From positions 1 to 61,002 of the forward strand of contig NZ_NFLJ01000014.1 of assembly GCF_002160865.1 (NCBI RefSeq): a stretch of DNA of 61,002 nt, in the 5' to 3' direction. Origin of the DNA: Massiliimicrobium timonense. GTDB lineage: Bacteria; Bacillota_I; Bacilli_A; Erysipelotrichales; Coprobacillaceae. The notes beneath the pieces were generated by a model, which was not told the origin of the DNA, ran no database searches, and saw only the letters and a program-made list of their open reading frames with translations. The translations under genes were made by a program, and so were the position numbers. This document shows, in pieces, positions 1-61,002 of this stretch (its first letter is position 1; each line of letters starts with the position of its first letter).

Positions 1-64
1 GAAAAACAAAAAAACTTGCTGACATTAAAAATGCAGCCATCACTGCAATAAGTTTATTCTTCAT
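1..64 (-). CDS. DUF4366-like exported ICE protein, 5' end only
   Basis: The first 21 codons of a gene that runs off the left edge. The start ATG at 62-64 follows a strong GAGGAGG ribosome-binding site at about 69-80 and overlaps the end of the DUF4315 gene by 11 bases. The visible product begins MKNKLIAVMAAFLMSASFF, a typical signal peptide with a short basic N-terminus and a hydrophobic core. In Tn1549-type elements the gene after DUF4315 usually encodes a DUF4366 (CD1107-type) surface protein. The family assignment therefore rests on position and signal peptide, not on the mature domain. Confidence 0.6.
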   Translation of the reverse strand, partial: MKNKLIAVMAAFLMSASFFVF

Positions 65-311
65 CTAAATTATCCTCCTCATTTGTATTATATTCATTAG
101 GCAATTCTTCTGGCACAGATACAGACGCTTTTTGAATAAGAAGTGCTAACTGTTCTGGTGTTAGATTTGCCGCATGAACCATTTCATGAATCAAAGTATT
201 TTCTGTTTCTTTATATTTCTTTTCTAACTCTTTTACACGAGTATCCCACTCATCTCGTTTAGCTCGTGCTTTTTTTAGATCACTGTTAATCTTATCTAGT
301 TTATTTGCCAT
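54..311 (-). CDS. DUF4315 family ICE protein
   Basis: A small charged protein of about 85 residues, matching the DUF4315 proteins found in Tn1549-like elements between the NlpC/P60 hydrolase and the DUF4366 protein. Residues 1-40 are rich in Lys, Glu and Arg and should form a coiled coil. The part near NLTPEQLALLIQKA resembles the family's conserved segment, and the tail is acidic. The function is not established; a structural or accessory role in conjugation is inferred from context. Two ATGs lie two codons apart. The second (309-311) is chosen because the AGGAGA at 318-323 is 6 bases from it and only touches the first. Confidence 0.75.
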   Translation of the reverse strand: MANKLDKINSDLKKARAKRDEWDTRVKELEKKYKETENTLIHEMVHAANLTPEQLALLIQKASVSVPEELPNEYNTNEEDNLDEE

Positions 312-326
312 AAACATTCTCCTTTT

Positions 327-2051
327 TTATTTTAATCTTCCATAACAATAAAAATGTTCTTGCCAATAAGATGAATTTACATGTGCATAAGAAATTGGAT
401 TACCACAATGAATCATCATTCCTTTTCCAACATAAATTCCAACATGACTAGCTCCAGTTGTATCATAGGTTCCTTGGAAGAATATCAAATCACCTGGTTT
501 TACTTCACTAGGTCGAATGATATCGCAAATGTTCTTCAGTCCATTTGCTCCTAACCTTCCTACATTCCAACCATTATTAGAATGGTTGATGACCCATGAT
601 ACAAATCCCGAACAATCGAAACTAGTTTCTGGAGAAGAGCCACCCCATACATATGGATAGCCAAGATACTTTTCTGCTTCTTTGATCATGTTTGCAAACT
701 TTTCATCTGTTAATGCTTCTCCGGGAATATCATAATCTAAATATTCTCCTGTAGAATTTGCATAGATATCATCTTCAAATAAATAAGAGCGATTACCTTT
801 TGTATCTAACAACAATCGGTATCGATCCTTCTGTTCATCAGTTAATCCTAATTGATTGATAGCAGAACCTAATCCATTATTTTTAAGTTTTACATTCAAG
901 ATTTTATATTCATATTCCACTTCAACTTCGTACTCATATTCTTCCTGTCGAGTTTCACCAGTTTCAGGATCAACTACTTCTTTTGTACCAGTTCTTGTTT
1001 CTGTTTTAGTACGAGTTTCAGTTTCTTCTTCTAAGGTAAGCGAATATTGCAAATCAAATAATTCTTGCAGACTATCTTGAACCTCATCTTGCATATAATC
1101 TTCAAAGACAACCGTTAGATAAGAAGTTAATTCATAAGGATTATGGTTGATGTCATCTACATAATAACGATATTCATCATAGCCAGTATGTTCTTCTTCA
1201 ATCTTCTCAATCTTTGACTGTAGCTCACTTTCTAAAGCTTTATAATCATCATTTGCTCCAATTATTGCTTCATCAGTTGCTGTAAAAGAAGCTCCTACAA
1301 CCATATTTGAACCACCTTGAAACATAACTGAACAAGATGATAATGCAGTTGAAAGAATGAATAAAAGCATTACTGCTACTGCACCAATAACCAATGTATG
1401 CGAATGTCTAGTAGCAAAAGACACCATTTGTTCTGATGCCTTTTTAACTTTATCTTTTACAGTTTGAGTTGCTGTAGTTGTTGTACTTACACTTTTCCCA
1501 CTTTTAGCAGCCATATATTCTTTTTTGATTTGCTGCTTCTGTCTCCATTTTGAGATAGGATTAGATACAGACTTTGGTTCAACTGATTTTTGTTTTTGAT
1601 AAAGTGTATTGATATTTGCTTTATCGGCTTTGGCTTCTAATTTCTCTGCTTGTCTGCTTTTACGTAGCTTATTTCCATAAATAGCATTATTTACAGTTCT
1701 AACTGATGATTCGGCAATCTCTTCACTTCTGTGAAATGACTTTACACCAACATTATCATCTTCATTCTTTCCAACTTCTTGATGAAGTTTTGCAGAAATT
1801 GTTGAACTCGCTCCTTTGATTAGTGCTCTTTTTGTTTTTGATGGTGTTTTGATATCGTCAACAGCTATTTCAGCCTCTCCAAAACGAAGTTTCGCTTTTC
1901 GGGTTGCTGATTTTTCTTCTTCAGTAATCAGCTTACTTTTTGCTTTATCAGCTTTATTAACAGCTCTCTTTGCTCTTTTATAGGCTTTACTAACATTTTC
2001 ATCTTTGAGTTCATCTTTCTTAAAGTGAAGCTTGGTTGTTTGTTTTTTCAA
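327..2051 (-). CDS. Membrane-anchored NlpC/P60 peptidoglycan hydrolase of the ICE
   Basis: A protein of 574 residues. Residues 1-210 are highly basic and cytoplasmic. A single membrane segment lies around 216-240. A Glu/Thr-rich extracellular linker follows, and an NlpC/P60 (C40) domain occupies about 453-574. Catalytic motifs are visible: Cys in FDCSGFVSW and His in ASHVGIYVG, followed by MIHCGNP. Such enzymes cut peptide stems in peptidoglycan and are thought to open the wall for the mating channel, like CD1108-type proteins of Clostridioides elements. The start is a TTG at 2049-2051 with GGAGGA at 2059-2064, 7 bases away. The gene lies 3 bases after virB4, so the two are probably co-translated. 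The low-complexity ET/RT repeats near 330-360 are coding. Confidence 0.88.
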   Translation of the reverse strand: MKKQTTKLHFKKDELKDENVSKAYKRAKRAVNKADKAKSKLITEEEKSATRKAKLRFGEAEIAVDDIKTPSKTKRALIKGASSTISAKLHQEVGKNEDDNVGVKSFHRSEEIAESSVRTVNNAIYGNKLRKSRQAEKLEAKADKANINTLYQKQKSVEPKSVSNPISKWRQKQQIKKEYMAAKSGKSVSTTTTATQTVKDKVKKASEQMVSFATRHSHTLVIGAVAVMLLFILSTALSSCSVMFQGGSNMVVGASFTATDEAIIGANDDYKALESELQSKIEKIEEEHTGYDEYRYYVDDINHNPYELTSYLTVVFEDYMQDEVQDSLQELFDLQYSLTLEEETETRTKTETRTGTKEVVDPETGETRQEEYEYEVEVEYEYKILNVKLKNNGLGSAINQLGLTDEQKDRYRLLLDTKGNRSYLFEDDIYANSTGEYLDYDIPGEALTDEKFANMIKEAEKYLGYPYVWGGSSPETSFDCSGFVSWVINHSNNGWNVGRLGANGLKNICDIIRPSEVKPGDLIFFQGTYDTTGASHVGIYVGKGMMIHCGNPISYAHVNSSYWQEHFYCYGRLK

Positions 2052-2054
2052 CAG

Positions 2055-4484
2055 CTACTCCTCCTTTTGTTCAGATACCTCTGATAATTTTGTTGTCATA
2101 ATTCTATACAACTCTAAATCAGTTGGGAAATGATCGACGAATGGCAAAATGACATTACCATAGAATAATAATCCTTCACCCTCACCAGATTGCGTTACAT
2201 AAGATAGCTGATGAGTAGAGATATTCAACTGTTTCGCTAGAATCTGTCTATCCCCAGCAGCTTGATTGAGCATATAAATGAAGTCTGAGTTCTCAAAAAT
2301 ATTTTCAACTTCTCTACTGGATAATAGATCTTTGATATTTTGCGTGATACCAGTAGGAATACCTCCCCATTTACGGAATCTTTTCCAAATCTCAACAGAA
2401 TAAGAAGCTGTCTGTTCTTCTTTTAGTAGCAAGTGAAATTCATCCATATAGTAGCGAGTTGTTTTACCAGCATTTCTATTAATTGTTACACGACCCCATA
2501 CCTGATCTTGAACGACAAGCATTCCAATTTTCTTTAACTGTTTTCCTAATTCCTTGATGTCATAACAAACCAAACGATTTGTGATATCTACATTTGTTCT
2601 ATGATTAAACAAGTTCAAAGAACCTTTCACATAGATTTCAAGTGCAGTTGCCACATGATGTGCTTCCTTTTCTTCCTGTTTCAACAAAGCATGATACAAA
2701 TCTTCTAGTAATGGCATATTCTCAGGAATAGGATTCTTAAAATAATTTTGATAAATTTGATGAACACAACGGTCAATAACAGTCTTTTCAATTGGCTGTA
2801 ATCCATCTTTTCCACCAACAACTAGCTCACAAAGCGATAAAATAAAATCAGCTTTTAATGCAATTGGATTATCTTCTTCTGAATAATTTGAATTGATATC
2901 CATTGGGTTGATGAAATGATTGCTTGATGGACTAATTTTGATAACCTGTCCTTTCAATTTCTTTACCAATGCAGTGTACTCAGATTCTGGATCACAGATA
3001 ATGATATCATCATCTGTTACTAAAAAAGCATTCGTAATTTCACGTTTTGCACTAAACGACTTTCCAGAACCCGGAGTTCCTAAAATCAAACCATTAGGAT
3101 TCTTTAATTTCTTTCTATCAACCATAATCAAATTATTAGAAAGAGCATTTAGTCCATAATAAAGTGCTTCCTTATCATTTTGAAACAGCTCCTGTGTTGT
3201 AAATGGAACAAAAATGGCTGTACTAGAAGTTGTCATTCCTCTTTTAATATCAATAAGATTTAATGCTAATGGTAAACTGCTCATTAAAGCATTCTCTTGT
3301 TGGTAATCTAATCGTCTTAAATTACAGTTATGCTTTTGAGCAATGGAGCTTGCTTGAAAGACACTATTTTCAAGTTCTTGCTTTGTTTTTCCTGTATTCA
3401 TGATAAGCATCGTTAATAAAAACATACGCTCATTTTGACTTTGTAGTTCTTTTAATAATGCTTTTGCATCTTTGCCATAAGTTGCTAAATCTGATGGAAT
3501 GATATCCATATCATATCCAGAACGAACTGCTTTTTTCTGTTCCTCAATCTTAGAACGATCAAGTTCAGTAATCGTATGCTTTACTTGTTTAATAGCAGAA
3601 GTTTGATCAACTGATTGAATATGCATCGTGATGATTTGACTTGAATCCATTTCAAGAAAGTCCTTTAACATCTGATCACTCAAATCGGAAGCACTGATCA
3701 TCAAATAAGACATAGCTCCAAATGATTCACCAACTTGAAAAACACGACTTCCCGGAAAACTAAAAGAAGTAGGAGCAATAAAATCTTTAACAGATAATCC
3801 AGTTTCGCTTAACCATTTCCATTCAAAACGAAATTTATCCATCTCATACATATGAAACATAGAATGCATGAGCTGTAATCTTTCTTTTCCATTCAACACT
3901 TTAACTGCAACACCTAATCGACGAAAGTTATTCAATAGATTGATTTGGATATGCTCAAGTCTAGGTTTTGCTTCTTTCATTGATTTTGCTTCTATACCAA
4001 AAGTTAAATATTTTGTTTTGGTCAATCCGTTGTTTCCTTGTGATAGCTGAGTTTTCAACATCTGGGAATATTCATTTCTTACTGCATTGAACCCATCATT
4101 TTTCAGAGGAATACGAATTGATTTTTCAAAACTCTCAACATCAGTTGCCATATTCATAAATGACAGTTCAAAATGAATCGAACTGTCAAAGAAATTGAGA
4201 AAGCTGCACCATTCTTCAAAAATGGCTGATTGGTCTTCCTGTTGTGCTAACTGATAATTGATGTCTTGAAACTGAATGGTTTTCGTATAGTAGTTATCTT
4301 TCACCCTACAAATACCATCGGGAAACATTCTTTGAAATGGGATAGATTGTTGAGCTGTTCTAGGAACTCCATCATCATTTCTTGCATTTTCAATGATGCT
4401 TTGAATCTGATGTTGTTCCTTTTTGGTTAGATAACTTGGTACTTTAATTTTTTCTTGCTTTTTTCTTTTGAGAATTTTTAACAA
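2055..4484 (-). CDS. virB4: VirB4-family conjugation ATPase
   Basis: A protein of 809 residues, the usual size for the VirB4/TraE/CD1110 ATPases that power type IV secretion at the inner face of the membrane. Walker A is LGTPGSGKS near residue 466-474, and Walker B is in YYMDEFHLLL near residue 678. The N-terminal half is the non-catalytic docking region. The start is TTG at 4482-4484, inside the 3' end of the PrgI gene (41-base overlap), with GGAGG at 4494-4498 spaced 9 bases. This implies translational coupling with PrgI. PrgI followed by VirB4 is the standard order in Gram-positive conjugation modules, and the family call is firm. Confidence 0.93.
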   Translation of the reverse strand: MLKILKRKKQEKIKVPSYLTKKEQHQIQSIIENARNDDGVPRTAQQSIPFQRMFPDGICRVKDNYYTKTIQFQDINYQLAQQEDQSAIFEEWCSFLNFFDSSIHFELSFMNMATDVESFEKSIRIPLKNDGFNAVRNEYSQMLKTQLSQGNNGLTKTKYLTFGIEAKSMKEAKPRLEHIQINLLNNFRRLGVAVKVLNGKERLQLMHSMFHMYEMDKFRFEWKWLSETGLSVKDFIAPTSFSFPGSRVFQVGESFGAMSYLMISASDLSDQMLKDFLEMDSSQIITMHIQSVDQTSAIKQVKHTITELDRSKIEEQKKAVRSGYDMDIIPSDLATYGKDAKALLKELQSQNERMFLLTMLIMNTGKTKQELENSVFQASSIAQKHNCNLRRLDYQQENALMSSLPLALNLIDIKRGMTTSSTAIFVPFTTQELFQNDKEALYYGLNALSNNLIMVDRKKLKNPNGLILGTPGSGKSFSAKREITNAFLVTDDDIIICDPESEYTALVKKLKGQVIKISPSSNHFINPMDINSNYSEEDNPIALKADFILSLCELVVGGKDGLQPIEKTVIDRCVHQIYQNYFKNPIPENMPLLEDLYHALLKQEEKEAHHVATALEIYVKGSLNLFNHRTNVDITNRLVCYDIKELGKQLKKIGMLVVQDQVWGRVTINRNAGKTTRYYMDEFHLLLKEEQTASYSVEIWKRFRKWGGIPTGITQNIKDLLSSREVENIFENSDFIYMLNQAAGDRQILAKQLNISTHQLSYVTQSGEGEGLLFYGNVILPFVDHFPTDLELYRIMTTKLSEVSEQKEE

Positions 4485-4839
4485 TTTCCATGACCTCCTT
4501 TTCTACTTTTTCCTGTTTTTCTAATAGTTCATAGTAATTATTTGTATTAAAAGGTCTTATCTTTGGACGAATAAACTTTGTTTCAATAAAATGATGAGCA
4601 ATGACCTCTAGTGGCTGTCCATCTTTTTCGTACATTGCTAAAAAGAACATGGGTAGCATAACAATCATCATACATATAACTGCTACACTTATATTCCCAT
4701 ATTTTTTCATCAGAAAAAAAACTGGTAAACCAATCAATGCTCCTATACCAAAGCAAATCAATTGTCTTTTCGTTAGATTGAATAATATCTTTGATTTCAC
4801 TCGTGTGAGATCACGAGGTACTGGTACATAAGCTGCCAC
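4444..4839 (-). CDS. prgI: PrgI family membrane protein (VirB3-like)
   Basis: A small inner-membrane component of Gram-positive type IV secretion systems, always next to the VirB4 ATPase. The N-terminal AAYVPVPRDLTRVKSK and FNLTKRQLICFG segments are typical of PrgI. Two adjacent membrane helices at about residues 25-65 are followed by a basic cytoplasmic tail. The frame is open from an ATG at 4845, but the GGAG there is only 2 bases away. A GTG at 4837-4839 has an 8-base spacing and gives the usual family N-terminus (MAAYVP), so it is preferred. The product has about 131 residues. The gene sits 17 bases downstream of the TrbL-like gene. Confidence 0.85.
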   Translation of the reverse strand: MAAYVPVPRDLTRVKSKILFNLTKRQLICFGIGALIGLPVFFLMKKYGNISVAVICMMIVMLPMFFLAMYEKDGQPLEVIAHHFIETKFIRPKIRPFNTNNYYELLEKQEKVEKEVMEIVKNSQKKKARKN

Positions 4840-4856
4840 AATCATTTCTCCTTTCT

Positions 4857-5723
4857 TTAATGGGCATTAAATACACTCTTTGCAAGATATCCTGTCTTAA
4901 ACAAGGTAAAACATAATAAAACTGTATATCCCATGACTCCCCAAATAGATGCAATGATATCTTCACTGATTGAAACATTTTGTATCAATACAGCATAAAT
5001 ACCAACGCAAATCATGATAAGAAAGCCTTGAAAACCAAGTGCAAATAAGGATCTAAGATAATTTTGTCCAATCTGACTTTGTTCTCGGTTCACAAAAGTT
5101 GAAAATGGGATAGGTGCTAGACTTGTCATCAAATAAATCTCTATCATACGTCCATAAACGATAATAAAAATAATAATAGACAATGCTGACATCGTAAATT
5201 GAACAATAAATGATTGTAGGAACAATCCAAACAATGGACCAATATCCATTTCCATCAGTGTTTCCTGAATGGTTTCCAAAGCACTTGCATCAATAGCGGT
5301 TTCTGAGGATATAATGCCTGCACTAGAATTGATGACTTGCTGAGACACATCAAAAACTGCCATCGTAATATTGAATGTGTTTGAAATCAATACAACTGCA
5401 ACAAATGTCTTGAATATCCATTTAAAAAATATCCATGTTTCAAAATTTGATAGATTATTGTGGTCAATAATCATTTGAATGAGTTCATAGCAAGCAATAA
5501 AAGTAAGTATCAATCCTGCTATGGGGATGATAACGGATTCTGAAATATTTCTTATCATCTCAAAGACACCAGGTGAAAAATCTGCTGGTGTCGTTCCAAC
5601 CTGTGTTGCAATATTTCCTACTTGTTGGTTCACGGAATCAAACATGCCCGTAAGATTATCCATAATACCGCTGACAAGTAAATCCTTAATCCAGTCTGTT
5701 ATCTTATCGAGTATGAAGTCCAC
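4857..5723 (-). CDS. VirB6/TrbL-like conjugal transfer membrane protein
   Basis: A polytopic protein of 288 residues with about six hydrophobic segments and a short amphipathic N-terminus. It matches the CD1112/TrbL-like channel components found between Maff2 and PrgI in Tn1549-type elements. These are thought to form part of the membrane channel for DNA transfer. The start is GTG at 5721-5723 with GGAGG 8 bases upstream. It lies 18 bases after the Maff2 gene, within the same minus-strand operon. The family assignment relies on topology, size and neighbours, since this class is poorly conserved in sequence. Confidence 0.82.
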   Translation of the reverse strand: MDFILDKITDWIKDLLVSGIMDNLTGMFDSVNQQVGNIATQVGTTPADFSPGVFEMIRNISESVIIPIAGLILTFIACYELIQMIIDHNNLSNFETWIFFKWIFKTFVAVVLISNTFNITMAVFDVSQQVINSSAGIISSETAIDASALETIQETLMEMDIGPLFGLFLQSFIVQFTMSALSIIIFIIVYGRMIEIYLMTSLAPIPFSTFVNREQSQIGQNYLRSLFALGFQGFLIMICVGIYAVLIQNVSISEDIIASIWGVMGYTVLLCFTLFKTGYLAKSVFNAH

Positions 5724-5741
5724 ACTTTATACCTCCTTTTC

Positions 5742-5957
5742 TTAACCAAAAAGTCCAGATAGTAAAGGAACCAATGTTGTCCCAATAAGAGCAACACCAC
5801 CTCCAGCCATAAGCTGTTTCATACCTTGAGATTTTGCTCCTGGGTTATCGTTACCATATCCCTCTAATAAATTGATTGCTCCCCAGATACCTAAACCGGC
5901 TCCTAATGCGATAACTAATGTTTGCAATACTGTTATTGCTGAATTAAAAAATGCCAT
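5742..5957 (-). CDS. Maff2 family small membrane protein
   Basis: A protein of 71 residues with two hydrophobic helices separated by a polar loop containing YGNDNPGAKSQGMKQLMAGG. This is the conserved signature of Maff2, a VirB2/pilin-like small membrane protein found in Clostridium-type ICEs directly before the TrbL-like gene. Its likely role is as a subunit of the mating apparatus; this is inferred. A TAAGGAGG ribosome-binding site precedes the ATG. The gene begins a transcript segment, because a terminator at 6084-6128 separates it from virD4 upstream. Confidence 0.9.
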   Translation of the reverse strand: MAFFNSAITVLQTLVIALGAGLGIWGAINLLEGYGNDNPGAKSQGMKQLMAGGGVALIGTTLVPLLSGLFG

Positions 5958-6083
5958 TCTTCTTTTTCCTCCTTAGCTTTTGTTTTTATATTTTTCCTTA
6001 ATGCTTCCTCATTTTCTTTGACCATCTATTTTACTTTTCATTAACCACGTTAGTTTGTCATGAAATGAGATTACATTTAAGTC
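5958..6083 (-). other. Maff2 leader region between terminator and start codon
   Basis: About 125 AT-rich bases between the virD4 terminator and the Maff2 ribosome-binding site. This is where a promoter for the Maff2-TrbL-PrgI-VirB4-NlpC operon would be expected. I see no clear consensus -35/-10 pair. Confidence 0.3.
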
Positions 6084-6128
6084 AAGAAAAAAAGCCTTCC
6101 GTTATTCGCTATGAATACAAAAGGCTTT
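6084..6128 (-). terminator. Intrinsic terminator after virD4
   Basis: Inverted repeat AAAGCCTT (6121-6128 on the plus strand as AAGGCTTT, paired with 6091-6098), followed on the minus strand by a run of T residues. It overlaps the virD4 stop codon and separates virD4 from the Maff2 operon. Confidence 0.75.
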
Positions 6129-7893
6129 AGGCAGATGCATCAGCATCTACAACTATAAACACATCATCAGCTTTCAGTTTTAGCTTTGTGCTAATAAACT
6201 TTTCAATATTAAACGTATTGCGTTTATCTGCATCTGATGTGTATTGAAAATTTGGGTGTTTCGTTAAATCATATTTATATGATAAAAAAGGACGAACACC
6301 TCTTAACTGTAAGATACACTTGTTTCCATCTAAAACAGCTAATTCATCAATTGTCATAAGGTCTTTACCTAACTTTTGATAATTTGTTCCATAAGATGGA
6401 CTGTTTCCTCGTGTATCTGATGTGTTATACATATCAATCGTTTCTTTACCCAACGCTTGATTAAGTTCTTTTAAAGTAGTCGGTTCAGAACCACCCAAGA
6501 ATACTCTAGAATCCATATTACCAATAATAGTGTCTGCATTATCCTTATAGATAGCTTTCAACTGACTTTGTGCTTGTAATACCAAGCAAGCTGAAATCTC
6601 ACGACTTCGAATGGTTGCTACTAACTTTTCTAAATTAGGAATCTGTCCAATATTGGCAGCTTCATCAATCAAGCATCGAACATGAACAGGTAATCTTCCA
6701 CCATAAACATCATCAGCCTTTTCACATAACAAGTTAAATAGCTGGGTATAAATCATGGAAATCAAGAAATTAAATGTTCCATCCGTATCTGACATGATAA
6801 GAAATAATGCTGTTTTCCTATCTCCTAAAGTATCTAGTTCCAATTCATCATAAGAAGTAATTTCTCTTAATTCATCAATATCAAAAGGTGCTAATCTTGC
6901 ACCACATGAGATTAAGATGGATTTAGATGTTTTACCTGCAGCCAGTTTAAATTTCTTATACTGGCGAACAGCGAAATGATTTGGATTTTTTCTTTCCAAT
7001 GCTTCAAACATAAGATCAACAGGATTTTGAAAATCTTCGTCATCTTCTCGGACTTCCATTGCGTTAATAAATTCAATCAAAGTAGAAAAGTTCTGTTCTT
7101 CAATAGGAGCTTCAAAGTGGATATACCCAATAAGAGCACAATACAAAAGTGTTTCTGCTTTTGTCCAGAATTCATCCCCCTCTTTGCCATCTCCTTTCGT
7201 ATTGGCAATCAAGGTCGTCACTAGCTTAAGAATATCTTTTTCACTATGAATATAAGCAAAGGGGTTGTAATGCATTGATTTCTTAAAGTTGATGGTATTA
7301 AAAATCTTTAGTTTATAGCCATACCTTAATAGTGCATTACCACATTCAATAACAATACTTCCTTTTGGGTCTGTAACGACATAAGATGAATGCATTTGTA
7401 ATAGATTAGGCTTGATCCAAAATCTTGTCTTACCTGAACCAGAACCTCCTACAATCAAAACATTCTTATTTCGAGCATTCTTTGGGTTTTTAGGACGATT
7501 ACTCATCATCAAAAACTCTGTTTTCGTAAGAATGATATTATCCTCAAATTTGCTTGCTATAAATGGCTCGATATCTTTTCGTGTTCCCCAACGTGCAGAA
7601 CCATACTCCACTTTATGACGAAACTTTTTCGCATTTTGCCCTTTGATATAAACAGCCATCCATAAAGTAACTCCACAGATAATTCCAACGAATAGATCAA
7701 ATGGATAAAGACTAGGCAATGGATTTAGAAATGCAATACCTAATGTTTCTAAGAAAGATAATATCTTTTTTGATTGATTAAATCCTTCAGCTAATCTCCA
7801 TGCTTCTCCAATATTCGTAGTAATAAGTCCAAATATAAGGTAAGGAAGATAAAGAAAAAGGAGCTTCTTAAATTTGTTTATATCTAAACTCAT
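6127..7893 (-). CDS. virD4: VirD4/TraG-type coupling protein
   Basis: A protein of 588 residues, the type IV coupling ATPase that delivers the relaxase-DNA complex to the mating channel. Two N-terminal membrane helices lie at about 10-30 and 60-80. Walker A is GGSGSGKTRFW near residue 149, and Walker B is CLIDEAANIG near residue 406. The motif HYNPFAYI after the first ATP motif is typical of the TraG/TcpA-like CD1115 group. The ATG start overlaps the PcfB stop by 4 bases, with a good AAGGAG site. PcfB plus VirD4 is the conserved pair, as with PcfB/PcfC on pCF10, so the call is firm. Confidence 0.93.
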   Translation of the reverse strand: MSLDINKFKKLLFLYLPYLIFGLITTNIGEAWRLAEGFNQSKKILSFLETLGIAFLNPLPSLYPFDLFVGIICGVTLWMAVYIKGQNAKKFRHKVEYGSARWGTRKDIEPFIASKFEDNIILTKTEFLMMSNRPKNPKNARNKNVLIVGGSGSGKTRFWIKPNLLQMHSSYVVTDPKGSIVIECGNALLRYGYKLKIFNTINFKKSMHYNPFAYIHSEKDILKLVTTLIANTKGDGKEGDEFWTKAETLLYCALIGYIHFEAPIEEQNFSTLIEFINAMEVREDDEDFQNPVDLMFEALERKNPNHFAVRQYKKFKLAAGKTSKSILISCGARLAPFDIDELREITSYDELELDTLGDRKTALFLIMSDTDGTFNFLISMIYTQLFNLLCEKADDVYGGRLPVHVRCLIDEAANIGQIPNLEKLVATIRSREISACLVLQAQSQLKAIYKDNADTIIGNMDSRVFLGGSEPTTLKELNQALGKETIDMYNTSDTRGNSPSYGTNYQKLGKDLMTIDELAVLDGNKCILQLRGVRPFLSYKYDLTKHPNFQYTSDADKRNTFNIEKFISTKLKLKADDVFIVVDADASA

Positions 7894-8375
7894 AAGCTTT
7901 GCTCCTTATCTTTATTTCTGACTTTTCTAGGAATTGATTTCACTTTCTCAACCATCTTTCTAAGTTCAGAAAGAGCACTCTTTCTTTCATCTTTTTCCAT
8001 AACTGAAGATAGATACTCTTTAAAAGCTTTTGACATATCTTTACTGTCTTTTGATTTAAAGAATACTAGATATTTTGGTGGTTCAACTCCATCATCTTTT
8101 TTAATTTCATAATCAATATGATGTTTCCTTGCAAATCTTTCAAAACCAGAAATATCCGTTTCAGATATTTCAATGTTAGATAAATGTTTACTTTCTTTCA
8201 TCAACTGCTTTACAGTTTTCTTCTGTGGATTATTCGCTTTTTCAATTCTTTTATTCATCTTCATTTGTTTTCTGTTTCTATGAATATTTTGCCATCCAAC
8301 CCACATCGTTCTAGCAGAAAGTTTTGATGTTGAGATAACTAAATTAAAGGTTCTGTTTTCTACTTCTTCCTGCAA
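7890..8375 (-). CDS. pcfB: PcfB family protein (DUF3801)
   Basis: A basic soluble protein of about 161 residues matching PcfB/DUF3801. The N-terminal QEEVENRTFNLVISTSKL is the family signature. In pCF10 the PcfB homologue interacts with the coupling protein and helps dock the relaxosome, and the 4-base overlap with virD4 fits that role. The frame extends to a GTG at 8384, but that codon lies inside the AGGAGG ribosome-binding site. The TTG at 8373-8375 has an 8-base spacing and gives the usual MQEEVE start. The C-terminal 40 residues are strongly basic. Confidence 0.85.
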   Translation of the reverse strand: MQEEVENRTFNLVISTSKLSARTMWVGWQNIHRNRKQMKMNKRIEKANNPQKKTVKQLMKESKHLSNIEISETDISGFERFARKHHIDYEIKKDDGVEPPKYLVFFKSKDSKDMSKAFKEYLSSVMEKDERKSALSELRKMVEKVKSIPRKVRNKDKEQSL

Positions 8376-8401
8376 TGCTATCACCTCCTAAAATAGTAAG
8401 A

Positions 8402-8743
8402 TTATTTTTTATTCTTGCCCTCAATTGTTAAAATACCGTCTAAGGTTGTTGCGACAATATGATATCTTTTCGCTAATGCAATATCATTTTTGACTTGTTC
8501 ATCTGTTGTACTTCCACATACAACAACGATGCGACATCTTCTTAGTAGTTCCATAGCCATACTCAAGCGATCGCTATGTTCCTGTGGAACTTTATCATCT
8601 AAAAAATCCGTATGCATAAGTCTTGGACAAATAGGAGAATAACCAGCTTCATATACATTTCTACAATAATTCAATGCTTGTTCTTTACCTTCAATTTCTG
8701 CATCACACCAAACAGCAGTAATATAGGCTAACGGTCTAACCAT
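8402..8743 (-). CDS. DUF7768/DUF4406-like protein (nucleoside deoxyribosyltransferase-like fold)
   Basis: A protein of 113 residues containing the patterns YITAVWCDAEIEG, GYSPICPRLMH and RCRIVVVCGSTTDEQVKNDI. These match the small DUF7768-type proteins carried by Tn1549-like elements, which resemble nucleoside 2-deoxyribosyltransferases. No enzymatic activity has been established for the ICE versions. The start ATG has AAAGGAG 9 bases upstream, and the gene lies 14 bases after the DUF3846 gene. The fold call is moderately sure; the biological role is unknown. Confidence 0.65.
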   Translation of the reverse strand: MVRPLAYITAVWCDAEIEGKEQALNYCRNVYEAGYSPICPRLMHTDFLDDKVPQEHSDRLSMAMELLRRCRIVVVCGSTTDEQVKNDIALAKRYHIVATTLDGILTIEGKNKK

Positions 8744-8757
8744 ATGCTATTGCTCCT

Positions 8758-9387
8758 TTACAATTCACCATGCTCAGGTGTGTGTTTTGTTTTTGGGGTT
8801 ATTTCCTTACTGGTACTTTTCTCTTTTACTTGTCCATCATCAAGAGGAATAACCATAATGCTTTTTCCTAATTTCATGAACATTTCGGGCTGATGAAACA
8901 TCTTTTCATATTTTTCCAATTGTTCTTTAGATAGCGAACAAAAACTATCTTCTGTTAATCCAACAACAAGAAATGGACCAACGTAGATATCATATACTTC
9001 TCCATCATTTGTTCTCATTGCTCGATTCGGTTCTAAACCAATAAGTTTTCCTTCTTCATTTAGAATGATTCCAACTTCTTCATCAAATGGATACGTTACC
9101 TCAATCATTCCTCCAACTGCATCTTTGAGTGCTTCATATTCATCTTCAAGTTCAATAATTTTTGGATATTTCCAAGGCTCTACTAACAACACACTCATCT
9201 TTTCAAGATTTAAGCTTCTTTCTGCTTCAATAAACATATCTGCACCAACAAAATCTTCACTGTCTAAAACATATTCACCATTTTTCCATCCTGTTTCTAC
9301 AATCTCTTGAGCTTCTTCTCTTGTGTCAGCTCTTACGGTTATAGTTCGTTCTAAAGTTTCTTTTATCTTTACATCATATTCTTTCAA
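8758..9387 (-). CDS. DpnD/PcfM-like domain fused to DUF3846
   Basis: A protein of 209 residues with two parts. Residues 1-45 (KEYDVKIKETLERTITVRAD and following) resemble the DpnD/PcfM domain, a small beta/alpha module common in conjugative elements. Residues about 62-175 resemble DUF3846, recognisable from MSVLLVEPWKYPKII, MIEVTYPFDEEVGII and EPNRAM. The tail is polar. The function is unknown; both domains recur in accessory blocks of ICEs and plasmids. The start is TTG at 9385-9387 with AAAGGAGGAG upstream. A strong terminator ends 27 bases upstream of the start, leaving almost no room for a promoter. Confidence 0.7.
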   Translation of the reverse strand: MKEYDVKIKETLERTITVRADTREEAQEIVETGWKNGEYVLDSEDFVGADMFIEAERSLNLEKMSVLLVEPWKYPKIIELEDEYEALKDAVGGMIEVTYPFDEEVGIILNEEGKLIGLEPNRAMRTNDGEVYDIYVGPFLVVGLTEDSFCSLSKEQLEKYEKMFHQPEMFMKLGKSIMVIPLDDGQVKEKSTSKEITPKTKHTPEHGEL

Positions 9388-9413
9388 GTTAGTTCTCCTC
9401 CTTTTTCGTACAT

Positions 9414-9485
9414 AAAAAAATTACTAGATAATCTTGGCTAACGTTCCATGTTTTTTTGTCTTTTTTTATGCCAATTTTCTAGTAA
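9414..9485 (-). terminator. Intrinsic terminator at the 3' end of parB
   Basis: A two-part stem (TTACTAGA 9421-9428 with TCTAGTAA 9478-9485, and TTGGC 9434-9438 with GCCAA 9470-9474) overlaps the last codons of parB. It is followed on the minus strand by seven T residues (9414-9420). It separates the repA-parA-parB segment from the transfer genes. Confidence 0.7.
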
Positions 9486-10364
9486 TTTGATAATCGTATC
9501 TTGCATCTGTTTAGGTGTATAAGATCTAGGAAAATATTTTCTTAATACTTCATTATTTATTGTTACCTTATCAAGCTCTTCTTTCTTAGTTTCATTCATC
9601 ACAGCACACATTGCTTCTAACGTACACTTTTTTTCTTGACTTAGTTTTTTTATTCTTTGAGCTTGTGATAACGAAGGTGTATTTTGAGAATAATCCATTG
9701 CTTCTAAAAAATTTTCTTGTTCTTCTTGCGTTAAATAAGATAATTCTACTGCTGGATTAAAAGCAATCTGTTTGTTATCAACCATATCTAATAACTTTGA
9801 ATTTAATTCAGTTAAACGCATATATCGTTGAACTGTACGAGCACTATCGCCAGTACCTACTGCTAGTTTTTGGTCTGCTCGCAACTTCGTGCCAACTTGG
9901 CACGAAGTTAAATCTGTTCGTTCACCTTGTCTTTTAATTGCATCATATTTCATTTTATAAGCAAATGCTCTTTCACTTGGTAAAATCGTTTCTCTTTGAA
10001 GATTCGAATCGACCATCAAGATAATGGCTGCATCATCTTCCATATCACGAACAATAACAGGCATTTTTTCTTTACCAGCAATCATAGAAGCATGATGTCT
10101 ACGGTGCCCTGCTATAAGTTCATATCCGCCCTCCTTACGAGGTCTAGCAATAGCTGGCGATAAAACTCCATATTCTGAAATGCTTTCTACTGTCTTTTGC
10201 ATCGCCTCATCATCAATCACTTTAAAAGGGTGATTCTTAAAAGGATATAATTCCGACAAAGGAATATCTTGCACCTTCTCCTGTTTAGCTTCAATTCGAC
10301 TTTCTTCAGTTGAAAAAATATCATCGTAACTGCTCAAGCTGACGTTTATGCTTTTTTTCGGCAT
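9438..10364 (-). CDS. parB: ParB/Spo0J-like partition protein of the ICE
   Basis: A protein of 308 residues. The ParB/Srx N-terminal domain occupies about 35-130, with IPLSELYPFKNHPF, the GHRRHHAS box and the NLQRE segment. A helix-turn-helix region at about 145-215 contains SARTVQRYMRLTEL. It should bind a centromere-like site and act with ParA to stabilise the excised, replicating ICE. The ATG overlaps parA by 44 bases and has an AAGGAGG site. A perfect 27-bp palindrome lies in the coding sequence at 9883-9909, in the variable stretch between the two domains. An intrinsic terminator overlaps the 3' end. Confidence 0.9.
   Translation of the reverse strand: MPKKSINVSLSSYDDIFSTEESRIEAKQEKVQDIPLSELYPFKNHPFKVIDDEAMQKTVESISEYGVLSPAIARPRKEGGYELIAGHRRHHASMIAGKEKMPVIVRDMEDDAAIILMVDSNLQRETILPSERAFAYKMKYDAIKRQGERTDLTSCQVGTKLRADQKLAVGTGDSARTVQRYMRLTELNSKLLDMVDNKQIAFNPAVELSYLTQEEQENFLEAMDYSQNTPSLSQAQRIKKLSQEKKCTLEAMCAVMNETKKEELDKVTINNEVLRKYFPRSYTPKQMQDTIIKLLENWHKKRQKNMER
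9883..9909. repeat. Perfect 27-bp palindrome inside parB
   Basis: Two 13-base arms (AACTTCGTGCCAA and TTGGCACGAAGTT) are separated by one base. They lie in the parB codons for TSCQVGTKLR. Arms of this length are very unlikely by chance. It could be a protein-binding site or an RNA hairpin in the parB message; neither is shown. Confidence 0.9.
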
Positions 10365-11148
10365 TCTCTAACACCTCCTTTGCAAGTATTCTATAAGCAT
10401 TTGCTACTTTACCATTTGGATCATGTGAAAAAATACTTTTTCCTACAGCACTCATTTCCTCAGCACGTACTGAACGAGGAATATCCGTTTTGTATACTTT
10501 CAACTTACTTCCATAAGCCTCTCGAATAAGATTACTTATATCTTTTGCATAATTGGTTCTAGGATCTACCATAGTTAAAAGTATTCCCTCAATCTTTAAT
10601 TTTGGATTTATTTGTCTACGCACTTTATTGATTGTTTGTAATAACTGCTCCAAACCTTTTGCAGATAAATATTGAGCTTGCACTGGTATCAAAACATTAT
10701 CAGCAGAAGCTAATGCATTGATAGTTAACATTCCTAAGCTTGGCATACAGTCTAATAATACATAATCATATTCTTTCTTAAAACTGTCTAAAACTTGCTT
10801 TAAAATAGTTTCTCTACTCATTGCATTTACCAGAGATACTTCCAATCCAGAAAGTTCAATATTTGCTGGAATAAAATCAATGCCTTCATCATGATGAATA
10901 ATTCCTTCGTGATATTTCAATTTTTCCTCTTGCATAACTTTTTCCATCAAGTCAGAGATAGATGGTTTAATATCATCAGGTCTTGGATAACCTAAACTAA
11001 TAGTTAAACTAGCTTGGGGATCAGTATCAACTAGCAAAACCTTTTTGCCAGCTTTGGCTAGTCCAACTCCCAAGTTCTCACAAGTAGTTGTTTTACCTGT
11101 TCCACCTTTTTGATTTACAACTGCAATTACAGTTGGTTTCGTAGCCAT
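10321..11148 (-). CDS. parA: ParA-type partition ATPase
   Basis: A protein of 275 residues in the ParA/Soj/MinD family. The deviant Walker A is NQKGGTGKTT at about residues 12-21, the Walker A' region is LLVDTDPQASLT, and Walker B is in YDYVLLDCMPSLG. The length and lack of an N-terminal DNA-binding extension fit the short chromosomal-type ParA that works with the ParB encoded by the overlapping next gene. An AGAGAGGAAG site precedes the ATG. It lies 20 bases downstream of repA. Together the three genes form a replication and partition module, consistent with ICEs that replicate as circles after excision. Confidence 0.93.
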   Translation of the reverse strand: MATKPTVIAVVNQKGGTGKTTTCENLGVGLAKAGKKVLLVDTDPQASLTISLGYPRPDDIKPSISDLMEKVMQEEKLKYHEGIIHHDEGIDFIPANIELSGLEVSLVNAMSRETILKQVLDSFKKEYDYVLLDCMPSLGMLTINALASADNVLIPVQAQYLSAKGLEQLLQTINKVRRQINPKLKIEGILLTMVDPRTNYAKDISNLIREAYGSKLKVYKTDIPRSVRAEEMSAVGKSIFSHDPNGKVANAYRILAKEVLENAEKKHKRQLEQLR

Positions 11149-11168
11149 TCTTTCACTTCCTCTCTTTT

Positions 11169-12044
11169 TTAATAATTTCCTTTCAAATCATGGTTTACCA
11201 AAGTCGTATAATAGCTATCAATTGTTTGAGTAGCATTGTATAAACTCGTTAACAGATATTGTTTGATGTTTCTAATTTTAGTCGTATTTTCTAATAGACA
11301 ATCAAGAACAAATTGAATATGTTCATATTCCAACTTCATAAATTTTCTTTTAACAACCTCTAATGATTTTTCTTCACCAGCAATACGAATTGTTTCTTTG
11401 TTAGAACTTAAAGTATCAGCGACCAACATAATGATTTCATCCACCATCTTTTTGTAATCATGATACACTTGAACCAAAGAAGCGTAATCTACTTGAGCTT
11501 TTACAAAATCAATATAATCAAATTCTGAATCATTTCTTTCGAGTTCGATTCTGTCATATTCCGAAGGAATGAAAGAATGATTAATATCATTTATATCAGT
11601 ATCACTTAAATAAGTATTAATTCCGTTTGATTTTGAAACTTCTTGAAGTTCATTTATCAAACCTCCAGAAGTTTGATTTTCATACTTCTTGAAGTTTGAT
11701 TTTTCTAAAAAGTTTTTAACAAAAATAATATTTGGTTTTCCTAATCCTTGTCTCTTTCTTTCAATCAAACTGATAGTTTCAAGTTCCTTTAAAAGACCAA
11801 CGCTTTTAGCCTTTGCACATCCAAGTGCCTCCATGATTTCCTCTATTGTAAAGATGATAAAAACTCTACCTTGTTCATCAAACCACTCATTTTTAGCTGA
11901 TAAACTCATACGATCTAAAAACAGTCCATATAATAGTTTTGCTTCAATTGATAACTTCTTAAATTTGGGATCAATAAATAAAACTTTTGGTATCCTATAA
12001 AAAGTAAATTGCTCTGACTGATGTCCATAAAAATAATCAAACAC
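11169..12044 (-). CDS. repA: RepA_N-type replication initiator
   Basis: A protein of 291 residues. The N-terminal 110 residues (FDYFYGHQSEQFTFYRIPK, LSIEAKLLYGLFLDRMSLS, FTIEEIMEALGCAKAK) match the RepA_N winged-helix domain of replication initiators in Firmicute plasmids and Tn1549-type ICEs. The C-terminal half is variable and probably host-specific. The reading frame begins at a GTG (12,042-12,044) about 11 bases from the GGAGG. A better-placed ATG 7 bases from the same site opens only a three-codon ORF (MRV-stop) that overlaps the GTG, so the real start is somewhat uncertain. Confidence 0.85.
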   Translation of the reverse strand: MFDYFYGHQSEQFTFYRIPKVLFIDPKFKKLSIEAKLLYGLFLDRMSLSAKNEWFDEQGRVFIIFTIEEIMEALGCAKAKSVGLLKELETISLIERKRQGLGKPNIIFVKNFLEKSNFKKYENQTSGGLINELQEVSKSNGINTYLSDTDINDINHSFIPSEYDRIELERNDSEFDYIDFVKAQVDYASLVQVYHDYKKMVDEIIMLVADTLSSNKETIRIAGEEKSLEVVKRKFMKLEYEHIQFVLDCLLENTTKIRNIKQYLLTSLYNATQTIDSYYTTLVNHDLKGNY

Positions 12045-12071
12045 GCATAATCACACCTCCTATTATGCTAA

Positions 12072-12125
12072 AAAATAAAAATAGAGCATTCGCTACCTTA
12101 TATAAGGTACAAGCAAATACTCTAT
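12072..12125 (-). terminator. Terminator-like hairpin in the repA leader
   Basis: A long imperfect stem. TAGAG (12,082-12,086) pairs with CTCTA (12,120-12,124), and an inner perfect TACCTTATATAAGGTA palindrome lies near 12,094-12,109. On the minus strand it is followed by TTTTTATTTTTT, then by the repA ribosome-binding site about 12 bases later. It could end rlmD transcripts or act as an attenuator for ICE replication genes. Confidence 0.65.
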
Positions 12126-12159
12126 GTAAAATGCTATTCAATTTTTATGTATAAATAAA

Positions 12160-13785
12160 TTAAATCATTTGAAAATATCTAAATGCGTCTTTTATTGCAT
12201 CTTCTTTTTCCTTAGGACAATTAGGTTGTTTAGAATTTTCCATTTTTGGCTTGTTATAGTTATCTCTTTCCTTTATACCACACTCTTGTTTTGTTTGAGC
12301 AATATTCAAAGTAGAAACTTTAAAGCCATATTTATCTAAAACATATTGTTTTATCTCTTGATATGTTGCTTTACTCTCTGATGAAGTTAAATCTAACTCA
12401 TCAGTATGTAATTCTATATCGATATGTTTTTTGGTTTTGAGTTTGGACAAAAGTACTACCGTCTCAATATGAAAGCTTTGCGGGAACATATCCACAGGCT
12501 GACACTTTTTCACATGATAATCATGTTGCTGTAAAATATCAATATCTCTTGCCTGTGTCGCAACATCACAAGAAATATAAACAATTTTATCCGGTGATAA
12601 AGTTAACAGCTGATTTAAAAATAAAGTCGAACATCCTTTTCTTGGAGGATCCACTACCACAACATCAACATGTTGATGTGATTTTGCAAATGAAACCATA
12701 AATTCCCCTGCATCTTGACAATAAAATTCTATATTATCAACACCATTTCTTTTCGCATTATCTTTAGCATCCTCTATTGCCTGTTCGACAATTTCTACAC
12801 CATAAACTTTTTTAACATATTGAGCCAGTGATAAAGAAATAGTACCAATACCACAATAGGCATCAATAACAATATCTGTTGGTTTCAATTGAGCAAATTC
12901 AATTGCTTTTTGATAAAGGACTTCAACTTGTTGAGGGTTAATCTGATAAAAAGATTTTAATGAAATACGATATGTATGCCCTAATAGACGATCTTCAATA
13001 TAACCCTTTCCATCAAGAATCATTTCTTCTTCTCCTAAAATGACATTATCATGACGTGGATTATAGTTTTGAATAATCGTTTGAAGTTGAGGAAAACGTT
13101 TTTTCAATTGTTGAACCAGATAATCTTTTTGACAAAGCGAACGTTGATAAGTAATCAAAACCAGCATCGCCTGATTTGTATAATAGCCATACTTCACAAG
13201 AATATGCTTAATATTTCCTTGATGAGTTACCTTATCAAATGGTTTTTCGCCCACTTCTTCTAGTAATTTTCTCGTATAAGGTATCAGCTGATTAGACAGC
13301 TCATTTTGAATAAAACACTGGTCCATTGCGACAATATCATTACTATGTTGTTTATAGAACCCTGTGATAAGATGTCCATTACGCTCTCCGACAGGAACTT
13401 GCACCTTATTACGATAAAACCATCCCTCTTGCATCATTAAACAAGGTTCTACCTGAGTATCGCAATGTCCAATTTTAGCTAAGGTATCTTGCACTCTTTT
13501 GGTTTTAAACTGTTGTTGTGCCAATGGACTAAGATGCTGTAAATGACATCCTCCACATTGCTTAAAAAGCGGACATCTGGCTTCCTGTCGAAAAGGACTT
13601 GACTGTTCAAGTTCAATCAAACGTCCTACTGCATATCTTTTTAAAACCTTAATAATTTTTACTTTCCCTACTTCATCTATTAACATGTTTTTTACAAACA
13701 CAGGTAATCCTTCATGTTTTACAATCCCTAAACCATCGTGTGTATAATCAACGCACTTTGCTTTAATATATTCATTTTTTTGCAT
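12160..13785 (-). CDS. rlmD: 23S rRNA (uracil-C5)-methyltransferase RlmD with ICE-derived C-terminus
   Basis: A TrmA/RlmD/RlmCD-type enzyme that methylates a uracil of 23S rRNA with S-adenosylmethionine. Seen: an N-terminal TRAM domain (about 1-60), the iron-sulphur cysteines in CPLFKQCGGC, the SAM site IDAYCGIGTISL, and the catalytic region VVVDPPRKGC with YISCDVATQARD. The normal protein ends near VETVVLLSK (about residue 450). The remaining 90 or so residues (DELDLTSSESKATYQEIKQY and onward, ending AFRYFQMI) are the extra tail carried by ICEs that insert in this gene. The preferred start is the ATG at 13,783-13,785 with GGGAGGA 7 bases upstream, not the upstream in-frame ATG. Confidence 0.9.
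   Translation of the reverse strand: MQKNEYIKAKCVDYTHDGLGIVKHEGLPVFVKNMLIDEVGKVKIIKVLKRYAVGRLIELEQSSPFRQEARCPLFKQCGGCHLQHLSPLAQQQFKTKRVQDTLAKIGHCDTQVEPCLMMQEGWFYRNKVQVPVGERNGHLITGFYKQHSNDIVAMDQCFIQNELSNQLIPYTRKLLEEVGEKPFDKVTHQGNIKHILVKYGYYTNQAMLVLITYQRSLCQKDYLVQQLKKRFPQLQTIIQNYNPRHDNVILGEEEMILDGKGYIEDRLLGHTYRISLKSFYQINPQQVEVLYQKAIEFAQLKPTDIVIDAYCGIGTISLSLAQYVKKVYGVEIVEQAIEDAKDNAKRNGVDNIEFYCQDAGEFMVSFAKSHQHVDVVVVDPPRKGCSTLFLNQLLTLSPDKIVYISCDVATQARDIDILQQHDYHVKKCQPVDMFPQSFHIETVVLLSKLKTKKHIDIELHTDELDLTSSESKATYQEIKQYVLDKYGFKVSTLNIAQTKQECGIKERDNYNKPKMENSKQPNCPKEKEDAIKDAFRYFQMI
12440..12470. other. Probable ICE attachment site within rlmD
   Basis: The codons for VETVVLLSK are the last ones typical of RlmD before the ICE-type tail begins. 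This conserved stretch near the 3' end of rlmD is a known integration target for Firmicute ICEs. The matching second att site must lie left of the window, so the core cannot be delimited here. Confidence 0.6.
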
Positions 13786-13798
13786 CTTACATCCTCCC

Positions 13799-13824
13799 AT
13801 AAAAAAACGAGCTATGCTCGTTTT
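13799..13824 (-). terminator. Intrinsic terminator upstream of rlmD
   Basis: Perfect stem AACGAGC / GCTCGTT (13,806-13,812 and 13,816-13,822) with a 3-base loop and seven T residues on the minus strand. It overlaps the end of the preceding membrane-protein gene and insulates rlmD from the gatCAB operon. Confidence 0.9.
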
Positions 13825-14527
13825 ATTCATCTGTTAAAGTTTCTTGAGCACGTTTTGCACTTTCTTCATCTCTAACAGAAGCTAAAGTATAAGAAAAATC
13901 ATCATTTTGAATATTCTTTGTTCCATAAATTGGAAAATCATCACTTTGAGCAGATGTCATAAAAACATTGACTTCATACTGAGTGACTCCATCAATCGTT
14001 CCAAACAGATCACTATATGTCTTGCCATCCTCTTTTTCTCTGCCCACAATATCATCAAGTGTCTGAACTGTTTCTTCAGCAATATTTTCTGCTTTTTTGG
14101 CACTCATATTGTCCTTAAAAACAATATCCACTTTTAATTGTCGACATTCTGTAGATAAAGTCATGGATTCAATGTCATCATATTTTTCTTCCATTGTCGA
14201 TACAGTTGCATCTCTGGCATCTTTAGAAATACTTACCATGCCTTCACAGCGATTCCCATAGACAGGTCCATCATGCAATGATAAAACTGCTATATAAACA
14301 ATAAACGCAATTGCTAAAGCACCAAATAAAATCAATAAATAGTGCCACCATTTCATTACAAATCTTTTTTTCTTTTTTTTCATTGGTTCATCTTCCTTGT
14401 CATCTTCTTCATCTATTGAAATATAAGGTGCACCTTCTTTTTTGTTTTCTAATTCATCTAGATATGATGAAGAATAATCTTCTTCCAATTCATCTTCATC
14501 ATCAAAATGAAATTGTTTTGCCATCAT
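13823..14527 (-). CDS. Single-pass membrane protein of unknown function
   Basis: A protein of 234 residues that I do not recognise. Residues 1-50 are acidic (DDEDELEEDY, IDEEDDKEDE) and are followed by KKKKKRFVMK and one membrane helix at about 60-82. The positive cluster on the N side predicts a cytoplasmic N-terminus and an extracellular C-terminal domain of about 150 residues. That domain has two regions with an alternating beta/alpha look (MTLSTECRQLKVDIVFKD, TQYEVNVFMTSAQSDD). It is the last gene after gatB, 54 bases downstream, and ends in a strong terminator, so it is probably part of the pcrA/lig/gat transcription unit. Confidence 0.75.
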   Translation of the reverse strand: MMAKQFHFDDEDELEEDYSSSYLDELENKKEGAPYISIDEEDDKEDEPMKKKKKRFVMKWWHYLLILFGALAIAFIVYIAVLSLHDGPVYGNRCEGMVSISKDARDATVSTMEEKYDDIESMTLSTECRQLKVDIVFKDNMSAKKAENIAEETVQTLDDIVGREKEDGKTYSDLFGTIDGVTQYEVNVFMTSAQSDDFPIYGTKNIQNDDFSYTLASVRDEESAKRAQETLTDE

Positions 14528-14581
14528 TATTCACCTACTTTTTTTCTATTGTATCAAAATTCATGACCAATGTATAGAACA

Positions 14582-16012
14582 TTATGCTTTTCTTTTTTTC
14601 AGTAAACATTTCAAAAGTTCATTGGTCTTTTGAGGATTGGCTTGTCCTTTTGTCTTTTTCATAACCTGTCCTACAAAAAAACCACAGATTTGATGTTTTC
14701 CAGCATAATATTCAGCCACCTGCTGAGGATAATCATGAAGGACTTCTTCAATATATTGCATCAAAAGATGTTCATCACTGACTTGTTGAATATGATAAGC
14801 TTCCATAATAACATGGGGACTTTTCTTTTCAATCATCATGAATTCTAAAATTTGTTTCGTCTGTTTTGAAGAAATCTCTTTCCTTTCTAACATATGCATC
14901 AATTCAGCAAAATCCTGTACTGATAATAATTCAAATATATTCCTTTGATATTGATGCATATAAGCTCTAACATCACCAATTAACCAATGACAAATAGTCT
15001 GATAATAAGGATAAATATTAACGACCTGATCGTAGAAATCTGATAAGTTCTGATCAGATAATAATATCATTGTATCTTGAAAAGACAACTGATATTGTTT
15101 TTGATAACGTTGTTTTCTTTGATCGGGTAACTGAGGTAATCGTTCTATAATTGATTGAATCCATTGCCAATCCAGACAAACAGGTAAAATATTAGGTTCT
15201 GGATAATAACGATAATCCAGTAACGATTGTTTTTCACGCATCACCACTGTTGTCTGTGTTTTTTCATCAAAACGACGTGTCTGTCTGGCAACAGGAAGAC
15301 GTTGCTGTAATAAATGAGATTGACGTTGAATTTCATAATCAATAGCTTTTTGAATATTTGCAAAAGAATTAAGATTTTTGATTTCCACCTTTTCACCCAG
15401 TGTTGAACTATGAGGCTGACGCAAAGAAATGTTAATATCACAGCGCATTGATCCTTGAGCCATAATCGCATCACTGACACCTGTATATATCAAAATCAAT
15501 CGTAAGGCTTCCAGATAGGCAACAACCTGTTGACTTGTATGCAGTTGTGGTTTTGTGACAATTTCTATTAAAGGAATACCAGCACGATTATAATCAATGA
15601 GTGTATTATTTTCACTATGCGTCATTTTGGCTGTATCTTCCTCTAAATGAACACGCTCAATAGGAATTTTAAATGTTTCTCCTTCAACTTCAATGTCAAG
15701 ATAGCCATTTTTCCCAATAGGGTAATCATACTGCGTGATTTGAAAACCTTTAGGTAAATCAGCATAATAATAATTTTTTCGATCAAAACGGAGCAGATTA
15801 TCAATATCCATATGTAATGCATGACAAACACGAATAGCCATTTCTACAGCCTTTTTATTGACTGATGGTAAAGTACCCGGCATAGCCAAATCAATAACAT
15901 GCACTTGCGTATTGGGTGGACTGCCAAATGTCACAGGTGCCATAGAAAACATCTTTGATTTTGTTTTCAATTCACAGTGAACTTCAATACCAATCACAGC
16001 TTCAAACATCAT
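14582..16012 (-). CDS. gatB: Aspartyl/glutamyl-tRNA amidotransferase subunit B
   Basis: Subunit B of GatCAB, which recognises misacylated Glu-tRNA(Gln) or Asp-tRNA(Asn) and phosphorylates the amino acid before amidation. The N-terminal FEAVIGIEVHCEL motif and the segments YADLPKGFQITQYD and DYNRAGIPLIEIVT are diagnostic. The C-terminal 130 residues form the helical and YqeY-like tail. The product has about 476 residues. The ATG at 16,010-16,012 is chosen because AAAGGAG (16,019-16,025) is 6 bases upstream. This gives an 11-base overlap with gatA and suggests coupled translation. Confidence 0.96.
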   Translation of the reverse strand: MMFEAVIGIEVHCELKTKSKMFSMAPVTFGSPPNTQVHVIDLAMPGTLPSVNKKAVEMAIRVCHALHMDIDNLLRFDRKNYYYADLPKGFQITQYDYPIGKNGYLDIEVEGETFKIPIERVHLEEDTAKMTHSENNTLIDYNRAGIPLIEIVTKPQLHTSQQVVAYLEALRLILIYTGVSDAIMAQGSMRCDINISLRQPHSSTLGEKVEIKNLNSFANIQKAIDYEIQRQSHLLQQRLPVARQTRRFDEKTQTTVVMREKQSLLDYRYYPEPNILPVCLDWQWIQSIIERLPQLPDQRKQRYQKQYQLSFQDTMILLSDQNLSDFYDQVVNIYPYYQTICHWLIGDVRAYMHQYQRNIFELLSVQDFAELMHMLERKEISSKQTKQILEFMMIEKKSPHVIMEAYHIQQVSDEHLLMQYIEEVLHDYPQQVAEYYAGKHQICGFFVGQVMKKTKGQANPQKTNELLKCLLKKRKA

Positions 16013-17438
16013 CTCGTTCTCCTTTAGCATATTGTTGACAATAAGGCATCATACTTTCTAAAGCATAGGCACAATTCAAAACTGTCTGTTCATCAAAACA
16101 ACGCCCCATTAAATTGACAGCAACTGGCATATCATCAACAAAACCACAAGGCAAAGTTAAACTAGGGAGCCCTGCCAGATTGGCTATAATTAAGTAATCA
16201 TCCACTAATGTATGAGATTGTGACTGGGCTTCTTCAATCAATGGAGCAATCCCTTCACCACTGGGGACCATCACAATATCATATGTCTGTAATATGTTTT
16301 GAATTTCTTCCACAATTAATCTACGTACTTTTTGTGCTTTTTGAAACATTCTTTTTTGATTTTCCTGTTTTAAAGCCAATGCCCCTAAAATAAAACGCTG
16401 TTGGATACTTTGATGAAAACCTTGTGAACGTGTGCGAATAACCATTTCTTCTAAGTTTTGTCCTTGACTTTGAAAACCATATTTAATGCCATCAAGACAG
16501 GCATGATGGCTTGTGGCTTCCCCATTTGCAATAATTTGATAAACCGGGAAAATAGCTTCAAGATATGTCTGGGAAAATGAAATCTCATGCACTGAGGCTC
16601 CAGCATTTTTTAAAAGTGAAACACAATTTTGAAAAAGTGTCTGAATTCTATGATCTTTGAGTTTATCAACAACATTTTGTATAACAGCAACTTTAAGATA
16701 GGAAATATCTAAAGATAAATTATATCTATAATGTGGGACTGGCAAACGGCTAGAAGTCATATCATGAAAATCATGACCTGCAATTTTTTCTAAAACAATA
16801 CTTAAATCTTGAACACTTCTCGTTAAAACACCAACCGTATCTAAACTGGCAGCGTAAGGAATAATCCCATAACGTGAAATCAGTCCCCATGTTGGTTTCA
16901 TGCCGACCACTCCACAAAATCCTGCTGGACGACGAATAGAATCTCCTGTATCCGTTCCTAATGCAAAAGTCGCAAGTCCACTGGCAACAAGGGAAGCTGA
17001 ACCACCTGAAGACCCACCAGCAATTCGTCTTGTATCCCACGGATTATATACCGGCCCTGTTAATGCAGTCATATTGGTTGAACCCATTGACAGTTCATCC
17101 ATTGAAGCTTTTCCAATCAGACAGGCATTTTCCTGTTTTAAAAGCTGCACAACATGTGCATCATAAACAGGAATAAAATCTTCTAACATACGACTGGATG
17201 CTGTTGTTGGAATTTGACATGTACAAATATTGTCTTTTAAAACATAGGGAACTCCTGTTAAAAGGGAATCAGACGATAGATTTTGAGGTGGATTTTGAAA
17301 ACAAATCGTTGTCAAAGCATTTAAACGTTTTTGTTGAAAATAAGTTTCTTTTTGTAATTGTTGATAATAAAGAGAAACATCAATTGTCCCATTAACGAGT
17401 CCATCATGCCATTCTTCAATACTATAGACTTTCATCAT
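16002..17438 (-). CDS. gatA: Aspartyl/glutamyl-tRNA amidotransferase subunit A
   Basis: The glutaminase subunit of GatCAB, an amidase-signature enzyme that frees ammonia from glutamine for tRNA-dependent Gln (and perhaps Asn) synthesis. The catalytic Lys is in YVLKDNICT (about residue 68). The cis-Ser is in GGSSGGSAS (about 143) and the Ser nucleophile in GTDTGDSIRRPA (about 167). The spacing of the triad matches the family. An Asp stands where many homologues have Gly just before the nucleophile. The ATG overlaps the gatC stop by 4 bases. The product has 478 residues, the expected length. Confidence 0.96.
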   Translation of the reverse strand: MMKVYSIEEWHDGLVNGTIDVSLYYQQLQKETYFQQKRLNALTTICFQNPPQNLSSDSLLTGVPYVLKDNICTCQIPTTASSRMLEDFIPVYDAHVVQLLKQENACLIGKASMDELSMGSTNMTALTGPVYNPWDTRRIAGGSSGGSASLVASGLATFALGTDTGDSIRRPAGFCGVVGMKPTWGLISRYGIIPYAASLDTVGVLTRSVQDLSIVLEKIAGHDFHDMTSSRLPVPHYRYNLSLDISYLKVAVIQNVVDKLKDHRIQTLFQNCVSLLKNAGASVHEISFSQTYLEAIFPVYQIIANGEATSHHACLDGIKYGFQSQGQNLEEMVIRTRSQGFHQSIQQRFILGALALKQENQKRMFQKAQKVRRLIVEEIQNILQTYDIVMVPSGEGIAPLIEEAQSQSHTLVDDYLIIANLAGLPSLTLPCGFVDDMPVAVNLMGRCFDEQTVLNCAYALESMMPYCQQYAKGERDDV

Positions 17439-17722
17439 TCCACCACCTTAAAAACCAATATCTGATTTTCTTTTGTGTTTTTTGCATTTTTCAATATATC
17501 TTGAACATCAAAGACTTCTTGAACCTCATCTTCCCTTAATTCATGAATTTCTATATCAAAAGGAAAAACTAAAGGTTCTACACCTTCAGTTTGTATTTTT
17601 TCTAAACATGCAACCTGTTCAAGAAAGGTATGATAGACTTGAAGTAAAGAGGGCATATCTTCATCAGGAACAGACAGTCTGACATCTTTAGCTAATTGTT
17701 TTAATAATTCTTCTTCATTCAT
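17435..17722 (-). CDS. gatC: Aspartyl/glutamyl-tRNA amidotransferase subunit C
   Basis: The small subunit of GatCAB, about 95 residues, which wraps around the A/B interface and stabilises the complex. NEEELLKQLAKDVRLSVPDED at the N-terminus and the C-terminal LREDEVQEVFDVQDILKNA segment are typical. The frame is open further upstream, but the ATG at 17,720-17,722 has AGAGGA at a good distance and starts where homologues start. It lies 10 bases after camS and overlaps gatA by 4 bases. Confidence 0.92.
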   Translation of the reverse strand: MNEEELLKQLAKDVRLSVPDEDMPSLLQVYHTFLEQVACLEKIQTEGVEPLVFPFDIEIHELREDEVQEVFDVQDILKNAKNTKENQILVFKVVE

Positions 17723-17732
17723 AACTGTTCCT

Positions 17733-20803
<3,071 letters not shown>

Positions 20804-20813
20804 TCACTTGCTC

Positions 20814-20841
20814 ATTATATCAAAAAAAGATGATGAATCAA
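20814..20841 (-). promoter_or_regulatory. Promoter of the ligA-camS-gatCAB operon
   Basis: Minus strand TTGATT (plus 20,836-20,841), 16 bases, then TATAAT (plus 20,814-20,819), about 25 bases before the ligA start. It overlaps the pcrA terminator. Confidence 0.5.
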
Positions 20842-20862
20842 ATAAAAACATCAAAATTCATC
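20822..20862 (-). terminator. Intrinsic terminator after pcrA
   Basis: Stem GATGAAT / ATTCATC (plus 20,832-20,838 and 20,856-20,862), followed on the minus strand by ATCTTTTTTT. The stem is AT-rich but the T-run is strong. Confidence 0.6.
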
Positions 20863-20893
20863 ACCCAAATTCAACCTTATTTTCCCATGATTT

Positions 20894-23044
20894 TTAAGAC
20901 GATAAACGTCTTAATGCTTTATGCTGTGACATCAATGTTTTGATACCATAAGGCATTGAAAAAGCAATATCCAAAGTATTTCCCTGCACCTTCACAACAA
21001 CTCCTTTGCCAAATACATCATGTTCTACCAGATCACCTTTTTTCCAGTCATAAATTTCATTATCCCCTATCATTTCATCAACAGTTGGTCCCAGATGAAC
21101 AAACTGTTTTGTCTTAAAAGGAGAAGGTTTTCCAATATGTTCCACATAATCTGTTCCAATCTCATCAATAAACTGTGAGGCCATCTTTGGCGAATTTGTC
21201 ATATAGTTAAAGCCCTGACTGTCTGTTAAATACAAACGTTTTTTAGCACGGGTAAAAGCCACATAAGCCAGACGACGTTCTTCCTCCATGCCATCTTCCC
21301 CTTCTTCAGAAACACTTCTAAAACTTGGGAAAACATCCTGTGATAAACCTACCACAAAAACATAATTAAATTCTAGACCTTTTGCCATATGAATACTCAT
21401 CAAAGAAACATATTCATCATGACCCATATCATCTTGAGAAGTATATAAGGCAATATCCTGTAAATAACTTTCAAAAGTTGCACTGTCAGGATGTGTTTTC
21501 ATATATCCAGCAATGGAATTTTTTAACTCCATAATATTTTGAATACGATTTTCATCATCGTCATTTCTTAACATTTGGAAATATCCAACATCTCTTAAAA
21601 GATGTTCAAAAACATCACCTAATGGTTCACGTGATTGTCGGGCCTTTTCAATTGCTTGTACAAAGGTACTGACAGCTTTTTTTGCTTTTCCTTTTAAACC
21701 AATCTCATCACTATATAAACAAACAGCTTCATAACAGCTTATACCATATTCAATAGCCTTTAATTGTATTTTTTCAATTGTTTTTTGCCCAATCCCACGA
21801 CTTGGTACATTAATAATACGTTCAAAAGACAAATCATCCATAGATACCATTAAACGCAAATAACTTAAAGCATCTTTAATTTCCTTACGATTAAAGAATT
21901 TTAATCCACCAAAGATTTTATAATCAATCTGATGTTGAATCAATTTCTGTTCAAATGGACGAGATAAATAGTTGGCACGATATAAAATCGCAAAATCGTG
22001 ATAATTGACGCCTTCTACATGATGAATAATATCTTCAATGGTCTGACAGACAAATTCAGCTTCAGATTCCTCATCTAACGCTGAATAATGAACAACCTTA
22101 TCACCATCTTCTAATTCAGTAAATAAATCTTTTTCTAAACGATTTTTATTTTTTCTAATTAAATTATTTGAAATATCAAGAATTGTTTTAGTAGAACGAT
22201 AGTTCTGATCAAGAATAACTGTTTTAACATGAGGATAATCCTTATCAAAATTCATAATATAATTCACATCAGAACCTCTAAATGAATAAATGGTCTGATC
22301 TGGATCACCTACAACACATAATAAAGATTGTTTTGATAACATATAAATTAATTTATAATCAATATTTCCAACATCTTGAAACTCATCAACATGAATATAT
22401 TGAAATTTATGTTGCCATTTCTGTAAGATTTCTGGAAATTTTTCAAAAAGTTCAACAGTCTTCAATAATAAATCATCAAAATCCAGCATAAAATGTTCTT
22501 CTTTATATTTTTCATATGCCTGATATGCCAAAGCTTTTTTAGCCTCACCTACAAAATCTCCCGCTAACTGATAGGCTTTTTGAGGTGAAATTTCAGCCAT
22601 TTTACAAGCAGATATGTAATGGATACAGCTTTTGACACTCATCGCCTTGCTATCTATATTTTTTTCTTTAAAAATCTTCTTTAATAATGATTTTTGATCT
22701 TCTTCATCCATAATCACAAAATGATGTGGATAATTCAAAGCATGTATATGCTGTCTTAAAATTCTAACGCATAAAGAATGAATCGTACATAAAAGAGCGC
22801 CGGAAGCATATTCACCTAAAAGATTAACTACTCTTTCTCGCATTTCATTCGCTGCTTTATTTGTAAAAGTAATCGCTAGTATATGACGTGGTTCAATGCC
22901 CACTTCTTCAATCAAATAAGCTATGCGATATGTTAAAACACGTGTTTTCCCACTTCCTGCTCCAGCAATAATACGTAAATGTGAATCCAGATAAGTAGCA
23001 GCCTCTTTTTGTTTAGGATTTAATAATTGATCTAAGTTCATCAT
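20894..23044 (-). CDS. pcrA: ATP-dependent DNA helicase PcrA (UvrD/Rep family)
   Basis: A 3'-5' SF1A helicase for repair and for clearing conflicts in replication, about 716 residues. Seen: Q-motif LNPKQKEAA, Walker A AGAGSGKTRVLTYR, motif II HVDEFQDV, motif III VVGDPDQTIYSFRG, motif IV region ILDQNYRSTKTIL, motif V VSLMSIHMAKGLEF, motif VI AFTRAKKRLYL. The C-terminal PcrA tail (YDWKKGDLVEHDVFGKG) is present. The ATG at 23,042-23,044 is preferred, with AAAGGA 6 bases upstream. pcrA followed by ligA and camS is the classical Bacillus order. A TATAAT box lies just upstream. Confidence 0.96.
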   Translation of the reverse strand: MMNLDQLLNPKQKEAATYLDSHLRIIAGAGSGKTRVLTYRIAYLIEEVGIEPRHILAITFTNKAANEMRERVVNLLGEYASGALLCTIHSLCVRILRQHIHALNYPHHFVIMDEEDQKSLLKKIFKEKNIDSKAMSVKSCIHYISACKMAEISPQKAYQLAGDFVGEAKKALAYQAYEKYKEEHFMLDFDDLLLKTVELFEKFPEILQKWQHKFQYIHVDEFQDVGNIDYKLIYMLSKQSLLCVVGDPDQTIYSFRGSDVNYIMNFDKDYPHVKTVILDQNYRSTKTILDISNNLIRKNKNRLEKDLFTELEDGDKVVHYSALDEESEAEFVCQTIEDIIHHVEGVNYHDFAILYRANYLSRPFEQKLIQHQIDYKIFGGLKFFNRKEIKDALSYLRLMVSMDDLSFERIINVPSRGIGQKTIEKIQLKAIEYGISCYEAVCLYSDEIGLKGKAKKAVSTFVQAIEKARQSREPLGDVFEHLLRDVGYFQMLRNDDDENRIQNIMELKNSIAGYMKTHPDSATFESYLQDIALYTSQDDMGHDEYVSLMSIHMAKGLEFNYVFVVGLSQDVFPSFRSVSEEGEDGMEEERRLAYVAFTRAKKRLYLTDSQGFNYMTNSPKMASQFIDEIGTDYVEHIGKPSPFKTKQFVHLGPTVDEMIGDNEIYDWKKGDLVEHDVFGKGVVVKVQGNTLDIAFSMPYGIKTLMSQHKALRRLSS

Positions 23045-23067
23045 TCCACATCCTTTCATGTCTAAAC

Positions 23068-23076
23068 ATTATATCA
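23068..23076 (-). promoter_or_regulatory. Extended -10 promoter of pcrA
   Basis: TGATATAAT on the minus strand, about 25 bases before the pcrA start. No clear -35. Confidence 0.45.
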
Positions 23077-23151
23077 TAATTCATAAAAAATGAAATGAAA
23101 ATATTGAACTCTCTTTCAATCAATGAAATAATAACAATGAGGTGATAAACA

Positions 23152-24015
23152 ATGTATTTAATCATTGACATAGGTGGAACTTATATAAAATATGGCTATT
23201 ATCAAAAAAGTGGAAACTGTATACAAAAATATCAAATACCAACAATCAAAACCAGTAAAGAAGATTTTTATCAATGGATTCAAAAAATGATCATTAAAGA
23301 TGTCGAAGGGATTGGTATCAGTATGCCCGGGCTGATTGACAGTGATAAAGGCTATATTCATGCTATTACACTTTTACCTTTTTTCAATCAGACTGCCTTT
23401 TGTAAAGAATTAAAAGCTTACAGTGATCTTCCAGTCACAATTCAAAATGATGCCAAATGTGCTACATTAGGTGAGATGTGGAAAGGAAGTCTAAAAAATG
23501 TGGATAATGGCTTTATGCTTGTTTTAGGCAGTGGCATTGGTGGAACTTGTCTTTTAAATGGTAAGATTTTTGAAACAAAACATCATAAAGCAGGTGAAGT
23601 TGGTTCTTTTTTAGTCCCTCAAGGTTATCAATTTTCTAATTTTGGAAGGGAATATAACGCTGTCAAACTGATTCATGAACTCAGTGAGATTTTAAATTGC
23701 CCAGATGATGGCAAGATTGTTTTTCAACATTTGCCTGAATCTTCAAAAGCAATGAAACATTTTCAAAACTATTGTCAACAATTAGCCATGATGATCTATA
23801 ATCTCGATTATCTTTTAGATTTAGACGTTGTGACGATTGGTGGTGGAATCAGTCAACAGCCTTTATTTATTCAAACAATTCAAGAACAATTTCACATTTT
23901 AAGAGAACGCTATAAAGAAGATAATCATGAACCTGTCATTAAAGCCTGTCAATATCAAAACGAAGCCAATTTACTTGGGGCTTTATATACGCATATTACA
24001 AAAAAAGAAGATTAA
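23152..24015 (+). CDS. ROK family kinase (probable sugar or glucokinase-like)
   Basis: A protein of 287 residues with the ROK layout. The N-terminal phosphate-binding motif is DIGGTYIKYGYY, followed by ISMPGLID, the catalytic-region QNDAKCATLGE, and the second phosphate motif LVLGSGIGGTCLLNGK. VTIGGGISQQP is near the end. The ROK zinc cluster (CxCGxxGC) is not evident, and the region after EVGSF is shortened. This places it among the zinc-free ROK proteins of Firmicutes, so the sugar specificity cannot be read. It is the only plus-strand gene in this stretch, divergent from pcrA and convergent with ribF. The ribosome-binding site is GAGGTG before the ATG. Confidence 0.85.
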   Translation: MYLIIDIGGTYIKYGYYQKSGNCIQKYQIPTIKTSKEDFYQWIQKMIIKDVEGIGISMPGLIDSDKGYIHAITLLPFFNQTAFCKELKAYSDLPVTIQNDAKCATLGEMWKGSLKNVDNGFMLVLGSGIGGTCLLNGKIFETKHHKAGEVGSFLVPQGYQFSNFGREYNAVKLIHELSEILNCPDDGKIVFQHLPESSKAMKHFQNYCQQLAMMIYNLDYLLDLDVVTIGGGISQQPLFIQTIQEQFHILRERYKEDNHEPVIKACQYQNEANLLGALYTHITKKED

Positions 24016-24026
24016 ATCTTCTTTTT
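24002..24026. terminator. Bidirectional terminator between the ROK gene and ribF
   Basis: A perfect palindrome, AAAAAGAAGATT with its complement, overlaps both stop codons. It has an A-run on one side and a T-run on the other, and so works for both converging genes. Confidence 0.85.
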
Positions 24027-24935
24027 AAAATAATCTCGTACATATTGCTGATCATGGGTTAACTGTTGAATTAAAGCTTCTTTAGATGAAAAAGCTTGTT
24101 CCTTACGAATCAAATCATGAAATTCAACATAAACATCATACCCATAAATGTCTTGATCAAAATCTAAAATATTAACTTCCAGAGATGCTTTTTTTAAAGC
24201 ATGGAAAGTTGGATTATAACCAATATTACACATACCCAAATAAACATCTTGATTAATATAAACTTTTACAGCATAAACCCCACCACATGGCAAAAAGTAA
24301 GAATCATAATCAATATTCGCCGTTGGAAAACCTAAACCATGTCCAATATGTCGTCCATGAATGACATTACCATGAATACAATAATAGCGTCCTAATAATT
24401 CATTTAAATCTTGGACCTGTCCATTTTCAAGATGATGACGAATACGTGTTGATGAGATTTTTTCTCCTTTATAAAGCACTTCGTCAATGACACTGACATC
24501 AAAATGAGGATTGTTTTTTAATGTCTGATTATCTCCTTTATTTTGACAGCCAAAACGAAAATCAAATCCACAAACGACATGACGAATGCCACAATTAACT
24601 AAATAATGCTTCATGAATTCCTGTGGTGATAAGGCTGCCACTGTTTTTGTAAACTCAACCACAAACAAATAATCAAAACCTCTTTTTTCTAAAATGTGCT
24701 GACGGTCTAAAATAGATGTCAGACATTTTTCTTCTTTCCATTTTCCTAAAACATATAATGGATAATGATCAAAGGTAATCAATGCTTTACAATAATTCTT
24801 TTCTTTAGCGACACGTTCTACCTCATGAACCAATGCCATATGACCAAGATGCAAACCATCAAAAAAACCAATAGCTCCAACAATCGGCTTTGATTGATAA
24901 AATTGTTCTCCTTCTTTTAAATAAATGACTTCCAT
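24012..24935 (-). CDS. ribF: Bifunctional riboflavin kinase/FAD synthetase
   Basis: Converts riboflavin to FMN and then FAD. 307 residues. The N-terminal nucleotidyltransferase domain has GFFDGLHLGH (HxGH-type motif) and SSTRIRHHLENG. The C-terminal flavokinase domain (about 180-307) has GRHIGHGLGFPTANI and GVYAVKV. The start ATG shares one base with the truB stop, so the two are translationally coupled, and the truB-ribF pair is common in Firmicutes. It ends in the shared bidirectional terminator with the ROK gene. Confidence 0.95.
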   Translation of the reverse strand: MEVIYLKEGEQFYQSKPIVGAIGFFDGLHLGHMALVHEVERVAKEKNYCKALITFDHYPLYVLGKWKEEKCLTSILDRQHILEKRGFDYLFVVEFTKTVAALSPQEFMKHYLVNCGIRHVVCGFDFRFGCQNKGDNQTLKNNPHFDVSVIDEVLYKGEKISSTRIRHHLENGQVQDLNELLGRYYCIHGNVIHGRHIGHGLGFPTANIDYDSYFLPCGGVYAVKVYINQDVYLGMCNIGYNPTFHALKKASLEVNILDFDQDIYGYDVYVEFHDLIRKEQAFSSKEALIQQLTHDQQYVRDYFKKKI

Positions 24936-25771
24936 TAAAATAACCCTCTTATACTTTTTAAATAGCCTGTTCCATCAGGACCATAGACAGCTAAAACTTG
25001 TCCTTCTTGATTACAGACAACAACCTGATGATCTATATCACTTTTTATTTTCTTACCATGATAAACAATTTGAGCATCCTCAACAACATAGTGTTCAAAA
25101 TGTTGAAAAGCTTCCTCTAAACTTAACATATGATAATGTCCCTGTTCAATATCTTCTAATGAAAAACAATTTTCTAATCGAAAGTGACCTGAGGCTAAAC
25201 GTATCAATTTTTGCATATGTGCAGGATAACCTAATTTTTTACCAATATCTACACATAATGATCGAATATAAGTACCTTTAGAACATTGAACACGAAAAGT
25301 AATGAACTGATCATGCTGATCTAATAATTCTATATGATGAATGACAATAGAACGTGGCTGAACTTCTACTTTTTCATGATTTCTGGCATATTCATATAAT
25401 TTTTTTCCGTTCACTTTAATTGCTGAATACATCGGTGGTAACTGTTCTTGCGAACCAACAAAAGATTGTAAAACAGCATTGACATGACTAACACCTTGAA
25501 ATGGTTTTTGAGCAACAACTTGACCACTTGCATCATATGTATCAGTTGCCTGTCCCAGTACCAGTGTTGCCTGATATTCCTTTGTTTCACTCATCAAAAA
25601 CTGTAAGGCCTTCGTTGCTTTGCCGATACATAATACCAGTACACCTGTAGCTTCTGGATCCAAAGTTCCACAATGTCCCACTTTTTTTGTATGAAAAATC
25701 TTTCTGATACGATTCACCACATCATGACTGGTCATTCCTGCTGGTTTATGAACCAGTAAGACTCCATCCAT
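24935..25771 (-). CDS. truB: tRNA pseudouridine(55) synthase TruB
   Basis: Isomerises U55 in the T-loop of tRNAs to pseudouridine. About 278 residues. The N-terminal GVLLVHKPAGMTSHDVV and the catalytic motif GHCGTLDPEATGVL (with the catalytic Asp) are present, as are QLPPMYSAIKVNGKKLYEYAR and RCSKGTYIRSL-like segments (VQCSKGTYIRSLCVDIG). The ATG at 25,769-25,771 is preferred because the AGGAGG is 7 bases upstream; the earlier ATG nearly touches it. A terminator after the FKBP-like gene separates it from the tyrS operon. Confidence 0.95.
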   Translation of the reverse strand: MDGVLLVHKPAGMTSHDVVNRIRKIFHTKKVGHCGTLDPEATGVLVLCIGKATKALQFLMSETKEYQATLVLGQATDTYDASGQVVAQKPFQGVSHVNAVLQSFVGSQEQLPPMYSAIKVNGKKLYEYARNHEKVEVQPRSIVIHHIELLDQHDQFITFRVQCSKGTYIRSLCVDIGKKLGYPAHMQKLIRLASGHFRLENCFSLEDIEQGHYHMLSLEEAFQHFEHYVVEDAQIVYHGKKIKSDIDHQVVVCNQEGQVLAVYGPDGTGYLKSIRGLF

Positions 25772-25796
25772 TTTCATTCCTCCTTATCACAAGATA

Positions 25797-25822
25797 GAAA
25801 ACTGAGTCTGAAGACTCAGTTA
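25797..25822 (-). terminator. Intrinsic terminator after the FKBP-like lipoprotein gene
   Basis: Perfect palindrome ACTGAGTCTGAAGACTCAGT at 25,801-25,820, with a short T-run on the minus strand. It ends the tyrS-FKBP transcript. Confidence 0.85.
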
Positions 25823-26173
25823 TTGAATTTCACGATAAATCTTATTTAATGTAATATCAAAAGTTGCTTCTTTGCCAGCTAAATCAGCAACGTATTCCTC
25901 TGGAAAAGTGACAGTAATTGTTTTTTCTTCATTCAATTTCATACCAACGATTCCATCTTCAAAACCATCAATCATAGTATCAGAACCTAATTTTAATTCA
26001 TAGTCTTCACCACTGCCACCATCAAAGACTTCACCATCTAATTTTCCAACAAAATCAATATTTACATAATCGCCATTTTGAGCCACTTTTTCTTGTGATG
26101 TTGTCTTTGTATTTTGTGATGAACATCCCATTAACAATGATACAATAAATAAACTTGAAAATAATTTTTTCAT
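25820..26173 (-). CDS. FKBP-like peptidyl-prolyl isomerase lipoprotein
   Basis: A protein of 117 residues. The signal peptide ends in the lipobox LLMGC (Cys17), then comes a short Ser/Thr linker and one FKBP-type domain: [39 protein letters not shown] and [18 protein letters not shown]. This resembles the PPIase domain of trigger factor, so it is probably an extracellular, membrane-anchored folding factor. It lies 9 bases downstream of tyrS with its own AGGAGGG site and before a strong terminator. It is therefore likely to be expressed from the Tyr T-box transcript. Confidence 0.85.
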
Positions 26174-26182
26174 TCTGCCCTC

Positions 26183-27409
26183 CTATTTATGGTTAATTAC
26201 ATAATAGTTTTTCTTACCACGTCTAATCACAGTTGCCTGTTTTCCAAACGCATTTTCTTTTTTTACAACAAAACCAACATCCGTTATTTTTTCTCCATTG
26301 ACAAGAACTGATCCTCCAGTCACAAACTGACGTGCTTCTCGATTAGATGAAGCTGCACCAACTTTAACCAATGCATTTAAAATCTGCGTATCTTCTTCCA
26401 TATCAATGCTTGGAACTCCATGAAAACAAGATTTGACTTGTTCTAATGTTAAATCTTGAATTTTTCCAGAAAATAACATCTGACTGATATCCAAAGCTTC
26501 TTGATAAGCATCTGCTCCATGAATAAAAGTAATAACTTCTTTCGCAAGAGCTTTGTGTGCTTCTCTTAAATGAGGTTGTGTTTTGTTTTTTTCTTCTAAT
26601 GCTTCAATTTCTTCTTTAGATAAGAAAGTTAAGAATTTTAAATAATCAATAACCTTATCATCTTCTGAATTAATAAAGAACTGATACATTTCATATGGTG
26701 ATGTTTTACGACGATCTAACCAGATAGCCTGACCATTTGTCTTCCCAAATTTTGTACCATCAGATTTTGTAAGCAATGGCATTGTAAAACCGTAGGCTTC
26801 TTTTCCAGTTTTCTTACGAATCAATTCAATACCAGCCGTAATATTTCCCCATTGATCTTGTCCAGCTACTTGCATATGACAACCTTTATTTTCATATAAC
26901 CAGTAAAAATCCATAGCCTGCATAATCATATAAGAAAATTCTGTATAAGTAATACCTAAATCCAATCTTCTTTTGACAATATCTTTATTTAACATATAGT
27001 TAACATTGAAATATTTTCCATATTCTCTTAAAAAATCAATAAAATTTAAATCTTTAGACCAATCATAATTATTGACAACTTCAAAACCAAATAAATCCTG
27101 TGCCTGTTTTTTAAGACAATCAAAATTATGTTGCACTTCTTCTTTTGTAATCATTGGTCGTTCAGTATCTGGTTTAGGATCACCAATCAATCCTGTCGCT
27201 CCACCAACAAGCAAGATGGGATGATGCCCTGCATCTTTTAATCTTTTACTAATCAAAAAAGATGAAAAATGACCAATATGTAAACTATCACCTGTAGGAT
27301 CTGTTCCAATATAGAAAGTCATTCCTCCATTATTCAATTTTTCTTCAATATCAGGTGAACTGACATCTTTAATTAAACCACGCCATACCAATTCATCATA
27401 AATTTTCAT
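26183..27409 (-). CDS. tyrS: Tyrosyl-tRNA synthetase
   Basis: Charges tRNA-Tyr. About 408 residues, class I. The HIGH-like motif is GDSLHIGHFS, the tyrosine-binding region is MIMQAMDFYWLYE with AGQDQWGNITAG, and the KMSKS-like motif is KFGKT in LLTKSDGTKFGKTNG. The C-terminal S4 RNA-binding domain is at about 340-408 (SSNREARQFVTGGSVLVNGEKI). The ATG at 27,407-27,409 has AGGAGG 6 bases upstream; the longer open frame runs back into the T-box terminator and is not used. Expression is controlled by the upstream T-box leader. Confidence 0.96.
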   Translation of the reverse strand: MKIYDELVWRGLIKDVSSPDIEEKLNNGGMTFYIGTDPTGDSLHIGHFSSFLISKRLKDAGHHPILLVGGATGLIGDPKPDTERPMITKEEVQHNFDCLKKQAQDLFGFEVVNNYDWSKDLNFIDFLREYGKYFNVNYMLNKDIVKRRLDLGITYTEFSYMIMQAMDFYWLYENKGCHMQVAGQDQWGNITAGIELIRKKTGKEAYGFTMPLLTKSDGTKFGKTNGQAIWLDRRKTSPYEMYQFFINSEDDKVIDYLKFLTFLSKEEIEALEEKNKTQPHLREAHKALAKEVITFIHGADAYQEALDISQMLFSGKIQDLTLEQVKSCFHGVPSIDMEEDTQILNALVKVGAASSNREARQFVTGGSVLVNGEKITDVGFVVKKENAFGKQATVIRRGKKNYYVINHK

Positions 27410-27423
27410 ACATATCCTCCTAT

Positions 27424-27640
27424 CATAAAAAAAGAATTCATCACAAAGGACGAATTCTCGCGGTACCACCTTTATTTATGCCTTAGCATACACTCTTTAT
27501 TGATAACGATGTTGCCACCGGCTAAACTTTGCATTTAGCTGCTCCAAAGTGTATTCATTATAAACAATGGTCTATTTCCACCAGCCATAGACTCTCTATT
27601 TCATCCATTTATAACTACTTGTCTTCTTCAACGCTTATGT
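27424..27640 (-). promoter_or_regulatory. T-box riboswitch of tyrS (specifier TAC, Tyr)
   Basis: The T-box signature GGTGGTACCGC lies at plus 27,460-27,470. A terminator hairpin (GAATTCGTCC and its partner, then seven T) follows at 27,426-27,456. Stem I contains the AGAGAG and GGTGG elements. The specifier codon directly before ACTTTGGAG is TAC (plus 27,551-27,553), the tyrosine codon that matches the gene. Uncharged tRNA-Tyr should favour the antiterminator. Confidence 0.95.
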
Positions 27641-27642
27641 AT

Positions 27643-27671
27643 ATCATATGCGATTTTCAAATCGAAGTCAA
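27643..27671 (-). promoter_or_regulatory. Promoter of the tyrS T-box transcript
   Basis: TTGACT (plus 27,666-27,671), 17-base spacer, TATGAT (plus 27,643-27,648) on the minus strand, just upstream of the T-box leader. Confidence 0.75.
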
Positions 27672-27680
27672 CTCAAAATT

Positions 27681-28931
27681 TTATTTTGCATTTTGATTAA
27701 TAAATTCAACAGACGTTTTAGAATAAACAATTTTTTGTGCCTGATATAAACTAAAGTAACCAGACAACACATAACAAAAAGCAATCACAATAGCCATCGC
27801 TGTTAAATATTGAATACCAAACATTTCAGCTCCAAGCATCAGACTTGTCAATGGTGAATTAATCACACAACAAAACATCCCAACAATTCCAATAGCAGCT
27901 GTTAAATGTGGGTTCATACCCAACAACAAGCCTAAAACATAACCCAGTGTTGAACCAATGACAAAAGTAGGAACAATTTCTCCACCCTTAAAACCACAAC
28001 CGATCGTAATAGCTGTAAATAATGCCTTCATGAAAAAATCATAAGGAAAAACTTCTTGATACAAAGCAGCTTCTACAACATCCATTCCTGCTCCTAGATA
28101 GCGTTGTTTAAAAAAGACGACAAGAATCATCAATAACGCTGCCCCTACTAAAACACGTATATAAGGATTATGAAAATACTGATGAAACCATTTGTGACTA
28201 TAATGCATCATTAAAACAAAAAGAATGGAAAAAGTCGCAATCAATAAAGCAAAAATAACAAGCTGAAGGCATAATAACGGCGTTAACTGAAAAGGAAGAT
28301 TCAATGAGTAAAACGTTGGTTGACAGCCAAAACATTGAGCAATACCAAATGAAATTAAACTGCTGCATAAACAGGGGACTAAAGCAGCATAATAGAAAAC
28401 ACCGACACTGACAACTTCCATTGAAAAAAGTGTCGCAGTCAATGGTGTTCCAAAAAGTGCAGAAAAGACAGCACTCATCCCACACATAATTAACATCGAC
28501 ATTTCTCTTTGATCAGCATGAATGATTTTCCCAAAAGTTGTCGCTAAAGAACCACCAATCTGTAAAGCTGCTCCTTCTCTCCCACTTGAGCCACCAAATA
28601 GATGTGTAATAACAGTTGCTAAAAAGATTGCCGGAGCTAATAATACTGGCACATGATCTTGTTGACGGACAGATTGAATGATGGTATTGGTTCCAGGTTC
28701 ATGAACAAGATGAACCAGACGATACAAATAGACAATCGCTAATCCACCTAATGGTAATCCCCAGACAATCCATGAATGACTCGTACGAAAATCAGTCGCA
28801 TAATCAATCGCAATATGAAACAAAGCCCCTACAACTCCACAAACAACGCCTAAAATCAACGCAATCCATAACCACTTACAAACAAAACATATATTCAATT
28901 TTAAATCCATAAAAAATTGTTTAACATGCAT
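27681..28931 (-). CDS. ClC-family chloride channel/antiporter
   Basis: A polytopic membrane protein of about 416 residues, within the range for prokaryotic ClC proteins. The ion-selectivity and gating motif GSSGREGAALQIGG, with the gating Glu in GREGA, is present at about residue 130. The third conserved segment FKGGEIVPTFVIGSTLG follows near 310. It could be a chloride channel, an H+/Cl- exchanger, or act on a related halide; the sequence alone does not decide. The ATG at 28,929-28,931 with AAAGGGG upstream is chosen over an earlier frame start that would overlap ccpA. No promoter is evident between the ccpA terminator and the gene, so it may depend on read-through. Confidence 0.9.
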   Translation of the reverse strand: MHVKQFFMDLKLNICFVCKWLWIALILGVVCGVVGALFHIAIDYATDFRTSHSWIVWGLPLGGLAIVYLYRLVHLVHEPGTNTIIQSVRQQDHVPVLLAPAIFLATVITHLFGGSSGREGAALQIGGSLATTFGKIIHADQREMSMLIMCGMSAVFSALFGTPLTATLFSMEVVSVGVFYYAALVPCLCSSLISFGIAQCFGCQPTFYSLNLPFQLTPLLCLQLVIFALLIATFSILFVLMMHYSHKWFHQYFHNPYIRVLVGAALLMILVVFFKQRYLGAGMDVVEAALYQEVFPYDFFMKALFTAITIGCGFKGGEIVPTFVIGSTLGYVLGLLLGMNPHLTAAIGIVGMFCCVINSPLTSLMLGAEMFGIQYLTAMAIVIAFCYVLSGYFSLYQAQKIVYSKTSVEFINQNAK

Positions 28932-28945
28932 ATTTATTCCCCTTT

Positions 28946-28973
28946 GAAAAAAACTTCTAAATAGCTTAGAAGT
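28946..28973 (-). terminator. Intrinsic terminator after ccpA
   Basis: Stem ACTTCTAA / TTAGAAGT (28,953-28,960 and 28,966-28,973), loop of 5, then six T residues on the minus strand. It overlaps the ccpA stop codon. Confidence 0.8.
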
Positions 28974-29982
28974 CTTTCTTTGTTGTGGCACGTGGCATCA
29001 ATAAATGTTGAATAACCACTGCCTTATTTTCAATTTCTTCTTCATTTAAAATCTTTGTCAATAAACGAACAGCCAAAGCTCCCATATCATAAACAGGAAC
29101 ATGAATAGAAGTCAATGATGGTCGACAAATTAAAGCATAGCTTGTATTCATCATACCAATAACTTCCATATCTTCTGGAATATGAATACCATTATCAATT
29201 GCAGCATTCACCACAGCCACAGCTTCTTTATCATAACTTGTAAAAACCAAATCATGGCGATGTGATTGAAAATATTCTAAAAATTGTGGGTAGCTTTTTT
29301 CATAATGCGATGATGTATGAACAACCTGTTTTTCCAAATCAAAAGTCAATTGATATTTTTGATAAGCTTCTTGGATTCCTACAATCATCTCTGCAACATT
29401 AATTAAATTCTGTTTTGGAGAAACAAATAAAATATCACTTTTCCCTTTTGCCAGATAACGATCAACAACTTCATATGCCATTTTTTTCGCATCAGCAAAA
29501 ATAGAACCCATATATTTTCCTGTCACGCGTGTTCCAATGACTACAGCAGGTATTTTATATTTATTAACCAATGTAATTTCTTTATCAATTTCTTCATTAT
29601 TAAACAAAATAACGCCATCTGCACGTGATTTAACAACTTTTTCAATAACTGTTTCAATAGGATTTCCATCTCCTATCTCATCTGTTGTATAAATACTGAC
29701 ATTATAATCTAAGCGACGACTTGTATCACCAATTCCACCAATCATATCCTTGACATGAGCAAATAATGATTGAGGAAAAACAATTGCTATTGTTGTTGTC
29801 TTGCTTGTTGCAAGACCTCTGGCAATTTGATTCGGTTTGAAATCTAAACGTTGAATAGCTTCAAGAACTTTATCACGTGTTTTCGGTTTGACGACATTAG
29901 AGCCATTAATAACACGTGAAACTGTTGCCAGAGAAACTCCTGCTTCTCTAGCAACATCATAAATTGTGACATTTTTACCCAT
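28966..29982 (-). CDS. ccpA: LacI-family regulator, probable catabolite control protein A
   Basis: A protein of 338 residues. The N-terminal helix-turn-helix is NVTIYDVAREAGVSLATVSR, followed by the hinge helix (PNQIARGLATSK) and a periplasmic-binding-protein-like core. The HTH matches CcpA closely, and the gene lies downstream of ytxG-ytxH as in Bacillus (murC-ytxG-ytxH-...-ccpA). CcpA binds cre sites with phosphorylated HPr to control carbon metabolism. No sugar operon adjoins it, which supports a global role over a local repressor. It starts 2 bases after ytxH, so translation is probably coupled, and it ends in a strong terminator. Confidence 0.85.
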   Translation of the reverse strand: MGKNVTIYDVAREAGVSLATVSRVINGSNVVKPKTRDKVLEAIQRLDFKPNQIARGLATSKTTTIAIVFPQSLFAHVKDMIGGIGDTSRRLDYNVSIYTTDEIGDGNPIETVIEKVVKSRADGVILFNNEEIDKEITLVNKYKIPAVVIGTRVTGKYMGSIFADAKKMAYEVVDRYLAKGKSDILFVSPKQNLINVAEMIVGIQEAYQKYQLTFDLEKQVVHTSSHYEKSYPQFLEYFQSHRHDLVFTSYDKEAVAVVNAAIDNGIHIPEDMEVIGMMNTSYALICRPSLTSIHVPVYDMGALAVRLLTKILNEEEIENKAVVIQHLLMPRATTKKDF

Positions 29983-29984
29983 GA

Positions 29985-30467
29985 TTAATCTTTAATTTCT
30001 TCAATCATTTCATCTAATTTTTCTTCAACATCTTCGATTTCATCTTCAAAAGCTTCAAAATATTGATCATCTACAGATGAATCTAAAACCTTTGTTTTCA
30101 CTTCCTCAAGTTTATCATTCACTTTTTTTGTTAAATCAACAACACCTTCACGAATTGTTAAATACTGATTGCTTTCTTTCACTTTATTCGCAAATTCTTC
30201 TAATTTTGCTTCCAATTCACCTAATTTATCTTTTGTCGTTGCTTTAAAAGTATCCATATCAAATTCATCTACAGATTTTTTCACTGTTTCAATTGTTTGA
30301 CCTAACAATGCTTCAAGATCTTCTTTTGTCATATTCTTTAAATTATCATATGCCTTTAAAGATTCACGCTTAATATCTTCTCTTAATTCACTCCCCTTTT
30401 TAGGAGCTAACAATAAACCTGCAACAGCTCCAATCCCTAAACCAACTAAAAACTTTCCAAATTTCAT
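29985..30467 (-). CDS. ytxH: YtxH-like stress/general envelope protein
   Basis: About 160 residues. The N-terminal KFGKFLVGLGIGAVAGLLLAPKKGSELRED is the YtxH (gas vesicle protein GvpP-like) signature: a glycine-zipper membrane helix followed by an APKxGxELR motif. The rest is a long, highly charged helical region, probably a coiled coil. In Bacillus, YtxH belongs to a general-stress operon, but its molecular role is unknown. The ATG at 30,465-30,467 has AAAGGTG upstream. It lies 5 bases after the DUF948 gene, in the murC-neighbouring cluster that leads to ccpA. Confidence 0.88.
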   Translation of the reverse strand: MKFGKFLVGLGIGAVAGLLLAPKKGSELREDIKRESLKAYDNLKNMTKEDLEALLGQTIETVKKSVDEFDMDTFKATTKDKLGELEAKLEEFANKVKESNQYLTIREGVVDLTKKVNDKLEEVKTKVLDSSVDDQYFEAFEDEIEDVEEKLDEMIEEIKD

Positions 30468-30472
30468 TTTTA

Positions 30473-30784
30473 TCACCTTTCTTTTCTATTTTTTCTTCTT
30501 ATCAAAGAAGTTAAAAATCCCAAAACACCAAATAACCCAGACTTCATACCACCTCTAGAAAAGATACCACTGACTAATTCTACAGGTGCATTTAACATAT
30601 CCATCTTATGATTGACATCATCTAAAATATGATCAACTTTTTGTATTGTTGTTTCCAACATTGTCATTAAAACAGTCGTTTCCTTGACAGCTAAAGACAT
30701 TCTGATGAACAATAGACCTAAACTCAAAAGAGCAAAAGCCCCTGATAAAATCAAAATGCAATAACAAATTAATTGTGCATCCAT
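30473..30784 (-). CDS. ytxG: DUF948 (YtxG-like) membrane protein
   Basis: A protein of 103 residues. One membrane helix lies at about 5-27, followed by an amphipathic helical region (TTIQKVDHILDDVNHKMDML) and a basic C-terminus. This is the DUF948/YtxG layout, and the gene is next to ytxH as in Bacillus. The function is unknown, possibly envelope-associated together with YtxH. A GGAAAGGAG site precedes the ATG. An extended -10 box lies immediately upstream at 30,811-30,819. Confidence 0.85.
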   Translation of the reverse strand: MDAQLICYCILILSGAFALLSLGLLFIRMSLAVKETTVLMTMLETTIQKVDHILDDVNHKMDMLNAPVELVSGIFSRGGMKSGLFGVLGFLTSLIRRKNRKER

Positions 30785-30810
30785 AAATTCTCCTTTCCGG
30801 CATTTTCCAT

Positions 30811-30819
30811 ATTATACCA
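30811..30819 (-). promoter_or_regulatory. Extended -10 promoter of ytxG-ytxH-ccpA
   Basis: TGGTATAAT on the minus strand, 27 bases before the ytxG start, in the murC-ytxG gap. No good -35. Confidence 0.5.
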
Positions 30820-30846
30820 TAAATAACATATGATGAAAAGATAAGC

Positions 30847-32157
30847 CTAATGAGATTCCTTGTAAGCAATCACTTGATCTTCTAATTTATAAATATCCTT
30901 ACTACTCATAAAGAGGTAAACAACATTATCATATTGACTTAATAGTTTGACTGCTTCTTCATCTTCATGAATCACTTGAGCACGTGGATTGTACTTGGCA
31001 ATGTCATAAATGTCTATATCAATACCAGGTTCTTTCTTCGCGTTTTCTGGAAAATGAACAAAGAAAGGATAATCTGCTAAATCCATAGCCTGGGCAAACT
31101 CTTTAGCAAATCTCAATCCTCTTGAAAAACGATCAGGCTGGAATACTGCCACAATCTTTTTATGTGGATAACGTGAGCGTGTTGCTTCAATGACATAACG
31201 GATTGCTGTTGGATGATGCGCATAATCATCCACATAAATATTATTCCCAGAAATTTTAACTGTATAACGACGTTTGACACCATCAAATGTTGATAAACGT
31301 TCTTGAATATAATCAGCACTCATATTTTCCAGATATCCTAAAGTAATGACAGCCAAAGAATCATATAACATATGCATTCCATAAAATGGTAAAGCAAAAT
31401 GTCCAAAGAGTTCCTGATGAATATAAACATCAAAAGATAAACCATGATCATTATTAATAATATTTTTAGCGATTACATCATTTTTTTCACCTGTTCCAAA
31501 TTTTAAAACACGTTTTTGATAATGGAGATGTGGTAAATGTGGATCATCACCCCAAATAATCACTGTATCTTTGACCTGATTAGCATATTGTTCAAATGAT
31601 TTTTCATACTGTTCCATAGATTTAAAATAATCTACATGATCCATTTCAATATTATTGATAATTGCATAAGTTGGATAATAATGTAAAAAATGATCCTGAT
31701 ATTCACATGTTTCAGCAATGAAATATTTGCTATCTTCAACCGCATGTCCAGTTCCATCCCCAATTAATACAGATGTCTTATCAAATTCTTTAAACAAATG
31801 ATAAGCCATCCCTGTTGTGGTGGTTTTTCCATGTGTCCCAGCAATACCAATAGAAATATACTGATCCATTAAATGTCCTAAAAAATCATAATAAGTATGT
31901 GTTTTGACATTGGGATTATTTAACGCTGCTTTCACTTCTTCATTTGTTTCATCAAAAGCATTCCCAATAATCACATCATAACCATCATGAATATTATTTT
32001 TATTAAAAGAGTAAATAGGAATTCCTCTTTTTCTCAATTCTTCTTCAATAAAAATATATTTATCAATATCACTTCCTGCCACTTCATATCCTAAATCAAA
32101 TAAAATCGTCGCAAGAGAAGCCATTCCAGAACCTTTAATTCCAATAAAATAATACAT
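30847..32157 (-). CDS. murC: UDP-N-acetylmuramate-L-alanine ligase
   Basis: Adds L-Ala to UDP-MurNAc in peptidoglycan synthesis in the cytoplasm. About 436 residues. The N-terminal Rossmann-type UDP-binding motif FIGIKGSGMASLA, the ATP loop GIAGTHGKTTTTGMAY, ETCEYQDHFLHY, the IINNIEMDHVDYFK segment and DDYAHHPTAIR are all diagnostic. The ATG at 32,155-32,157 is preferred over a GTG four codons earlier that sits within the GAGGTG ribosome-binding site. It is transcribed toward ytxG, with about 60 bases between, as in the Bacillus murC-ytxG-ytxH cluster. Confidence 0.95.
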   Translation of the reverse strand: MYYFIGIKGSGMASLATILFDLGYEVAGSDIDKYIFIEEELRKRGIPIYSFNKNNIHDGYDVIIGNAFDETNEEVKAALNNPNVKTHTYYDFLGHLMDQYISIGIAGTHGKTTTTGMAYHLFKEFDKTSVLIGDGTGHAVEDSKYFIAETCEYQDHFLHYYPTYAIINNIEMDHVDYFKSMEQYEKSFEQYANQVKDTVIIWGDDPHLPHLHYQKRVLKFGTGEKNDVIAKNIINNDHGLSFDVYIHQELFGHFALPFYGMHMLYDSLAVITLGYLENMSADYIQERLSTFDGVKRRYTVKISGNNIYVDDYAHHPTAIRYVIEATRSRYPHKKIVAVFQPDRFSRGLRFAKEFAQAMDLADYPFFVHFPENAKKEPGIDIDIYDIAKYNPRAQVIHEDEEAVKLLSQYDNVVYLFMSSKDIYKLEDQVIAYKESH

Positions 32158-32284
32158 ATTCTTATTCACCTCATCTTTTATTCTAGCATAAATTTTAAAA
32201 AAAGTATTCTCTATCCTTTTATTTTTTTATAATTTTTCCAATTTAACACATACTAATAATGTCAATAGAAAGAAAGGAGAAATT

Positions 32285-32422
32285 ATGAGTCACAAAAAAT
32301 CTAAAAAAAGACAAAAACACAATGCTTACAAAGGATATAACCAAAATCAACAAGCCAGTTATAGTGGTGAAGATGGTTTAATGAGTGAAAAATACAAAGA
32401 AAACTCAAATGCTCAAGAATAA
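32285..32422 (+). CDS. Small basic-acidic protein, 45 residues, unknown
   Basis: The open frame begins with ATG at 32,285 behind AGAAAGGAG (5-6 bases spacing) and ends at TAA 32,420-32,422. The product begins MSHKKSKKRQKHNAYKGY, strongly basic, followed by a Gln/Asn-rich middle and an acidic C-terminal part (GEDGLMSEKYKENSN). There is no membrane segment. It lies divergent from murC, immediately upstream of the first LytTR locus, and is followed directly by a strong terminator. The strong ribosome-binding site and its own terminator support it as a real gene; no function can be read. Confidence 0.65.
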   Translation: MSHKKSKKRQKHNAYKGYNQNQQASYSGEDGLMSEKYKENSNAQE

Positions 32423-32428
32423 TGTAAG

Positions 32429-32458
32429 AAGCTATGAAATTTGATTTCATAGCTTTTT
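32429..32458 (+). terminator. Intrinsic terminator after the 45-codon gene
   Basis: Stem AAGCTATGAAAT with ATTTCATAGCTT, three-base loop and a T-run (32,453-32,458). It separates the small gene from the LytTR operon, whose TATAAT box starts within 10 bases. Confidence 0.85.
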
Positions 32459-32466
32459 GATTGTGT

Positions 32467-32472
32467 TATAAT
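32467..32472 (+). promoter_or_regulatory. -10 box of the first LytTR/split-kinase operon
   Basis: TATAAT 22 bases before the GTG start of the response regulator. The -35 region falls inside the preceding terminator and is poor. Confidence 0.4.
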
Positions 32473-32494
32473 AAAAACATGAGGAGTGATCACT

Positions 32495-33193
32495 GTGCAA
32501 AGTATAATTATTGTAGATGATATGAATGAACATATCCAATACATAAAAAATATCATTCAAGATATGTCCTATTCTTTTCGTATTCAAACTTTTCATAATA
32601 TTCAAGCATTTCAATCACAAATCCAGCAATTTGATGATGATGCCATTATCATCATGGATATTTTATTAGGACAAAATGATGGTATTGAACTGGCGAAACA
32701 GCTCAATCAATTACAACGCCATTTTCAAATTATTTTTGTGAGTAGTTATCTTGAAAAAGCAACCCTTGTTTATGATACAAAACATTGTTATTTTGTTTAT
32801 AAACCAGAAGCTACCCAAAGATTACCAATGGCTATTTTAAAAGCCATGCAAAATATTCAAAATGAAAAACGTGTGCTTGTGATTGATTTAAAAGATGGTA
32901 CAACATGTATTTTATTAAAAGATATTCTTTATATCGAAAGAATTCAGCGTTATTCTTATATCCATACACCTTATGAAGTCATCAAAACATCATTGAAAAT
33001 CAAAGACCTATTACAACAATTGACACTCCCTTTTATTCGTACGCATAATAGCTACATTATCAATGCTCAATATGTCAAAGAATTAAAAAGAATACATGTT
33101 ATTCTCCAAAATCAACAATCCATTCCAATCAGTCGAGCATATCAAGAACATCTAAAACAACAATTTCATCTCTTTTTAATGCAACAGCTTTAA
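32495..33193 (+). CDS. LytTR-family response regulator (locus 1)
   Basis: About 232 residues. The receiver domain (1-115) has IIIVDDM at the N-terminus, the phosphoacceptor Asp in IIIMDILLG (about residue 55), and VSSYLEKA with a late Lys. The LytTR DNA-binding domain (about 135-232) contains DILYIERIQRYSYIHT and RTHNSYIINAQYVKEL. AgrA-type regulators like this one control peptide signalling, bacteriocin or surface genes. The start is the GTG at 32,495 with GAGGAG 8 bases upstream; an earlier GTG lies within that site. It is followed one base later by the membrane partner gene, so the three genes form an operon. Confidence 0.93.
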   Translation: MQSIIIVDDMNEHIQYIKNIIQDMSYSFRIQTFHNIQAFQSQIQQFDDDAIIIMDILLGQNDGIELAKQLNQLQRHFQIIFVSSYLEKATLVYDTKHCYFVYKPEATQRLPMAILKAMQNIQNEKRVLVIDLKDGTTCILLKDILYIERIQRYSYIHTPYEVIKTSLKIKDLLQQLTLPFIRTHNSYIINAQYVKELKRIHVILQNQQSIPISRAYQEHLKQQFHLFLMQQL

Positions 33194-33194
33194 T

Positions 33195-34013
33195 ATGAGT
33201 TCACTTGATATTCTTCGTACATGTTCTTATGCTCTTAACTGGTTGCTTTATTTTTATCTTGTTCATCATATTTTTCCTAAAAAACTCAATTCTATGCATA
33301 TCATTCTTATTATTTGTATGACAATTATTGGGTCTTTGATTTCGTCTAATCTATTCTATTTAAATTTCATTTATAAAAACATTGTTTCATTAATCATCTT
33401 TATTTCTACTTGTTATATCATATATCATAAACCATTAAAACGTCTATTAATGATCTATATCTATAACTTTATTTTATCCATCATTGGAGAAGCATTGATT
33501 GCTCCTATATTCATTGATTCCAATCTTTCATTGTCCTCATGGTCCCTCGCTTTTACTATGCAAAACTTATTTTTCTTTATTGAAATTAAAATATTTCTTA
33601 TCTTTTATCACAAAAAGATTCACAATCTTTTAACAGAGCATTTTTCATACTTACTGATTATTTCTTTACTTATTTTATTTTCTGTCTTTACATGTATTTT
33701 TATGAATATGCATTATATTAAATATATCTCTCTTGCGCTGTCACAAATTAATATGATTATTTTCATTTCTTTTATTATCATGTTGATTCTTTTTGTTCTT
33801 TCTATCATTAAACTTCAAAAGATATATACTGAACTCAAAAATAAATGGCTTATTCAAAGCCTTTTAGATGAATACCAAAAACAATGTTTTGAAACAACCA
33901 AACATCAACAACAATTAGAATATCAGCGATTACGCCATGATATTATCAATTATATTGAAACTTATCAAAGGCTTTATAAAAAGGATGATTCATATGAAAA
34001 TATACAAAAATAA
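33195..34013 (+). CDS. Membrane sensor with phosphoacceptor motif but no ATPase (split kinase part 1, locus 1)
   Basis: A protein of 272 residues. Six or seven membrane helices fill residues about 7-206, as in AgrC-type sensors. A coiled coil (about 207-244) follows, then the motif RLRHDIINYIE, with a candidate phosphoacceptor His near residue 248. The protein stops about 24 residues later, so there is no catalytic GHKL domain. The gene overlaps the following ATPase gene by 20 bases and directly follows the response regulator. This is not an obvious frameshift: the next protein has its own membrane helices, and a second locus has the same split with the gene order reversed. The ligand is unknown. 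Confidence 0.82.
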   Translation: MSSLDILRTCSYALNWLLYFYLVHHIFPKKLNSMHIILIICMTIIGSLISSNLFYLNFIYKNIVSLIIFISTCYIIYHKPLKRLLMIYIYNFILSIIGEALIAPIFIDSNLSLSSWSLAFTMQNLFFFIEIKIFLIFYHKKIHNLLTEHFSYLLIISLLILFSVFTCIFMNMHYIKYISLALSQINMIIFISFIIMLILFVLSIIKLQKIYTELKNKWLIQSLLDEYQKQCFETTKHQQQLEYQRLRHDIINYIETYQRLYKKDDSYENIQK

Positions 34014-34830
34014 AAAATACATTATTCCTTTCTTTATCTTTAATGAATGTCTAATTATCATTATGATGCTTTCTTTACTCTTACAATCAACCTATTCCGT
34101 ATTTCTTTTTATCATGATTATCTTTTTCAATGTTGTTTCCTTTTATATCTATCTTAAAATATATACATATATCCAAGAAACAGCTTTAATGGATGCTCAA
34201 AAAATCCTTTATGAAAAACAATTTCAAATCCAACGTGAACATGAATCCATCCAAAAAGAAAATCACCGTTTCATGAAAAAAATATCCCAAGAAATTTTTC
34301 AACAACTCCAAAATCAATCCTTAGAAACCATTCCTCCAAAAGAAATGAGAAGTTTTGCTGAAAAACTCATGCACCAGCATACTAATCTCTATCAAAATCA
34401 TTATTGTGAAAATCAAATCATTGATGCCATATTGTACAATAAATCTATTATTGCAAGAGAATATGATATTCCCTTCCACATCCACGTTTATGTTCCTCAA
34501 CAGTTATCCATTGAACCGATTGATCTCATTTCTTTATATACCAATTTATTAGATAACGCTATTGAAGCATCACTCTTATTAGATAAAGAAAAAAGATTCA
34601 TTGAAATTCATTCTCATTGTTATAATGATTATCTGATCATTCAAATATCTAATCATTATCAACAATCATCATCACATTTTCTAACAACCAAAAAGAATAA
34701 ACAAGAACATGGATTAGGTTTACAAATCGTCCAACAAGTTCTCAATAAATATCATGGTATGATGGATATTCAATCTCATAATCAAACATTACAAATCAAC
34801 ATAACATTAAAAGCTATTCTCATTGAATAG
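33994..34830 (+). CDS. Two-helix membrane GHKL ATPase (split kinase part 2, locus 1)
   Basis: About 278 residues. Two membrane helices (about 10-60) are followed by a coiled-coil linker and a C-terminal GHKL ATPase domain (about 165-278). The N-box is YTNLLDNAIEAS (about 183-193) and the G-box is EHGLGLQIVQQ (about 237-247), typical of AgrC/LytS-like HATPase_c_5 domains. At the position where the RHDxxN motif would lie, it has only NHRFMKKISQE, so its own phosphoacceptor looks degenerate. It would have to phosphorylate its neighbour's RHD motif in trans; this is inferred. The ATG at 33,994 has AAGGA 8 bases upstream, inside the end of the preceding gene. Confidence 0.85.
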   Translation: MKIYKNKKYIIPFFIFNECLIIIMMLSLLLQSTYSVFLFIMIIFFNVVSFYIYLKIYTYIQETALMDAQKILYEKQFQIQREHESIQKENHRFMKKISQEIFQQLQNQSLETIPPKEMRSFAEKLMHQHTNLYQNHYCENQIIDAILYNKSIIAREYDIPFHIHVYVPQQLSIEPIDLISLYTNLLDNAIEASLLLDKEKRFIEIHSHCYNDYLIIQISNHYQQSSSHFLTTKKNKQEHGLGLQIVQQVLNKYHGMMDIQSHNQTLQINITLKAILIE

Positions 34831-34838
34831 CTTTTTAA
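34809..34838. terminator. Bidirectional terminator between locus 1 and the lipoprotein gene
   Basis: AAAAGCTATTC (34,809-34,819) and GAATAGCTTTTT (34,825-34,836) with a 5-base loop, overlapping both convergent stop regions. Confidence 0.85.
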
Positions 34839-35617
34839 AATTCAATAAATTCTTTGACTTCATTAGATTTTTTCCCTTGAATACTAGTAATAGATTGATG
34901 AATACTTTCTTCATCTATAGATACATCTTCATTATACTGAGAATAAGTATATTCAGTTTTATAAATGTTATCTGGTTGCTTATTTGTTTCCTTATCCAAA
35001 ATCATGACAACCTGTGAAACAATTTGAGCATCACTATTAACCGTAATATCTTGAACGAGAACTCCCGGTTTTTCTTCTACGCCCACCATCTCAATATTAG
35101 CCATATAGGTTGTCGACGATTCCAAATGATAAACAACATTATTATCGTTATTACTTTGTTTGCTAACAGTCAAATCATCAAAATCATCTGTAAAAAATTT
35201 TTTGTTCGTATTTTCCGTTGTTCTATAAAAAGTATCTTGATGAGCAAATTGACCTTTATTGACTATACCAATTTCTTGATATTTTTCTCCCAATAATATC
35301 TTTTGATCAGCGTCAATACCTTTGTATTGTGTAAAAGCATAAATTTGATTTTCTTTTTTCCACAATTGTGTCTGACCTTTTCCCATTTCCTGATTATCTA
35401 CTGATGCATCCATACTCAAACGTAATACTGATGTCGTATTTTGATTAAGATAATCTATGAGTGCTAAAATTTCTTCTTTTTCGTTTGTTGCCTCTTTGAT
35501 AACTTCCTCATATTTTGTAGAAGTCGATGTTTCTTTTGGATGATCTTGTAAAGAAGATTGACAACCTGTGATAACTACAGCAAATAAGATACATAATAAT
35601 ATTTTTGTGATCTTCAT
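34835..35617 (-). CDS. Lipoprotein of unknown function
   Basis: A protein of 260 residues. The signal peptide MKITKILLCILFAVVITGC ends in the lipobox ITGC (Cys19). The mature part begins with a Ser/Thr-rich linker and then alternates beta-like segments with polar loops. Motifs such as LRLSMDASVDNQEMGKGQTQ and YAFTQYKGIDADQ resemble the DUF6612/LppX-like lipoproteins that bind amphiphiles, but this is only a layout similarity. It converges on the split-kinase locus 1 and shares its terminator. Whether it is functionally linked is unknown. Confidence 0.75.
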   Translation of the reverse strand: MKITKILLCILFAVVITGCQSSLQDHPKETSTSTKYEEVIKEATNEKEEILALIDYLNQNTTSVLRLSMDASVDNQEMGKGQTQLWKKENQIYAFTQYKGIDADQKILLGEKYQEIGIVNKGQFAHQDTFYRTTENTNKKFFTDDFDDLTVSKQSNNDNNVVYHLESSTTYMANIEMVGVEEKPGVLVQDITVNSDAQIVSQVVMILDKETNKQPDNIYKTEYTYSQYNEDVSIDEESIHQSITSIQGKKSNEVKEFIEF

Positions 35618-35710
35618 TGTTTTCCCTCCCTTGTATTTATTCTATCTTTTTATATCTTATCAAACAATATGGACTACATAATTATCATTATTTTTAACAT
35701 TTTTAGCAAA

Positions 35711-35742
35711 CAAAAAAGGTTAGAGCTTTTTCACCCTAACCA
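35711..35742 (-). terminator. Intrinsic terminator of the hisS-aspS-M24 operon
   Basis: Stem GGTTAG / CTAACC (35,718-35,723 and 35,736-35,741) followed by TTTTTT on the minus strand, overlapping the end of the M24 peptidase gene. Confidence 0.8.
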
Positions 35743-36818
35743 ATAATCATTAAATCTTTTGGATAATGATTTAAAACTTCACAACCATCTTCCGTAACCA
35801 AAACCAAATCTTCAATTCTAACACCAAATTCACCTTGAATATAGATACCCGGTTCAATTGAGAAAATCATTCCTGGTTCTACAGGCATATCAAATGATGC
35901 TGAAACATCACCATATTCATGGACATCTCTACCAATAAAATGTCCTAAACGATGATTAAAGTTTGGTCCATAACCTGCTTCACTAATGATATCTCTGGCT
36001 GTCTTATCAATATCACATAATCTGACACCCGGTTTAATCATAGCCTCAGCTGCTTCATTTGCTTTTTTGACTAATTCATAGACTTCTCTTTGTTTATCAG
36101 AAACTTCTTTATAAAAGACTGTTCTCGTCATATCACTGCAATATCCTTGATACAGTCCACCCATGTCAATAACAATGCTGTCACCTGGTTTTAATGTTGA
36201 ATCATCACAACCATGATGTCCATCAGCACCATTGGCACCATATCCAACAATAGGTTCAAAAGAATTACCGCTGCATCCTAATGACTGGAAAATACCATCC
36301 AGTTGCTTAGCAACTTGTTTTTCAGTTAAATTTCCTTGAGCACATAGTTGAATGACTTGATCAATTGCCTGATCATTGAGTAAACTTGATTGACGCATCA
36401 AGTCAATTTCTTCTTCATCTTTATGCATACGAACATAATCTACACAGATTGAGCCTAATTCAAAACAACATTCTTCATTTGCCAGCTCCATAACTCTCAT
36501 CAAGAATCTAGCTTCCCAGTTTTTATCGATACCTACACAATGAGCCTCTTTTAAGACTTCAGCAATTTTTGCTGGACCATCTTCTGTATCATCATACCAA
36601 ATAATATTTAAATCCAGTTCTTGATCTAAATAAAATAAACGATTTAAAAATAAAGTGTGATGTCCATCTAATGATAAAACCAGTGCATACATTCTTTCTC
36701 CGGGATGATTGTCATAACCGATCAAATAATTGATAGAGCTAGGATCACTGATAATCAGATGATCCATTCCTCTTTCTTCCATTTGTTTTAAGACATTATT
36801 CACTCTTATCAGATTCAT
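35736..36818 (-). CDS. M24 family aminopeptidase (Xaa-Pro dipeptidase/aminopeptidase-like)
   Basis: A protein of 360 residues with a creatinase-like N-terminal domain (about 1-130) and the pita-bread M24 domain (about 135-360). All five metal ligands are visible: Asp in VIDMGG, Asp in CSDMTRT, His in HRLGHFIG, Glu in FSIEPGIY, and Glu in VRIEDLV. It is probably a PepQ/PepP-type enzyme that frees amino acids from proline-containing peptides. The ATG overlaps the aspS end by 23 bases, with AGGAG 9 bases upstream. It thus belongs to the T-box-controlled hisS-aspS operon. Confidence 0.9.
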   Translation of the reverse strand: MNLIRVNNVLKQMEERGMDHLIISDPSSINYLIGYDNHPGERMYALVLSLDGHHTLFLNRLFYLDQELDLNIIWYDDTEDGPAKIAEVLKEAHCVGIDKNWEARFLMRVMELANEECCFELGSICVDYVRMHKDEEEIDLMRQSSLLNDQAIDQVIQLCAQGNLTEKQVAKQLDGIFQSLGCSGNSFEPIVGYGANGADGHHGCDDSTLKPGDSIVIDMGGLYQGYCSDMTRTVFYKEVSDKQREVYELVKKANEAAEAMIKPGVRLCDIDKTARDIISEAGYGPNFNHRLGHFIGRDVHEYGDVSASFDMPVEPGMIFSIEPGIYIQGEFGVRIEDLVLVTEDGCEVLNHYPKDLMIIG

Positions 36819-38562
36819 ATTCTTTCACTCCTATTCCTAATTCTTCTAATTGTGCATCAGCAACAGGTGTTGGTGCTTTTGACATTGGGCAAGTCGCACT
36901 TGTATTTTTAGGGAAAGCAATAACATCTCTTAATGAATCACATCCACATAATAACATGGCGATACGATCTAATCCTAAAGCAAATCCCCCATGTGGTGGT
37001 GTTCCATATTGTAATCCTTCCACAAACCATCCAAATTGAGCATCAATTTGTTCTTGTGTAAATCCCAAAGCTTTAAATGCTCTTTCTTGAACATTTTGAT
37101 CATAAATTCTTTGTGATCCTCCACCTAATTCATAACCATTTAAAACAATATCATAAGCATCTGCCAGACAATGTTCTGGATCTGTTTCTAACTTATCCAA
37201 ATCTTCATCTTTTGGTTTGGTAAATGGATGATGTTTCGCATAATATCTTTGTGTTTCATCATCATATTCAAACATTGGAAAATCAACAACCCATAAGAAA
37301 TCAAAAGTATTTGGATCATATAATTTCAATTCTTTTCCTAAATAGTTACGAATAGCCGCTAATGAATCACAGACAACTTCATATTTTGCATCTCCTACAA
37401 ATAATAATAAATCACCTGCATGAGCATTCATCGCTGTTAATAATTTTTCTAATTGTTCTTCATTAAAGAATTTCGCAATCGGTCCTTGAACACCTTCATC
37501 ATTGACTTTAAGCCACGCTAAACCTTTTGCTTTATATGTTTTTGCCAGTTCCGTTAACTGATCAATCTTTTTACGTGAAAAATTCGCTGCTTCACCAACA
37601 ACATTGATTCCTTTGACATGTCCCCCAGCTTCTAAAGCATTTTTAAACACTGCAAAATCAACATCTTTGACAGTTTCATTCAAATTCACTAGTTCCAATC
37701 CAAAACGTGTATCGGGCTTATCAATTCCATATCTTTCCATCGCTTCATACCATGTGAAACGTCTTAAAGGCAATTCAATATCAATTCCTTTAACATCTTT
37801 CATTAATTTCTTAATCATGCCTTCACCAATTTCAAGAATCTGATCAGTTGACATAAAACTCATTTCTACGTCAACTTGAGTAAATTCAATCTGACGATCT
37901 GCACGTAAGTCTTCATCTCTAAAACAACGTGCAATCTGATAATACCTTTCAAATCCAGCAACCATTAATAATTGTTTAAATAATTGAGGTGATTGTGGTA
38001 AAGCATAGAATGATCCTTTATGAACACGTGATGGAACTAAGAAATCTCTGGCTCCTTCAGGTGTGGAACGATTTAAATAAGGTGTTTCAATATCCACAAA
38101 ATCCAAGTTATCTAAATACTCACGGATACTTCTGGTAATCTGATGTCTTGTCATGATATTTTTTTGCATAACTGGACGTCTTAAATCCAAATAACGGTAT
38201 TGCATTCTTGTTTCTTCTAAAGCATCTGTTTCATCTCCAATAATCATTGGAGTTAATTTGGCTGTATTAATAATTGAAAAATCAGAAGCTTGAATTTCAA
38301 TATCACCTGTAGGAATTTTAGGATTTTTTGATGCTCTTTCAATGACTGTTCCTTGAACAGATAAAATATATTCATTTTTGACTTCTTTTAATCTTTCTTC
38401 AAAAGACTCATCAAAAATCACTTGAGTAATCCCATAACGATCTCTTAAATCAATAAAAACCAATGCTCCCAGATTTCTTTTTTTCGCAACCCAACCAATC
38501 AATTCGACTTGTTGACCAACATTTTCGATTCTTAATTCCCCATTGTTATGTGTTCTATTCAT
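36796..38562 (-). CDS. aspS: Aspartyl-tRNA synthetase
   Basis: About 588 residues, bacterial type. The N-terminal OB-fold anticodon-binding domain (about 1-110) contains VELIGWVAKKRNLGALVFIDLRDR in part. Class II motif 2 is FRDEDLRADRQIEFTQ and motif 3 is GLDRIAMLL; the GAD insertion lies at about 285-400. It charges tRNA-Asp. With GatCAB present, a role in Asn-tRNA formation is possible but not decided here. The ATG at 38,560-38,562 is preferred, with AAGGAG 9 bases upstream and an 8-base overlap with hisS. It is the second gene of the T-box operon. Confidence 0.95.
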   Translation of the reverse strand: MNRTHNNGELRIENVGQQVELIGWVAKKRNLGALVFIDLRDRYGITQVIFDESFEERLKEVKNEYILSVQGTVIERASKNPKIPTGDIEIQASDFSIINTAKLTPMIIGDETDALEETRMQYRYLDLRRPVMQKNIMTRHQITRSIREYLDNLDFVDIETPYLNRSTPEGARDFLVPSRVHKGSFYALPQSPQLFKQLLMVAGFERYYQIARCFRDEDLRADRQIEFTQVDVEMSFMSTDQILEIGEGMIKKLMKDVKGIDIELPLRRFTWYEAMERYGIDKPDTRFGLELVNLNETVKDVDFAVFKNALEAGGHVKGINVVGEAANFSRKKIDQLTELAKTYKAKGLAWLKVNDEGVQGPIAKFFNEEQLEKLLTAMNAHAGDLLLFVGDAKYEVVCDSLAAIRNYLGKELKLYDPNTFDFLWVVDFPMFEYDDETQRYYAKHHPFTKPKDEDLDKLETDPEHCLADAYDIVLNGYELGGGSQRIYDQNVQERAFKALGFTQEQIDAQFGWFVEGLQYGTPPHGGFALGLDRIAMLLCGCDSLRDVIAFPKNTSATCPMSKAPTPVADAQLEELGIGVKEYESDKSE

Positions 38563-39835
38563 GATCATGATCTCCTTCATAATGATTTTCAATAAATTCA
38601 ACAATATTTTCTAATGGAACTTCCACTTGTTCTTTAGAATGATTACATTTCATATTCACGACTTCTTTTTTGACTTCTTCTTCCCCAATAATCATAGAAA
38701 AATGAGCACGATAACGATCAGCTGATTTAAACTGTCCTTTTAAACCACGATCACATTGATCCATATCACAAGTAAATCCATTAGCACGAAGCATTGTGAT
38801 AATCTGCATTGCTAAATCTTTAGCCTCACTACCTAAAGGCATAATATAGACATCTAATCCTTCATCTTCCTGTGGTTCATCACCCAATGCGATCATCAAT
38901 CTTTCCATTCCAAAAGCAAAACCTACACCAGGTGTCTGTGGTCCACCTAATTCTTCAACAAGTCCATTATAGCGACCACCCCCGCCAACTGTCGAACCAG
39001 CTCCTAATTTTGGATCATCAGAAATAATTTCAAAGACAGTATGTGAATAATAATCTAATCCTCTCACTAAGTTAGGATCAACAACGTAATCAATTTCCAA
39101 ATCATCCAATAAAGCACAAACTTTATCAAAATGTGCTCTGGCACTCTCACTTAAATAATCAATAGTTTGAGGTGCTGTTTTCATCATTGGATGATCTTTA
39201 TCCACTTTGCAATCTAAAATACGTAATGGATTTTTTTCATAACGCACCTGACAGTCATGACATAACTCATTTAAAACAGGTTGAAAATGATTTTGTAAAG
39301 CTTCACGATAAGCATCACGTGATTCCTGATCACCTAAAGAATTGATATGTAACTGAATATTTTTAAGTCCTAATGCTTCAACAACAGTCACTGCCATCAA
39401 CATACATTCCACATCAACATAAGGTGATTCTACCCCTAACATTTCTACACCAAATTGATGGAATTGTCTTTGTCTACCATTTTGTGGTCTTTCATAACGA
39501 AACATTGGACCCATATAATAAATCTTCTGTAATTTTTCTGGTAATCCATATAATTTATTTTCAACATAAGCTCTTACAATTCCTGCTGTTCCTTCAGGTC
39601 TTAATGTCATTGAACGTCCTTTTTTATCCTCAAATGTATACATCTCTTTAGAAACAACATCTGTTGTATCTCCCACTGCACGATTAAATAATTCCGTATG
39701 TTCAAAAATAGGTGTTCTCATCTCTTTTACATTATAATTGGCACAGATTGTTCTTAATAACTGTTCCAACTCCTGCCACTTTCCAGATTGAGCAGGTAAA
39801 ATATCTACTGTTCCTCTTGGTGCTTTATATGCCAT
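38555..39835 (-). CDS. hisS: Histidyl-tRNA synthetase
   Basis: Charges tRNA-His. 426 residues. Class II motif 1 region RTPIFEHTELF, motif 2 FRYERPQNGRQRQFHQFG, the HisA motif LVRGLDYYSHTVFE, motif 3 GVGFAFGMERLMIAL, and the C-terminal anticodon-binding domain (about 335-426) are all present. The start ATG has AAGGAGG upstream and directly follows the T-box terminator. hisS-aspS is a common Firmicute operon. Confidence 0.96.
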   Translation of the reverse strand: MAYKAPRGTVDILPAQSGKWQELEQLLRTICANYNVKEMRTPIFEHTELFNRAVGDTTDVVSKEMYTFEDKKGRSMTLRPEGTAGIVRAYVENKLYGLPEKLQKIYYMGPMFRYERPQNGRQRQFHQFGVEMLGVESPYVDVECMLMAVTVVEALGLKNIQLHINSLGDQESRDAYREALQNHFQPVLNELCHDCQVRYEKNPLRILDCKVDKDHPMMKTAPQTIDYLSESARAHFDKVCALLDDLEIDYVVDPNLVRGLDYYSHTVFEIISDDPKLGAGSTVGGGGRYNGLVEELGGPQTPGVGFAFGMERLMIALGDEPQEDEGLDVYIMPLGSEAKDLAMQIITMLRANGFTCDMDQCDRGLKGQFKSADRYRAHFSMIIGEEEVKKEVVNMKCNHSKEQVEVPLENIVEFIENHYEGDHDHE

Positions 39836-39851
39836 TTTTATTCCTCCTTAT

Positions 39852-40050
39852 AAATAAAAAAACGCCCATCTAAGGACGTTATAACGCGGTACCACCTTAG
39901 TTCATACAAAAAGTATGCCCTCTCTGTCTTAACGCGACTGACGGTTATTTTCATAACTTCCTCCAAAGTGTCCCACAGCTTCCTCTATCTGTTTTCACCA
40001 CCCACAGACTCTCTACCAGATTATCACTATTTAATCTTCTTCAACGGATT
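39852..40050 (-). promoter_or_regulatory. T-box riboswitch of hisS-aspS-M24 (specifier reads GAC, Asp)
   Basis: The T-box motif GGTGGTACCGC lies at plus 39,886-39,896, and a terminator hairpin with seven T lies at about 39,854-39,880. Stem I has the AGAGAG and GGTGG elements. In the register shared by all three T-boxes here, the codon before ACTTTGGAG is GAC (plus 39,970-39,972), the Asp codon. A CAC (His) codon can be read two bases later, but that shift also occurs in the Tyr and Arg leaders. Confidence 0.92.
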
Positions 40051-40056
40051 GACATC

Positions 40057-40085
40057 ATTATAAAAGATTCATCATGAAAAATCAA
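40057..40085 (-). promoter_or_regulatory. Promoter of the hisS T-box transcript
   Basis: TTGATT (plus 40,080-40,085), 17 bases, TATAAT (plus 40,057-40,062) on the minus strand. Confidence 0.75.
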
Positions 40086-40087
40086 GT

Positions 40088-40945
40088 TCAATCCTGATTT
40101 TCATTCAACTTTGTTTCAATATCACTTTGCCATTGTTGTAAATATTCATTGGCTTTTTGAATATCCTGCTGATAAAGTAAAGATAAAGTCAACATATGAT
40201 TTCTTTGATCATGTCTTATTTTTGATAAAACATCATTTCTTTTTCTTTGTTCCTGCATCAACAATTCAATCTTTTGATTTTGATATTCTATTGTCTTAAG
40301 ATATTTCTGATGTTCAAAACCTTGATCAATCATACGAAAAATCAGATAAAAAATAAAAATAACCATGCCATAAATTACTATATTCAAAACAAGACTTTCA
40401 AAACTACCTAAAATAGACAATAAAAAATATTCAATAAAAAAGAATACAACTGTCTTGTTATCAAAAAATATCACATTCATTTTTTGATAAAGAAGACAAG
40501 AAAAATAATAAATCAAAGCTAAAGAAATCATTTTATAAAACAATGAACTGATAAATAATTGTTGATTATTTAAGAAAAGAGAAACCAGATATAAATACAT
40601 ATCTTCAAATCCTATACGAATAATACCTGTTAATAAAATAAGCATTTGAAAAACAAAAGCACTTTTAAAATGTGCATCCATCAATCGTTGCATATAAAGC
40701 TGACGCATACCATAAATCAATAAAAGAGCAATCAACCCCAAAAGAGAAATCGTGAGTTCTTTTTCACCATAATAATAACTCATGTATGTTCCAACAAATG
40801 AAATCATCGTATATGGTAAATGGAAAAGAAGCGAAAGAATAAACATTTTAGAAAATGAATAACGATGAGTAAAAAGATTTTTTGTATAATAGACAAGACA
40901 AATTGAAAACACAAACCACATCACACATGAATAACCCATGATCAT
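40088..40945 (-). CDS. Membrane sensor with phosphoacceptor motif but no ATPase (split kinase part 1, locus 2)
   Basis: A protein of 285 residues. About six membrane helices fill residues 5-215, then a coiled coil (about 216-240) and the H-box KIRHDQRNHMLTLS, with the candidate phosphoacceptor His near residue 245. It ends about 40 residues later, after one more helix, with no GHKL domain. It has the same make-up as the locus 1 protein at 33,195-34,013. Here, however, the gene follows the ATPase gene instead of preceding it, overlapping it by 4 bases. Its 3' end abuts the hisS T-box promoter. The ligand is unknown. Confidence 0.82.
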   Translation of the reverse strand: MIMGYSCVMWFVFSICLVYYTKNLFTHRYSFSKMFILSLLFHLPYTMISFVGTYMSYYYGEKELTISLLGLIALLLIYGMRQLYMQRLMDAHFKSAFVFQMLILLTGIIRIGFEDMYLYLVSLFLNNQQLFISSLFYKMISLALIYYFSCLLYQKMNVIFFDNKTVVFFFIEYFLLSILGSFESLVLNIVIYGMVIFIFYLIFRMIDQGFEHQKYLKTIEYQNQKIELLMQEQRKRNDVLSKIRHDQRNHMLTLSLLYQQDIQKANEYLQQWQSDIETKLNENQD

Positions 40946-41685
40946 TGACTTTCACCTTCATATAAGAAAATTGTCACATCAAACCACCCATCTTCTTGTT
41001 TTAATGTCATATCCCCATGATATGCTGCCACAATATCACGAATAATTTTTAGACCATATCCATGTCCTGATTTCCTTTCAATGATTTGTTTTGGATCATA
41101 GCTGTTTTCTATTTGAACTTTTAAACAATGATATTTTTCTTCTATATGAAGCTTTATAAAAGGTCGTTGACATAATTTTGTCGCATTGATCGCATTATCA
41201 ATCAAATTAAACATTAAAGAAGATAAATCAATATCAGATAAAAAAGTTTTTGAAGAAACATGAATATCACTTTCTACTATAATATCTTGATTCTCTGGTA
41301 AATTCAGTTTATAGGATAATATGGTATTCATTATCATATTTTGTGAGTATTCATTTTGGTATTGATTAATGGTTGCTTCTAAGCCTTCTAAATGTAATGA
41401 ATGTGATTGTTTTGTATCGATATTTTTAAGCTGTTGGGATAATTGTTGATAATAGTGTATCTTTATGTCTTGAATGGTTGCATGTGATAATTGTTTTTCC
41501 TGCCAGAGTTCCTGTTGAATATGATAATAAAAGCGTTGATATAACTGTTGATAGTATTGTCCCAATAAATAGACAATCATTAAAAAAACAACACCAAAAA
41601 AGACACTGATAAAAGAAAACGCTCTTTTTAAAAAAATTATTGCTGTGACTTGCTTATTCTGCAAATATTCCATAACGATATTCAT
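40942..41685 (-). pseudogene. 3' part of the interrupted GHKL ATPase gene (locus 2), open frame entering from the IS
   Basis: An open frame of 247 codons. From codon 23 onward it is the 3' four-fifths of the split-kinase ATPase: one membrane helix (FSFISVFFGVVFLMIVYLLG), a coiled-coil linker, then the GHKL domain with N-box LMFNLIDNAINAT and G-box GHGYGLKIIRDI. The first 22 codons come from the insertion element and include the overlapping end of the transposase gene. The native N-terminus with the first membrane helix lies beyond the element, at 42,835-42,998. No RHD motif is seen. The frame is intact, so a shortened product might still be made from IS-driven transcripts with a weak start site. 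Confidence 0.85.
41612..41619. repeat. Target site duplication, left copy
   Basis: AAAGAAAA, identical to 42,835-42,842, directly outside the left terminal repeat. Eight bases is the usual length for IS1595 elements. Confidence 0.9.
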
Positions 41686-42834
41686 AATAAGCTTCTTTAA
41701 GAGATATTGGCATTGGTGTTGCCAATACAGATATATTCCTAAATAATGATGTTTCTACCAATAAATTCATAATCTTTTCTGGCATCTCATTTCGTTTGTA
41801 TCTGTACTTCATCTGTTTTCTTAGTATATTGAAGTTCAGATATCCCTGCAAATATCTCGTGCTTATGCCTTTTGTCTTTATAATCAGACCGGCTACCTCA
41901 GTCATCATTTCATTGATGACACCTAATGATTTACCATCTCTAGTCAGGTATCTCTTTTCTGTTGGTGAGGTCGGAACTTTGTTGTTAGTTGTTCCAAGAT
42001 GATTTGCAAGCTGCTGTATGCATGACTTTGAATCAGAAATGATTTCTTTAATATCGCCAAAATACATTTCATTTGATATATATTTTTCAAAAGATTCGCT
42101 TCCAAGTCCTGTAATGTTCATGATCATATGATCATTTTCATCAACAGCACATATCACACTGACTTTATGATGTGATATACCCCTAAATGCAGATTGTCCA
42201 CCCCTTTTTTTAGAATATCTTGGCATATTATGAGGCATTGTTCCTTTCAGGTTGATACTCAGATATTGAGTATCAACTTCAATTTCTCCTGAAAGGATCT
42301 GATTATTGATGATTTCAGTAGCAGCATGATAAAGCTTGTGACGCATGTAAAAACATGTCGTCGTACTGACACCAAGAAAATGTGCTTCATCTTCCAGTTT
42401 CATTTCAGAAATCTCCAGATCAACAAAAAGTATCCATTGCTCCATTGTAAGATGCGACCAACTGAAAAGTGTATGGGTTCTATCATTGAATGTTCTATGA
42501 CACTCTTTGCATAGATATCTCTGACGCTCATTAGAATCTTTTCCGTTTTTCTTGACATGTGTTGATCCACAGATAGGACAAACCTGATCAGATGAATCAG
42601 TGTTATTTAGATTATTATTCAATAATGAAAACAAATAATCTATATAAGATTTATCTTTAGTTTTTAAGAAATCAATAACTTGTTTTTCATTAATCATAAG
42701 TATCGCCAATCCTTCTATGAAAAGTATAGCATATATGAAAAATAGATAACTTCTAAAACAATGGATAAACACCTAAAAAACGGTGTTAAAATAAAAAAGT
42801 AATAATAGCAGCAACATTTTTATTAAAAAGAGCG
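41620..42834 (-). mobile_element. IS1595-family insertion sequence, complete, 1,215 bp
   Basis: It is bounded by 26-bp terminal inverted repeats (41,620-41,645 and 42,809-42,834) that match at 23 of 26 positions, beginning CGCTCTTTTTA. It is flanked by identical 8-bp duplications AAAGAAAA. It carries one transposase gene on the minus strand. It is inserted in a kinase ATPase gene. Confidence 0.93.
41654..42697 (-). CDS. IS1595-family transposase
   Basis: About 347 residues. The N-terminal zinc ribbon is CPICGSTHVKKNGK followed by CKECHRTF. A helix-turn-helix region follows (MKLEDEAHFLGVSTTT), then an ISXO2-like DDE domain with EIEVDTQYLSINLKG, KKRGGQSAFRGISHHK and EIISDSKSCIQQL. This is the IS1595 layout. 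The start is probably the ATG at 42,695-42,697 (MINEKQVIDFLK); the frame extends further upstream without support. The 3' end overlaps the start of the downstream kinase fragment by 32 bases. No stop or frameshift is seen, so the transposase is probably active. Confidence 0.9.
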   Translation of the reverse strand: MINEKQVIDFLKTKDKSYIDYLFSLLNNNLNNTDSSDQVCPICGSTHVKKNGKDSNERQRYLCKECHRTFNDRTHTLFSWSHLTMEQWILFVDLEISEMKLEDEAHFLGVSTTTCFYMRHKLYHAATEIINNQILSGEIEVDTQYLSINLKGTMPHNMPRYSKKRGGQSAFRGISHHKVSVICAVDENDHMIMNITGLGSESFEKYISNEMYFGDIKEIISDSKSCIQQLANHLGTTNNKVPTSPTEKRYLTRDGKSLGVINEMMTEVAGLIIKTKGISTRYLQGYLNFNILRKQMKYRYKRNEMPEKIMNLLVETSLFRNISVLATPMPISLKEAYYEYRYGIFAE

Positions 42835-42998
42835 AAAGAAAATATAAAAGTATAAAAACTAGGGTAATAAGTTTGATAAGAATAGTCTAAAATATATGTA
42901 AAAAAATAACTTATAGATAAAGCCAGAAAACAGACAAAACACATAAAGATAAAGTATCTGTTTATTTTTTTATTTTTAAATAAAATGACTCTTTTCAT
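42786..42998 (-). pseudogene. 5' fragment of the interrupted GHKL ATPase gene (locus 2)
   Basis: A 70-codon frame. Residues 1-54 are the native N-terminus of the disrupted kinase: basic start KRVILFKNKKINRYF, one membrane helix at about 16-37 and the start of a second. Residues 55-70 are read from the insertion element (ending NVAAIITFLF) before a stop. The ATG overlaps the response regulator stop by 4 bases. On its own it could only give a short membrane peptide. Confidence 0.85.
42835..42842. repeat. Target site duplication, right copy
   Basis: AAAGAAAA, the partner of 41,612-41,619, directly outside the right terminal repeat. Confidence 0.9.
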
Positions 42999-43687
42999 AA
43001 AAAAATCCTTTCTTTCAAGAGATGATGATACTTGCGACTCACAGGAATCTCTTTTCCATTGATTAACTCAATAGAGGTTCTTTTCATAGACAAGATATAC
43101 TTTTCATTGACAATATAGCTTTCATGTACTCTTAAAAAATGATGATTCAACCTTAACATTAAATCTGACAATTTTTCATGACTCGTATAAATATGGCCTT
43201 GATGATCTTCAATATAAGTAATTCTTAATTTTCTTTCTAAATATAAAATATGCGTCTGTTGTAAATAAAGGTTTTTATTTTTAGTATGAAGCATCAATTT
43301 TCTAGAAGCATAATAATCTAATATTTTTTCAACGAGAAGATCAATCTTTTGGGAAAAATCTTTCTTTTCAATATAGTAAAAAACAGAAGAATTAAAAATA
43401 TCTTTATAATAATCATCATATTGTGATATATAGACAATTTGGATTTCTGGATGTTTTTGATATAATTTTCTTGCAAAATCAAGAGTTGTTCCCTGTTGTG
43501 TACAAATATCCAAAATTAAAATATCAAATGTCATCATCTCTTGATATAAAAGAGCCTCTAAATCATGTTCATCATTGAATGATGTTATTTCAAAAATAAT
43601 TTGTGATTTTTTTAAAGCATTGAATAAAATTTGTAAAATATAGTCTAATTGTTCTTTTTGATCATCAAAAATTCCTATTTTCAACAT
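42995..43687 (-). CDS. LytTR-family response regulator (locus 2)
   Basis: A protein of 230 residues. The receiver domain has IGIFDDQ at the N-terminus and the phosphoacceptor Asp in ILILDICTQQG (about residue 56). The LytTR DNA-binding domain (about 130-230) contains HILYLERKLRITYIED and RVHESYIVNEKYILSM. It is an AgrA/LytR-like regulator paired with the split kinase downstream, whose gene it overlaps by 4 bases. The ATG has a GGTGAGAGGG site, and a good promoter lies at 43,708-43,736. Because the kinase ATPase gene is disrupted, its phosphorylation may be impaired in this strain. Confidence 0.93.
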   Translation of the reverse strand: MLKIGIFDDQKEQLDYILQILFNALKKSQIIFEITSFNDEHDLEALLYQEMMTFDILILDICTQQGTTLDFARKLYQKHPEIQIVYISQYDDYYKDIFNSSVFYYIEKKDFSQKIDLLVEKILDYYASRKLMLHTKNKNLYLQQTHILYLERKLRITYIEDHQGHIYTSHEKLSDLMLRLNHHFLRVHESYIVNEKYILSMKRTSIELINGKEIPVSRKYHHLLKERIFL

Positions 43688-43707
43688 ACCCTCTCACCTA
43701 ATGAACT

Positions 43708-43736
43708 ATTCTACTGATTTTTTCATTACATATCAA
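43708..43736 (-). promoter_or_regulatory. Promoter of the locus 2 operon
   Basis: TTGATA (plus 43,731-43,736), 17 bases, TAGAAT (plus 43,708-43,713) on the minus strand, about 20 bases before the response regulator start. Confidence 0.65.
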
Positions 43737-43784
43737 TTTAATGACATATTTGACAAATTTCATGTTATTTTTAGTATATGAGCA

Positions 43785-43824
43785 TAAAAAATAGGAATCA
43801 AGATTTTCACTTCTTGATTCCTAT
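43785..43824 (-). terminator. Strong intrinsic terminator in the locus 2 upstream region
   Basis: Perfect 12-bp stem ATAGGAATCAAG / CTTGATTCCTAT (43,791-43,802 and 43,813-43,824) with six T residues on the minus strand. It implies a minus-strand transcript arriving from the right, yet the nearest ORF ends almost 300 bases upstream. Confidence 0.85.
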
Positions 43825-44117
43825 CCATTATTTTTAAAGAAGAAATATTATCTTCAATGTGATTCATTTATATTCATTTTTGTAAATAACGATGACACTC
43901 TATTATCTATTAACTTATCTATATTTCTATGAATCAAAAACTATATCTATATAGATAATCTCATGAATAATGTTTCCATATTTTCGATAAAGCCATATCA
44001 CAATGCCTTTTTTACTTATTGCTTATTTTTACAAACAATCAACTTTCTCATTCACTCATTATGATGACACTTTATTATATCATGAACTTTTTTGATGAAG
44101 ACCTATCATTACCAGGT
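43825..44117 (-). other. AT-rich region, possible long 3' UTR or small RNA
   Basis: No credible ORF. An 18-of-21 matching direct repeat lies at 43,886-43,906 and 44,058-44,078 (core GATGACACT), and a 14-bp palindrome TATCTATATAGATA at 43,942-43,955. An extended -10 (TGATATAAT, minus strand, about 44,076-44,084) sits just before the second repeat, so a short RNA could start there and end at the 43,785 terminator. Confidence 0.35.
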
Positions 44118-44234
44118 CTAACGTATGTTAGGGGGTAGAAGATCTCTTTCTAAACGATACTCTTTTGGAAGAAGGAGATTTTCCATGAACCTAGGTCCTA
44201 AATATAAAGTTTTGATTTTTCTAGTTTCTTTCAT
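44118..44234 (-). CDS. 38-residue small protein, unknown
   Basis: ATG at 44,232-44,234 with a full-consensus AAAGGAGGTC ribosome-binding site 6-8 bases upstream and TAG at 44,118-44,120. The product begins MKETRKIKTLYLGPRF and ends DLLPPNIR. It is charged, has several Leu residues, and shows no signal peptide, membrane helix or Cys, so it does not look like an AgrD pheromone. A promoter-like TTTCAA-17-TATGAT pair lies at 44,277-44,305, and a small hairpin (AGACCT / AGGTCT) immediately follows the stop. It is isolated between rel and the locus 2 regulator. The function is unknown. Confidence 0.6.
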   Translation of the reverse strand: MKETRKIKTLYLGPRFMENLLLPKEYRLERDLLPPNIR

Positions 44235-44276
44235 CTTTAAGACCTCCTTTCATTTCCTTTCCTTTTCTTCGTCTAT

Positions 44277-44305
44277 ATCATAACACATTTTTTATAAAAT
44301 TGAAA
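44277..44305 (-). promoter_or_regulatory. Candidate promoter of the 38-codon gene
   Basis: TTTCAA (plus 44,300-44,305), 17 bases, TATGAT (plus 44,277-44,282), on the minus strand about 43 bases before the start codon. The -35 is weak. Confidence 0.4.
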
Positions 44306-44376
44306 GCCTTTTCATTTTCATATTATGAAAATATTATTTTCAATTTATCTTCTTTTTATCACTGCTTTTTTGATTT

Positions 44377-44410
44377 TAAAAAATCATAAATAGATACATC
44401 TATTTATGAT
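44377..44410 (-). terminator. Intrinsic terminator after rel
   Basis: Perfect AT-rich stem ATCATAAATAGAT with its complement (44,383-44,410), followed by six T residues on the minus strand. Confidence 0.7.
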
Positions 44411-44418
44411 TGAAAAAG

Positions 44419-46632
44419 TTAGTGAATAACTCTTGAAATACTATAAACACCTTGTATTTTATTTAAATTATCAATTGTCAATTGTAGAAGTTCAGCATTC
44501 TCTACAGAAAGTTTTAATTGAATTTGTGCTTCTGTATCAACGACACCGGCATTAATATTTAAAATATTAACCTTAACCTGTCCTAATACAGTAATAATAT
44601 CATTCAATAAATTAGGACGATCTAAACCTCTAATATCAATATCAACTTCAAAACGCTTTTGCATAATATTTGTATAATCCCAATAAACATCAATCAGACG
44701 TCCTTTTTCTACACCTTTTAGGTTAGGACAATCTGCACGATGAACTTTGATTCCTTGTCCTTTTGACACATACCCAATAATCTCATCACCGGGAATAGGA
44801 TTACAACATTTCGATAATTGAACCTTTAATCCATCCACACCTTTGACACTAATACCTAAACTGCTGCTTTTCTTTTGATTCTTTAAAGCATTATTGTTTT
44901 TCTTTAAAATCTTTGAAAGATTATCAAAGAAACCAGTTTTTGATGGTAAGACTTTATCTATGAGCGTGGCAGCTGTAGCCTGTTTTTTCCCAATCACTAA
45001 CATTAAATCATCAAAATTTCTAGCTCCAAAAGAACCAAAATATGATTTATAAGTTTCTGGATCAAGAAATTTCTTTTCATCTAAATTACGTTTACGAATT
45101 TCTTCTTTTAAAAGCTTCTTTCCTTCTTCTATCGCTTCTTTTTGTGTTTCTGCATCTTTTTTAGAAATATATTGTCTAATTTTATTTCTGGCTCCGGCCG
45201 TTCTAACAAATTTTAACCAGTCTTCACTCGGTCCAGAATTTTTATTCGTTTTGATTTCACAGACATCACCTGTTTTCAGTTTGGTATTGATAGGGACCAT
45301 GACATTATTAACGATTGCCCCTACCGCATGGTGACCGACTTCGGTATGAATACGATAGGCAAAATCAATAGGCGTTGCCCCATTAGGAAGTTCTACAATT
45401 TTTCCTTGTGGTGTCATAACATAGACATTAGCTTCAAAGATATCACGTTTTAATGAGTCATAATATTCTTTAGCGTCACCATCTTTAATTTCATCACTTA
45501 AAGTAATGAAATCGCCCAGCCATTGTAATTTATCAACAATATCTTTTTGTTCTTGTCTTGATGAATAATCTTTTCCTTCTTTGTATCGCCAATGAGAAGC
45601 CACTCCACGTTCTGCCAGTTCGTCCATTTCTTCAGTACGAATCTGTATTTCAAAAATATGTCCATCCTCACCGATAACAGCTGTGTGCAAAGATTGATAC
45701 ATATTAGGCTTAGGCATAGCAATATAATCTTTAAAACGACCCGGTAAAGGACGAAAATGATCATGAATAATACCTAAGACTTCATAACATTTCATTTTAT
45801 CTTTTAAGATAATACGTAAAGCATTTAAATCATAAAGTTCATCAAAACGTTTATGTTTAATAACCATTTTTTTATAAATACTATAAATATGTTTTGCTCT
45901 ACCTTTAATACGATAATCAATATGATTTTCATCCAGTAATTTTTCTACGGATTTCATCATTTTTTCAACAGATTCTTTTCTTTCACTACGTTTTTGTTCT
46001 AATAGCTCAGAGATTTCAAGATAAGCTTTTGGATCTAAATAATGCAAACAAAGGTCTTCCAGTTCAATACGAATATCATTAATACCTAAACGATGTGCAA
46101 TTGGTGCATAAACTTCCAATGTTTCCCTAGAAATGCGCTGTTGTTTAGCAGGAGGCATATACTGTAATGTACGCATATTATGCAAACGATCTGCCAATTT
46201 AATCAAGATTACGCGTATATCTTTTGCCATCGCAATATAAATCTTACGATGATTTTCAGCATAAACATCAGCTTCATCTTTAAATGGCATTTTATTGATT
46301 TTCGTTACACCTTCAACAAGACTGGTAATTTCTTCTCCAAAACGTTCGACCATTTCTTCACGAGGGACATCACAGTCTTCCATGACATCATGTAAAAGTC
46401 CTGCCGCAATAGTTGTTGGTCCGGTCTGTAAAGTCGTCAGAATGTATGCTACCCAGATCAAATGAATCGTATAAGGTTCACCACTTTTACGTTTTTGTCC
46501 TTCATGTTTTACCATAATAAAATCATAAGCTTTTTGAATTAAATCAATACTTTCTTTTTTGGTAATGTAAGTTGAACAACTTTCCAAGACATCATCAAAT
46601 GTCACTTGATCATGTGCTCCTTTATATTTCAT
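44419..46632 (-). CDS. rel: Bifunctional (p)ppGpp synthetase/hydrolase Rel
   Basis: A protein of 737 residues with full RelA/SpoT layout. The HD hydrolase domain has HDVMEDCD (about 81-88). The synthetase domain has YDLNALRIILKD, with YQSLHTAVIGEDG later. The TGS domain has VYVMTPQGKIVELPNGATPIDFAY (about 395-455). A helical/zinc-finger-type region has KCCNPIPGDEI, and an ACT domain closes the C-terminus. It makes and degrades the stringent-response alarmone. It is the last gene of recJ-apt-rel, the order seen in Bacillus, although a terminator-like hairpin lies between apt and rel. Confidence 0.96.
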   Translation of the reverse strand: MKYKGAHDQVTFDDVLESCSTYITKKESIDLIQKAYDFIMVKHEGQKRKSGEPYTIHLIWVAYILTTLQTGPTTIAAGLLHDVMEDCDVPREEMVERFGEEITSLVEGVTKINKMPFKDEADVYAENHRKIYIAMAKDIRVILIKLADRLHNMRTLQYMPPAKQQRISRETLEVYAPIAHRLGINDIRIELEDLCLHYLDPKAYLEISELLEQKRSERKESVEKMMKSVEKLLDENHIDYRIKGRAKHIYSIYKKMVIKHKRFDELYDLNALRIILKDKMKCYEVLGIIHDHFRPLPGRFKDYIAMPKPNMYQSLHTAVIGEDGHIFEIQIRTEEMDELAERGVASHWRYKEGKDYSSRQEQKDIVDKLQWLGDFITLSDEIKDGDAKEYYDSLKRDIFEANVYVMTPQGKIVELPNGATPIDFAYRIHTEVGHHAVGAIVNNVMVPINTKLKTGDVCEIKTNKNSGPSEDWLKFVRTAGARNKIRQYISKKDAETQKEAIEEGKKLLKEEIRKRNLDEKKFLDPETYKSYFGSFGARNFDDLMLVIGKKQATAATLIDKVLPSKTGFFDNLSKILKKNNNALKNQKKSSSLGISVKGVDGLKVQLSKCCNPIPGDEIIGYVSKGQGIKVHRADCPNLKGVEKGRLIDVYWDYTNIMQKRFEVDIDIRGLDRPNLLNDIITVLGQVKVNILNINAGVVDTEAQIQLKLSVENAELLQLTIDNLNKIQGVYSISRVIH

Positions 46633-46655
46633 AAATTCTTCCCCCTTTACTATGC

Positions 46656-46680
46656 AAAAAAAGAGACATCGTCCCTTTTA
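46656..46680 (-). terminator. Terminator-like hairpin between apt and rel
   Basis: AAGGGAC paired with GTCTCTT (including G-U pairs) over a 3-base loop, then a T-run on the minus strand. It lies between the apt stop and the rel ribosome-binding site, so rel is transcribed by read-through or from a promoter I cannot see. Confidence 0.6.
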
Positions 46681-47190
46681 ATACTTTAAGACTGAAAAAA
46701 CGTCATAATCTTTTAAAAGTTCCCTTCCTTTTAATGCTTCAAGTTCAATTAAAAAAGCAGTTCCTACAACGTTTCCACCCATTTTTTCAATTAGAGTTAT
46801 AGCCGCCTCAACTGTTCCACCAGTTGCTAATAAATCATCAACAACCAAAACATTTTGTCCAGCTTGAATACTATCACTATGCATTTGAATTTCATTTGAA
46901 CCATATTCCAAATCATAAGATTGACTAATCACTTCTCGAGGAAGTTTTCCCGGTTTTCTAACAGGAACAAATCCACAATGTAATGCCAAAGCAACAGGAC
47001 ATCCAAATAAAAATCCTCTAGCTTCAGGTCCCACAATGACATCAACCTTTTTATCTTTTGCAAATTCACTGATTAATCGAATAGATTCTTGATATGCATC
47101 CTTATTGGCTAAAAGTGGTGTCACATCTCTAAAGATAACACCCGGTTCTGGAAAATCAGGAATATCTGCGATATACTTTTTTAAATCCAT
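46678..47190 (-). CDS. apt: Adenine phosphoribosyltransferase
   Basis: Salvages adenine to AMP using PRPP. 170 residues, the usual length. N-terminal [32 protein letters not shown], and the PRPP-binding motif [13 protein letters not shown] are diagnostic. GGAGGG precedes the ATG. It lies 59 bases downstream of recJ and upstream of rel, matching the recJ-apt-rel cluster of other Firmicutes. Confidence 0.96.
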
Positions 47191-47249
47191 AGCTTAAAAG
47201 CCCTCCTTATTTGTCTATTATATCAAAATCTCTGCTTTTTATAAAGAGA

Positions 47250-48872
47250 TTATACAATATCTTTAATAATAAAATTTATACTTTTTTGATGACGATATTC
47301 ATTAATTTGTAATGTCCCAATGACATTCATTGTTTTTATATTTTTTAATTCACCATATAAATCTCCATGTTGAAAATACAACATAGACATCTGACCATGT
47401 GGAAATTGACTTTCCATCTTTAAATGTTTTCCTTGCCCCATTTGTTGAACACGAGAAACAGGAACATTCTTTAATATATATAAAGGTTCTTCATTTTTCA
47501 TACCGAAAGGTTCTAATAATGATAAAGATTCTACACTGGAAAGTACAATATCATTTTCATCAATCTGCAAAACAGATGTTGTTGGTTGAAAATGCCTACC
47601 TTGTAAAGAGTCCTTAACACATTGACAAAATGAATCAAAATGAGCCTCATCAACCGTAAATCCTCCAGCTAAAGAATGACCTCCACAAATAACAAACTGA
47701 TCTTGATGTTCCATAAAAAATTGATGCAAAGAAAAACCTTCTACACTTCTGGCACTGCCTTTATACAAACCTTTGTCTTTATCATGATTCATCACAAAAC
47801 TTGGTCTTTCATATTCACGTGTATATTTTCCAGCAATCAACCCCATAATGCCTTCATGAATCTCATCACTTGCCCAGCAAAGAAAATCATCATTCATCTG
47901 CTGCTTGGCAAGTTCATACTGTTGGTTGGTCATTGTCTGTCTTTTGGTATTCAAAGATGTGGCCATTTGAGCCACTTGAACCATAAAATCACGAGGCGCA
48001 TTTTTTAAGAAGTATTTGACCAGAATATTAGGAGAACAGAGTTCTGGTAAACGACCAAAAGAATTGATCTTAGGTGCAATCACAAATCCAATACCATAAG
48101 TTGAATAAGTCTGCTGATTTCCTAACAATAATTCTAATGACAGATATTTTCCTTCTTTCATAAAAGTCAAAGCACGTCTAACCAGTGAACGATTTTCATT
48201 GAGTAATGGCATCATATCTGAAATGGTCGTAATTGCTGCCAGACAAAATAAATATTTATCTTGTCGTCCAAGCAATGCACTTGCCAGTTTATATGCAACA
48301 TAGCCTCCTGATATTTCTTTAAAAGGATAATCTGGTGATAGCTTTGTATGAATAATTGTACAGGCATCTGGTAAATCTTGATCAAATTGATGATGATCTG
48401 TAATAATGACATCAATGCCCAGTTCATTGGCTCTTTCAACAGCTTCAAAAGCCTTCACACCATTATCCACAGTAATGATTAAAGTATAACCTTTTTCAGC
48501 CATCTGTTCTACACGCCTAACATTCAAGCCATAGCCATCTTCAAAGCGATGAGGAATATGATATCCTACTTTCACTCCCAGCTCTAAAAAAGCTTGCACA
48601 AGAATCGTTGTTGCTAAAATACCATCACAATCATAATCTCCATAAATACAGATTTTTTCATGCTGTTCAATCGCTTCATGGATTCTTTCCAATGTCATAT
48701 CAGCTTCTTCAAACAATGAAAAATCATGATAGATCAAACGTGGATTCATCATTTCTTTCAATGTTTTTTCATCATATTGACGACTTTCAATGACTTTTGC
48801 TAATAAAGAATTGATATGATATCGAGCCTGAATCTGTTGATAATGTTGTGGTTCTATGATCTTATATTTCAT
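47250..48872 (-). CDS. recJ: Single-stranded-DNA-specific exonuclease RecJ
   Basis: A 5'-3' exonuclease of recombination and mismatch repair. 540 residues, a short form without the long C-terminal extension seen in Bacillus. DHH motifs are visible: ICIYGDYDCDGILAT, ITVDNGVKA, and TDHHQFDQDLPDA. The DHHA1 region has FVICGGHSLAGGFTV. The OB-fold domain covers about 430-540. The ATG has an AGGAG site. It is the first gene of recJ-apt-rel. Confidence 0.93.
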   Translation of the reverse strand: MKYKIIEPQHYQQIQARYHINSLLAKVIESRQYDEKTLKEMMNPRLIYHDFSLFEEADMTLERIHEAIEQHEKICIYGDYDCDGILATTILVQAFLELGVKVGYHIPHRFEDGYGLNVRRVEQMAEKGYTLIITVDNGVKAFEAVERANELGIDVIITDHHQFDQDLPDACTIIHTKLSPDYPFKEISGGYVAYKLASALLGRQDKYLFCLAAITTISDMMPLLNENRSLVRRALTFMKEGKYLSLELLLGNQQTYSTYGIGFVIAPKINSFGRLPELCSPNILVKYFLKNAPRDFMVQVAQMATSLNTKRQTMTNQQYELAKQQMNDDFLCWASDEIHEGIMGLIAGKYTREYERPSFVMNHDKDKGLYKGSARSVEGFSLHQFFMEHQDQFVICGGHSLAGGFTVDEAHFDSFCQCVKDSLQGRHFQPTTSVLQIDENDIVLSSVESLSLLEPFGMKNEEPLYILKNVPVSRVQQMGQGKHLKMESQFPHGQMSMLYFQHGDLYGELKNIKTMNVIGTLQINEYRHQKSINFIIKDIV

Positions 48873-48975
48873 AACTCACTTCAATCTCCTTCACATATAA
48901 AAGCATTATAACACACGTTGATTTGTGATTTCAAATCATTGACATTTTTCATTGTTCATTTTATTTCTTAAATAA

Positions 48976-49014
48976 AAAAGTCCTGCTAACATCACAGAAG
49001 TTAGAGGCACTATT
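48976..49014 (-). terminator. Intrinsic terminator after comN
   Basis: A bulged stem pairing AGT-CCT-CTAAC with GTTAG-AGG-ACT and a TTTTTT tail on the minus strand, overlapping the end of the gene. Confidence 0.7.
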
Positions 49015-49297
49015 TCGCAATAAAATCACTAAAATCATCAATTTTCATCGTCGATGCTTCTTTAATGACTTTCATCTTTAAATAATCAAAAACCTCAGAA
49101 AAACGCAAAGACATAATATCATCAATCACATCACACATCGCTTTTGTTTCTACATCTTTCCATTTAATAGAATAAAGATAATCCTTTATATCATAACTAT
49201 TAATATCATGAACCCCTTCATTTTTAAATTCATTAGCTTTTATACGAATTAAAAAAAGAATATCTAGTGGTAAGTTATTCTTTATATTGATTTCCAT
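49010..49297 (-). CDS. comN: ComN-like post-transcriptional regulator
   Basis: About 95 residues, soluble. The segment RIKANEFKNEGVHDINSYDI followed by KDYLYSIKWKD resembles the Post_transc_reg/ComN (YrzD) family, which in Bacillus controls comE mRNA at the division site. The position supports the call: in Bacillus comN lies between spoVB and recJ, and here it lies between the same two genes (secDF, normally next to it, is absent). The ATG at 49,295-49,297 has AGGAAG 8 bases upstream. The family assignment is moderately sure. Confidence 0.7.
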   Translation of the reverse strand: MEINIKNNLPLDILFLIRIKANEFKNEGVHDINSYDIKDYLYSIKWKDVETKAMCDVIDDIMSLRFSEVFDYLKMKVIKEASTMKIDDFSDFIAK

Positions 49298-49376
49298 CGA
49301 ATGCACTTCCTAACATATTTTTTAAATATTTAACATATTTATTATAAAGGAAATTCGACAATAAAGGAAGTATTTT

Positions 49377-50687
49377 ATGAAAAGAAAATTGATTAATTCA
49401 TTTCTCATCTTAACAGCCAGTACCCTCATCACCAAAGTCTTTTCATTACTCAATCGTATGCTTTTATCACGACTTTTAGATGAAAATGGAATGGCACTTT
49501 ATATTTTGGTTATTCCAACATTATCTTTATGCATTACCTTAGCCCAGTTTTCCGTTCCATCTGCAGTTTTTCGCTTGATTTCACATCCCAAATACAACAA
49601 CAAAAAGATTATTATTTCAGCATTATGTATATGTTTTATAACATGTTTATGTATTATGGGCACACTTTTATGTTTTTCAAAAATAATAGCTGTTTATTTT
49701 CTAAAACAAAGTGATGCTTATTTTCCACTTTTATGTATGCTTCCCTTTATTCCTCTGGTAGGAATAAGTGGTATTATCAAAAACTATTATTTAGGAAAAG
49801 AAGATGTCTGGAATCTTTCACTTGCTCAATTATTTGAAGAAGTTTCTCGTATTGTTTTTACTTATATTGTCATCCAAAAATTTCATCATCTTCACATGCC
49901 CTATTTAGTCAGCATTGCTATTATTGCTATGAGTATTGGGGAAATCACTTCTATTCTTTTTTTAATGTTACGTTTAAAAAGGAAAGTCAACTGGCATTAT
50001 CATCCCCTTTCCTATTTTCAAAGTCACTTTCTATTCAAAGATATGATGAATATTGCTTTACCCTTAACAGGATCAAGACTGTTGCATGTTGGCTACAATT
50101 TTTTAGAACCCATTCTTCTTGTTTCAATTTTGACAAAACTACATATTGAAGAAACACAAATTCATCTTCAATATGCAATAATAAGTGGTTATGTCATTTC
50201 ATTACTTGTGACACCTACTTTTTTCAACAATGTGATTTTAAGATTGTTAATCCCTATTTTAAATAAAGATCTCGCCTACAATCGTATTAATGCTCTCAAA
50301 AAGCATGTTTTCTATAGTCTTATCATTTGCCTTTTCATTAGTCTTCCCTTTACATTGATCTTTTATTTTTATGGCGATGTCTGCCTTCAGATCATGTACA
50401 ATACAACCAAAGGATATCAGTATCTTCAGTATATGTGTATTCCTTTTACAATTTTTTATTTACAGACACCCTTAAGTGCCACATTACAGGCACTCAATAA
50501 AAATAAAGAAATGTTTATGATGAGTACTTTAGAAGTTTTCATTGAACTAGTTTGTCTAATTATTTTAATTCCTCGCTTTCATGTTGCAAGTGTCGCTATC
50601 GTCATGTTAATAGGATTATTTTCAACACTTGTTTTTTCATTTTATTTTGTCTATCAATTTGTTTATAAACATAAAAAAAGCCTATAA
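49377..50687 (+). CDS. spoVB: SpoVB/MATE-like polysaccharide or lipid flippase
   Basis: A membrane protein of 436 residues with about 12 helices. It belongs to the MOP superfamily: the N-terminal FLILTASTLITKVFSLLNRM motif is typical of SpoVB/MurJ-like flippases, and GISGIIKNYYLGKED is another conserved segment. It may move lipid-linked precursors during spore cortex or wall synthesis. spoVB sits near comN and recJ in Bacillus, as here. AAAGGAAG precedes the ATG. Its 3' end overlaps the convergent aminotransferase gene by 6 bases at a shared terminator. Confidence 0.8.
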   Translation: MKRKLINSFLILTASTLITKVFSLLNRMLLSRLLDENGMALYILVIPTLSLCITLAQFSVPSAVFRLISHPKYNNKKIIISALCICFITCLCIMGTLLCFSKIIAVYFLKQSDAYFPLLCMLPFIPLVGISGIIKNYYLGKEDVWNLSLAQLFEEVSRIVFTYIVIQKFHHLHMPYLVSIAIIAMSIGEITSILFLMLRLKRKVNWHYHPLSYFQSHFLFKDMMNIALPLTGSRLLHVGYNFLEPILLVSILTKLHIEETQIHLQYAIISGYVISLLVTPTFFNNVILRLLIPILNKDLAYNRINALKKHVFYSLIICLFISLPFTLIFYFYGDVCLQIMYNTTKGYQYLQYMCIPFTIFYLQTPLSATLQALNKNKEMFMMSTLEVFIELVCLIILIPRFHVASVAIVMLIGLFSTLVFSFYFVYQFVYKHKKSL

Positions 50688-50709
50688 CACAATGGAAATA
50701 GGCTTTTGA
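50673..50709. terminator. Bidirectional terminator between spoVB and the aminotransferase
   Basis: AAAAGCCTAT and ATAGGCTTTT with a 12-base loop, overlapping both convergent stop codons. Confidence 0.8.
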
Positions 50710-51821
50710 TCAAATTGTCTTAACCAACGTGAAAAAGTCATTAAACCTTCTTTCATGATTTGTTCATCTTGTGTAAATCCAAATCTTAAATGATATTCCA
50801 CATCAAAGGCACTTCCCGGAACAAAGAAGACACCTGTTTCTTTTTGCAACTTTTCACAAAAGAGTGTAGAAGGCATATCCACATGGTAATGTAAAAAACA
50901 AACTGTTCCATGACGTGGTATAACACATGAAACAAGTGGTTCTTGATCTAACCATCGTTGGAGAATGTCTTTATTTTTCTGACAAATATTTAAACTACGT
51001 TTTAAAATCTGATCTTTATTTTCTAAAATCAGACAAGCTAAATAATCATCTAAAGGTCCACTACTGATAATATGATAGTCACGACGATAATTAATCAAAT
51101 CAATCACTTCTTGAGGGCCTTTAATCCAACCTAGTCTTAATCCGGCAAAAGAAAATACTTTTGACAAACTTTGTGTGACTATCGCCTGATCATAGTAATC
51201 ACTGAATGAAGGATACAAACCACAAGCTTTTGTATCAACCCCTCGATAAATTTCATCACACAAAATATAGCAATGATGTTTCTTAGCTAAATCAATGATT
51301 TCTTTCATTAAAGGCAAAGGAATTGTTGTTCCAGTTGGATTGTTAGGTGAGTTTAAACAAATCATTTTGGTGTTATCTTGTATGCATGATTGAAAATCCT
51401 CAATAGTTGGTAACCACTCGTTTTCTTCTTTTAAGGTAATCAAAGAAACTTCACAACCTAATGATAAAGGAAAATCATACATTTGCTGGTATGTAGGAAA
51501 TAAACTGATCACATGATCTCCCGCTTCCAGCAAACTCATCATGACCAATTCATTAGCATTAATGGCCCCATGAGTAATAGTGATATGACTTTCATCACCC
51601 GTTTCATATAACGATAAAATCGCTTTTTTTAAACGTTGAGAACCTACAATAGGTCCATAATCCATTTTCATAGACATGATCTGATCACTGATATTTTCTG
51701 ATACAAATTGTTGAAGTTCTGATAAAGTTAAGGATGACACACATGTTTCTGTCAAATTATATTGACAGTCATTTTCATGATCAGTCATCCATGTTTCTAC
51801 TTTAAATTCGTTAATTTTCAT
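50682..51821 (-). CDS. PLP-dependent class I/II aminotransferase
   Basis: A protein of 379 residues, fold type I. The PLP-binding features are visible: LNSPNNPTGTTIPL (Asn pocket), CDEIYRGVD (Asp that binds the pyridine nitrogen), the Schiff-base Lys in TQSLSKVFSFAGLRLGW, and the C-terminal Arg in HLRFGF. The substrate is not readable. The gene is the fourth of an ABC transporter operon and its start shares one base with the stop of the ATPase gene, so it is translated together with an importer. The operon's T-box reads an Arg codon. This suggests a role in the use of a basic amino acid or its breakdown product, which is inference. Confidence 0.88.
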   Translation of the reverse strand: MKINEFKVETWMTDHENDCQYNLTETCVSSLTLSELQQFVSENISDQIMSMKMDYGPIVGSQRLKKAILSLYETGDESHITITHGAINANELVMMSLLEAGDHVISLFPTYQQMYDFPLSLGCEVSLITLKEENEWLPTIEDFQSCIQDNTKMICLNSPNNPTGTTIPLPLMKEIIDLAKKHHCYILCDEIYRGVDTKACGLYPSFSDYYDQAIVTQSLSKVFSFAGLRLGWIKGPQEVIDLINYRRDYHIISSGPLDDYLACLILENKDQILKRSLNICQKNKDILQRWLDQEPLVSCVIPRHGTVCFLHYHVDMPSTLFCEKLQKETGVFFVPGSAFDVEYHLRFGFTQDEQIMKEGLMTFSRWLRQFDQKPISIVL

Positions 51822-52549
51822 TAGTGCATAACCTTATTTAAAAAATCTTGTGCTCTTTGTGTTTTAGGATGCTTAAAGAATTCTTCAGCATTATTTTCTT
51901 CAACAATTTTTCCATCTTCCAAAAAGATAACACGATTGGCAACTGTACGTGCAAATCCCATTTCATGTGTCACAACAACCATTGTCATTCCTTCATTGGC
52001 TAATTCCTGCATAACCTCCAAAACTTCAATAACCATTTCTGGATCCAAAGCACTTGTTGGTTCATCAAACAACATAATTTCTGGACTCATGCATAAACTT
52101 CTGGCTATTGCAACTCTTTGTTTTTGTCCACCTGATAATTTATTTGGATATTCATCTTTTTTATCAAGAAGACCCACTCTTTCCAAGTATTGACAAGCTA
52201 TTTGTTCTGCTTCTTCTTTGCTTTTTTTCATCACTTGAATAGGGGCTAAAGTCAAATTTTCTAAAACTGTCATATTAGGAAAAAGATTAAAATGTTGAAA
52301 AACAAATCCCATTAATCCTCTTAATTTTTTATAATTTTCACTATCTTTTTCATCAAGTAATTGATCATTAACATAGATATGACCACTTTCTGGTTTTTCT
52401 AATCCATTAATACATCTTAGCACTGTACTTTTTCCAGAACCAGAAGGACCAATCAAGCAAACGATTTCCCCTTTTTTAATTTCTAAGGAAACATCATTAA
52501 CAGCCTTTAAATCATTAAATTGTTTTACAATATTCTCTACTTTAATCAC
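51821..52549 (-). CDS. Amino-acid ABC transporter ATPase (GlnQ/ArtM-like)
   Basis: A protein of 242 residues of the polar amino-acid uptake group. Walker A is [12 protein letters not shown], the Q-loop is in [15 protein letters not shown], the signature is LSGGQKQR, Walker B is [15 protein letters not shown], and the switch His is in [10 protein letters not shown]. It overlaps the permease gene by 8 bases. The T-box of the operon suggests arginine as the substrate class. Confidence 0.94.
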
Positions 52550-53225
52550 TAACTGCCAACTTCCTTTCTATTTTCTTTGCTATATATGAAATCGTCAAAG
52601 TCATAACAAGATAATAAACTCCTGCCAAACAATAAGGTGACATAAATTCATAATATTGATTTCCTAATACTTTAGCAGAATTTAATAATTCAACAAGACC
52701 TATAATACTGACTAATGATGAATCCTTAATCAAGGTAATAAATTCACTAATCAAAGGTGGCACGATTCTTTTGAATGCCTGTGGTAAAATAACAAGACGC
52801 ATTGTTTGCCATCTTGATAATCCTAAAGTTTCACAGGCTTCCCATTGTCCTTTATCAATACCGTTAATACCACTTCTGATTAATTCTGTTGTATATGCCC
52901 CACTATTAATACTCATGGCAACAACACCAATGAGAAAATAATTCATTCTAAAAACTTCACCTGTAATCTGCGTAACAATAATAGGAACAACATTAAATAT
53001 CAGCATGATTTGTAAAAGCATCGGTGTTCCTCGAATAACTTCTACATATATATTTCCTAATATTCTTAATAATCTATTCTTTGATATCTTTGCTGAAGCT
53101 CCTAGAATACCAAAAATTAATCCAATAAAAAGGGATAGACCTGCCATACTTAATGACACCATTGCCCCCTTAAATAGATATATCAAATTGTCTATAGTGA
53201 GTATGTCCCAAAAAGCTGTAAACAT
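52542..53225 (-). CDS. Amino-acid ABC transporter permease (HisM/GlnP-like)
   Basis: A protein of 227 residues with about five membrane helices. The conserved polar amino-acid permease loop is present ([20 protein letters not shown], the EAA motif, followed by [13 protein letters not shown]). [13 protein letters not shown] near residue 65 is also typical. One permease is encoded, so it probably forms a homodimer with the ATPase above. It lies 19 bases after the binding-protein gene. Confidence 0.93.
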
Positions 53226-53244
53226 ATTCTATCCCCTTTCTCAT

Positions 53245-54033
53245 CTATTCTTTTAATTGTTTTAAACCATATTTTTCACATAATTGTGTATAATCATCAC
53301 TTGCTAAAAACTGATCTAAAGCTTTGTTCACCAAATTAATCATATCTTCATTTCCTTCTTTAGCAATAATATAATTCTTTTCATCTAACAAAGATTCTTC
53401 TAACATTACAAAACCTTGTTCTTTGACATAATTTTGAGCAACTGCCAAGTCTACAACAACAGCATCATATTGATGACTTGTTAAAGCACTAAAAATTTCT
53501 TGCACATTAGAAACAGAAACAACTTTAGCATTTTTGATTGACTTCGCAGCATCTTCACCTGTTGCTCCACTTTGTGCAGCAATGACTTTTCCTTCAAGAT
53601 CAGCAACTGTCTTAATATCAGAATCTTTATTCACAACAGCAACTTGAGCTGTGGCAGTATATGGTTTAGACCATTCAACTTTTCTGTCTTCATCATAAGT
53701 AAATCCAGAAACACCTAAATCCATTTGACCACTTTGTACTTGAGAAACAATATTTTCAAATGACATTTGATGCCATGTAAATTTATATTCTGTTTTATCA
53801 TCGTTTAAATAACTTGGAAATAAAGCTACCATATCTGGATCAAATCCTACAATATTTCCATCAGTATCTAAAGATTCATATGGTGCATAGTCTGGAGATA
53901 CTGCAACATGAATTTCTTTTACTTCTTTTCCTGAACTTGCTTGTGTATCAGTTGTTTCTTTTTCATTTCCCCCACAAGCTGTTACTGTTAATGCCATAGC
54001 GGCTACTAATAATCCTTTAAATAATTTTTTCAT
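53245..54033 (-). CDS. Amino-acid ABC transporter substrate-binding lipoprotein
   Basis: A lipoprotein of 262 residues. The signal peptide MKKLFKGLLVAAMALTVTAC has its lipidation Cys at 20, then a Glu/Thr-rich linker and an SBP family 3 domain. Motifs include HVAVSPDYAPYESLD, GFDPDMVALFP, and SGFTYDEDRKVEWSKPY. It is the first gene of the T-box-controlled operon. Arginine is the predicted ligand from the T-box specifier and not from the protein itself. Confidence 0.92.
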   Translation of the reverse strand: MKKLFKGLLVAAMALTVTACGGNEKETTDTQASSGKEVKEIHVAVSPDYAPYESLDTDGNIVGFDPDMVALFPSYLNDDKTEYKFTWHQMSFENIVSQVQSGQMDLGVSGFTYDEDRKVEWSKPYTATAQVAVVNKDSDIKTVADLEGKVIAAQSGATGEDAAKSIKNAKVVSVSNVQEIFSALTSHQYDAVVVDLAVAQNYVKEQGFVMLEESLLDEKNYIIAKEGNEDMINLVNKALDQFLASDDYTQLCEKYGLKQLKE

Positions 54034-54127
54034 TTTCTTTCCCTCATCTTTCCTCTATTTTTATTTTTTATCCATTTTTTTGTGAATGTCACCGTAAGAT
54101 CAACCTCATCATGAAATCCCCCTTTTC

Positions 54128-54365
54128 ATAAAAAAACGCCTCTTAGTTTAACTAAGAGACGAAATTATCGCGGTACCACTCTTTTTGATATATCAAAGAT
54201 ATATCCACCTCTATCCTTAAAGCAGATTCACTCAATACCCTACTCCATTCAAGTATCGTTCTCCAAAGTGCGGTTCATTTAAACGCCTATACTGATCTCA
54301 CACCAACATCAGTTCGCTTTATATTTGTTTAAACTACTCTCTTTTTCATCGAATTTTTTGATATG
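54128..54365 (-). promoter_or_regulatory. T-box riboswitch of the ABC transporter/aminotransferase operon (specifier CGC, Arg)
   Basis: The T-box motif GTGGTACCGCG lies at plus 54,169-54,179. A strong terminator (CTCTTAG / CTAAGAG, then seven T) lies at about 54,130-54,163. Stem I includes the AGAGAG-like and GTTGGTG elements. The specifier before ACTTTGGAG is CGC (plus 54,270-54,272), an arginine codon, in the same register as TAC in the tyrS leader. Uncharged tRNA-Arg should switch the operon on. Confidence 0.92.
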
Positions 54366-54488
54366 CTTCTATTATATGCATTTGATTAAACATGTCAATA
54401 CTTTTTTTGCTTTTTCTCAATATTCATCTATTATTTTCTATTTAAACATAAAAACAGAACTAATTTTATAAAATATATAAATTTTATT
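54366..54488 (-). other. AT-rich gap between the Arg T-box and the 81-codon gene
   Basis: Holds the T-box promoter and short AT-rich inverted repeats near the end of the following gene. No other feature is seen. Confidence 0.5.
54371..54398 (-). promoter_or_regulatory. Promoter of the Arg T-box transcript
   Basis: TTGACA (plus 54,393-54,398), 16 bases, TATAAT (plus 54,371-54,376) on the minus strand. Both boxes are perfect. Confidence 0.85.
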
Positions 54489-54734
54489 TTATTTTTTCAT
54501 ATAAAATAAAATTTGTTCACTAACATAATGAAGCTTTTGAATCGGTTCTTCCATTAAATCAAGTTGACATTGTAAATCATCCAATTGATTATTTAACTCT
54601 TGAATTTCATTTTTTTGTTCCTTGATTTGTTTTATTTTTGATGCCATCTTCTCTCTATAATCCAAAATATAAATTGTCAAAAATAAACAAAGCAATCCAC
54701 CAATAATATATATAATAATCATAATCATCCTCAT
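54489..54734 (-). CDS. Small membrane protein with coiled coil, unknown
   Basis: A protein of 81 residues. One N-terminal membrane helix (about 3-24) is followed by a basic stretch and a heptad-like helix (IKQIKEQKNEIQELNNQL) likely to be a coiled coil. I do not recognise a family. It overlaps the nitroreductase gene by 4 bases, so it is part of the same transcript and probably translationally coupled. An AT-rich inverted repeat at its 3' end could end the transcript, but it is weak. No role can be inferred beyond membrane association. Confidence 0.65.
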   Translation of the reverse strand: MRMIMIIIYIIGGLLCLFLTIYILDYREKMASKIKQIKEQKNEIQELNNQLDDLQCQLDLMEEPIQKLHYVSEQILFYMKK

Positions 54735-55267
54735 TTCATGACAACAATATCTGCAAATTCTTTTCGTGGAGGTCTTTGGACTTCTTCGTCACTATATCCC
54801 ACAGCAATCACACTCACAACAGCTTGATTTTCTGGAATAGAGAAAAATGCCTGAATAGCTTTTTCATCACGAATCCCCATCACTAACGTTGATAATCCTA
54901 ACTCTGTTGCTTTTAAAATAAGATTCATATTATGCATACCACAATCATAATAACCCCAGCCATTTCCTAATTCATTTGTTGGAGTTCCATCTTTATTATA
55001 ACCAGAACGATTTAAAACAATCGTTGAAACAATAAGTATTGGAGCATCACCTACATTTTCTTGATTAAATTCTGGCAAAGCAGCCTTAATAGCCTGTCTA
55101 GCTTCTTCACTTTCAGCAATATAATAACGTGTCACCTGCGAATTTTTCCATGAAGGTGCTAATATAGCTGCTTCAATCATCTGTTTTATAAGTTTTCTTT
55201 CTACTGGCTTTTGAAGGTAATGTCTACGCACACTTTTTCTTTTTTCTAATACTTCCTGTAATTCCAT
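54731..55267 (-). CDS. Nitroreductase family protein
   Basis: About 178 residues, an FMN-dependent NAD(P)H oxidoreductase fold. The N-terminal FMN-binding RKSVRRHYLQKPVERK, the AILAPSWKNSQVTRYYI motif and the late GLSTLVMGIRDEKAI and SVIAVGY segments are typical of the small nitroreductases that resemble NADH oxidases/quinone reductases. The substrate is unknown. The ATG at 55,265-55,267 with AGGGGTGG upstream is preferred over a GTG three codons earlier. It lies 31 bases downstream of a lipoprotein gene. Confidence 0.88.
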   Translation of the reverse strand: MELQEVLEKRKSVRRHYLQKPVERKLIKQMIEAAILAPSWKNSQVTRYYIAESEEARQAIKAALPEFNQENVGDAPILIVSTIVLNRSGYNKDGTPTNELGNGWGYYDCGMHNMNLILKATELGLSTLVMGIRDEKAIQAFFSIPENQAVVSVIAVGYSDEEVQRPPRKEFADIVVMK

Positions 55268-55298
55268 AAATACCACCCCTATTTATTATAATCTTGAT

Positions 55299-56207
55299 TT
55301 AATCCTTTTGCAATGTTTCTTCACTGAGATATTGTGAAGGAATGATTGATAATGGTGCAATATCTTGAATATGATCACCATCTTCATGCAAAGCATACAT
55401 TCCATCAAGTTCTAGATAAAACGTATCTTGTTCATTTATTTGATAAGGCAAATAGACATCCTCACTGTAAACACTGTCTAAACACAAACAAAGTTTTGTA
55501 TCTGGATAAAGTTGATGGTCTAACGGTTCAAAGAAAATCTGGTTTTCAGTTTTATCAACAACTTTCATCAAAATACGGCTATATCCCTTCTTTGATGAAG
55601 AAGTTTCTACATTCTGACTCTGACTCTTTTGCCAATCTTCTGTTGTCATTTCAAGAGGTTCATAAGGAAATAAAGCTTTTGATACTTGATAATCACTTTG
55701 TCCATTAATAATTTGTACATCAATAGGAATATCACTGTCTTTCGTTATAAAAATACGCTCTGTATTGACCATTGTTATAAGTCCTAATAAATGACCACTA
55801 TAATCAAAATTCTTTTTAGAAAAGATATCTCGCATAAAATCTTGACTCATCGTAATCGTCAATTGAGAATAATCTTCATTTATTTTTACGGATGTTTCTA
55901 AATCATTGAATTGTTGAATGACCTCTGTCATGAATTGCTGATTCTTCTCTAAAAATGCCTGAGCCTGTTTTTCATCAGCTTCAATAAATAAATAATCATC
56001 TTTAATATATATGTTTTCTCCATATTGTCTATCAATAGATATATCATCTTCTTTTTCATAATGAATAATATTTTGATAAAAGTCTGCATTTAAAAACCAG
56101 TCGTAGTATCTGCTTAAACGATAGACTGTGATATTTGATTTTTCCTTTGTTTGACATCCTATTAGACATAAACATATCATCAATAAAATAATTCCTCTTT
56201 TTTTCAT
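55299..56207 (-). CDS. Lipoprotein of unknown function
   Basis: About 302 residues. The signal peptide MKKRGIILLMICLCLIGC ends in the lipobox LIGC (Cys18). The mature part shows mixed beta and helix with several Asp/Glu-rich loops (YSQLTITMSQDF, KVVDKTENQIFFEP). No family is recognised. The ATG at 56,205-56,207 is preferred, with GGTGAGG upstream, and an extended -10 box lies at 56,225-56,233. It may be cotranscribed with the nitroreductase. Confidence 0.72.
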   Translation of the reverse strand: MKKRGIILLMICLCLIGCQTKEKSNITVYRLSRYYDWFLNADFYQNIIHYEKEDDISIDRQYGENIYIKDDYLFIEADEKQAQAFLEKNQQFMTEVIQQFNDLETSVKINEDYSQLTITMSQDFMRDIFSKKNFDYSGHLLGLITMVNTERIFITKDSDIPIDVQIINGQSDYQVSKALFPYEPLEMTTEDWQKSQSQNVETSSSKKGYSRILMKVVDKTENQIFFEPLDHQLYPDTKLCLCLDSVYSEDVYLPYQINEQDTFYLELDGMYALHEDGDHIQDIAPLSIIPSQYLSEETLQKD

Positions 56208-56224
56208 ATGCCTCACCTATTTTT

Positions 56225-56233
56225 ATTATAGCA
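56225..56233 (-). promoter_or_regulatory. Extended -10 promoter of the lipoprotein gene
   Basis: TGCTATAAT on the minus strand, between the htpG terminator and the lipoprotein start. Confidence 0.5.
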
Positions 56234-56235
56234 TA

Positions 56236-56268
56236 AAAAAAGAAACGAAAATCAAAATCGTTTCTTTC
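56236..56268 (-). terminator. Intrinsic terminator after htpG
   Basis: Stem AAAGAAACGA with TCGTTTCTTT, loop of about 9, then a T-run on the minus strand. Confidence 0.8.
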
Positions 56269-56274
56269 CATCTA

Positions 56275-58170
56275 TTATTTATTAGCATCTACCATTAACT
56301 GACAAACTTTATTAGAGAATTCAACAGGATCATCAATACTAAATCCTTCAATCAATAAAGCCTGATCATATAATAATGAAGCATAATCATTAATTTTTTC
56401 TTTATCTTTTTCAAATAAAGACTGTAAAGCATTAAATATAGCATGATTTGGATTAATCTCTAAAATTCTTCCTGCTTTGATGTTTTGTCCATCTGGCATT
56501 TGATTGAGAACTTTTTCCATTTCAAAAGACACACCTTCACTACTTACTAAACAAACAGGATGTGTTTTTAAACGAGCAGAAACTTTCACATCTTGAACTT
56601 TGTCTTTTAATGCTTCTTTAAGTGTTGAAATCAAATCTTTATTGTCTTCACTGACTTTTTCTAACTCTTTCTTTTCTTCTTCACTATCAATATCTAAATC
56701 ACCTTGATTAATATTTTTAAATGGTTTTTCTTTATATTCTCTTAACATCTGAATACAGAATTCATCCACATTATCAATCATATAAAGAATATCAAAACCT
56801 TTATCTTTCACCATTTCTACAGTTGGTAAATGATCAATCTTTTCATAACTTTCACCACTGGCAAAATAGATTTCTTTTTGATCTTCTTTCATATTTTCAA
56901 CATATTCAGCAAAAGTTATCATTTTCTTTTCATTGGCACTATAATATAACAATAAATCCTGTAATTTATCTTTTAACATACCATAGCTGTTATAAATACC
57001 AAATTTTAACTGTAATCCAAAGTTTTTAAAGAATTCTTCATATTTTTCACGATCATTCTTTAACATTTTTTCCAATTCACTTTGAATGCGTTTTTCAATT
57101 TTATCAGCAATAATCTTTAATTGACGATCATGTTGTAACATTTCACGAGAAATATTTAATGATAAATCTTGTGAATCAACTAAACCTTTAACAAATCTAA
57201 AATGTTCTGGTACAAGTTCACTCGCTTTATCCATAATAAAGACACCACGTGAATAAAGCTGCAACCCTTTTTCATAATCTTGTGAATAATAATTCATTGG
57301 TGGTTTAGAAGGAATAAATAATAATGAATCATATGAAATTGTTCCCTCTACACTGTTATGCATTACACATAATGGATCACTGAAATCATTAAATTTATCT
57401 TTATAGAATTCATTATAATCTTCTTGTGTAATTTCTTTTTTAGGTCTTTTCCATAAAGGAACCATTGAGTTCAATGTCTTATTTTCAATCACTTGTTCAT
57501 ATTCATCACTATCTTCTTTTTTCTTAGAAGTTGTCATATCCATTTTAATAGGATAATGAACATAATCAGAATACTTCTTAACCAATCTTTGAATTTCATA
57601 TTCATCTAAATATTGATCATAATTTTCATCATCAGTATTATCTTTTAAGTATAAATTGATTCTTGTTCCATGATTTGGATAATCTGTTTCATTAATAGTA
57701 TATCCATCACTTGTATCAGATTCCCAGATATAAGCCTGATCTTCTCCAAATTTTTTAGAAATCACTTCAACCTTATGAGCAACCATAAATGCTGAATAGA
57801 ATCCAACCCCGAATTGTCCAATAATATCAACATCATCTTGTCCTTTTTCTAATGCCTGTTTAAATTCAAAAGAACCACTATTAGCAATCGTTCCTAAATG
57901 TTCTTCTAATTCTTTTGCATTCATACCAATACCTTGATCAATAATAGATAACATACGATGATCTTTATTGATCACAATTTGAATAGATAAATCTTCTCTT
58001 GAAATACCATTTAAATTTTCAGTTAGTGCTTTATAATATAATTTATCAGAAGCATCACTTGCATTAGAAATTAATTCTCTTAAAAAGATTTCTTTATGTG
58101 TATAAATAGAATTAATCATTAAATCTAATAATCTTTGTGATTCAGCTTTAAATTGTTTCTTTTCTGCCAT
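56275..58170 (-). CDS. htpG: Chaperone HtpG (Hsp90)
   Basis: A protein of 631 residues, close to the usual length. The N-terminal GHKL ATPase has the motifs RELISNASDASDKL, IIDQGIGMNAKEL and GQFGVGFYSAFMVA. The middle domain has YSRGVFIMDKASELVPEHFR and SLNISREMLQHDR, and a C-terminal dimerisation domain follows. AAAGGAG precedes the ATG. Two CIRCE operators flank its promoter, so HrcA control is predicted. It forms a single-gene unit between two terminators. Confidence 0.96.
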   Translation of the reverse strand: MAEKKQFKAESQRLLDLMINSIYTHKEIFLRELISNASDASDKLYYKALTENLNGISREDLSIQIVINKDHRMLSIIDQGIGMNAKELEEHLGTIANSGSFEFKQALEKGQDDVDIIGQFGVGFYSAFMVAHKVEVISKKFGEDQAYIWESDTSDGYTINETDYPNHGTRINLYLKDNTDDENYDQYLDEYEIQRLVKKYSDYVHYPIKMDMTTSKKKEDSDEYEQVIENKTLNSMVPLWKRPKKEITQEDYNEFYKDKFNDFSDPLCVMHNSVEGTISYDSLLFIPSKPPMNYYSQDYEKGLQLYSRGVFIMDKASELVPEHFRFVKGLVDSQDLSLNISREMLQHDRQLKIIADKIEKRIQSELEKMLKNDREKYEEFFKNFGLQLKFGIYNSYGMLKDKLQDLLLYYSANEKKMITFAEYVENMKEDQKEIYFASGESYEKIDHLPTVEMVKDKGFDILYMIDNVDEFCIQMLREYKEKPFKNINQGDLDIDSEEEKKELEKVSEDNKDLISTLKEALKDKVQDVKVSARLKTHPVCLVSSEGVSFEMEKVLNQMPDGQNIKAGRILEINPNHAIFNALQSLFEKDKEKINDYASLLYDQALLIEGFSIDDPVEFSNKVCQLMVDANK

Positions 58171-58186
58171 AATTACATCTCCTTTA

Positions 58187-58213
58187 TTAGCACTCTACCC
58201 ATTTTTGTGCTAA
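58187..58213. promoter_or_regulatory. CIRCE operator 1 of htpG
   Basis: TTAGCACTC, 9 bases, TTGTGCTAA. The left arm is a perfect CIRCE half-site and the right arm matches 7 of 9. It lies between the -10 box and the htpG start. Confidence 0.88.
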
Positions 58214-58217
58214 TAGT

Positions 58218-58246
58218 ATCTTACACCTTCTCGTTAGCACTGTCAA
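58218..58246 (-). promoter_or_regulatory. Sigma-A promoter of htpG
   Basis: TTGACA (plus 58,241-58,246), 17 bases, TAAGAT (plus 58,218-58,223) on the minus strand. The -35 box lies within CIRCE 2, and CIRCE 1 lies just downstream of the -10 box. Confidence 0.9.
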
Positions 58247-58260
58247 GTCCAATGTGCTAA
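58234..58260. promoter_or_regulatory. CIRCE operator 2 of htpG
   Basis: TTAGCACTG, 9 bases, ATGTGCTAA. Each arm departs a little from consensus. It overlaps the -35 box. Confidence 0.82.
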
Positions 58261-58298
58261 AGTCATCTTCTTTTCTTTAAATCTTTTTTCAAAAATAA

Positions 58299-58332
58299 AA
58301 AAGACTCACTATCACAAGTGAATCTTTTCCAT
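58299..58332 (-). terminator. Intrinsic terminator after the first GH1 gene
   Basis: AAAAGA-TCACT and AGTGA-TCTTTT with a 6-base loop and a T-run on the minus strand. Confidence 0.75.
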
Positions 58333-58336
58333 CATT

Positions 58337-59749
58337 TTAATCTAAATCTTCACCATTAGATTTAAAGACTTTAGAAATCCAATAGAATGATTTTTTAGGA
58401 ATACGTTTTAAATCTCGCATATCTTTATTTGTTCTATTGACATAAACAAATCCATAACGTTTATCCATATTACACATACTTGCTAAAATATCAATTGGTC
58501 CCCATGTAATATATCCTAGACATGGAACACCTTCTTCAAACATCGCATTTTCCATTTCTTTGATATGATCTCTATGATAATTGATACGATAGTCATCTTC
58601 AATTGTTTTTCCAGCAGCAAGCATAGCATCAACTTCTTCTTGAGTCATATCTTCACGCCAACCTACACCATTTTCCAATACGAAAACAGGTAAATCAGAA
58701 CGTACATGTAAATCATTCAATGTCCATCTAAATCCAATCGGATCGATTTCCCATCCCCATTCATTGGCTTCACAATGTGGATTTTTCACAATATGTTCAT
58801 TGACAACTTCATGATAAGGTCTTTCTAAATCAAATTCTCCTTCAGTAATTGTATTAGAACGATAATAACTGAATGCAATATAGTCAACAGTATATTTCAA
58901 TAATTCTTCGTCACCTTCTTCAAAATGAGGCATCCATCCTCTATTTTCAAGATAAGCAACCATATAATCAGGGTATTTTCCTTTCGCAAAGACATCAACA
59001 TGGAAACCATTCATATATTGATAAGCTTGCCATGCAAATAAATTATTTTTAGGTGTATTTGTATATGGATAAATATTTGTAACAGCAGCCATACCACAGA
59101 ATTTAGCATCTGGTTGTAATTCTCTTAATGCTTTAACAGCTTTACAGTGAGCAATGAAAACATTATGATTCACTTGATATAAATGTTTAGCTTCACTGAC
59201 ACCTTCAGGAATTTCTTCTGCATTAGAAACTCTTAACATCATACCATGTAAATTCTGTTCATTGAAACTCATCCAATGTTTGACACGATCTCCAAATCTT
59301 TCAATACATACTCTAGCATATCTTTCAAAACAATCAACAACATAACGAGATGCAAAACCATTATAGTTTTTCACTAAATGATAAGGCATATCAAAATGAA
59401 CTAATGTAATCATTGGTTCAATTCCAGCAGCTAATAACTTATCAATTAAATCACTATAGAATTTGACACCTTCTTCATTCACTGGTTCATCTAATGTTCC
59501 ATTAGGAATAATTCTTGACCAGCAAATAGAAAAACGATAAAAATTAAATCCCATTTCTTTCATTAATGCAATATCTTCATCATAACGATGATATTCATCA
59601 ATTGCTACATTCCAATCTGAAAATTCAGGATTCATTGGTCTGACATCATAAACACAGACACCTTTACCTCCCTCATTTCTTGCTCCTTCTGTTTGAAATG
59701 AAGATACTGATCCACCCCAGTAAAAACCTTTTGGCATTTTCTTTTCCAC
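58337..59749 (-). CDS. GH1 6-phospho-beta-glucosidase
   Basis: About 470 residues. N-terminal PKGFYWGGSVSSFQTEGA, the acid/base Glu in MSFNEQNLHG (an NEQ in place of the usual NEP), and the nucleophile Glu in FVLENGVGW are visible. KRIPKKSFYWISKV at the C-terminus is typical of phospho-beta-glucosidases (BglA/BglH-like), which cleave PTS-imported beta-glucosides in the cytoplasm. The GTG at 59,747-59,749 is preferred, with AAGGAGG 8 bases upstream and a family-like N-terminus. It is the second of a tandem GH1 pair, separated by a terminator. Confidence 0.92.
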   Translation of the reverse strand: MEKKMPKGFYWGGSVSSFQTEGARNEGGKGVCVYDVRPMNPEFSDWNVAIDEYHRYDEDIALMKEMGFNFYRFSICWSRIIPNGTLDEPVNEEGVKFYSDLIDKLLAAGIEPMITLVHFDMPYHLVKNYNGFASRYVVDCFERYARVCIERFGDRVKHWMSFNEQNLHGMMLRVSNAEEIPEGVSEAKHLYQVNHNVFIAHCKAVKALRELQPDAKFCGMAAVTNIYPYTNTPKNNLFAWQAYQYMNGFHVDVFAKGKYPDYMVAYLENRGWMPHFEEGDEELLKYTVDYIAFSYYRSNTITEGEFDLERPYHEVVNEHIVKNPHCEANEWGWEIDPIGFRWTLNDLHVRSDLPVFVLENGVGWREDMTQEEVDAMLAAGKTIEDDYRINYHRDHIKEMENAMFEEGVPCLGYITWGPIDILASMCNMDKRYGFVYVNRTNKDMRDLKRIPKKSFYWISKVFKSNGEDLD

Positions 59750-59830
59750 AATTTCTTCCTCCTTATTCTCTACCAATTATTTTATAATAAATTATTTCAA
59801 GAGTAAACGCAGTTCACTGACTTTATAATG

Positions 59831-59878
59831 AAGTTTCATAAAAGATAATATATTATATATAAATATGAAACTCTGTTT
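59831..59878. repeat. Inverted GTTTCA/TGAAAC repeats upstream of the first GH1 gene
   Basis: GTTTCATA (59,831-59,838) pairs with TATGAAAC (59,862-59,869), and TGAAAC-TCT-GTTTCA (59,864-59,878) forms a second palindrome. These sit in the gap before the gene and could be operator sites for a sugar regulator. Confidence 0.5.
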
Positions 59879-59911
59879 CAAAAAAAGATTGTCATTGCAG
59901 ACAATCTTTAT
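59879..59911 (-). terminator. Intrinsic terminator after the second GH1 gene
   Basis: Stem AAAGATTGTC / GACAATCTTT with a 6-base loop and a long T-run on the minus strand. Confidence 0.85.
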
Positions 59912-61002
59912 TCAAATTCTTTTGTACGAGCTACTTCTCTCATCCAGCTGGCAGATTTCTTTTCTTTACGTTTATAACCATCATCAAGACACACTCTTAC
60001 AAATCCATAACGATTTTTAAACGCATTACACCAAGACCAGTTATCAATTGCACCCCAGTAATGATAACCTAAACAATTCGCTCCATCTTCAATGGCTTTT
60101 GCAATCCATTCTAAATGATCTCTAACAAACTCTATACGATAGTCATCTTGAATAACACCATTTTCATCCATAAATTTTTCTTCACCTTCAACACCCATTC
60201 CATTTTCTGAAATAAAAAATGGTAAATCAGGACATTCTTTTTTGATTTTCATACCAAAATCATAAATTCCTTTAGGATAAATTTCCCATCCACGATGAAC
60301 ATTCATTTTTCTTTCAGGCCAAATGTATGGTTTCGCAATACATGGCAATCCATTTTCATCGAATTTTGAATCTGGTGCCTGAACACGTGTTGGCTGATAA
60401 TAATTAAATCCTAACCAGTCAACTTTTCCTTGAGCTAAAATAGCTTCATCTCCAACACGGCGATTGATTTCAACTTTCCAGTCATTTTCCACTGTATCTA
60501 AAACATCTTCAGGTAAATGTCCATGTGCCACAACATCTAACCACCAGCGATTATGTAAACCATCTGTTATTCTCACGGCTTCTAAATCTTCAGCAGATGG
60601 ATTATCTTTTGTATATGGTGGAGCAAAACAGTTAATCATCCCAATTTTTGCATCTTTACGAATTTTTCCTTCTTTTTGAAGCTTTCTAAAATTCATGACT
60701 GCTAAACAATGTGCTAAAGTAATATTGTATTGAACATTGATTGATTGTTTAAAATCTTTTTGATATGGATACCAAGTGCCATGTAAAAATTGTTGTTCTG
60801 GTTCTACAATAGGTTCATTAAAAGTAAACCAGTATTTAATTTTCTGACCAAATTCTTCCATTGCCTTTTTCACAAAATTAGCATACGCTTCCACAACTTC
60901 TCTATTTTGCCATCCACCACGTTTAACTAAATATTCAGGCATATCAAAATGATACATATTCATAAATATTTCAATTCCATTTTCGTGAGCACAATCAATC
61001 AA
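59908..61002 (-). CDS. GH1 6-phospho-beta-glucosidase, 5' end beyond the window
   Basis: The 3' 364 codons of a second GH1 enzyme; the first 90 or so residues lie past the right edge. Acid/base Glu is in YWFTFNEPIVEP and the nucleophile Glu in FFISENGMGVEG. KEKKSASWMREVARTKEFE closes the protein. It differs clearly from the downstream paralogue, so the pair is not a recent duplication. It probably acts in the cytoplasm on phosphorylated beta-glucosides such as cellobiose or arbutin products. It is transcribed toward the first GH1 gene, with a terminator between. Confidence 0.92.
   Translation of the reverse strand: MIDCAHENGIEIFMNMYHFDMPEYLVKRGGWQNREVVEAYANFVKKAMEEFGQKIKYWFTFNEPIVEPEQQFLHGTWYPYQKDFKQSINVQYNITLAHCLAVMNFRKLQKEGKIRKDAKIGMINCFAPPYTKDNPSAEDLEAVRITDGLHNRWWLDVVAHGHLPEDVLDTVENDWKVEINRRVGDEAILAQGKVDWLGFNYYQPTRVQAPDSKFDENGLPCIAKPYIWPERKMNVHRGWEIYPKGIYDFGMKIKKECPDLPFFISENGMGVEGEEKFMDENGVIQDDYRIEFVRDHLEWIAKAIEDGANCLGYHYWGAIDNWSWCNAFKNRYGFVRVCLDDGYKRKEKKSASWMREVARTKEFE

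Follow-up and report, generated by a model that had tools for sequence, protein, structure and literature searches.

A probable AgrC-type histidine kinase divided between two membrane proteins in LytTR operons of Massiliimicrobium timonense and its relatives

A histidine kinase is almost always read as one chain. AgrC of Staphylococcus aureus and the LytTR-partnered single-chain kinases of the HPK10 type combine a polytopic sensor, an H-box of the form HD..N and a GHKL ATPase domain (HATPase_c_5) in one polypeptide, with a LytTR gene in the operon. AgrC dimers composed of one His-dead and one ATPase-dead chain can reportedly work as asymmetric dimers, a result attributed to George Cisar et al. 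2009. In Mycobacterium tuberculosis two incomplete kinases, Rv0600c and Rv0601c, are described as jointly making one; they are of a conventional, non-AgrC type with an OmpR-type partner, and form one pair rather than arrays. Both cooperate with TcrA (PMC9274095). CheA3 and CheA4 of Rhodobacter sphaeroides, in which the phosphoacceptor His and the catalytic domain likewise reside on two proteins, constitute a split kinase which works only as a complex and has been modelled to give ultrasensitivity (PMC3591291). Unlike the proteins considered here they are soluble, of CheA type with an unrelated set of domains (P1-P5), and belong to chemoreceptor clusters, with no membrane sensor and with CheY in place of a LytTR regulator (PMC3591291). 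Hik36/Hik43 (PilL-N/PilL-C) of Synechocystis is a kinase on two genes whose products interact by two-hybrid, but it is of CheA/HPt type, its genes are far apart and it has no polytopic sensor (PMC7656254). None of these three systems is an AgrC-type membrane kinase and none has several sensors per ATPase. The literature searched, which took in only a minority of subscription papers, contained no account of a split AgrC-type kinase whose single ATPase serves many sensors.

The stretch of DNA analysed, referred to here as the window, comprises 61,002 nucleotides of Massiliimicrobium timonense (contig NZ_NFLJ01000014.1). A compact operon on its forward strand, locus 1 (32486-34830), has the gene order LytTR, sensor, ATPase:

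32486-33193, + strand: LytTR-type response regulator of locus 1, 235 aa (Pfam Response_reg 1e-13, LytTR 3e-19)
33195-34013, + strand: sensor/phosphoacceptor subunit of locus 1, 272 aa, polytopic (7-helix), QRLRHDIINYIET; no CA domain
33927-33950, + strand: H-box of the locus 1 sensor, RLRHDIIN, with His248, Asp249 and Asn252
33994-34830, + strand: ATPase subunit of locus 1, 278 aa from ATG 33994 (Pfam HATPase_c_5 3e-24)
34510-34809, + strand: GHKL ATPase domain of locus 1, with N box NLLDNAIEA and G box HGLGL

The sensor terminates 24 residues past His248 of the motif RLRHDIINY, and the Pfam scan matched no domain in it. Automatic annotation has no family for such sensors, and would name the ATPase by its GHKL domain alone. 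The ATPase subunit has two N-terminal membrane helices, a long helix, a DHp-like hairpin without His (Gln99) and a GHKL domain. The reading frames and motifs are as given in a preliminary description of this DNA, which had recognized a LytTR regulator, an H-box sensor lacking an ATPase and a two-helix GHKL protein lacking an RHD motif. The ATPase start at 33937 in the list of open reading frames was rejected as too early in favour of ATG 33994, which is preceded by a Shine-Dalgarno-like AAAGGA; the sensor and ATPase genes overlap by 20 nt in different frames. Relative to the nearest species, dN/dS is 0.21 for the sensor, 0.07 for the ATPase and 0.11 for the regulator (ortholog in G001); the locus 1 system is intact and under purifying selection. 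Directly 5' of the operon a small basic protein (MSHKKSKKRQKHNAYKGYNQNQ...) is encoded at 32285-32422 (+), followed by a terminator-like hairpin and then a TATAAT-like -10 element which may be the operon promoter.

Locus 1 shares with AgrC-like (HPK10-type) kinases the polytopic sensor with its H-box, a GHKL domain of AgrC-like fold and the LytTR partner. It departs from them in consisting of two chains, encoded by two genes in different frames with separate starts, and in an ATPase chain from which the His has been lost and which has two membrane helices of its own; the family also includes cases of several sensors to one ATPase. As in other split histidine kinases, the phosphoacceptor His and the catalytic domain are on separate polypeptides, each without the other. 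The CheA-family domains (P1/Hpt, P3, P5/CheW-like) are missing from the Pfam families listed: no Hpt, H-kinase_dim or CheW domain is among those given for the window proteins, 16 sensors and 17 ATPases.

Gene structure, conservation, complementary domain loss, co-occurrence, helix spacing and the AgrC-like fold of the ATPase subunit make it quite probable that locus 1 encodes a heteromeric, AgrC-type, LytTR-partnered histidine kinase on two membrane proteins, with the sensor His phosphorylated in trans by the ATPase subunit. As to complex formation, stoichiometry, trans-phosphorylation and the direction of signalling, we infer the following. The sensor subunit, comprising the polytopic sensor, a signalling helix and the H-box (His248-Asp249-x-x-Asn252) with no ATPase, would receive the signal. 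The ATPase subunit would be anchored by its own two membrane helices and contribute a matching signalling helix, the His-less DHp-like hairpin and an intact GHKL domain. The two would most likely form a parallel hetero-complex, in the simplest case a heterodimer, with helices in register like the two chains of an AgrC dimer. On a signal the GHKL domain would phosphorylate the sensor His in trans, and the phosphate would then pass from this His to the LytTR regulator of the same operon. If true, this would be an asymmetric AgrC-type kinase in which sensing, phosphoacceptance and ATP hydrolysis are separately mutable, and it would bear on how a signal passes across a kinase dimer.

The same split occurs a second time in the window, on the reverse strand at locus 2 (40088-43687), with the gene order LytTR, ATPase, sensor:

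42995-43687, - strand: LytTR-type response regulator of locus 2, 230 aa (Pfam LytTR 1.7e-13)
42835-42997, - strand: 5' part of the locus 2 ATPase gene, up to the insertion sequence
41620-42834, - strand: IS1595-type insertion sequence, 1,215 bp (NCBIfam transpos_IS1595 5e-20), interrupting the ATPase gene
41654-42772: transposase open reading frame of the IS1595-type element
40942-41619, - strand: 3' part of the locus 2 ATPase gene, with the GHKL domain (HATPase_c_5 2e-19)
40088-40945, - strand: sensor/phosphoacceptor subunit of locus 2, 285 aa, SKIRHDQRNHML, extending 40 aa past the His

The preliminary description was right that a second locus with the split in another gene order exists, but it overlooked the interruption of the ATPase gene. 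The element is flanked by an 8-bp target duplication, TTTTCTTT, and has imperfect terminal repeats (25/32 identical); with it removed, the empty site gives a 277-aa frame, close to the locus 1 protein in length. A congener (G004) has a frameshift in its copy of this ATPase gene, and system 2 is therefore decaying in the genus; insertion in one species and decay in the other suggest its repeated loss. The roughly 700 bp preceding locus 2 (43700-44420), most of it non-coding, could be a regulatory region, and contains a possible 38-codon open reading frame (MKETRKIKTLYLGPRF...) at 44120-44260 (-). Directly after locus 2 lies the histidyl-tRNA synthetase gene (38555-39835) with an upstream T-box leader at 39869-40053 (-) (Rfam RF00230, 99.4 bits).

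Such decay, together with the 20-nt overlap in different frames at locus 1, would fit a frameshift, an assembly error or a decayed AgrC gene, with one chain misread as two. We regard this explanation as exceedingly improbable, in agreement with the preliminary description. The split is found with separate starts in 13 genera and some copies are only 23-35% identical, which therefore excludes a frame error at locus 1. The ATPase chain begins with two membrane helices of its own, at a point where a simple AgrC chain has none. Furthermore, the gene order varies among loci, with either sensor or ATPase first, and both genes are under purifying selection. One locus in another genus (G035) has the order LytTR, sensor, ATPase and the same split, at 23% and 35% identity.

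Among about 315 genomes of the order, the split kinase is present at about 25 loci in 21 genomes, spread over 13 genera and both sampled families. Almost every split locus examined has a LytTR gene beside it, usually within one operon. Stand-alone sensors occur in 21 of these genomes and 20 of the 21 also have a split ATPase, cut by a contig edge in one case and containing an in-frame stop in another; the co-occurring pairs which the preliminary description had suggested looking for are thus found. G004, with its decayed copy, is alone in having a sensor but lacking an intact ATPase, and none of the about 315 genomes contains a split ATPase but no sensor. About 10.5 kb separate sensor and ATPase in G600, which counts against a heteromeric kinase; a 2,316-aa open reading frame between the two genes (L099 5694-12644, -) may be an insertion separating a former operon. 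A conserved target or peptide gene beside the loci did not turn up: Pfam on ten neighbour genes revealed no AgrB and no common gene. Outside the order, searches with the split ATPase (E 1e-38 to 1e-40; phylum, 392 genomes; class, 296 genomes) and with the sensor (314 genomes) found no split ATPase and no stand-alone sensor, respectively; an independently evolved split would escape such searches. Split ATPases sit at three places on the tree, which has long branches; a tree constrained to group them as a single clade is worse by 10.4 log units (AU p 0.078, or 0.009 without the very divergent locus 2 row).

The sensors form a well-separated group. A profile of 36 sensors, run against the about 315 genomes, gave 44 matches of 113-222 bits, all of them stand-alone reading frames of 237-325 aa. 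Beyond a gap, the next tier reached at most 72.6 bits and comprised AgrC-like single chains, mostly of 400-500 aa, along with fragments of stand-alone sensors at contig ends. The AgrC-like chains align to the whole sensor profile with their N-terminal half. The sensors are therefore homologous to the N-terminal half of AgrC-like kinases, and have no close homologue with an ATPase domain in frame. Sensor homologues with a GHKL domain in the same frame, named in the preliminary description as evidence that would count against a split, were absent above 73 bits in the about 315 genomes. His-Asp is present in 44/44 complete stand-alone sensors and Asn at His+4 in 43/44, in a set partly collected with an H-box pattern, all 44 of which were found again by profile alone. 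The C-terminus lies 9-46 residues past the His in all 44, as against 177-191 in single-chain kinases. Pfam reported PF14689, the SpoOB-type DHp domain, in 8 of 16 sensors and HATPase_c_5 in none of the 16.

The ATPase subunits show the reciprocal loss. HATPase_c_5 was found in all 17 ATPase subunits scanned, and PF14689 is absent among the families listed for them. Residues N184, D187, N188, N220, H239, G240 and G242, among them those of the N and G boxes, are invariant in 17 split ATPases. Since the C-termini of sensors are prone to pair with the N-termini of ATPases in an alignment, several alignments were made. The column which holds the phosphoacceptor His in 14/14 single-chain kinases has His in 1/18 split ATPases, the remaining 17 having N, K, Q, E, D or L (Gln99 at locus 1). 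The single exception, L071, retains HD at this position (IKHDVIEQ). In 316 genomes of the order the ATPase profile scores 160-325 bits against short reading frames, mostly of 270-340 aa, and below about 160 bits against single-chain kinases. Four reading frames of about 611-632 aa with strong ATPase-profile scores were considered as a natural fusion (Rosetta stone) of the two subunits, and were rejected as single-chain kinases with a large extracytoplasmic region.

The HD retained in L071 weighs against a heteromeric kinase, and single-chain kinases are present in the genome of the window. Both would fit an alternative in which the two proteins function independently, the sensor as a membrane protein for regulation or scavenging, the GHKL protein without it, the regulator being phosphorylated, for example, via another residue or by way of another kinase's His. 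This appears improbable in view of the near-perfect co-occurrence and co-operonic layout, the reciprocal loss of His and ATPase domain, the equal helix spacing described below, and the invariance of HD and near-invariance of Asn in the sensors.

The AlphaFold2 model of the locus 1 ATPase subunit (pLDDT 81.7) predicts one membrane helix, then another that continues as a rod of 76 residues, a short helix leading back and the GHKL domain, with a hairpin formed by helices 32-107 and 115-130. Its best PDB matches in Foldseek are the AgrC DHp-CA structures 6e52 and 6e95 (E 1e-9, 235-240 columns), with 4bxi also matched; for the ATPase half of the L060 locus, which has four sensors, AgrC DHp-CA is likewise the best match (Z 17). 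By a hydropathy estimate, the His or the column corresponding to it lies a median 37 residues past the final membrane helix in sensors, 38 in ATPases and 36.5 in single chains. Such equal spacing is what an in-register parallel pair of subunits needs. Against the heteromeric reading, a joint AlphaFold2 model of the L060 sensor and ATPase, read through a TAA stop, gave separate folds without an interface (pLDDT 74), the interface region being unreliable, with residues 257-289 around the H-box below 50. The short sensor tails after the His also tell against it. Many sensors possess only the first DHp helix, so that the bundle would be unlike a canonical four-helix DHp, and maybe three-helical or 2:2. 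For the latter, a sensor homodimer would dock on an ATPase homodimer, the DHp hairpin of the ATPase forming a stable four-helix core with the sensor helices outside. Sensors with only 9-15 residues after the His would be unable to form a DHp hairpin, and the ATPase model shows a predicted hairpin of its own; the equal membrane-to-His spacing in both subunits instead favours side-by-side pairing, though not decisively, and we consider the 2:2 form rather unlikely.

In the HDxxN/HExxT H-boxes of histidine kinases, the His+4 position serves the phosphatase reaction. The presence of Asn there in 43/44 sensors is consistent with a further possibility, in which the sensor's main role towards the regulator is that of a phosphatase or phosphate sink, the ATPase charging it only when bound, so that kinase and phosphatase activities are separate. 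CheA3/CheA4 is a precedent, such a separation having been proposed there (PMC3591291). We view this role as rather doubtful; it would add to the heteromeric-kinase explanation rather than replace it.

A feature of the family overlooked in the preliminary description is the multi-sensor array with one common ATPase. In 10 of about 25 loci a single ATPase gene is accompanied by 2-4 sensor genes: four in G010 and G647 and probably four in G162, three each in G052, G060, G081 and G089, and two each in G035, G107 and G161. Sensors of one array have diverged more in their membrane parts (mean 34% identity) than in the helix that surrounds the His. At 25-35% membrane identity, helix identity is 46% within arrays (14 pairs) as against 22% between loci (242 pairs) and only 21% between two loci within the same genome. 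All 7/7 testable arrays show the excess (sign test 0.008), as would be expected if their sensors had a partner in common. Recent duplication or gene conversion adds to the likeness of certain pairs, such as those of G010 with 95% third-position identity; in others, such as those of G060 with 52%, it does not. On a plain reading of these sequences, the sensors of one array would face one common partner.

In these relatives one ATPase subunit probably serves 2-4 sensors feeding one regulator. More tentatively, the kinase may be modular: one membrane ATPase would be the shared hub on which up to four interchangeable sensor/phosphoacceptor subunits per operon converge, all acting on one LytTR regulator. 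Sensors would be rivals for the ATPase, and those left unbound may dephosphorylate the regulator; the operon would in this way integrate several signals and may switch sharply. Arrays of one ATPase and many sensors would then be a natural case, among common gut bacteria, of signal integration at the kinase, not the regulator; they might also serve synthetic biology as a modular part.

Two minor observations were made in passing. At L057 (2393-5970) a GHKL kinase gene (249 aa, FRHD) is followed by three tandem genes for paralogous membrane proteins of about 406 aa without an HD box, the third cut by the contig end; this is perhaps a different multi-sensor arrangement. In the window itself, a run of conjugation- or plasmid-type genes at 327-12044 (-), recognized by inspection, encodes an NlpC-like wall hydrolase, VirB4-like and VirD4-like ATPases, ParA, ParB and a replication-initiator-like protein. 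It ends where ordinary chromosomal genes begin (12160), and looks like an integrated mobile element.
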